From the NCBI GenBank assembly GCA_030750665.1, contig JASMHR010000009.1, positions 261 to 32,479 of the forward strand: a stretch of DNA of 32,219 bases. Direction: 5' to 3'. This document shows, one piece after another, positions 1-32,219 of the stretch; within the stretch, counting starts at the first letter, position 1, and each line of letters starts with the position of its first letter. This DNA is from Candidatus Poseidoniaceae archaeon (GTDB lineage Archaea > Thermoplasmatota > Poseidoniia > Poseidoniales > Poseidoniaceae). Below the pieces are notes generated by a model. That model did not search any database and was not told the origin of the DNA. It was given only the letters and a program-made list of their open reading frames with translations. Position numbers and translations under genes: made by a program.

Positions 1-9
1 TCTGGCTAG

Positions 10-1161
10 ATGTCGGAGACCATTGCTGAAAAGGTATCTGCCGAAGGTAAAGAAGCAGGTATCATGGAGCTTCTCCATTGGAATGGGATGCTGCTGACTG
101 GTGGGTTATTCGTTACTCTCGTTGTTCTCGCTACTTTCAGTAATAGTGGCGGAGGAACTGCTGCATGGATCAGCCTGTTGTTATTGGCAGCAGCCATCGC
201 TCTATTGATTACCTCCGCTGATTTCTTCATCGAGGGAGCCAAAGGTTTGGCACGTCGCGCTGGAATCGCTGAAGTGGTCATCGGACTAACCATCGTTTCA
301 ATCGGAACTTCCCTCCCAGAAATACTGGTTACCTCCACTGCAGCATATGGAGGGGCTGATGATCCAGCAATGATAGATTTGGCCATTGGCAATATCTTCG
401 GTTCAGTATTGGTGCAGATAACCCTCATTCTAGGAATTGTGGTCATGGTCAGGCCATTGGAGATTCGACCTGATTGGCTCCGAAGAGATGGAATGCTGAT
501 GCTGGGTGCAGTGGTTCTCCTCTCACTACTACTGATGTGGAACAAAAACCTGACCCGTTGGGAAGGTGCACTTCTTGTGTCTCTGTACATAGGATATATC
601 TGGTGGCTACTGAAAAATCAAGACAAGATTCGTAGTGATGAGTTGGAGATTGTTCCTGATGTCAAGACCCAAGGTAGAGGTTGGACCTCAGGAGCATATA
701 CCGTGATGGTCATCATCGGTCTGATGTTCGCCATCTATGCAGCGACTCAATTGGTGAAAATCGCAAGTGAGATCGCTATTGCAATGAAGGTTGATCCAGC
801 AATCGTTGGAATGACGATGTCGGGGCTCGGCACGTCTCTTCCTGAACTCACTGTGGCACTGATGGCTTCAAAACGCTCTCAAGGAGTTGCCATTGGCACG
901 CTCATCGGTTCAAACATCACCGACCCCATGCTGTCAATTGGTATTGCAGCAATGATTTCACCATTGACCATCTCTGCAAGTTCCTTTCCTCTAATCATGA
1001 AGGTGGTCATTCCTGCGACCATCATCGGAGTATTGGCATGCTTGCTCTTCATGTGGACTGGTTTCAAATTCAATCGTTGGGAAGGAGGAGTTCTAGCAGG
1101 GCTCTATCTACTCTTCTTGGTGTTGCTTGAGATGCAACGCAGAGGATATCTAGTCATCTGA
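10..1161 (+). CDS. Na+/Ca2+ antiporter-like (CaCA/NCX family) membrane protein
   Basis: 383 aa, polytopic; two inverted alpha-repeats: 'GLTIVSIGTSLPEILV...GNIFGSVLVQ' and 'VGMTMSGLGTSLPELTVALMAS...GTLIGSNITDPMLSIG'. In-frame TAG immediately upstream of the ATG. Confidence 0.9.
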   Translation: MSETIAEKVSAEGKEAGIMELLHWNGMLLTGGLFVTLVVLATFSNSGGGTAAWISLLLLAAAIALLITSADFFIEGAKGLARRAGIAEVVIGLTIVSIGTSLPEILVTSTAAYGGADDPAMIDLAIGNIFGSVLVQITLILGIVVMVRPLEIRPDWLRRDGMLMLGAVVLLSLLLMWNKNLTRWEGALLVSLYIGYIWWLLKNQDKIRSDELEIVPDVKTQGRGWTSGAYTVMVIIGLMFAIYAATQLVKIASEIAIAMKVDPAIVGMTMSGLGTSLPELTVALMASKRSQGVAIGTLIGSNITDPMLSIGIAAMISPLTISASSFPLIMKVVIPATIIGVLACLLFMWTGFKFNRWEGGVLAGLYLLFLVLLEMQRRGYLVI

Positions 1162-1612
1162 AGTGCGTTGCAATAATTGCACAAAGAGCTTCTAGATTCA
1201 CCTTGTCATTTTCATCGAAGGCTGCTTCAATATCACTGTCTATATCTAGAACAGCCAGTGTTTTCCCATCTTCAGCGAGCACTGGCACCACAATCTCAGA
1301 CATGGTACTGCTCGAACAGGCGATATGATCTTCACGCTGGTGCACATTTTCAACAAGTTGAGTCTCCTGGGTAGTGGCACACGTTCCACAGATTCCTCTA
1401 TCGAATGTTATCTCAAGACATCCATGTCCTCCTTGATATGGCCCGACCTTGAGCAGCCCAGGGCCGGTCACTCGATAGAATCCAGTCCAATGGAAATCCT
1501 CGAATGAATTGTGAAGTTCACAGACGACAGTTGCAAGAATGGCAATCCAATCATCCTCGCCCTCAATTGCCATTTCGATATTGGCCAATACCTGCGAATA
1601 ATCCCTGACCAT
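1154..1612 (-). CDS. GAF-domain free-methionine-(R)-sulfoxide reductase (fRMsr-like)
   Basis: Core 'MVRDYSQVLANIEMAIEGEDDWIAILATVVCELHNSFEDFHWTGFYRV...GHGCLEITFDRGICGTCATTQETQLVENVHQREDHIACSSSTMSEIVVPV' matches the fRMsr pattern, including its conserved cysteines. The ORF is open to 1852 but the family start fits M81 (~1612). Confidence 0.85.
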   Translation of the reverse strand: MVRDYSQVLANIEMAIEGEDDWIAILATVVCELHNSFEDFHWTGFYRVTGPGLLKVGPYQGGHGCLEITFDRGICGTCATTQETQLVENVHQREDHIACSSSTMSEIVVPVLAEDGKTLAVLDIDSDIEAAFDENDKVNLEALCAIIATHFR

Positions 1613-1630
1613 GGATATTCTACAAGTCGA

Positions 1631-2827
1631 ATGAAGATGAATGATTTGGTAAGCAGTTCTTATGGTCATCCTACCGCTGGGCCATTCATGGTCGACCTGT
1701 CTCTTGATGAAATGCAGGAGATGCTGCTCCAGTTGGCTCATCAGTTCGGTATCGACGAGGTGCGCCCCAATGCTGAGCATTGGGACATGGAATCCGTCTA
1801 TCCTCTTGAGGCAATCAACTCTGCACATGAATTGGGACTGTTGAATCTGCATATTCCAGAGAAATATGGTGGTGCAGGTCTAGGCTCCATCGAGGAAGTG
1901 ATCGTCAATGAAGAACTGGCATGGGGAGACCCTGGATTCGCTACCGCTGCCTATGCCACCAGTCTGGCTATTGCTCCGATTATCACCGGAGGAACAGAGG
2001 AACAGAAGGAGAAATGGCTGCGCAAAGTCGTAGATGGCGCCTTGGCATCATACGCTGTCACCGAGCCTGGGGCTGGTTCTGATGTTGCTTCTATCAAAAC
2101 CACCGCAGTCAAGGATGGAGAGGAATACGTACTCAATGGCGAAAAGATGTGGATAACCGGAGCAGGGCATGCTGATTTCTTCTTCGTACTCGCCAAGACC
2201 GACCCCGAAGCCGGGTATCGTGGAATGTCCGGATTCATTGTCGAGTCCGATAGAGAAGGTTTGACGCTCGGCAAGAAGGAGAGCAACATGGGGCAGCGCT
2301 GTTCTGATACCCGTTCAGTCATCTTTGATGGGGTTAGAATCCCTTCAGAGAATTTGCTTGGTGAGACCGAGAACTATGGTTGGATGAATGCGATGAAGGC
2401 CTTTGACATGAGTCGGCCAAACATCGCTGCACATGCCACTGGATTGGCTAGAGCAGCCTTCGAACATGCCCTTCAATACGCTGATGAGCGAGAGACATTT
2501 GGCGACAAACTACACCAACACCAAGCCATTCAATTCATGCTCGTGGACATGAAGACCAATATCGAGGCATCCCGATTGCTGACCTGGAAGGCTGCTTCAC
2601 TAGCAGATGCTGGTGAGAAGAACACCGAAGCCGCAGCCCATGCCAAACGCTTCTCAGCAGATATCGCCATGCAGGTATCAACAGATGCAGTACAGGTCTT
2701 CGGTGGCTACGGGTACTCAGAGGAATACCCTGTTGCACGCTTGATGAGAGCAGCCAAGGTGATGCAGATTTACGAAGGCTCCTCACAGATTCAAAGGATG
2801 ATCATCGGTAGAGAGATGTTGCGGTGA
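1631..2827 (+). CDS. Acyl-CoA dehydrogenase
   Basis: Family motifs 'YAVTEPGAGSDVASIKTTA', 'WITGAGHADFFFVLAKTD', 'QVFGGYGYSEEYPVARLMRAAKVMQIYEGSSQIQR'. Start uncertain (1631, 1637 or 1688); the upstream ORF start at 1511 overlaps fRMsr. Confidence 0.93.
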   Translation: MKMNDLVSSSYGHPTAGPFMVDLSLDEMQEMLLQLAHQFGIDEVRPNAEHWDMESVYPLEAINSAHELGLLNLHIPEKYGGAGLGSIEEVIVNEELAWGDPGFATAAYATSLAIAPIITGGTEEQKEKWLRKVVDGALASYAVTEPGAGSDVASIKTTAVKDGEEYVLNGEKMWITGAGHADFFFVLAKTDPEAGYRGMSGFIVESDREGLTLGKKESNMGQRCSDTRSVIFDGVRIPSENLLGETENYGWMNAMKAFDMSRPNIAAHATGLARAAFEHALQYADERETFGDKLHQHQAIQFMLVDMKTNIEASRLLTWKAASLADAGEKNTEAAAHAKRFSADIAMQVSTDAVQVFGGYGYSEEYPVARLMRAAKVMQIYEGSSQIQRMIIGREMLR

Positions 2828-2833
2828 TGATGA

Positions 2834-3394
2834 ATGGTGGCTGCGATTATCCTCGCAGCTGGAGCAAGCCAACGTCTCGGCCAGCCTAAATCCCTGATAC
2901 CTGTTGCTGATTCAACTTTGATCTCTCTTGTGACAGAACAGTTACGACCACTTTGTTCAGACATGATTATTGTCACTCGTAATGAATTGCTGGTCGATGT
3001 CATGCTCGCTTCTCCAGAAACCAGAGTCATCGCAAACCCTCACCCTGAAAAGGGTAGGACAGGTACACTGCAGATTGGAATTCTTGCTCTGGAAGTGCCA
3101 TCTTCCGTACTCGTTGTTCCAATTGATAGACCAGGTTTCACCTCAGGAGTGGTTCAAACACTGTTGCAGTTCGGTGAATGTGCTCGACCAGTGCAAGATG
3201 GCAGAGGAGGGCACCCCATACTACTTGATTCAGGCGCTATAGAATCTGTCCTTGCGGCTAGACCCGACGAACCCCTCAGAGACTTGTGTTCTTTCATAGA
3301 TGTCGAGGTCAAGAATGCCGACTTCAGTTTGAATGTCGATACACTCGAGGATCTTGCAATACTCGAGAGATGGTATTCGTCGCAAAGCACATGA
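2834..3394 (+). CDS. MobA-like NTP transferase, MocA-type (candidate molybdenum cofactor cytidylyltransferase)
   Basis: N-terminal nucleotidyltransferase loop 'AAIILAAGASQRLGQPKSLIPV'; 'VVPIDRPG', 'GRGGHPILL'; adjacent to an XdhC/CoxI homologue. Confidence 0.82.
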   Translation: MVAAIILAAGASQRLGQPKSLIPVADSTLISLVTEQLRPLCSDMIIVTRNELLVDVMLASPETRVIANPHPEKGRTGTLQIGILALEVPSSVLVVPIDRPGFTSGVVQTLLQFGECARPVQDGRGGHPILLDSGAIESVLAARPDEPLRDLCSFIDVEVKNADFSLNVDTLEDLAILERWYSSQST

Positions 3395-3416
3395 GGGAGT
3401 CGCCCTAGTCAACCTC

Positions 3417-4253
3417 ATGACCCAGCGAGTTCTTGAGTGGTGTACAGCCCGACTAGCTGAAGGTGAGATTGTTGCCATGGCTACAATCATCGATACCTCT
3501 GGTTCGGTACCCGCCAAGGTAGGGGCCCGTCTAGCAGTAGCCGGAACAATGGCTGAAGGTACTGTCGGGGGAGCCGGCCTAGAATTCCAAGTCACCAAGC
3601 GGTTGAGAGAACTTCATGCAATTGGCAAAGTGAGTGGAGAGGTTGCGACATTTGGCCTAAACAAAGTTGCAACAGGTCACGAAGTGGTGCCTCTCGACTC
3701 TTTATGTGGGGGAAGAGTCTGCCTTGTCATGGAGGTCGTGATACCAATGCCACACATTCTGCTGATGGGCGGGGGACACGTGGCACAGGCCATTGCTCAC
3801 ATGTGCAACGGACTTGGTTGGGACTATTCAGTTCAAGACACGCGGAGTGAATATTCATCCGAGGAAGTATTTCCTGAAGCACGAGAAAGGCACTGCGGAA
3901 AAGTCTCAGATTTCCTTATTTCCGAGAATTTGGATTCATTGAAGCGATTCTCTGACATCCTTTTGCTCGGGCATGACTGGAAAGAGGATGAAGAACGGTT
4001 CATTGGACTATTGACCATGGTTGAATCATCCACTAGGATTGGTGTCATCGGTTCAAAGACAAAATGGCAAGCCTTCTCTTCTAAGGCACTTGAAGCAGGA
4101 ATTTCTCAATCTACACTGGATTCAGTTGACTGCCCGATAGGTCTTGATTTAGGGGCTGAATCGCCAGCAGAGATTGCGCTGGCGGTAGTCGCTGCGGTAC
4201 TATCTCGGAAGAAAGGTGCCGATCCTACTGCTGGGAATTGGCGGACTGACTGA
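3417..4253 (+). CDS. XdhC/CoxI family protein (molybdenum hydroxylase maturation)
   Basis: XdhC_CoxI domain 'MATIIDTSGSVPAKVGARLAVAGTMAEGTVGGAGLE' plus Rossmann domain 'PHILLMGGGHVAQAIAHMCNGLGW', 'IGVIGSKTKW', 'CPIGLDLGAESPAEIALAVVAAVL'. Start M29 of the listed ORF preferred. Confidence 0.88.
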   Translation: MTQRVLEWCTARLAEGEIVAMATIIDTSGSVPAKVGARLAVAGTMAEGTVGGAGLEFQVTKRLRELHAIGKVSGEVATFGLNKVATGHEVVPLDSLCGGRVCLVMEVVIPMPHILLMGGGHVAQAIAHMCNGLGWDYSVQDTRSEYSSEEVFPEARERHCGKVSDFLISENLDSLKRFSDILLLGHDWKEDEERFIGLLTMVESSTRIGVIGSKTKWQAFSSKALEAGISQSTLDSVDCPIGLDLGAESPAEIALAVVAAVLSRKKGADPTAGNWRTD

Positions 4254-4785
4254 AGAGATGTTGGCGGAAATATCTGAGCTCCTCGATGCTCTCAAGAATG
4301 TCATCTCTGGCCAAATGTGAATTCTTCTTCTTGTAGCCATCCAATTCAGGAAACCAATGATCGGCGACAATCTTGATGCTTGTGACATCCAGTATTCTAT
4401 AGTGTAGATATTCTTCAAGTTCAGGCATCTCCTTACTCAGAAACAATCGGTCGTTCCAAACCGAGTTGCCACAAAGAGGAGATTTTCCCTTCGGGCAATG
4501 CTGTCGCAAGAACTCAAGAGTTGCCTGCTCCGCATCAGCCAGCGAATACTCTGATGACCTGACCCGCTCAATTAGACCACTGTCATTGTGATGTCTAGTG
4601 TTCCAATCATCCATGGCGGCCAATTTATCTTCACTGCATTGAATTGCTAGATTTGGACCTTCAGCGATGATGTTCAAGTCACCATCTGTGACCACAGTAG
4701 CCATCTCAATGATAGAACAGGTCTCGATATCCAGGCCTGTCATCTCAAGGTCAATCCACACCAGCGGGCCGTACTTCATGGACAT
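4225..4785 (-). CDS. orn: Oligoribonuclease (DEDDh 3'-5' exoribonuclease)
   Basis: 'LVWIDLEMTGLDIETCSIIEMATVVTDGDLNIIAEGP', 'GNSVWNDRLFLSKEMPELEEYLHYRILDVTSIK', 'SHLARDDILESIEELRYFR': all DEDDh positions present in Orn-type context. Confidence 0.92.
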   Translation of the reverse strand: MSMKYGPLVWIDLEMTGLDIETCSIIEMATVVTDGDLNIIAEGPNLAIQCSEDKLAAMDDWNTRHHNDSGLIERVRSSEYSLADAEQATLEFLRQHCPKGKSPLCGNSVWNDRLFLSKEMPELEEYLHYRILDVTSIKIVADHWFPELDGYKKKNSHLARDDILESIEELRYFRQHLFSQSANSQQ

Positions 4786-4859
4786 CGGCGAGACATTCGC
4801 CTCCTTGATTCCATCGGGTCGCCGACATCATCATTTGTGGAACCCCCCTCCTGCGTCTC

Positions 4860-5075
4860 ATGGGACTGCGCATACTGTTGTCAAGCCTGCCAGAGGATGA
4901 GCAGGCGTATCTTGAACAATACGACGAATTAGTAGATGATGGAGGAGTGACCGAGAATGAGCGGAAACTACTCGATTTCGCCTATATGGGACTTGGATTG
5001 ACTGAGGAGAGAGCCAAACAACTGGAAGAAGCCTGGGATGCTAGAGTAATCGTCGTTTCCGATGAAGAAGAGTAG
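4860..5075 (+). CDS. Small acidic protein of unknown function
   Basis: 71 aa ORF 'MGLRILLSSLPEDEQAYLEQYDELVDDGGVTENERKLLDFAYMGLGLTEERAKQLEEAWDARVIVVSDEEE', plausible composition, 11 nt before the next gene. No recognised family. Confidence 0.6.
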   Translation: MGLRILLSSLPEDEQAYLEQYDELVDDGGVTENERKLLDFAYMGLGLTEERAKQLEEAWDARVIVVSDEEE

Positions 5076-5086
5076 GATGTAGACTC

Positions 5087-6049
5087 ATGTTTGCTAAGTT
5101 GGGCACAGTATTGCTGTGTCTGATATTTCTCAGTTCTGGATGCCTGCAAGCAACCACGAACAAGGATGACAAGATAGTTGATGATGATGTCCAAACTGTT
5201 CCTTGCAATGGTATGATCGAGTTGTGTGACCGAACATACAGCGATACCACCTTCCCAGAGACCCACAACAGTTTCTCCACACATGCCGATGGAATCTACT
5301 ACCCTGCAAGCAATCATGAAACCGGATTACAGGAACAATGGGATGCGGGAATGCGCGCTTTCATGCTCGATGCTCACTATAGAACCTCGATTTCAAGCGA
5401 GGCAAACGATGTTCGATTCTGTCACGGAGACCCTGATCGTGGAAGTAGCCCCTGCCATTATGGCGAGGTGAATGCCATCGCCTGGCTGAGCCACCTTCGA
5501 AGTCTGATGGCCAATGAAGAGAGAGATGTGGTGACTCTACTCTTTGAATCCACAGTTTCGGCTGAGCACATCGAATATATTCTCATCCAATCCGATCTTT
5601 CCGATTGGATATACCAACATGAACTTGCAAAGCAATGGCCTACCCTTGGTGAATTGATAGAAGCTGACACACGATTGGTGGTTTTCTGGGAGGAGGAGCA
5701 AAATGATGCATATCCTTGGTTACATGATTTCCTTGTATTCAGTTGGACCACCAACTTTGCTGAAAACGAACCTGAAGACATGAATTGTGAAGTCCATCGG
5801 GGTGATGGAACACAGCCAGTCTGGCATCTCAACAACTGGCTGAAGAATTCAGCAGGACTCTCAGACCCACAACGTGCTGGACAAGTGAACGACTATGATT
5901 TCCTTCTCAACCGCGGGCTTGAATGCTGGGGGATGCATGGCAAGCGCCCAACCTTCGTCGCAGTAGACTGGTGGGACGATGGCGATGTAGTAGCCGTGGC
6001 TCGTACACTCAATGAAATGGAGCATTGGGGCGACGAGATACCATCATGA
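5087..6049 (+). CDS. Secreted lipoprotein, PI-PLC X-domain-like phosphodiesterase
   Basis: Lipobox 'LIFLSSGCLQ'; 'PETHNSFSTHADG...QEQWDAGMRAFMLDAHY...RFCHGDPD' resembles the PLC-like 'THNS(F/Y) ... LD ... CHG' core with two candidate catalytic His. Confidence 0.7.
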   Translation: MFAKLGTVLLCLIFLSSGCLQATTNKDDKIVDDDVQTVPCNGMIELCDRTYSDTTFPETHNSFSTHADGIYYPASNHETGLQEQWDAGMRAFMLDAHYRTSISSEANDVRFCHGDPDRGSSPCHYGEVNAIAWLSHLRSLMANEERDVVTLLFESTVSAEHIEYILIQSDLSDWIYQHELAKQWPTLGELIEADTRLVVFWEEEQNDAYPWLHDFLVFSWTTNFAENEPEDMNCEVHRGDGTQPVWHLNNWLKNSAGLSDPQRAGQVNDYDFLLNRGLECWGMHGKRPTFVAVDWWDDGDVVAVARTLNEMEHWGDEIPS

Positions 6050-9000
6050 TAAACTCGAATCAGGAGCGAAAGAGAGAACTGCTCTACCATTCTGGTCGAA
6101 ATCCACCTTAGGGATATATCCTGAGAAATCAGTATTCAACAATGCAGAACGAATCTTTGTGGCCATGCTATCGTTGAGTTTGACCTTACCGACTCCCTTA
6201 ACATCCACTAATCCATTCATCAGGTCGATGACCTGAGCAGTACACTCATTGCTCATTTCACTCATATCGAGAACCTCTTCCCCAGCAGGAGTATCATCCT
6301 CATCTGGAGTCAAGGTTGGTTCAGGAATTGATTCCTCCTCAAGCTCTTCCTCGAATTCATCCAACATATCGTCCATTTCATCATCTGTGAGTTCCTCTTC
6401 GACTGCGGACTCTTCAGATTCCACAATTGCTTCTGACTCGATTGGCTCTTCTTCGATTGGCTCTTCTTCATCCACGACTGGGGCTGCCAATATTTCGGGT
6501 CCACCTTCAGACGTGATTTCACCCATGCCAACTCCCCAGCGCTGGAAGTACATCGCAGCCTGGATGAAGGCAGCAAGTCCAGCAAGAATCATGACGATTC
6601 CTCCCATTGTCGTATCGGGATCTACCAGAGCAATGAATCCACCAACAGTCGATGAAGCAATACCCATTGCTCTACGCCACGCAGATTCAGGGTCGATAGC
6701 AACCATCGAGCCACCATATACGATGATGATCAATGCCACCATCAGAGCACTAAAGTCGAAGGTGGACCACCAGACTCCAATACTGAAAAATACAACTCCA
6801 AGCATTCCCATCTGGTCATTCCATCGCCAATATTCTACACCATCTTCAGACCATTCCCATTGTGGATACCATTGTTTCCATGAAAGCAAGGAAAAGATGA
6901 TTCCATCGATGACCAGCACCCACCCTCCAATGTGGTGAATCCCCAGATCCCAAGTGGCTATTCTCTCAACATTGGCCAGCGCCAGAGCATGGAACAATGG
7001 AGTGATGAGGAATATCTTCTTGCTCCCAGTCTTGTATGAATCATATGTCACCCATATTGCCGCAAGAACACTTGAAATTCCATAGAGGACATCGAAAGAG
7101 AGGAAGAACAAAGCAAGGCCGCTCCAGTACAGGTATCTCTGCACATATTCTCTGTCAGCCGAGGTCTTATGTTTCATCAAATTCCGAGAGCCTTCCATTT
7201 CTTCTGTGAATGCAACAGTTTCAACATACATGAATAATGATTTATTCCTCGCCAGCATCGAAAAGAGCATTGTCATCAATCCAGAGAGAAGAAGGGAGTA
7301 ACTGAATATTTCAGAACCATTCAATTCAGGGAACGTATCAGCCAGAGCAGGTGGGAAAGCTATCACATATGCCCATGGTGCGAATACGAAGACCTCTGTC
7401 CTTCCAGCCAACCAACCAAGAATGATGATGAGAGTAGTCAGAATCAATAGCAGATAGGAACTGTGCACCATCAATGCCTGTAATGAGACGATCAATACGA
7501 ATGATGACCAGATGAATGGTAGACGTTCATCATCATGCTCTGGTGGATTTCTTCGGTCCTGAATGATACGTGAGAGCATCAACAGTGAGAAAGCAGCACC
7601 AAACCAGCCAACTATTCTACTGACATCGAAATCCAACATCTCTCCTTGAGTCAACAGGATATCGAATATGGCTCCTTCAGCAATCATTTCCTTGAGTATT
7701 CCACCTGCGATTGCAGGGCGAGTACCCATCAATGGAAGGGTCAATGGTGCCAGAACTGCCAACAATGACATACGATGTTGCCATGTTCTATGAGCAACGA
7801 TTGCAAACATGGTGAAGTAGACCAATCCACCAGTGGTATCGAGGATAGCAAGGGCCAACAATCCTATCAGACTTGCAATGTCAGCATTTCGTGACTTCTC
7901 TGAATCCTGTAACCCTCGCTTCTGAAGTGTGAGATGTACAGCAACAGGACCAGATATCAGAATCAAATCGAAAAGAAGACGCGACTTATCTAGAATCCTA
8001 TCGGCTCGATCCACATTGAACAACTCATTGCTCAATTGCAAAGACAATGGCAACGCCATCAGAAACAATGCCCATGCAGCGATAGCACGTGATTCAGCCG
8101 GACCTTCTTCCTCCTTGTTCAATTCCCATATCATCAATGCAACTGGCACTGCCAAGAGGATTATCCACCACTCCTCCAACAATGCGCTGCCATTCACCGA
8201 AGCCAGGGCTATTCCGAAGAGAATCAAAGGGCCAATCAATGATACTCTTGCGAATGAACCCCAGCCTTTACCCAACCATTCAGGGTTCTCTGGATCTTCT
8301 TCTTCAACTGCCGGAACCGTCAGTATTCCAGATTCAGGATTGAAGACCGGTGTTTGAGCGCCACTCTTGACCGCCCACGAATTGAAGTGCCCGATGTCAA
8401 GTTCCTCCACCTTGCTGTTCTTGCCGAGCGCGTAATAGACTGCTGCGATGATGACGAGGACTAGATTGAAACCCTCCAATTCCGGCATGAATGACCAGTT
8501 CAACTCCAGGCGCCCGAAAGCAGCAAGCATTGTTGTCAGACCAAGACTTGTCAATATCGTCATAGACGCATCCTTCCTCTGCTGTAGTCCTTCAGCTGGT
8601 TTGCTTGTCGCTTCAGCAGCAACCACCAACAGATAGGCTGAGAAAGCCCATGGAACAGTGTTGTTCGCTTCGATTAGCATCGACGGTGAAAGCACGACCA
8701 GAACCATTGCCACACGGAATGCATTTCCGGAGATTCTCTCGATACGACGGGCCCATTCACCAATCGCCAATAGTGCCAATGGTATGACATGAATCAAATT
8801 GGTCTCGATGGTTCCCCAGAACTCCATCCCTGAGTTATGCTGAGCGTGACTCATCCAATCGACGACCAGGAATGCGAATGCTGCACTGCAGAAAGTCGCC
8901 TGCCTGACCCATTTCCTGCTGTCGGGCTTCCATAACAAGTATGGAAGCATGATGAGAGTCAATGCCCATGCAGCCTGATTGCTGGGGTGAGGAATGAGGA

Positions 9001-10153
9001 ACAATGCAAAAGCGAGCCCTATCGGCATCCATGGAACCCGCTTCATATGGACGGCACCAAAATACCCGAACAGCAGACTCAGCCACAACACAGCAGCCCC
9101 AGAAAGCCAATCTTCAGGCCCCAACTTCAGCGGGCCTAGATGCATTGTCAGATCCCCACCAGTCATCCACGCCATGGCGATGAGTGCAGCAGCGACAAGC
9201 CCAAGAGATGCTCTCTCGATTATCGCCTGAGCATCCTTCAACTGTGGCGATATCGCAAGAAGACCTTGAGCGAAGATGATGAAAACCATCAGCGACAATG
9301 CACTTCCAGTTCCATCATTTACCAACTCATAGATGATTGGCATGAAGGAAGCAAGCACAGCCACTACTGAGAATACAAGTGTTCGATTGCTCTGAATCCC
9401 AATCCACATCCCTAGAATGCTCAGAACAACCAATGAAATTCCCAGTTCATAACTCACCCCACCGTTAGACCAATCTATCCATGTTCCAAGTCCAACAATC
9501 AACAATCCGAATGGAGTGATGGCAGCGACGAACCATGACAAGATTCCGGTTCCAGTCTCCTTGATCTTGAGATACCACCAACTTGCTATTCCAAGGAGGA
9601 CTGCCGCAGCAGCGTGAACAACAATGCCCATAGATCCTGGGACCCATTCCTCATCGGCAAATGGCCTTGCATCATCCACCAGCCAAGAGAAGCCTAGGCG
9701 ATCGGGATCAGCAGCGAAAGCCATTCCCCATCTAAGGAACCAAAACAAGCCAGCAGCACCAAAGAACAATCCCATTCCCAAGAGATAATCGTGCATCGTA
9801 GCCAATTTACCGTGACTGCGTCGTTGGCGCTCAACCACCCAAATGAATGCAGAAGCCGTTGCAAGTCCTCCAATTCCAAGCATCAAGAATCGTTCATTCG
9901 TCTCACCTTGGGTGAAAGCGATGTAGAATAAACCGCCCCATAGTCCCATCATAGCAACTCCGAAAAGCCAGAATTGTGCTAATCTCTCGACCAGAGGAAT
10001 AGGGCCGGTCAGTGGTAACTGGACAATCTCATCTGCTGAAGGTGCGGCTATTGAAGGATTGAGAACCCCAGATGGAATGGCAAGATTTCCACTGGCTGCT
10101 GAAATGCGTTTCCGAGGTTTGGGGCGACTTGGGGGGCGGCTTGGCGCAGGCAT
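6044..10153 (-). CDS. Very large polytopic membrane protein with acidic cytoplasmic-like tail (unknown function)
   Basis: About 1370 aa, dozens of hydrophobic segments; basic Pro-rich N terminus 'MPAPSRPPSRPKPRKR'; acidic linker 'VVDEEEPIEEEPIESEAIVESEESAVEEELTDDEMDDMLDEFEEELEEE' then a short C-terminal domain 'CTAQVIDLMNGLVDVKGVGKVKLNDSMATKIRSALL'. ATG at 10153 preferred over the TTG at 10171. Confidence 0.85.
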   Translation of the reverse strand: MPAPSRPPSRPKPRKRISAASGNLAIPSGVLNPSIAAPSADEIVQLPLTGPIPLVERLAQFWLFGVAMMGLWGGLFYIAFTQGETNERFLMLGIGGLATASAFIWVVERQRRSHGKLATMHDYLLGMGLFFGAAGLFWFLRWGMAFAADPDRLGFSWLVDDARPFADEEWVPGSMGIVVHAAAAVLLGIASWWYLKIKETGTGILSWFVAAITPFGLLIVGLGTWIDWSNGGVSYELGISLVVLSILGMWIGIQSNRTLVFSVVAVLASFMPIIYELVNDGTGSALSLMVFIIFAQGLLAISPQLKDAQAIIERASLGLVAAALIAMAWMTGGDLTMHLGPLKLGPEDWLSGAAVLWLSLLFGYFGAVHMKRVPWMPIGLAFALFLIPHPSNQAAWALTLIMLPYLLWKPDSRKWVRQATFCSAAFAFLVVDWMSHAQHNSGMEFWGTIETNLIHVIPLALLAIGEWARRIERISGNAFRVAMVLVVLSPSMLIEANNTVPWAFSAYLLVVAAEATSKPAEGLQQRKDASMTILTSLGLTTMLAAFGRLELNWSFMPELEGFNLVLVIIAAVYYALGKNSKVEELDIGHFNSWAVKSGAQTPVFNPESGILTVPAVEEEDPENPEWLGKGWGSFARVSLIGPLILFGIALASVNGSALLEEWWIILLAVPVALMIWELNKEEEGPAESRAIAAWALFLMALPLSLQLSNELFNVDRADRILDKSRLLFDLILISGPVAVHLTLQKRGLQDSEKSRNADIASLIGLLALAILDTTGGLVYFTMFAIVAHRTWQHRMSLLAVLAPLTLPLMGTRPAIAGGILKEMIAEGAIFDILLTQGEMLDFDVSRIVGWFGAAFSLLMLSRIIQDRRNPPEHDDERLPFIWSSFVLIVSLQALMVHSSYLLLILTTLIIILGWLAGRTEVFVFAPWAYVIAFPPALADTFPELNGSEIFSYSLLLSGLMTMLFSMLARNKSLFMYVETVAFTEEMEGSRNLMKHKTSADREYVQRYLYWSGLALFFLSFDVLYGISSVLAAIWVTYDSYKTGSKKIFLITPLFHALALANVERIATWDLGIHHIGGWVLVIDGIIFSLLSWKQWYPQWEWSEDGVEYWRWNDQMGMLGVVFFSIGVWWSTFDFSALMVALIIIVYGGSMVAIDPESAWRRAMGIASSTVGGFIALVDPDTTMGGIVMILAGLAAFIQAAMYFQRWGVGMGEITSEGGPEILAAPVVDEEEPIEEEPIESEAIVESEESAVEEELTDDEMDDMLDEFEEELEEESIPEPTLTPDEDDTPAGEEVLDMSEMSNECTAQVIDLMNGLVDVKGVGKVKLNDSMATKIRSALLNTDFSGYIPKVDFDQNGRAVLSFAPDSSLS
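6438..6467. repeat. Perfect tandem duplication of a 15-bp unit (TCGATTGGCTCTTCT x2)
   Basis: Direct reading: tcgattggctcttct|tcgattggctcttct; encodes the EEPIEEEPIE repeat on the minus strand. Confidence 0.9.
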
Positions 10154-10208
10154 GCTATCGAACTGTTTCAACTCTCTAGGAACTTAAACAATGGGCCGGA
10201 TGAAATGA

Positions 10209-12101
10209 TTATTCGACCAATTCTGCTTCTTCGATTTGATTTCGGCCAATCACCATTCCAATGGTGAACAAAATCACTCCAAGAAATGAACTGATACCCA
10301 ACCAAGCGACAGTACCGATTCCGGAAGATGACGCTGGCCCTTCTGAATCATCCAACATTTCTCCCATCAGCATGATATCTACAGTCACCAATGGCGACGA
10401 TGTTGTCCCACTGATTGCCCTTATCGAAATTGAGTGATTTCCTTGCAGTTCAATCCCCGGTAAGTGCTCCAACTGATGAGTGATGTCAGTATGTGTCAAC
10501 TCAGCTCCGGTTTGATGGTCATAAGAATGCAGATTCGCCCAATTATCTCGTAAATGATTGGACCGCCATTGAATGGTATCGACAGGCGTGTTCAATTCAA
10601 TGTCGATATGCTCACCAGGATTCAAATGGATATGATTGTCCATCATAGCAGCCGTGGTCACATTGACAGAGAGGTTGTTATTGAAAGAATAAGACATCTC
10701 GGCTGCTTCTATCAACGCTGGTTGAGCATTGACATGACCGTGCCCATAGACATTGTTCTGTCTATTCTTTGGTATCAGATCCTCGGCACAAGGCTCGTTC
10801 GCCCCCATGTAATGGCATTGACGATAGGTTGCAGTTTCCTGCATGATGTTTCGAATATCAAAAGGAGAAAGGTCAGGATTGGCCTGGGACATCAGTGCCC
10901 CAAGGCCCGCTGCCCCAGGAGTAGCCATGCTGGTTCCACTCATCGAGGTGTATCCAGAGCCAGAATTAGCAGCCACAGAATTCACACTGGAACCGACGAA
11001 AGCAATATTCGGTTTGATACGTCCTTCCTCGGTCGGACCTTGACTGGAGTAGATGGCAATCTTGGTATCTTTGTCAAGAGCCCCTACTGTGATTACATCC
11101 TCTGCACTTCCAGGTGTACCAATCTGGGCAGATACTGCGCTATTGCCTGCAGCGATGAACAGAGCGATGCCTGCCCTGACCATCTCATTGGCCATGCGGT
11201 TGACACTGTCCTCCTCACTACTGGTCCATTCTATAGCGCCTGGGCCGCCAAGGCTCATGCTCGCTGTTCGAATATTGTATTGGTAACGTACATCTACGGT
11301 CCACTGCATTCCTCCCATCACACCTGAGAAAGAACCACTGCCGCCTCCATCGAGGACCTTGACTCCAACTAGTCTGGCTTGGGGGGCGATTCCAACATCG
11401 ACGAAATCAGGAGCGCCTGTTCCTGCTGTAATTCCCCCGCAATGACTGCCATGTCCATGATCATCATATGGCTCAGTGGTGCCATTTGTTTCATCTGAAG
11501 CAGATATTGCGTCATAGAATGCAACGACTTTCGGGTCATTGGTGGAATTGTCATCATCAAGATCATCGAGTCCAACATGAAGGTGGTCAATTCCAGTATC
11601 GATTATGGCTACTGCAACTCCAGAGCCATCATAGCCTGTTTCATCCCAAGCCAGATCAACTCCATGGGCTGGAACAACATCTGCCATCTGCACCTCTAGA
11701 ATACCATCCAACTCAATCATGACAACTCCAGGAAGGTCTCTCAGAGCAAGTATGTCCTGTGTGTGTACTCTGCCACTGAGAGCATCGATCAAGTAGAGGT
11801 CCCAGCCCATTCGAAAGTCGACCTCTCTCTCCAACATCTCGATATCTTGCTGCGTAGGAGTATGGTCGAAATCAACAATGACTGGCAATGTGCCGTTGAG
11901 ATCTAGGAAAAGTGGATTATTCTGATGCAGTTCAACCATATCTCCAATTCCATCTTTGTCGCGGTCAACAGTGGTATCAACCCACCAGCCCTCTTCCACA
12001 GATTCAGCAACGGCCGCAGGAATGGTTCCAAGTACCGCAAATACGGGCAACAGCAAGAACATGATCATAGCCATACTACCAAGCGCTTTCAATCGAAACA
12101 T
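10209..12101 (-). CDS. Secreted subtilisin-like serine protease (S8) with C-terminal transmembrane anchor
   Basis: Signal peptide; catalytic triad contexts 'VAIIDTGIDHLHVG', 'DDHGHGSHCGGITAGTG', 'SGTSMATPGAAGLGALM'; C-terminal TM 'GIGTVAWLGISSFLGVILFTIGMVIG'; calcium-type repeat 'VDRDKDGIGDMVE'. Confidence 0.95.
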   Translation of the reverse strand: MFRLKALGSMAMIMFLLLPVFAVLGTIPAAVAESVEEGWWVDTTVDRDKDGIGDMVELHQNNPLFLDLNGTLPVIVDFDHTPTQQDIEMLEREVDFRMGWDLYLIDALSGRVHTQDILALRDLPGVVMIELDGILEVQMADVVPAHGVDLAWDETGYDGSGVAVAIIDTGIDHLHVGLDDLDDDNSTNDPKVVAFYDAISASDETNGTTEPYDDHGHGSHCGGITAGTGAPDFVDVGIAPQARLVGVKVLDGGGSGSFSGVMGGMQWTVDVRYQYNIRTASMSLGGPGAIEWTSSEEDSVNRMANEMVRAGIALFIAAGNSAVSAQIGTPGSAEDVITVGALDKDTKIAIYSSQGPTEEGRIKPNIAFVGSSVNSVAANSGSGYTSMSGTSMATPGAAGLGALMSQANPDLSPFDIRNIMQETATYRQCHYMGANEPCAEDLIPKNRQNNVYGHGHVNAQPALIEAAEMSYSFNNNLSVNVTTAAMMDNHIHLNPGEHIDIELNTPVDTIQWRSNHLRDNWANLHSYDHQTGAELTHTDITHQLEHLPGIELQGNHSISIRAISGTTSSPLVTVDIMLMGEMLDDSEGPASSSGIGTVAWLGISSFLGVILFTIGMVIGRNQIEEAELVE

Positions 12102-12166
12102 GGCTTCCACTGTTCTTCTCCCTAACGGAAGTGGTCATCAACATACCGCACACAAGTGATGATGCT

Positions 12167-12661
12167 TCAAGCCTGATTCAAGAACTTCAATATCTCATCA
12201 TGATCAGTCAAGTCACCTTCGTGGATATCGATGATGTTTCCATCTTCATCAATCAGAAATATCGTTGGTATCGCACTGACCCCAAGAACCTCAGATAACT
12301 TTGAACCATCCATGAATGGCGCTATGAGGTCTTGAGTGGAGTTTGATTCATTGACGGTTTGATGCCAAGTTGAAAGCCCATTCATATCTTCTTCCTCAAT
12401 GCTCATTATTAGTTGATCAGTATCACCGATTGCATCGGAGATGTTGTGCATAGACTTGTAGCAACGTGAGCACCATGATGCAGAGAAATAAATGAGATAA
12501 TCAGCTCCTTTCATATTGGTATTGGAATATTCATTGCCATCATCAGCAGTGTATGAGAACTCATCCAATGGAACTCCGGCATTTTCATCTCCAAGGCACC
12601 CTGGAGCAACAAACATGATTGAAAGAAGAACTGCCAATAATGGCTTGAACTTCAAATCCAT
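12167..12661 (-). CDS. Thioredoxin/TlpA-like lipoprotein
   Basis: Lipobox 'LSIMFVAPGCLG'; active site 'YFSASWCSRCYKSM'; 'VSAIPTIFLIDEDGNIID' cis-Pro loop. Confidence 0.88.
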   Translation of the reverse strand: MDLKFKPLLAVLLSIMFVAPGCLGDENAGVPLDEFSYTADDGNEYSNTNMKGADYLIYFSASWCSRCYKSMHNISDAIGDTDQLIMSIEEEDMNGLSTWHQTVNESNSTQDLIAPFMDGSKLSEVLGVSAIPTIFLIDEDGNIIDIHEGDLTDHDEILKFLNQA

Positions 12662-12688
12662 GGCTTGCCGAAATGAAGGTTTGTTTCA

Positions 12689-12709
12689 ATCCTTGTCACT
12701 GACAAGGAT
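12689..12709. promoter_or_regulatory. Perfect inverted repeat (9-bp arms, 3-nt spacer), candidate operator
   Basis: ATCCTTGTC-ACT-GACAAGGAT in the divergent intergenic region between the thioredoxin-like lipoprotein and the molybdenum hydroxylase operon. Confidence 0.5.
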
Positions 12710-12727
12710 GAAGAACAGAGTACTTGT

Positions 12728-12744
12728 GGTCGCCTATGGCGACC
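12728..12744. promoter_or_regulatory. Perfect inverted repeat (7-bp arms, 3-nt spacer), candidate operator
   Basis: GGTCGCC-TAT-GGCGACC ending 4 nt before the ATG at 12749; centre 37 bp from the centre of the 12689-12709 palindrome. Confidence 0.5.
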
Positions 12745-12748
12745 GGAC

Positions 12749-13348
12749 ATGGTAGATAGAGAACATGTACAGATGTTGCCCAAACCACCTGTCTCCAAGT
12801 GGCAGGCAGAAGTGAATGGGCTGAAGAGCGAAATATTGGTGGAATCAAATGCGATTCTGCTAGATGTCCTACGAGACAAAGTAGGTACACTGGGTGTGAA
12901 AAGAGGATGTGACATGGGCACCTGTGGCTGTTGCTCGGTCCTTGTCGATGGTGAACCACGGCTTTCTTGCTTGATGCTTGCAGAAGAAGCCAGAGGTCGT
13001 TCAATAACAACTGTTGAAGGGTTGGCGGATGGACACCATCTGCATCCAATCCAGACTTGTTTCGCTGAAGCCGGAGGTTCACAATGCGGTTTCTGCACAC
13101 CTGGTTTCCTAGTGGTCTGCTCGGCTCTGCTTGAGGAGAATCCAGAACCAAACAAAAATGAGATCAAAGATGCCATTGAAGGCAACCTTTGCCGCTGCAC
13201 GGGATATCAGCAGATTGTTGAAGCGGTTGAGATGGCAGCGGAGATCAAACGTTCTGACGAATCCCCATCCAATCTCACCACTCCTTCTTCTGACCCTCAT
13301 CCTGTTGGTCCTGATGAGCCGAGCCTACCGCCTGGAGATGCTCGTTGA
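12749..13348 (+). CDS. Molybdenum hydroxylase small subunit, two [2Fe-2S] clusters (HcrC/CoxS-like)
   Basis: 'KRGCDMGTCGCCSVLVDGEPRLSCL' and 'QCGFCTPGFLVVCSALL...IEGNLCRCTGYQQIVEAV' are canonical small-subunit cluster motifs; Pro/Ser-rich C-terminal extension. Confidence 0.95.
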   Translation: MVDREHVQMLPKPPVSKWQAEVNGLKSEILVESNAILLDVLRDKVGTLGVKRGCDMGTCGCCSVLVDGEPRLSCLMLAEEARGRSITTVEGLADGHHLHPIQTCFAEAGGSQCGFCTPGFLVVCSALLEENPEPNKNEIKDAIEGNLCRCTGYQQIVEAVEMAAEIKRSDESPSNLTTPSSDPHPVGPDEPSLPPGDAR

Positions 13349-13359
13349 GAGGTGATATC

Positions 13360-16152
13360 ATGAGTGGGGCGCCCAGACAATCTTTCGACAAGACGCGTAA
13401 GGATGGCAAACGCGTTGCTGGTCAACAGGATTTCGGAGTCCCAGGGAGCGGCGGTTCATCCCCTCAAAGCAAACTCCAGAATATCGATAATATTCCAATG
13501 AGTCAAGGCGGCCAGAAGAAACAACCCCGCGGCCCACACGTCCATGACCAACATATCACTGGGACCAGTATCGGCAAACGGACTCCATTGGTTGATTCTA
13601 ACTGGAAGATGACTGGACAGGCGCGTTATGGCGATGATATTCGACTACCTGGTGAACTGATTGGGAAGATTCTACGTTCCCCGCATCACTACGCAACAAT
13701 CCGTTCCATCGATACCAGAGCTGCTGAAGCCCTCAAAGGAGTGGTGGCGGTTGCTACTGGCAAAGATTCTGTCAATAGTTTCGGAGTCCTCCCTGTAACT
13801 AAGGATGAACATGCACTGGCTCAGAACAAGGTTCGTCATGTCGGTGACCTAGTCGCTTGTGTTGCTGCATGCGACGAAGCAACCGCAATCGAAGCACTTT
13901 CACTGATTGAGGTGGAATACGATATCCTTGATTCAATACATGACATGGAAGATGGACTTGAAGATAGTGAGCACCCTATTCACGACCGTGGAAAGTATCA
14001 CATCGGTGAGTCAAACATCCAAAAGAGAGTGTTCCAGCAATTCGGTAACCTCTCTTCAATGGATGAGGCGGCTGCATCCAGTGAAGCGGACTGGACCTTC
14101 GCAGGATTGCATCACGGTTTCACTGAACCGCATGCAGTTGTTGCGCATTGGGACCCCACGGGACGCTTGACAGTGTATACTCCTCAACAAGTTCCGCATT
14201 ATCTACATCGTGCCCTATCATCAGTACTGGATATTCCAATGCACCAGATAAACGTCTACCGAACTTTCGTTGGAGGAGGATTCGGTGGCAAATCGGATCC
14301 ATTCCCACATGAGATGTGTGCTGCTATCCTCGCACGCAAATCTGGAAGTCCGGTTAGGATATGTTTCGATAGAGAAGAAGTATATTGGATAAATCGAGGT
14401 AGACATCCCTCACGTATCCAGATGGGGGTTCATGCTGATGATGAAGGAAGAATCGCTGGTATTGAGACTGATGCCCTGATCGATGGGGGGGCGTTCGCAT
14501 CATTCGGACACGTCACCACTTACTACAATGGTGTCCTGCATACATCTCCCTATGAAATCGGTGGATTCCATTACACTGGAGCGAGGGTGTGGACGAATAA
14601 ACCAGCCAGTGGAGCAATGCGTGGGCATGGCGCTGTCAATAGTCGATGTGCTGTTGAAGTGGGAATAGATGAGGTATCAGAAAAACTAGGCCTCGACCCA
14701 ATGACATTCAGACTTGCCAACCTTCTCCCACCCCATTCAAGAACAATCACTGGATTCCGCATTACATCCACTGGAATGCGAGAATGTCTGGCCAAAGTAA
14801 GGGAACAATCTGGATGGGATAAGAAATTCCGCAACCTACCATTCGGACGCGGCATTGGTGTTGGATGTGGTTTCTTCATCTCAGGTTCTGGACTGCCAAT
14901 CCATTGGGATCCTGAGAACTTCCCACATGCAACCGTTCATCTGCAATGCGATATGGATGGTGGAGTCACTGTTCACACCGGCGCTGCGGAAATAGGACAG
15001 GGCAGTGATACTGCTATTGCACAGGCCGTCTGTGAAGTTCTTGCTCTGCCTCTGGATATGATCAGGATTCGTTCACAGGAAAGTGATACCGCACCAGTTG
15101 ATCTAGGTTCATATTCCTCCCGTGTAACATTCATGAATGCCAATGCTGCAATAAGAGCAGCCATTGATTTACGAGACAAGATACTGAAAGCCACCTGGGA
15201 ACTGATTGGATATCATCCCGACCAACTGGTTCTAGGAGACCGACGCATCTACTACAAACACGACCCAGCCATTGGTGTTTCATGGTTAGAAGCAGTGCAC
15301 AAGGCTCAGGCTGACAGTGGTTCACTGATTGCTAGCGGCTCCTATAGAACGCCACCCATGGGGGGTGTCCACAAAGGTGCCGCAGCAGGATTGGCCCCCG
15401 CGTATTCATTCTCTGCATATGTCGCAGAAGTGGAGGTTGACGCTGAGACCGGATTCATCAAAGTCGTCAAGGCATGGGCTGCTCATGATTGCGGCAAGGC
15501 CTTGAATCCACTCGCTGTTGAAGGACAAATAATCGGCTCCTGCCACATGGGCATGGGTCAAGTGCTGTCCGAAGAAATGAAGTATGGACGCAATGGACAC
15601 CTGATGAATCCTGATCTCCTCGATTACAAGATCATGAGCGTGCATGAGATGCCAGAAGTGGTACCTATCATCGTTGAGAGCAATGACCCAGAGGGGCCAT
15701 TCGGTGCCAAGGAAGCAGGAGAAGGGCCACTGTTACCAATATTACCGGCAGTGTGTAACGCGGTTTACGATGCCATCGGCATTCGACCCGATGAATTGCC
15801 TTTGACTCCAGACAGAGTGCACAAGATGATTGAAAAGAAATGCAAAGAATTGGAAATAGATGACCCACTTGAATTACCTAATCCTTCTTTCGAGCCATCT
15901 GCATTGCAGCAGAAGATATCCGAAAGAGCGGAGGAACACGCTGAACGGGACCTGCAGCGTGACCTCTTGAAAGACAGAACTGCATATGTCAACGGAGTAT
16001 TGTTCGGCTTCGACCCTGAACTTCCGCTCATAGAACAGGATGAAGGCTGGAGGGAAGCAATAACTCCCGAACAAGAGGATCTTATCGAAGATGGAAAGCG
16101 TGCTGCACGGGCATGGAAACATGCCGAACGTCGACACAGGGGTGATGACTGA
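13360..16152 (+). CDS. Molybdenum hydroxylase large subunit, 4-hydroxybenzoyl-CoA reductase alpha-like
   Basis: 'IGKRTPLVDSNWKMTGQARYGDDIRLPGELIGKILRSPHHYATI', 'TFVGGGFGGKSD', 'GAMRGHGAVNSRCAVE', 'EIGQGSDTAIAQ', 'DLGSYSSRVTFMNANAA', 'GAKEAGEGPL'. SD GAGGTGAT at 13349-13356 supports the ATG at 13360 over the TTG at 13345. Confidence 0.9.
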   Translation: MSGAPRQSFDKTRKDGKRVAGQQDFGVPGSGGSSPQSKLQNIDNIPMSQGGQKKQPRGPHVHDQHITGTSIGKRTPLVDSNWKMTGQARYGDDIRLPGELIGKILRSPHHYATIRSIDTRAAEALKGVVAVATGKDSVNSFGVLPVTKDEHALAQNKVRHVGDLVACVAACDEATAIEALSLIEVEYDILDSIHDMEDGLEDSEHPIHDRGKYHIGESNIQKRVFQQFGNLSSMDEAAASSEADWTFAGLHHGFTEPHAVVAHWDPTGRLTVYTPQQVPHYLHRALSSVLDIPMHQINVYRTFVGGGFGGKSDPFPHEMCAAILARKSGSPVRICFDREEVYWINRGRHPSRIQMGVHADDEGRIAGIETDALIDGGAFASFGHVTTYYNGVLHTSPYEIGGFHYTGARVWTNKPASGAMRGHGAVNSRCAVEVGIDEVSEKLGLDPMTFRLANLLPPHSRTITGFRITSTGMRECLAKVREQSGWDKKFRNLPFGRGIGVGCGFFISGSGLPIHWDPENFPHATVHLQCDMDGGVTVHTGAAEIGQGSDTAIAQAVCEVLALPLDMIRIRSQESDTAPVDLGSYSSRVTFMNANAAIRAAIDLRDKILKATWELIGYHPDQLVLGDRRIYYKHDPAIGVSWLEAVHKAQADSGSLIASGSYRTPPMGGVHKGAAAGLAPAYSFSAYVAEVEVDAETGFIKVVKAWAAHDCGKALNPLAVEGQIIGSCHMGMGQVLSEEMKYGRNGHLMNPDLLDYKIMSVHEMPEVVPIIVESNDPEGPFGAKEAGEGPLLPILPAVCNAVYDAIGIRPDELPLTPDRVHKMIEKKCKELEIDDPLELPNPSFEPSALQQKISERAEEHAERDLQRDLLKDRTAYVNGVLFGFDPELPLIEQDEGWREAITPEQEDLIEDGKRAARAWKHAERRHRGDD

Positions 16153-17138
16153 TGCGGATGCCGCCTTTCGTTCTACATTCGCCAAAAAGCATCACGGAAG
16201 CGATGAGCATCGCTGAAACCTTGCTTGATATCGGTGAGGATTTTGATTGGGTCTCAGGTGGTACTGACCTGCTTCCAAATTACAAGTGGCATCTGAACAC
16301 CAAACCCAGCGTGATATCATTGGCAGGAGTGGAAGAGATGAACAGATTGAGTGAGAATCATATTGGCGGCATGGTCAGACTACATGACCTCGCCAATGAT
16401 GAGTCAACCCATCCGCTGATTCGTCAAGCCACCTCAACCATCGCTTCAGTCATGATAAGGCGCTCTGGGACCGTTGGCGGAAACATCTGTCTCGATACAC
16501 GATGCTCCTGGTTCAATCAGACCGAAGAATGGCGCAGGTCCATCGAGTGGTGCCACAAATGCGATTGCGATACCTCGGCAGATTGCCGAGTCATCCCCAA
16601 CCAGAACACATTGTGCGTTGCAACCTACCAAGCCGACCTTGCTCCGGTCCTGATGTGCTTGGATGCAACCATTCACTTGGTTTCCCCATCTGGTTCTCGT
16701 TCAATGCCAATTCAAGATTTCTTTGAACTCGACGGTATCAAGAGAAATGTCCTTGCTGCAGGTGAAATGGTTTCGCACATCACCTTGCCCGAAGATGCCA
16801 AGAATTGGTCCGGCTCATACCGTAAACTGAGACTCAGGAAGTCATGGGATTTCCCTGAGGCGGGAGTTGCTGTTGCATGGAATGGTACCAATGATTCGTT
16901 GCAAGGCTTGAGAATAGCGACCACAGGATGTGAATCCATTCCTCGTTCGCACAATGAAGAAGCCAGTTCTGTTCTGAAGGCATGGGATGGAGAACAAAGT
17001 GTCAAAGAATTGGGACAAATGATTCGCGGAGTAGTGAAACCGGTGAACAATACTTACTTCCCTCCTTCCTACCGCCGGAAGATGCTGCCGGTACTGGTGA
17101 AAAGGGCGTTTTCGAGTCTTATTGAAGGAGCTGTGTAG
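16152..17138 (+). CDS. Molybdenum hydroxylase FAD-binding medium subunit with HcrB-type [4Fe-4S] loop
   Basis: FAD motifs 'VSGGTDLLPNYKW' and 'RRSGTVGGNICLDTRC'; Cys-rich insert 'RCSWFNQTEEWRRSIEWCHKCDCDTSADCRVIPNQNTLCVATYQADLAPVL' as in 4-hydroxybenzoyl-CoA reductase beta subunits. Confidence 0.9.
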   Translation: MRMPPFVLHSPKSITEAMSIAETLLDIGEDFDWVSGGTDLLPNYKWHLNTKPSVISLAGVEEMNRLSENHIGGMVRLHDLANDESTHPLIRQATSTIASVMIRRSGTVGGNICLDTRCSWFNQTEEWRRSIEWCHKCDCDTSADCRVIPNQNTLCVATYQADLAPVLMCLDATIHLVSPSGSRSMPIQDFFELDGIKRNVLAAGEMVSHITLPEDAKNWSGSYRKLRLRKSWDFPEAGVAVAWNGTNDSLQGLRIATTGCESIPRSHNEEASSVLKAWDGEQSVKELGQMIRGVVKPVNNTYFPPSYRRKMLPVLVKRAFSSLIEGAV

Positions 17139-17140
17139 AT

Positions 17141-18139
17141 ATGTTCAACAGAATGATATTGGTTTCCATCATGCTCATGCTGCCAATGATTTCACTGAGC
17201 AATCCAGCATCAGCTCAAGAAGCCCCATCATGGGAGATTGGCTGGGTAGAGGAGCATTCGGATGCTGTCCTTCTGAATTCAATAGGTGACAAGAACTCGA
17301 ATGATTGGTGGGATAGAGGCGGAACCGCTACTTTGGAATTCTACATCGAGAACACAAGGGTGGTCGAAGTCACAATCAATCTTGAGTTTGAGAGTGATCA
17401 CGAAGGCGAGTTCGACTGGGTCGAAGTTGATCTGGATGAGAGCGTGGTGGTTCAAGGCCAGTCGAATAAGACCTTCTCAATTACTATAGAAGTTGGGTCT
17501 TTGAATGATGTCAGTGAAGGTAGCACACATGAATTGAGAGTTATCGCTCAAGAAGACTCTCTATTCCCCACTACTCCTCAGATCATCGATGTGGATACTC
17601 AAGTGCCAAGAGTCGCTGTCATGACTGCAGATGTAGTAAACGAGGGGGTACCCGTCATGGCAGGTGATTCCATGGATGTCAAGGTTGAGATAACAAATCT
17701 TGGGAACAAAAATGATGGCTTGATGAACAGCGAGACGAAACTGACCATAGATGGCTGCCCGCAACTTGATGCAGAAGATGATTCCAGCCTGTTCGAAACT
17801 GTCGAACCGGGAGCGACCATTGAAGCAATATTCACGGTTTCAGCATCCTCAAGTCATCCATCCAAATCATGTATAGTCACATTCCGTTCATCCTCTGCTG
17901 GACTTGCAAGTGTGACCGATAGCATCGAGCTAGAAGTAAGGTCTTCATCTTCAGGAAATGGTGGTGGGAGCAATGGCGGTGGAAATAATGGCGAAAATAA
18001 CGGCGGAGGAGATGGCGATGACATTGAATCCGACGAGGAAGTTCGGGCGAATTTTCTTTATTCCTTATCTTTGGCCTCAAGCCTTGCAATTATCAGTATT
18101 GCAGCCTTGGTTCGACGTTTTGATACTAATTGCCCCTGA
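17141..18139 (+). CDS. Secreted, membrane-anchored surface protein with Ig-like (CARDB-like) domains
   Basis: Signal peptide 'MFNRMILVSIMLMLPMISLSNPASAQ'; beta-rich repeats; Gly/Asn linker 'GNGGGSNGGGNNGENNGGGDGDD'; C-terminal TM plus basic residues. Confidence 0.75.
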   Translation: MFNRMILVSIMLMLPMISLSNPASAQEAPSWEIGWVEEHSDAVLLNSIGDKNSNDWWDRGGTATLEFYIENTRVVEVTINLEFESDHEGEFDWVEVDLDESVVVQGQSNKTFSITIEVGSLNDVSEGSTHELRVIAQEDSLFPTTPQIIDVDTQVPRVAVMTADVVNEGVPVMAGDSMDVKVEITNLGNKNDGLMNSETKLTIDGCPQLDAEDDSSLFETVEPGATIEAIFTVSASSSHPSKSCIVTFRSSSAGLASVTDSIELEVRSSSSGNGGGSNGGGNNGENNGGGDGDDIESDEEVRANFLYSLSLASSLAIISIAALVRRFDTNCP

Positions 18140-18212
18140 TAGATACCCTTGCCAACCTATGACCAGTGATGGGTAACCTATTTGAGTGGTATTTTGCTCG
18201 GCGAAGCGTCAT

Positions 18213-18222
18213 TGTCTAGACA
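18213..18222. promoter_or_regulatory. 10-bp palindrome TGTCTAGACA upstream of the DUF4350-MoxR-DUF58 cluster
   Basis: Read directly; 27 nt upstream of the ATG at 18250 in an about 110-bp intergenic region. Confidence 0.25.
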
Positions 18223-18249
18223 TCGTCAGAATAACGGGTTGAGAATAAT

Positions 18250-19842
18250 ATGTCAGAGGCCAAAGAAGGAATACGTCTGGAGACTTGGCTTGGAGTCGGG
18301 GTCGTCGTTTCGATTCTTCTTTCAACATCTGTCATCCTTCTCGCCAGCAGCGACAAACAAACCGTCTACAGTGCATATGTGACCGAGGCTGATGGAGACT
18401 ATCAGTATCAACAATTGAGTGAGATGAGAGCATCTCTCGACAAGTACACGATTGCCAACACCATGTCTACTCCCATGCTCGTCAATGATTGGAGAGAGCC
18501 TCACCGTACCACTCTAGTCATCGTCGCCCCAGAGAAGCCATTCGATATGGCTGAAGCAGAAGCGATCCATGATTTCGTGACCGAGAAAGGCGGGAAGGTC
18601 ATTCTCGCTGCTGATTCAAGCAACGCCCAGAGAGTTGCAAACCAATTCGGAGTACAATTCTTCGAATACCCGATAATGGATATGGACCACTTCTATGAGG
18701 TCAAACATTTCAGCGGAGGGGAGGCCGGTACCCAAGCACCACAGAACCAGACCAATGTCTGGACTGTAGCCACTATCAACCAAGATGTTTCACAAGTAGA
18801 TGGGTTGGCTCTTAACACAGGTTGTACAGAAGAGAACCTCAATTCACACAAGACCGACAACTGTCGAATGCCAGTACTGATGCGTAGTCCAACTGCGATT
18901 CAAGTTCTTGGTCCTGGAGCGAATGAAGCCGAAGATGTGCGCAGAGATGTCAAGGTTCTTGCGACCGCTTCAGATTCCGCCTATCAGGACGTTCTCGGCA
19001 CTGCAGATTTGAGAAGCGAACTCAACATCGACCTTGGAGCCGGTCAAACTGGATTGATAATTCGAATAGATTATCCTGGAATCAAGGCCATGGACATCAA
19101 CCCAGGGTCTGGAGACAGGCTAGATGAGGTGGAGGTGACAGGAAGTATCGTCTTCGTCGCCAATGATGATGCATTTGCAGACCATCTCTGGGACCTTCCT
19201 ACCGCCCTCGTCACGGGCAAGGATCAATGCCAATCAGAACTTGTCTATGCAGACCATACCTGCTGGAATTCCGAATTATCGGCAAGCAGTGACTGGAAGG
19301 GTAATGGCGCCTACTTCGCAGAACTCATCCATGATATGAGCGAACAGGAGAACGACGAGTTGTCAAGTCTCATCAAATTACATCCTGAGAAATTCTATCT
19401 GGTATTCGATGAATCAAGACACGTCACCAGCACTCTGACCTCACCATTTACCGAAGCGATGGGAGCGATTGTCCTACTCACTTCAGATGCTTGGCTAAAG
19501 TGGTTGATTGTTCTCAATCTACTGGCTTTGTTATCAATTGCGATAATGGTAGTTCCAGAGAAAGAAAATTGGCGACATGTATTCGACCTCACTAGATTCA
19601 GAGAAAGGCCTGAAAAATTGGACCCTGGAACTTACCAACTACGGGTCAGGCAGGCACTCATGGAAAAGGTGCGGATATTCTACGACTTCACCAAGGAAGA
19701 GATGGTACACAAGTCACCCCCTGAGATTCAAGCAATGATCCGCGACCCCAGACTAATAGAATTGGCCTACAGCCAGAACCGTATTTTCGCCCCAGAAGAG
19801 TTGCGCCAGCTATTGCAGGCGATACGCCGCTGGGGTAAATGA
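18250..19842 (+). CDS. DUF4350-like membrane protein (MoxR-cluster associated)
   Basis: N-terminal TM, 'TTLVIVAPEKPFDMAEAEAIHDFVTEKGGKVILAADSSNAQRVANQFGV' (GATase-like region), central TM 'WLKWLIVLNLLALLSIAIMVV'; followed by MoxR and DUF58 genes. Confidence 0.75.
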   Translation: MSEAKEGIRLETWLGVGVVVSILLSTSVILLASSDKQTVYSAYVTEADGDYQYQQLSEMRASLDKYTIANTMSTPMLVNDWREPHRTTLVIVAPEKPFDMAEAEAIHDFVTEKGGKVILAADSSNAQRVANQFGVQFFEYPIMDMDHFYEVKHFSGGEAGTQAPQNQTNVWTVATINQDVSQVDGLALNTGCTEENLNSHKTDNCRMPVLMRSPTAIQVLGPGANEAEDVRRDVKVLATASDSAYQDVLGTADLRSELNIDLGAGQTGLIIRIDYPGIKAMDINPGSGDRLDEVEVTGSIVFVANDDAFADHLWDLPTALVTGKDQCQSELVYADHTCWNSELSASSDWKGNGAYFAELIHDMSEQENDELSSLIKLHPEKFYLVFDESRHVTSTLTSPFTEAMGAIVLLTSDAWLKWLIVLNLLALLSIAIMVVPEKENWRHVFDLTRFRERPEKLDPGTYQLRVRQALMEKVRIFYDFTKEEMVHKSPPEIQAMIRDPRLIELAYSQNRIFAPEELRQLLQAIRRWGK

Positions 19843-21008
19843 ATAAAAGAAGAACCGAGGAGGAGAAAATAATGCAACCCCCAGCCGTACCACCGACAGC
19901 CCCAGCTCCGCCAGCCCCGGCGGCGCCTATGCCAGCAGCCCCAGCAGCGCCAATGCCAGCACCAGCAGCACCGGCAGCACCGATGCCAGCAGCACCCGCC
20001 GCTCCAGTTCAGGCTCAAGCAGCAGCACAACCCAGACACCAAAGCAACCCTGAAGTCCGAGAGCGTCTTCAAGCGGTTGGTGCCATCTCCCAAGCTATCA
20101 ATGCGGAAGTACAGAAGGTGATCATTGGAAAGTCGCACGTCATCGACAATGTTCTAATCGACATTCTTTCCAACGGAAACCTACTCTTCGAAGATTATCC
20201 CGGATTGGCAAAGACACTGATGACCAACACCTTCGCAGATGCATTGGGTTGTGATTTCAAGCGAGTTCAATTCACTCCTGACCTGCTACCTGCAGATATC
20301 ACTGGTACAAACATCTACGATGCCAAGAAAGGAGAGTTCACCTTCAAGCCGGGTCCATTGTTCTGTAATCTACTACTTGCTGACGAGATCAACCGTGCAC
20401 CGCCAAAGACTCAAGCAGCTCTGCTTGAGGCGATGCAGGAGAAGCAAGTGACCATTGGAACGGTGACCCACAAGTTGCCAGCACCATTCATCGTTATGGC
20501 GACTCAGAACCCGGTGGAGCAGGAAGGTACCTATCCACTACCAGAAGCTCAACTGGACCGTTTCATGTTCAAGATGAGTGTCGGATATCCTGACCGTGCC
20601 GATGAAGACGAGATTCTGTCTCGACGTATCGCTCGAAGAAAGGATGCAGTTGATGTCGATGTCATCACCGACCCACAGCGTGTCATCGCCATGCAACAAG
20701 CATGTGAAGATGTATACGTTGACCCGGCCATTCGTATGTACATGGTCGAATGTGTTGCCCGAACACGTGAAGACCCACGAGTACTCGTTGGTTCCTCACC
20801 TCGTGGTTCTCAGGCGCTACTCAAGGTCGGTCGTGCTTCTGCAGCTATGCGTGGACGCGACTTCGTGACTCCCGACGACATCAAGTCCGTCGCAGAACTC
20901 GCACTTGCTCACAGGCTGATTCTCAAGCCAGAACATCAGATTAAGGGTCTGGAACCCGGAGAAGTGATTCAGTCTATTCTCAGAGAAGTTCCAGTTCCAA
21001 CCGTCTGA
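19839..21008 (+). CDS. MoxR-family AAA+ ATPase with Pro/Ala-rich N-terminal extension
   Basis: 'LLFEDYPGLAKTLM', 'LLLADEINRAPPKTQAALLEAMQEKQVT', 'MATQNPVEQEGTYPLPEAQLDRFMFK'. Alternative start at 19872 preceded by purine-rich GAGGAGGAG. Confidence 0.95.
   Translation: MNKRRTEEEKIMQPPAVPPTAPAPPAPAAPMPAAPAAPMPAPAAPAAPMPAAPAAPVQAQAAAQPRHQSNPEVRERLQAVGAISQAINAEVQKVIIGKSHVIDNVLIDILSNGNLLFEDYPGLAKTLMTNTFADALGCDFKRVQFTPDLLPADITGTNIYDAKKGEFTFKPGPLFCNLLLADEINRAPPKTQAALLEAMQEKQVTIGTVTHKLPAPFIVMATQNPVEQEGTYPLPEAQLDRFMFKMSVGYPDRADEDEILSRRIARRKDAVDVDVITDPQRVIAMQQACEDVYVDPAIRMYMVECVARTREDPRVLVGSSPRGSQALLKVGRASAAMRGRDFVTPDDIKSVAELALAHRLILKPEHQIKGLEPGEVIQSILREVPVPTV
19879..20030 (+). repeat. Degenerate Pro/Ala-coding low-complexity repeat (PAAPMPAAPAAP)
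   Basis: Repeated gccagcagccccagcagcgccaatgccagc-type sequence within the moxR 5' end. Confidence 0.8.
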
Positions 21009-21041
21009 GTTCAAAGTGTGAGGTTCTGGAAGTGAAGCACG

Positions 21042-22355
21042 ATGTGGTCGCGCAAATCCGCCCTGCTTGGAAGCCTAGCGGTTTCCATGTACTTGATGGG
21101 GTTGACGTTGCGCAATTCACAGTTGATCACAGTCGCAGTTGTGATTTTTGTTTTCCTTACTTACGCTGCACTGTTTTCAGGGCACGCTGATGTAGCGGCC
21201 AGTGGTCGCAGAATGGATGAATGGATGGGAGAGGAAGGGGTTGCTCTCTCAAATGTTTCAGCTATGAGGAAATTATCTTCTGCCAGAGTCTTTGAAGATG
21301 GCGAGGTTGAAATCACCCTGAGAATGCAGAACCACAGTGCGTTGCCGAAGATTCTTGAGGTTCGAGATCGGGTTCCTGAAGTCATGCGTATCAAGCAAGG
21401 CGCAAATTACATCTTGATGGAATTGGGACCTCGCCGTGAAACATTCATCGAATATACCGTTGAATGTCCACTCAGAGGATTCTACAGCGTAGGCCCTGTG
21501 GCTGTTCGTGTTCAGGATCCATTCGGAATGTTCCACAAGGAGAAGGAACTACATGTATACGATGATTTCTTGGTATTTCCAAAAATGGAAGACCTCAAGG
21601 ATGCTTTCGTCAAGAGCAGGGTTCCAAAGATTTTCACTGGAGCTGTGAACATAAGGCAACCAGGACCAGGCAGTGAGTTCTACAGCCTGCGCGAGTACTT
21701 CGATGGAGACTCTTTCAGATCAATCAACTGGAATGCATACGCTCGCAGTGGTAAATTGATGGTCAATGAAAGAGAAAGAGATGCTGTATCGGACATCATT
21801 CTCATCGTTGACAGTAGAGCGATTGCTGAGACTGGACCAGTCAGTCGAAATGCACTTGTTTATTCAACACGGGCTGCCGCCTCTCTTGCCAGATATTTCC
21901 TCTCAAGAAGAGATTCCGTGGGCCTCATCGTCTATGGAGACGAAGTGGTATCAGTGGATCGAGACACCGGTAAGAAGCAGTTGTATGTCATCTTGACCAA
22001 ACTGGCTGGAGCGATGGCGAGAGGAAACACTCCCCTACAGGTAGTTGTCAATCGTATTCTTCCACACATCAACAAAGGAAGTCCGATTATTGTCATGTCT
22101 AATCTGGAACAAGACCCAACAATAATCAATGCTCTTCGAGACTTCAGAGCAAGGGACTTCGATGTCACAGTTCTATCCCCATCAAGTCTTGAGTTTGAGT
22201 TCGATGCGCGTCGTATCGACAGAACTGGCTTCGAAGTGATGAAGACTGAACGCGACATCCTGATTAGCGAATTGCGCGGGATGGGCGTGAACATCATGGA
22301 TTGGGAACCTGATATGTTACTATCAACTGCTCTGGCTGGAGCAAGGGGATTCTGA
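21042..22355 (+). CDS. DUF58 domain protein
   Basis: 'REYFDGDSFRSINWNAYARSGKLMVNERERDAVSDIILIVDSRA' is the DUF58 hallmark, preceded by TM segments and followed by a vWA-like region. Confidence 0.93.
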   Translation: MWSRKSALLGSLAVSMYLMGLTLRNSQLITVAVVIFVFLTYAALFSGHADVAASGRRMDEWMGEEGVALSNVSAMRKLSSARVFEDGEVEITLRMQNHSALPKILEVRDRVPEVMRIKQGANYILMELGPRRETFIEYTVECPLRGFYSVGPVAVRVQDPFGMFHKEKELHVYDDFLVFPKMEDLKDAFVKSRVPKIFTGAVNIRQPGPGSEFYSLREYFDGDSFRSINWNAYARSGKLMVNERERDAVSDIILIVDSRAIAETGPVSRNALVYSTRAAASLARYFLSRRDSVGLIVYGDEVVSVDRDTGKKQLYVILTKLAGAMARGNTPLQVVVNRILPHINKGSPIIVMSNLEQDPTIINALRDFRARDFDVTVLSPSSLEFEFDARRIDRTGFEVMKTERDILISELRGMGVNIMDWEPDMLLSTALAGARGF

Positions 22356-22364
22356 GGTGAAAAC

Positions 22365-23315
22365 ATGAGACAGGCAGCAGCACCACCACCACTAGCACCG
22401 AGACCATCTCGCAGTGACACTTCACATCTCTATGATGGTAAGGTCGTACGTTCCGCAGCACCCAGTAGAAAGAAGGCTGCTGGCAAGATGAAATCGGGAA
22501 CTGAGGTTCCTGATGATGCTGTTCCAGAAGTTCATATCCCTAGTTTCATCGAGGCTCTTCTCGGTGGCCCAGTAGTTCCAAAACACAAGTTCTTGCCTGC
22601 AGATAGGATGGTTCAGACCTTGCAATTAGGCGCCTATGCGATGTTGATTTCACTAGGCGTCATCACTTGGATAGTCACACCTCCTCAAGGAACATTTTGG
22701 TTCTGGATATTCGGTGGTGTCGGAGGCGCAACATTGCTGCAGGCAATGGTCATCCTTTCAGCCACCGGCACAGGATTCTGGGGGACAATGTCCAGAGACC
22801 CACGTTGGCTGCTCGCATCCTATTTCCTGTTCATACTCGCTGCAATGCGCTTCGCTTCCAGTAAGGTCGCATTGTCTAACGACTGGTTCGACCTACAGCA
22901 GAATCCTTGGCTGGAGACCACACTCATTGTCGTATACGCAGTACTTCTTGTCATGTACTTTGAATTGACCAATGGGGTAATCAGATTCAGTATGCTCGAT
23001 ACCAGCATCCGTACCAATGAGGTCTATGTCATGAATGTCAAGCGAATCATCAGCAAATATCATCGCAGTCTGATGATCAATCCTGCTATTGCTGGTGCAT
23101 TAGCAGCATCAGTATTGTCAATCAACACAATCATCCCAGCTGTAGTCGAATGGTTCTCTTCAGAAACCGCGATACGTATGGAAGAAAGTGTTGAGTTGAT
23201 TTCTGTTTACGGAGTTGCCATCGGTAGTCTGTTCGTATTCCTGCTGGTAGGCTTGATGTTTGCAGTCAATCTACCTCTAAGGTTGCAGAAATGGCGTGAA
23301 GAGCGAAACACCTGA
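22365..23315 (+). CDS. Multi-pass membrane protein of unknown function in MoxR cluster
   Basis: 316 aa with several TM helices and a Pro/Ala-rich N terminus 'MRQAAAPPPLAPRPSRS'; SD GAGGTGA at 22354-22360. Confidence 0.8.
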   Translation: MRQAAAPPPLAPRPSRSDTSHLYDGKVVRSAAPSRKKAAGKMKSGTEVPDDAVPEVHIPSFIEALLGGPVVPKHKFLPADRMVQTLQLGAYAMLISLGVITWIVTPPQGTFWFWIFGGVGGATLLQAMVILSATGTGFWGTMSRDPRWLLASYFLFILAAMRFASSKVALSNDWFDLQQNPWLETTLIVVYAVLLVMYFELTNGVIRFSMLDTSIRTNEVYVMNVKRIISKYHRSLMINPAIAGALAASVLSINTIIPAVVEWFSSETAIRMEESVELISVYGVAIGSLFVFLLVGLMFAVNLPLRLQKWREERNT

Positions 23316-23316
23316 T

Positions 23317-24585
23317 TCAGCAGGCCAAATTATACTGTGCCACTAATTCCTTGACCAGCTGATTGAGATTCGGCTCATCAGTCAAGAAATGTGAAGCATA
23401 ACGCTCATCTATAGAAGCAATGGCATCGTTTCTCTGATGGATGATATCTTGCCCGATAAGCGAAATCAGAGAACCGGTTACACTCTTCTCGAAGGTTGAA
23501 TCCATAGACTCCAGAAGAAGATCCAACTTAGTGGAGAGAGAGGCTGGGACGAACATCATGATATGGCCTTCAGAAACCTTGACCACCCAAACCCTGACCG
23601 CTTCCTCTCTGATCAACCCCATCACAGAATTGAACTTGGAAGCAGTATCAATACCTGAAGTATGGATAGAATACTGAATAATGCCAGGAGTACACGAAAT
23701 CGCTGAAACTCGACGATCAGCAGTCTCGATATCTGGACCTATCGTCGTGAATACTCCATCAAGATGCAATGGTCTGATCTCAAGTGGGATGCCAGTGCCC
23801 AATAATGGCTCTATACACGCTGCATGGAGTACTACACCACCCGCTCTGGCCAAGGCCAATGCTTCTTCCTGTCCAAGATATGGTATGGTCTGTGAGTCAA
23901 TACCCCAACGGGGGCTAACCGAAAGAACACCTGGAACATCCTTCCACAAGATGATTCGGCGGGCCTCAAGAATTGTGGCTAGAGCCGCTGCAGAAAGGTC
24001 ACTTCCACCTCTATCTAGAACCCTGACCCTACCACTGCTATCATTTCCAAACCATCCACTGACCACTGGAGTACGTGGTTCAAGAAGCGTTCTCTTAATC
24101 TCAACACTACTCATTGGAAGGTCAATCTCTGCACCATTTTCTGAAATCACCAGTCCGAGTTCATCAGATTCCACCGCTGCACAATCAAAGCCTCTGCGCC
24201 GGAGGGCCTCTGCAACTACGATAGATGACAATCTCTCACCACATGCAAGAATCGAGTTCCTGAGTAGTTCATTCTCAGATTCCTGACACAAGTCCAACAA
24301 ATACCCAGATAGTTTCTCCAGAGTATGTTTGAATCTGAGTCCTGCTTCCTCCTCTTCCAATCCGGGAGTGAATCGTAGATGTTGTCTGCGAAGATCGTTG
24401 ACCAGATTACTCCATTGCCATGGTTCACGAATTGCTCGAATCAAACGGTCCGTTACTCCCCATAAGGCCGAGACCACAATCAGCGGACGACCTTCGCAGG
24501 TCAATAGACGGTGATGTATCTGCTCCAAATCACCAGGAATCCTTAGGCAAGAGCCCCCGAATTTGTGAATCACCCAATCATTCAT
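23317..24585 (-). CDS. Aspartate kinase
   Basis: 'VIHKFGGSCLRIPGD', 'ACGERLSSIVVAEALRRRGFDCAAVES', 'DRGGSDLSAAALATILEARRIILWKDVPGVLSVSPR'. SD GAGGAGGTG (minus strand, about 24592-24600) supports the ATG at 24585. Confidence 0.9.
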   Translation of the reverse strand: MNDWVIHKFGGSCLRIPGDLEQIHHRLLTCEGRPLIVVSALWGVTDRLIRAIREPWQWSNLVNDLRRQHLRFTPGLEEEEAGLRFKHTLEKLSGYLLDLCQESENELLRNSILACGERLSSIVVAEALRRRGFDCAAVESDELGLVISENGAEIDLPMSSVEIKRTLLEPRTPVVSGWFGNDSSGRVRVLDRGGSDLSAAALATILEARRIILWKDVPGVLSVSPRWGIDSQTIPYLGQEEALALARAGGVVLHAACIEPLLGTGIPLEIRPLHLDGVFTTIGPDIETADRRVSAISCTPGIIQYSIHTSGIDTASKFNSVMGLIREEAVRVWVVKVSEGHIMMFVPASLSTKLDLLLESMDSTFEKSVTGSLISLIGQDIIHQRNDAIASIDERYASHFLTDEPNLNQLVKELVAQYNLAC

Positions 24586-25645
24586 CCTGTGCACCTCCTC
24601 CTAGTAGAATATCAGCGATGACTAGTCTGCACATTGCTTCTGCAACCGGCACTGCTCTCGGCCCCAACACAGGGTCATGTCTGCCACCTACCACCAGTTC
24701 CTTCTGTTCCCCACTGACCATATCAAGAGTATGCTGCGGTAATGAGATGCTGCTGGGTGGTTTCAAAGTCAATGCCATCCGTAATGGGGCACCAGTAGCC
24801 ATCCCACCCAAAGCGCCATCACCATCTGTCTTCGGTCCGTCCTTGCCCATGTACCATGGTGAATTATGCTGGCTACCTCTACTTTGACAGACATCGATTC
24901 CATCTCCAAACTCAACCGCTCTGGCTCCAGGAACCGACATCAATGAGTGAGCCAATAATGGTTCAAGACCCTCAAACCATGGAGCCCCGAAACCCAAAGG
25001 TAGTCCTTCGATGACAATGCTTACTTTGGAACCAACCGAATCGCCCAACTTCCTTATCTCAAGAACATGAGAAAGCATTTCTTGAGCGGATTCTGGATTT
25101 GAACATCTTACCCGTTGGCAGGCTTCATCATCCGGAAGAGCGAGTGGAATAGATTCGCATCTGACGCTGCCAATTGCAGAGACATGGGCGCGTACAGATA
25201 TCCCATGTTCATGCAATAATGGGGAGCAAAGACTCGCTGCGGCCACCAACCCTGCGGTCAAACGAGCACTGTTCACTCCACCTCCACGTGGGTCTGCCGC
25301 CCCCTCACTGTTGACCATGGCCGGAAGGTCGGCGTGTCCTGGACGTGGCATATCTGGGAGAAATGAATAATCACTGGAGCGAGCATCAACATTGCGAATC
25401 AATAGTAGAAGTGGTGAGCCTGTAGCCTTTCCTTCATAGACGCCTGAGAGAATCTCACAATAGTCAGATTCTTTGCGCAATGAGCCAATGCCGCTTCCAG
25501 GCCTCCTTCGCTCTAATTCAGCAGCGAGAAATTCCTCATCGATAATAGTACCAGCAGGAATTCCTTCTACAAGAGCACCTACTGCAGGGCCGTGACTTTC
25601 ACCGAATAATGTCGTACGCAATCTCTCACCGATGCGCATCGACAT
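24578..25645 (-). CDS. aroC: Chorismate synthase
   Basis: 'TTLFGESHGPAVGALVEGIPAG', 'RRRPGSGIGSLRKESDYCEILSGVYEGKATGSPLLLLIRN', 'RPGHADLPAM', 'GGGVNSARLTAG'. Confidence 0.96.
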   Translation of the reverse strand: MSMRIGERLRTTLFGESHGPAVGALVEGIPAGTIIDEEFLAAELERRRPGSGIGSLRKESDYCEILSGVYEGKATGSPLLLLIRNVDARSSDYSFLPDMPRPGHADLPAMVNSEGAADPRGGGVNSARLTAGLVAAASLCSPLLHEHGISVRAHVSAIGSVRCESIPLALPDDEACQRVRCSNPESAQEMLSHVLEIRKLGDSVGSKVSIVIEGLPLGFGAPWFEGLEPLLAHSLMSVPGARAVEFGDGIDVCQSRGSQHNSPWYMGKDGPKTDGDGALGGMATGAPLRMALTLKPPSSISLPQHTLDMVSGEQKELVVGGRHDPVLGPRAVPVAEAMCRLVIADILLGGGAQDE

Positions 25646-25689
25646 AAGGCCTCATGCCCGGGTGGGCACTTGAGGGTTCAAGCCTTCTC

Positions 25690-26577
25690 TCACTCCACTT
25701 CATTAGCACTGAGGTGTTCTTTATTGATCACCTTGGTCTGAATTACCTCAACACCTTTCTGTCTAGTGGAGAACAACATCCGTAATCGCTCCAAAGTTGG
25801 AGCTGAAACCGATGCTGAGAATATCACAATGGCTGAACCAGAACCACTGATTCCGGCGGCTCTCGCTCCATTGACAAATGCATCATTCGTCATCCTGCGC
25901 CCCTCCATATCATTCAAAACAGAGGCCATTGAACGACCATTCCAAGTTATTGCAACAAGTTCTTTCCCTTCTTGAAGTGCAGCCAATGACTTCTGGAAAC
26001 CTTGTTGATGCCAAGCAAAGGCATCTAATTCCGGCGACTCCATCCTCTCACCTCTGAGGAGCAACAATACATCCCAATCGTCAGAGTTTGGGCCATTCCC
26101 TTCCAAGATAATCCCTTCAGCAGCAGAAAGATTCGGGTCTACAAGTTTCCAGCCCCCTTCAACCGCTGCCCAAGAATCATCTACACTTCCGGTCAATGAA
26201 ACTCCTGAGGCTGATTGTGCCTTGGAAGAAATATCCACAATCTCTGCATTTGTAATCTCGAGTTTCATTGAATCGGCCAAAGCCCTGATTGCTGCAACAG
26301 ACACTGCTGCAGAAGATTTGAGACCTTGTCGGGCCGGAACTTTGCTACTTACGCTCCAGTGTAACTCCGCTCCTGGCAACTCATGTCCTGCTTCTTTCCA
26401 AGCCTCGACGGTCGCCTCCAACAGGCCATCAGGATCATCGAGTTCCCGCCTGGGTGGTTTGTCGAGAAGGGTAACTGTGACTGGAAGGTCTAGAGCAAGA
26501 CTTGCTCCATATCCAACCCCTGCAGCATGCAATAGGCTACAGGCACCATTTGCCTCACCTTTGCCCAACCTTGCCAT
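25690..26577 (-). CDS. Archaeal (GHMP-superfamily) shikimate kinase
   Basis: 'ACSLLHAAGVGYGASLALDLPVTVTL', GHMP motif 'VPARQGLKSSAAVSVAAIRAL', 'AAGISGSGSAIVIFS'; between 3-dehydroquinate synthase II and aroC. Confidence 0.92.
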   Translation of the reverse strand: MARLGKGEANGACSLLHAAGVGYGASLALDLPVTVTLLDKPPRRELDDPDGLLEATVEAWKEAGHELPGAELHWSVSSKVPARQGLKSSAAVSVAAIRALADSMKLEITNAEIVDISSKAQSASGVSLTGSVDDSWAAVEGGWKLVDPNLSAAEGIILEGNGPNSDDWDVLLLLRGERMESPELDAFAWHQQGFQKSLAALQEGKELVAITWNGRSMASVLNDMEGRRMTNDAFVNGARAAGISGSGSAIVIFSASVSAPTLERLRMLFSTRQKGVEVIQTKVINKEHLSANEVE

Positions 26578-26581
26578 GCCA

Positions 26582-27547
26582 TCACCTCTCTTTGATTTCT
26601 GCGTCGACCTTCTGCCCTATGTGCCGTGCCCCTGAATCAATTCTGGAAATCAACATGTCACCTTTCTTGATTTCGGTGATGGCAATAGCATCGCCTACAG
26701 GTGAAACCATTCTCACTGTCTCTGCTTGTTGAAGTACTGCCTGCGCTTCATTATCATTTTCATCTACCCACTTCAATAATATCATTGGCCTTCTCTCTAT
26801 TTTCAATCTGCCAATACTTGCTTCTCTGGTGTCGCCATTTTTGGAGAATACCATAACTGAATCTCCAGCCTCAAGTTCTGAAAGATAAGCTGTACTTCCA
26901 TCAGCCAACAAGGTATAGGCATGGACAGTTCCTGCATTCACTCTGAAAGGCCTGACTGGTACGAACTCACTATCGATAGTCTCACCGTGAACCAGAACCA
27001 TGGATGATGAACTGGAACCAACCATCAAACCTTCACCTTTGGCAAGAAGAGAAGTCAAATCGATGCAGACCCTGTCACCGACACCAGCATTCTGCACCGT
27101 AGTGACTCTGACTGACCCAAGTTCAGCAACTCCAGAATGCTCAGGAAACTGCTCTTCTGATAATCTCTCCAAGCGCTGTGCTTTAGCAATGAACGCCGCT
27201 TCAACCACTTTCTCATTCTCTGGAACCAACAAGGCATCAACACCAATCTGCAAAGCGAATGCTGCCCCCTGAATCTGAGAAGGTTCATCGATGAGTGCTG
27301 CAATTCTCGTTGGACTGCCTTGAGCAGCAGAAACCAGGTTCTCCAATGGAATCATCTTCCAATCATCCAATTCCACCAACACCCAGTCAACAGAACCGAT
27401 GGCTGAACGTGCACGTTGCTGACCTGAATCATCTTTCACCTGCACGACAAGGCAATCTTCAGGTTCTATTGTGACAACTCGGTCGAAACCCTTCTCGTCC
27501 AAATTCTTGGTTGAACTGTTTCGACGATCCAACCAGACCTCCATCAC
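26582..27547 (-). CDS. 3-dehydroquinate synthase II (archaeal AroB')
   Basis: 'RVCIDLTSLLAKGEGLMVGSSSSSMVLVHGETIDSEFVPVRPFRVNAGTVHAYTLLADGSTAYLSELEAGDSVMVF' is characteristic of the archaeal family. Confidence 0.94.
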   Translation of the reverse strand: MMEVWLDRRNSSTKNLDEKGFDRVVTIEPEDCLVVQVKDDSGQQRARSAIGSVDWVLVELDDWKMIPLENLVSAAQGSPTRIAALIDEPSQIQGAAFALQIGVDALLVPENEKVVEAAFIAKAQRLERLSEEQFPEHSGVAELGSVRVTTVQNAGVGDRVCIDLTSLLAKGEGLMVGSSSSSMVLVHGETIDSEFVPVRPFRVNAGTVHAYTLLADGSTAYLSELEAGDSVMVFSKNGDTREASIGRLKIERRPMILLKWVDENDNEAQAVLQQAETVRMVSPVGDAIAITEIKKGDMLISRIDSGARHIGQKVDAEIKER

Positions 27548-28332
27548 AACACCTCACAGGCTTCTTCAAAACTCAGCCCATCATGAATCAATCCTCGTAA
27601 TGCAAGAATACAATTTCTTGGATTTTCATCCTCGAATATCTGTCTGCCCATACATACTCCAGCGCCACCTACTTCTATAGCATCAGCAACTATTCGAAGT
27701 ACTTCAGTGAAATCACCACTAGATTCGCCTCCAGCAATCAAGACTGGAATTGGCGCTGCCCCGACAACTTCTGCAAATGCTTCCTTGCTCCCTGGCCACG
27801 ATGTCTTGATGGCATCACAACCCAATTCCCAACCCAAACGAACTGCATGGGCGATTGCCATCGTGCTGTCTCCTTCCGCCTTGAGAAAGGGCCCACGCGG
27901 ATAGATCATGCCCAACAATGGGATGTCAAGATGATGACATTGCTCGGATATCAATCCTAATCTCTCGAGCATCAGATGCTCGTTCAAGTCCCCAAGATTT
28001 ACTTGGACACTGACTCCTGAAGCACCTCGTTCCACTGCCTCTCCGGTGGAGCCTACCAGTACTTTGTTCGAGGAATTCTCGCCTCCATGAATCGTCGAAG
28101 CAGATATGTGCATCAGCATTGGAATTGTGGAATCGCAATATCTACTCACCACACCTTTGTGAGCAATAATGGCATCAGCCCCTCCTGCCCCTAGTTCGTT
28201 GATCAGGGCCTCTACATCGGTCAATCCAGCCACCGGCCAAGATGAAACACCATGGTCGATCGGTATCCACACAGCCTTGCCATCTGGCATCAATCGCGCC
28301 AACCTCTCAGCATGCAACGATGACCTAGCCAT
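27544..28332 (-). CDS. 2-amino-3,7-dideoxy-D-threo-hept-6-ulosonate synthase (class I aldolase-like)
   Basis: 'RLARLMPDGKAVWIPIDHGVSSWP', 'ADAIIAHKGVV', 'GCDAIKTSWPGS', 'PIPVLIAGGESSGDF', 'EVGGAGVCMGRQIFED'; 4-nt overlap with the DHQ synthase II start. ATG at 28332 preferred over 28389. Confidence 0.92.
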   Translation of the reverse strand: MARSSLHAERLARLMPDGKAVWIPIDHGVSSWPVAGLTDVEALINELGAGGADAIIAHKGVVSRYCDSTIPMLMHISASTIHGGENSSNKVLVGSTGEAVERGASGVSVQVNLGDLNEHLMLERLGLISEQCHHLDIPLLGMIYPRGPFLKAEGDSTMAIAHAVRLGWELGCDAIKTSWPGSKEAFAEVVGAAPIPVLIAGGESSGDFTEVLRIVADAIEVGGAGVCMGRQIFEDENPRNCILALRGLIHDGLSFEEACEVL

Positions 28333-28335
28333 GCA

Positions 28336-28348
28336 ACCCCTCAGGGGT
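28336..28348. promoter_or_regulatory. 13-bp palindrome ACCCCT-C-AGGGGT immediately upstream of the shikimate operon start
   Basis: Perfect 6-bp arms, 3 nt from the start codon at 28330-28332; overlaps the purine-rich SD-like region. Confidence 0.3.
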
Positions 28349-28369
28349 CGACATTTCAATACCTGTGGT

Positions 28370-29023
28370 TCAGACCTGTTCGCTTCCAACCAACCATTTC
28401 ATTGTGATAGAAGTCGCTTTCTCGAGATGCTCGCCCAGTGTACTCTTGGTGATTCCAGTCATATCAGATAATTCTCTCAAACTAACACGTCGAGGAATAT
28501 CAAACCAACCAGATGAAACAGCAGCACGCAACGCCTCTCTTTGTTTTTCGGTCAAAATATTCGCCAATCCGTGCTCTTCATCGTTTGATGTGACTGCAAT
28601 GGTATCTGGCGGTAAAACTTCACGCGCCAATTTGACGAATGTTGAAACTCCTGAAGGGAGTCCTCTGACATTGATCACCATGCCATTCTTGCCCAACCGA
28701 TATGGGGGTAAGACAGTGATATCATCCATCATGATGGCTCCTGTCGATAATGAATGATGATTGGTCAACACGATATATCCTTCACCACCTATTTCAGGTT
28801 CCCCAGCAGGCGGCAATGGCCCTTCTACAGTGAGAAAACTCACCTGAGCGAGGTCTTCAATTCCCTTATCTGGAAGAAAGGCGACCTTGACCAATTGTCT
28901 TACACCTTGTTCAGACACATCTAGATGTCCAAGAACTTCCATGCTCGTACAAATCTCACACAATGGAGCAAATTCACTCAATTCCAAATTCTCGGCAGAC
29001 CAAGTCAATCTAACCTCGCGCAT
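28370..29023 (-). CDS. Bacterio-opsin activator-like HTH (HTH_10) transcriptional regulator
   Basis: C-terminal 'LTEKQREALRAAVSSGWFDIPRRVSLRELSDMTGITKSTLGEHLEKATSITMKWL' matches the HTH_10/Bat family. Confidence 0.88.
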   Translation of the reverse strand: MREVRLTWSAENLELSEFAPLCEICTSMEVLGHLDVSEQGVRQLVKVAFLPDKGIEDLAQVSFLTVEGPLPPAGEPEIGGEGYIVLTNHHSLSTGAIMMDDITVLPPYRLGKNGMVINVRGLPSGVSTFVKLAREVLPPDTIAVTSNDEEHGLANILTEKQREALRAAVSSGWFDIPRRVSLRELSDMTGITKSTLGEHLEKATSITMKWLVGSEQV

Positions 29024-29120
29024 GGCCCTTGGTGAATGGATTCAGTCTTGACCCTGCCTATCAAATACGGAGAAGAGTTCAAACACATCAATCAACAGCG
29101 CAATTCAGGAAGGATGAATC

Positions 29121-29903
29121 GTGGCTTTGATCGAGTTGAATGGAATAACGAGAATCTACGGAGAAGGAGAAACTGAGGTCAGAGCACTAGATGGAATCGA
29201 TCTATCCATTGAAAGAGGTGAGATCATCGCACTATTGGGACCATCTGGTTCTGGTAAAACCACACTTCTGAACATCATTGCTGCATTAGATGAGCCAACT
29301 GAGGGGACATACTCCTTTGAATCTCAAGAAGTTCCAAATGGAAATGTCGAAGCGATGACTACTTTCCGAAGAGAGAACATTGGTTACATCTTCCAATTCT
29401 TCAATCTACTCGGAGACTTGACTGCACTTGAGAATGTATTATTGGTCCAAGAAATAGCGGGCGTGCGCGACAAGGAACTTGCAATCTCTCAACTAAAGGA
29501 AGTCGGGCTCGAAGGTCTAGAAGATAGGTTTCCAGCCCAGATGAGTGGAGGGCAGCGTCAAAGGGTCGCAATAGCCCGTTCTCTGTCGAAAAAACCAAAC
29601 ATCATTCTAGGTGATGAATTGACTGGGAATCTGGACTCTGAAACCTCGAATCAGGTGATGGATTCATTGATTGAAACCTGTCGAGAAGGAGACCTTACCA
29701 CCATGTTCGTGACGCACGATACTTCACTGACTCGCTTCGCAACTCGCGTCATCAATCTTGACAGTGGACGTGTGGTCTCTGATGAACCTGGAGGGCTTTC
29801 AACCATGGCAGGTCAAGCTCGAAGCGCGGCTAAAGATATCGCCAAAGGCGCCAAGAATATTGTCGAATCAATCAAGGATGTTGCAAAGGACATCATAGGG
29901 TGA
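29121..29903 (+). CDS. ABC transporter ATP-binding protein (MacB/LolD-like)
   Basis: GTG start; Walker A 'LLGPSGSGKTTLLN', 'FQFFNLLGDLTALENVLL', signature 'MSGGQRQRVAIARSLSKKPNIILGDELTGNLDS'. Confidence 0.96.
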   Translation: MALIELNGITRIYGEGETEVRALDGIDLSIERGEIIALLGPSGSGKTTLLNIIAALDEPTEGTYSFESQEVPNGNVEAMTTFRRENIGYIFQFFNLLGDLTALENVLLVQEIAGVRDKELAISQLKEVGLEGLEDRFPAQMSGGQRQRVAIARSLSKKPNIILGDELTGNLDSETSNQVMDSLIETCREGDLTTMFVTHDTSLTRFATRVINLDSGRVVSDEPGGLSTMAGQARSAAKDIAKGAKNIVESIKDVAKDIIG

Positions 29904-29907
29904 GTTT

Positions 29908-32219
29908 GTGAATAAGTTGCTACTTACTCGGCTCAGGCGCAGCCTGATGCGGACCAAAATAAGAGTGATTACAGTTACTCTTCTGATAACATTGACCGCT
30001 TACCTTGGTGTGACGCTGAGTGAATTCACCCGTAACATGAACAGTGTCTATGATGACTTCTATTCAGAAACCAATCTTGCCGACCTGATGGTTATCGATG
30101 AAGTGCAAGACGAAGGCAACTTCACCGCATTATGTGAAGCACATAGTGATTGGAATTGCGAAAGTAGGCTATCATTGAGAGGTGAAGCGAACATGACTTC
30201 ATTCTGCACTGCTCGAAAGGTGAAATGCGACTGGATTCAATCATTTTGGCATGGCATGACGACTAATGAGGTCACTTCGCTACATGCTGTTGATGGTTCG
30301 ATGGAACCGGCTGCTGGTGAGTTGGTAATCGATGCCCATGTCGCCAATTCTCACAAGGTGCAGGTCGGTGATGTCATGGAGATTGCCGCTGGAGGTGGTA
30401 TTGTCGAACTGAGTGTAGTAGGTATCGCTTACAATCCACTCCATCTCTGGTATATGCCAGAAGGTTCTCTATTTCCAGATAATGAGAATTTCATTGTCGG
30501 CTATCTGGATGCCGAAACATTAGCCGAAATAGCAGGCTTCCAACCTGGTGCGATGAATGAACTACACATCGACCTCCCAGGGACTCCCGATTTTGATATC
30601 GCTTCTACTAACGATGTCGATGAAGGCAAGGATTTGAATCCGCTGAGGGAAGGAGTTCTAGAAGATATGCGGGACAGTGGAATGGAAGGTGAAGTAGTCG
30701 ATCGCAGTGGAATGAAGAGTCCTGAAATGCTGCGCATTGATCTTGAGGGGTCGCAGAAAATCACTCCTTTCGTCCTCGTGATGCTGTTGGTGATAAGTGG
30801 TCTTGTCATTGCCGTTTCAATAGACCGTCTGGTCAAGAGTCAAGCCAGAGAAATCGCCGTACTCAGAACCATCGGAACCTCCGGAAAAGACATTCGGAAC
30901 ATCTACATGCTGGTTCCTCTAGTACTGGGAATACCCGGATTGACCCTTGGTATATTAATGGGAATTTCACCAATTGGTACCAAAGCATTCACCGAATTCT
31001 ACTTCTCTTTCTTCGACATGCCTATCGTCACTATTCATCATTATCTGGACCTGATAATCATGCTAGGTGCAGGTTCTTTACTTCTGATATTCCTATTCGG
31101 GATTCGCCCCGCAATACGCGCCTCTAGATTGCAACCTCTCGATGTATTTGGACAATCAAGTGAGAAAGCGCCGAGTCGCCTATTGACCAAAGTCACACGT
31201 TCTCTTTCCCCCGGAATTGGATTGGCATTGAGATCGACCTTCCGAAAACCTGGTCGATTGATAGTCACATTGCTTGCACTTTCACTTTCGATGATGATTC
31301 TTGGAGGGATGATGATGATGATGGCGGTATTCACCAATGTCTTCGAAGAAGGACTGGATGAACAGGTCAATTGGGATGCGCAAGCGATGATTTGGCCTGA
31401 AAATGTTGATGCTGCAGCAAGTTGGGCAGCAAACAATTCCTCAGCATATGAAAAGTTCATCGTTGACAAGGGAAACAAGATAGGTGAAGATAGAACATTC
31501 TCACTATATGGATTAGAAGAAGTTACCACGAAGGATGACAAGATGTTGAGATTCAAACTCATCGATGGCTCATTGCCAATAACGGGTGCGGTTCCACCTC
31601 AAGTCCTGATCGATGAGGGCATGTCAATTCTACTCGAATGGGAAGTAGGCGAGATTGTGGAATTTGAAAACGGAGCTTCGGTAATAGAGGTAGAGATTAC
31701 TGGGACCATTCAGGAAATCGAACGCATGATGGTTTTCAATCGCGCAGATCTAAGTGAAATCGTTGACTATGATGCGAATGGGGTACGCATGACCTTCTCG
31801 GAAGGCCAATCTGTTGATGATGGGTTGCGAGAAATTTCGATAATGATAGTCGAAAAAGAAACATTGATCGAAGGTTTCAACACAGTGCTTCAGCAACAAG
31901 AAGGAGCCATGCAATCAATGTATGTCATCGGAGGGCTACTTGCGATAGCAGTGCTTTTCAACACCTTATTGATGAATCTGGCAGAACGGGATACTGAACT
32001 GGCTACTTTGCGCGTTCTTGGGGCGAGTCGTATGCGTCTCGCACTCATTCTGACTGTCGAGCATTCATTCATTGGGCTGATTGGTGGAATCGCTGGCGTC
32101 GTGGCAAGCATTGCAATGATGGGTGCAATGGCATCAATGATGACAACATGGGAATTCTATATACCGTTGGCCATCGACTACATTGTATCATTGAAAGTGA
32201 TTGCATTCGTACTAATCGC
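29908..32219 (+). CDS. ABC transporter permease, FtsX/MacB-type (3'-truncated by window end)
   Basis: Manual translation from GTG at 29908: 'MNKLLLTRLRRSLMRTKIRVITVTLLITLTAYLGVTLSEFTRN...', 'AVSIDRLVKSQAREIAVLRTIGTSGKDIRNIYMLVPLVLG', second FtsX half near 31900-32219. Absent from the supplied ORF track, probably because it has no stop in the window. Confidence 0.9.
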   Translation, partial: MNKLLLTRLRRSLMRTKIRVITVTLLITLTAYLGVTLSEFTRNMNSVYDDFYSETNLADLMVIDEVQDEGNFTALCEAHSDWNCESRLSLRGEANMTSFCTARKVKCDWIQSFWHGMTTNEVTSLHAVDGSMEPAAGELVIDAHVANSHKVQVGDVMEIAAGGGIVELSVVGIAYNPLHLWYMPEGSLFPDNENFIVGYLDAETLAEIAGFQPGAMNELHIDLPGTPDFDIASTNDVDEGKDLNPLREGVLEDMRDSGMEGEVVDRSGMKSPEMLRIDLEGSQKITPFVLVMLLVISGLVIAVSIDRLVKSQAREIAVLRTIGTSGKDIRNIYMLVPLVLGIPGLTLGILMGISPIGTKAFTEFYFSFFDMPIVTIHHYLDLIIMLGAGSLLLIFLFGIRPAIRASRLQPLDVFGQSSEKAPSRLLTKVTRSLSPGIGLALRSTFRKPGRLIVTLLALSLSMMILGGMMMMMAVFTNVFEEGLDEQVNWDAQAMIWPENVDAAASWAANNSSAYEKFIVDKGNKIGEDRTFSLYGLEEVTTKDDKMLRFKLIDGSLPITGAVPPQVLIDEGMSILLEWEVGEIVEFENGASVIEVEITGTIQEIERMMVFNRADLSEIVDYDANGVRMTFSEGQSVDDGLREISIMIVEKETLIEGFNTVLQQQEGAMQSMYVIGGLLAIAVLFNTLLMNLAERDTELATLRVLGASRMRLALILTVEHSFIGLIGGIAGVVASIAMMGAMASMMTTWEFYIPLAIDYIVSLKVIAFVLI

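Follow-up and report, generated by a model that had tools for sequence, protein, structure and literature searches.

A 4-hydroxybenzoyl-CoA reductase-like molybdenum enzyme found throughout the Poseidoniales and its possible BoxB-like partner

The window, by which we mean the whole 32,219-nucleotide stretch of archaeal DNA analysed here, contains three complete and intact genes whose products resemble the subunits of 4-hydroxybenzoyl-CoA reductase (HCR), the enzyme that takes the hydroxyl group off 4-hydroxybenzoyl-CoA. The genes and their main features are:

12749-13348, plus strand: hcrC-like small subunit, 2x[2Fe-2S], with a C-terminal extension (199 aa; Pfam Fer2 and Fer2_2)
13345-16152, plus strand: hcrA-like large Mo subunit with order-specific N- and C-terminal extensions (935 aa; hammerhead, MoCoBD_1 and MoCoBD_2)
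14524-14526, plus strand: codon of Tyr394, the equivalent of Thauera HcrA Tyr326 in the alignment to 1RM6
15100-15135, plus strand: DLGSYSSRVTFM segment, hcrA residues 586-597, matching NGSYSSRVTFM of 1RM6
15721-15723, plus strand: codon of Glu793, aligned with Thauera Glu726, the family's catalytic base
16152-17138, plus strand: hcrB-like FAD subunit with a [4Fe-4S] Cys loop (328 aa; FAD_binding_5)
16503-16616, plus strand: Cys loop of hcrB with ligands C118, C134, C145 and C155; the stretch from ligand 2 to ligand 3 has an insertion of three residues and two additional cysteines, C137 and C139

An earlier note on this DNA had described three overlapping or abutting genes for small, large and medium subunits, and both the open reading frames and the Pfam domains agree with that description: hcrC and hcrA overlap by 4 bases and hcrA and hcrB by 1 base. 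The start of hcrA is a TTG at 13345, with the next in-frame ATG at 13360. A fusion of hcrB with the downstream gene (suggested by open frames of 650 codons) was rejected, as an in-frame stop lies between them. Together the three genes encode a predicted heterotrimer in which the large subunit would hold the Mo cofactor, the medium subunit FAD and the four [4Fe-4S] ligand cysteines, and the small subunit 2x[2Fe-2S].

Thauera aromatica HCR (1RM6) is the best PDB match for all three subunits (E=6e-187 for the hcrA-like protein against chain A, 7e-47 for the hcrB-like protein against chain B and 3e-46 for the hcrC-like protein against chain C), and its lead over the CO dehydrogenase (CODH), quinoline oxidoreductase, PaoABC and xanthine oxidase structures is wide for the large and medium subunits and narrow for the small one. 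HCR models are likewise the top NCBIfam matches for each subunit; all three miss the HCR equivalog cut-offs (177 of 258 bits for TIGR03193, 786 of 995 for TIGR03194 and 239 of 405 for TIGR03195). The Tyr326 equivalent is a tyrosine in 58 of 59 HCR-type large subunits and in none of eight outgroup sequences. More generally, the equivalents of Tyr326, Met357, His360 and Glu723 are kept across the HCR type with single-sequence exceptions and mostly differ in the outgroups, whereas that of Glu726 is common to both, as expected of the family's base. In the 1RM6 structure, Tyr326, Glu726 and their fellow residues are important for catalysis. The HCR-style segment that the earlier note had picked out in the large subunit is present and matches 1RM6, and SYSSRVTFM is kept throughout the HCR-type sequences, again with single-sequence exceptions, and is not found in the outgroups; the AYxCSFR string is, as had been claimed, absent from the translation. 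The extra Cys loop reported for the medium subunit was also borne out, since C118, C134, C145 and C155 align with the [4Fe-4S] ligands C122, C138, C146 and C155 of Thauera HcrB. All four ligands occur in every HCR-type medium subunit recovered. The loop might have been shared by unrelated members of the family, but none of the four outgroup medium subunits has it.

A maximum-likelihood tree of large subunits places Thauera and the HCR-type sequences together (SH-aLRT 100) and apart from purine xanthine dehydrogenase (XDH), XdhB, PaoC and CODH-annotated sequences, so that the large subunit lies outside the XDH- and CODH-type sequences and is not nested among them. The Poseidoniales large subunits form one clade, also on a supported branch. 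The tree is a quick one with long branches and one characterised HCR, and the internal branching order of the HCR type is not settled by it. A plasmid collection held no HCR-type relatives, and its best matches (25-35%, loop absent) served as outgroups. The PDB matches, the active-site residues, the Cys loop and the tree thus agree in supporting the HCR-like identity originally proposed.

With hcrA as query, the large subunit was found in 191 of 194 Poseidoniales (Marine Group II) genomes at 70-84% identity, and in all 34 of those that are at least 90% complete; carriage extends over both families (Poseidoniaceae and Thalassarchaeaceae) and all 22 genera. Searching the sister family within the class with the medium subunit gave no match in most genomes and a weak one in a single genome. 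Beyond the order, HCR-type relatives occur in several Thermoplasmatota families and in Planctomycetota, Wallbacteria, KSB1 and Marinimicrobia. The hcrA of the window's own genus (family f1) groups with two genera of the other family (f2; L054 and L058), at 84% identity compared with about 72% to other f1 sequences, while the downstream MoxR and DUF58 genes are closer to f1; exchange of hcr genes within the Poseidoniales is the likely explanation on this sequence comparison.

The neighbourhood of the three genes includes candidates for cofactor supply and for acyl-CoA metabolism, together with a conserved block (17141-23315):

1511-2827, plus strand: MCAD-type acyl-CoA dehydrogenase, true start probably near codon 60
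2834-3394, plus strand: MobA/MocA-like nucleotidyltransferase, probably for the MCD cofactor form (PF12804, E=1e-26)
3333-4253, plus strand: XdhC-family Mo-cofactor insertion chaperone (PF13478 and PF02625)
17141-18139, plus strand: secreted protein, start of the conserved downstream block
18250-19842, plus strand: DUF4350-like, same block
19839-21008, plus strand: MoxR ATPase, same block
21042-22355, plus strand: DUF58, same block
22365-23315, plus strand: gene of no assigned kind, end of the block

The earlier note had mentioned neither the spread of the enzyme through a whole marine order nor the acyl-CoA dehydrogenase, MobA/MocA-like and XdhC genes upstream of hcrCAB. The order MobA-XdhC-hcrC-hcrA-hcrB recurs in other Thermoplasmatota carriers, and an ortholog of the acyl-CoA dehydrogenase lies on the same strand, 5-13.5 kb upstream of hcrA, in 12 of 16 Poseidoniales genomes. 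The KSB1 cluster reads ALDH-ECH-thiolase-ACAD-hcrCAB-HBDH, and its ACAD is 50% identical to that of the window. In Marinimicrobia, a CoA-dehydratase-type activase, had and oah (both over their model cut-offs), a dch-like gene, a short-chain dehydrogenase and a thiolase precede hcrCAB, a neighbourhood that we assign, from its predicted gene products, to the anaerobic benzoyl-CoA route. The five-gene downstream block follows hcrCAB with its order and strand kept in 20 of 20 Poseidoniales genomes. Further along the window, chorismate synthase, archaeal shikimate kinase, 3-dehydroquinate synthase II and a DeoC/LacD-family aldolase are encoded consecutively (24578-28389), a row predicted to serve archaeal aromatic amino acid synthesis; an aspartokinase-like gene (23317-24594) adjoins it. 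On the minus strand, 6044-10171 is an open frame of 1375 codons with no Pfam match, and a frame weakly similar to it (25-63%) lies near hcr in many Poseidoniales.

The earlier note had remarked on an HCR-type enzyme without visible benzoyl-CoA pathway genes. As regards the window this is correct, and it also applies to class I benzoyl-CoA reductase (PF06050): none of 16 Poseidoniales genomes, of which 15 are at least 90% complete, has it. A search for benzoate-CoA ligase gave nothing above cut-off, and class II benzoyl-CoA reductase, though it may occur in single genomes, is no general answer for the order because W-dependent AFOR_C proteins occur in only 5 of the 16 genomes. (The idea that HCR is the sole molybdenum enzyme found no support, with PF00384 proteins in 14 of the 16, some of which may be NuoG-like.) The remark does not hold for the order as a whole, since a BoxB-like oxygenase is encoded elsewhere in the genome, outside the window. 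All 15 near-complete (at least 90%) Poseidoniales genomes have a PF05138 diiron protein that scores 216 bits with TIGR03225 (BoxB) against 43 for PaaA and whose best PDB match is the benzoyl-CoA 2,3-epoxidase BoxB (3PER, E=6e-46), although 216 bits is below the TIGR03225 cut-off of 499. BoxB has the diiron ligands E120, E150, H153, D211, E240 and H243, and also Gln116, Thr119, Ser123, Phe193 and Phe203 (PMC5489048). All six ligands and all five further residues are kept in the Poseidoniales protein, which differs from BoxB in its length (380 residues against about 475) and in the replacement of Thr210 by Ile/Val.

In seven of seven Poseidoniales genomes the BoxB-like gene is accompanied by genes for a 3-hydroxyacyl-CoA dehydrogenase and a 185-residue protein, with hydratase and aldehyde dehydrogenase genes nearby in most of them. 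The 185-residue protein (for example L181:9702-10292) follows the BoxB-like gene in all seven and has no family or structure match. In the window's own assembly the BoxB-like gene (L234:2124-2333, contig C107) lacks its middle, residues ~38-325, owing to a misassembly or to a true deletion; the matches in congeneric genomes are longer. Given a BoxB-like oxygenase in a beta-oxidation-type cluster, the new substrate or reverse reaction that the earlier note had proposed is not required, though each retains some probability, as discussed below.

Among other Thermoplasmatota, a BoxB/PaaA-like match was found in 22 of 26 hcr carriers against 1 of 23 non-carriers (Fisher p=7e-9), or 7/7 against 1/15 when counted by family (p=5e-5), counts that partly depend on ancestry or aerobic lifestyle and that treat the weak hcrB matches of two non-carriers (G194 and G329) as other XDH-family members. 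Carriers of one family (f6) have a PaaA-like rather than a BoxB-like protein, and one genome (G293, family f4) has a strong BoxB-like protein (55%) without an hcrB match, the sole such case among those tested. Of the bacterial carriers, 12 of 13 have a BoxB/PaaA-like match: the three Planctomycetota proteins tested are true BoxB (676-729 bits, over the TIGR03225 cut-off), and the matches in KSB1 and two other carriers are weak. The only bacterial carrier without a match is the Marinimicrobia genome with the anaerobic benzoyl-CoA cluster. This pattern of co-occurrence with BoxB or with an anaerobic cluster, a correlation and not proof, is our chief reason to think that the enzyme works in benzoyl-CoA-type metabolism.

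Our results are consistent with a model, which we consider evenly poised between right and wrong, in which a cytosolic HCR-type Mo enzyme acts on an aromatic CoA thioester and feeds an O2-dependent benzoyl-CoA-type route that is core to the Poseidoniales. Electrons would enter at the [4Fe-4S]/FAD subunit and pass through the [2Fe-2S] clusters to Mo, where the para-hydroxyl of a 4-hydroxybenzoyl-CoA-like substrate would be removed; such a substrate could come from beta-oxidation of hydroxyphenylpropanoids via the linked acyl-CoA dehydrogenase. The benzoyl-CoA-like product would then go to the BoxB-like diiron oxygenase and on to the neighbouring hydratase, 3-hydroxyacyl-CoA dehydrogenase and aldehyde dehydrogenase. 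Sequence establishes the fold family, cofactor ligands, conserved residues, distribution and neighbours; we infer the substrate, direction, electron donor and pathway, of which the first two do not follow from sequence alone. The reductive direction is favoured because the [4Fe-4S] cluster is kept in every relative, and the title of Unciuleac et al. 2004 (cited in PMC12771579) links this extra cluster of HCR to inverted electron flow. Counting against the model are the unmet HCR cut-offs, the BoxB-like score far below its cut-off, the PaaA-like proteins of family f6, the BoxB-like protein without hcrB in G293 and the search for benzoate-CoA ligase, which yielded none above cut-off. It also counts against it that Thauera HCR is oxygen-labile while the water inhabited by the Poseidoniales hosts is oxic. 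The Poseidoniales, several marine or sediment bacteria and Thermoplasmatota may combine the two steps in a hybrid route, with an HCR-type reductase that tolerates oxygen dehydroxylating hydroxyaryl-CoA and a BoxB-type oxygenase then acting on the product with O2; we put this somewhat short of an even chance.

Run in the reverse direction, the enzyme would be an aryl-CoA or heteroaryl-CoA hydroxylase that takes its OH from water and delivers electrons to the respiratory chain, and the furoyl-CoA dehydrogenase of aerobes provides a model for this. The oxic hosts and the failure to find class I benzoyl-CoA reductase in any of the 16 genomes would fit a hydroxylase, as would the mostly oxidative reactions of the xanthine oxidase family (PMC12771579), but we think it unlikely given that no relative has lost the low-potential [4Fe-4S] loop and that the gene cluster of one relative is for anaerobic benzoyl-CoA reduction, a setting in which the enzyme would be expected to work reductively. 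Reductive dehydroxylation of some other aromatic thioester or ester, such as hydroxyphenylacetyl-CoA or a hydroxycinnamoyl-type compound, also strikes us as improbable. There is precedent in Ucdh, a family member that dehydroxylates another scaffold (PMC12771579), and both the PaaA-like oxygenases alongside the enzyme in one carrier family and the modest 43% identity to Thauera HcrA leave room for it; the true BoxB or benzoyl-CoA reduction cluster beside other relatives points instead to benzoyl-CoA.

It is very unlikely that the enzyme is a xanthine (purine) dehydrogenase, even though the superfamily and domain plan are alike. A metatranscriptome study took xdhC and yagS annotations in Thalassarchaeaceae as evidence for xanthine catabolism (PMC9723583), and this most likely concerns the same enzyme, because the single MoCoBD_1 protein in the window's genome is the hcrA-like gene product itself. 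XDH models score 507 bits against 786 for the HCR model, and the purine-linked outgroup lacks the [4Fe-4S] Cys loop, has other active-site residues than HCR and forms a separate clade in the tree. An aerobic CO dehydrogenase, with MoxR and the vWA-type DUF58 as CoxD/CoxE-like maturation factors, draws on the position of these two genes after hcrB in 20 of 20 genomes and on CoxD being a MoxR-like ATPase (PMC2997495), but is scarcely credible given the missing AYxCSFR, CODH model scores of 267-307 against 786 bits for HCR, and the weakening of the maturation idea by DUF58 in same-class (sister-family) genomes that lack hcrB and on separate contigs in hcr carriers outside the Poseidoniales.

In the sunlit ocean, few microbes are commoner than the Marine Group II archaea, which are uncultivated planktonic heterotrophs thought to use proteins and lipids. 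Since the HCR-type enzyme and the BoxB-like relative are near-universal in the order, handling aromatic compounds may belong to the core activities of the Poseidoniales. If our preferred model of an HCR-type enzyme feeding an oxygenase route is true, phenolic compounds would join the Marine Group II diet as a core trait, the published xanthine dehydrogenase reading (PMC9723583) would be corrected, and an anaerobe-type step would form part of core metabolism in archaea that abound at the ocean surface. It would also place an enzyme type known from anaerobes in oxic water, and the way in which its low-potential clusters withstand oxygen would become a testable question. In the open literature we found no paper joining Poseidoniales or Marine Group II to hydroxybenzoyl-CoA, or HCR to the box pathway.

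PMC12771579 describes HCR and Ucdh, as of December 2025, as the first two members of the xanthine oxidase family to catalyse reductive dehydroxylation. Compared by description only, the Ucdh system shares with ours the proposed XO-family reductive dehydroxylation and an XdhC chaperone, but belongs to gut Clostridia, and the XO-family proteins of E. bolteae have 23-34% identity with HCR. Thauera aromatica HcrABC (PDB 1RM6 and 1SB3) is closer in its three-subunit plan, the [4Fe-4S] loop of the FAD subunit, SYSSRVTFM and Tyr326/His360/Glu726, with 43% identity between HcrA and the Poseidoniales large subunit. The latter differs from Thauera and all relatives in an N-terminal extension and some 100 more C-terminal residues (108-112 after the reference column against 7-28 in relatives, setting aside the long open frames of some high-G+C Thermoplasmatota), and the small subunit is also longer than in relatives. 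Between Cys ligands 2 and 3 the Poseidoniales have 10 residues, mostly with 1-2 extra Cys, against 7 in Thauera and relatives, and the hosts are oxic and without class I benzoyl-CoA reductase, unlike the usual, though not strictly defining, setting of HCR upstream of an anaerobic benzoyl-CoA reductase. Because of the scores below the equivalog cut-offs, the order-specific extensions and the altered cluster loop, we classify the predicted enzyme, short of a proven HCR, as an HCR-type variant of the Poseidoniales.
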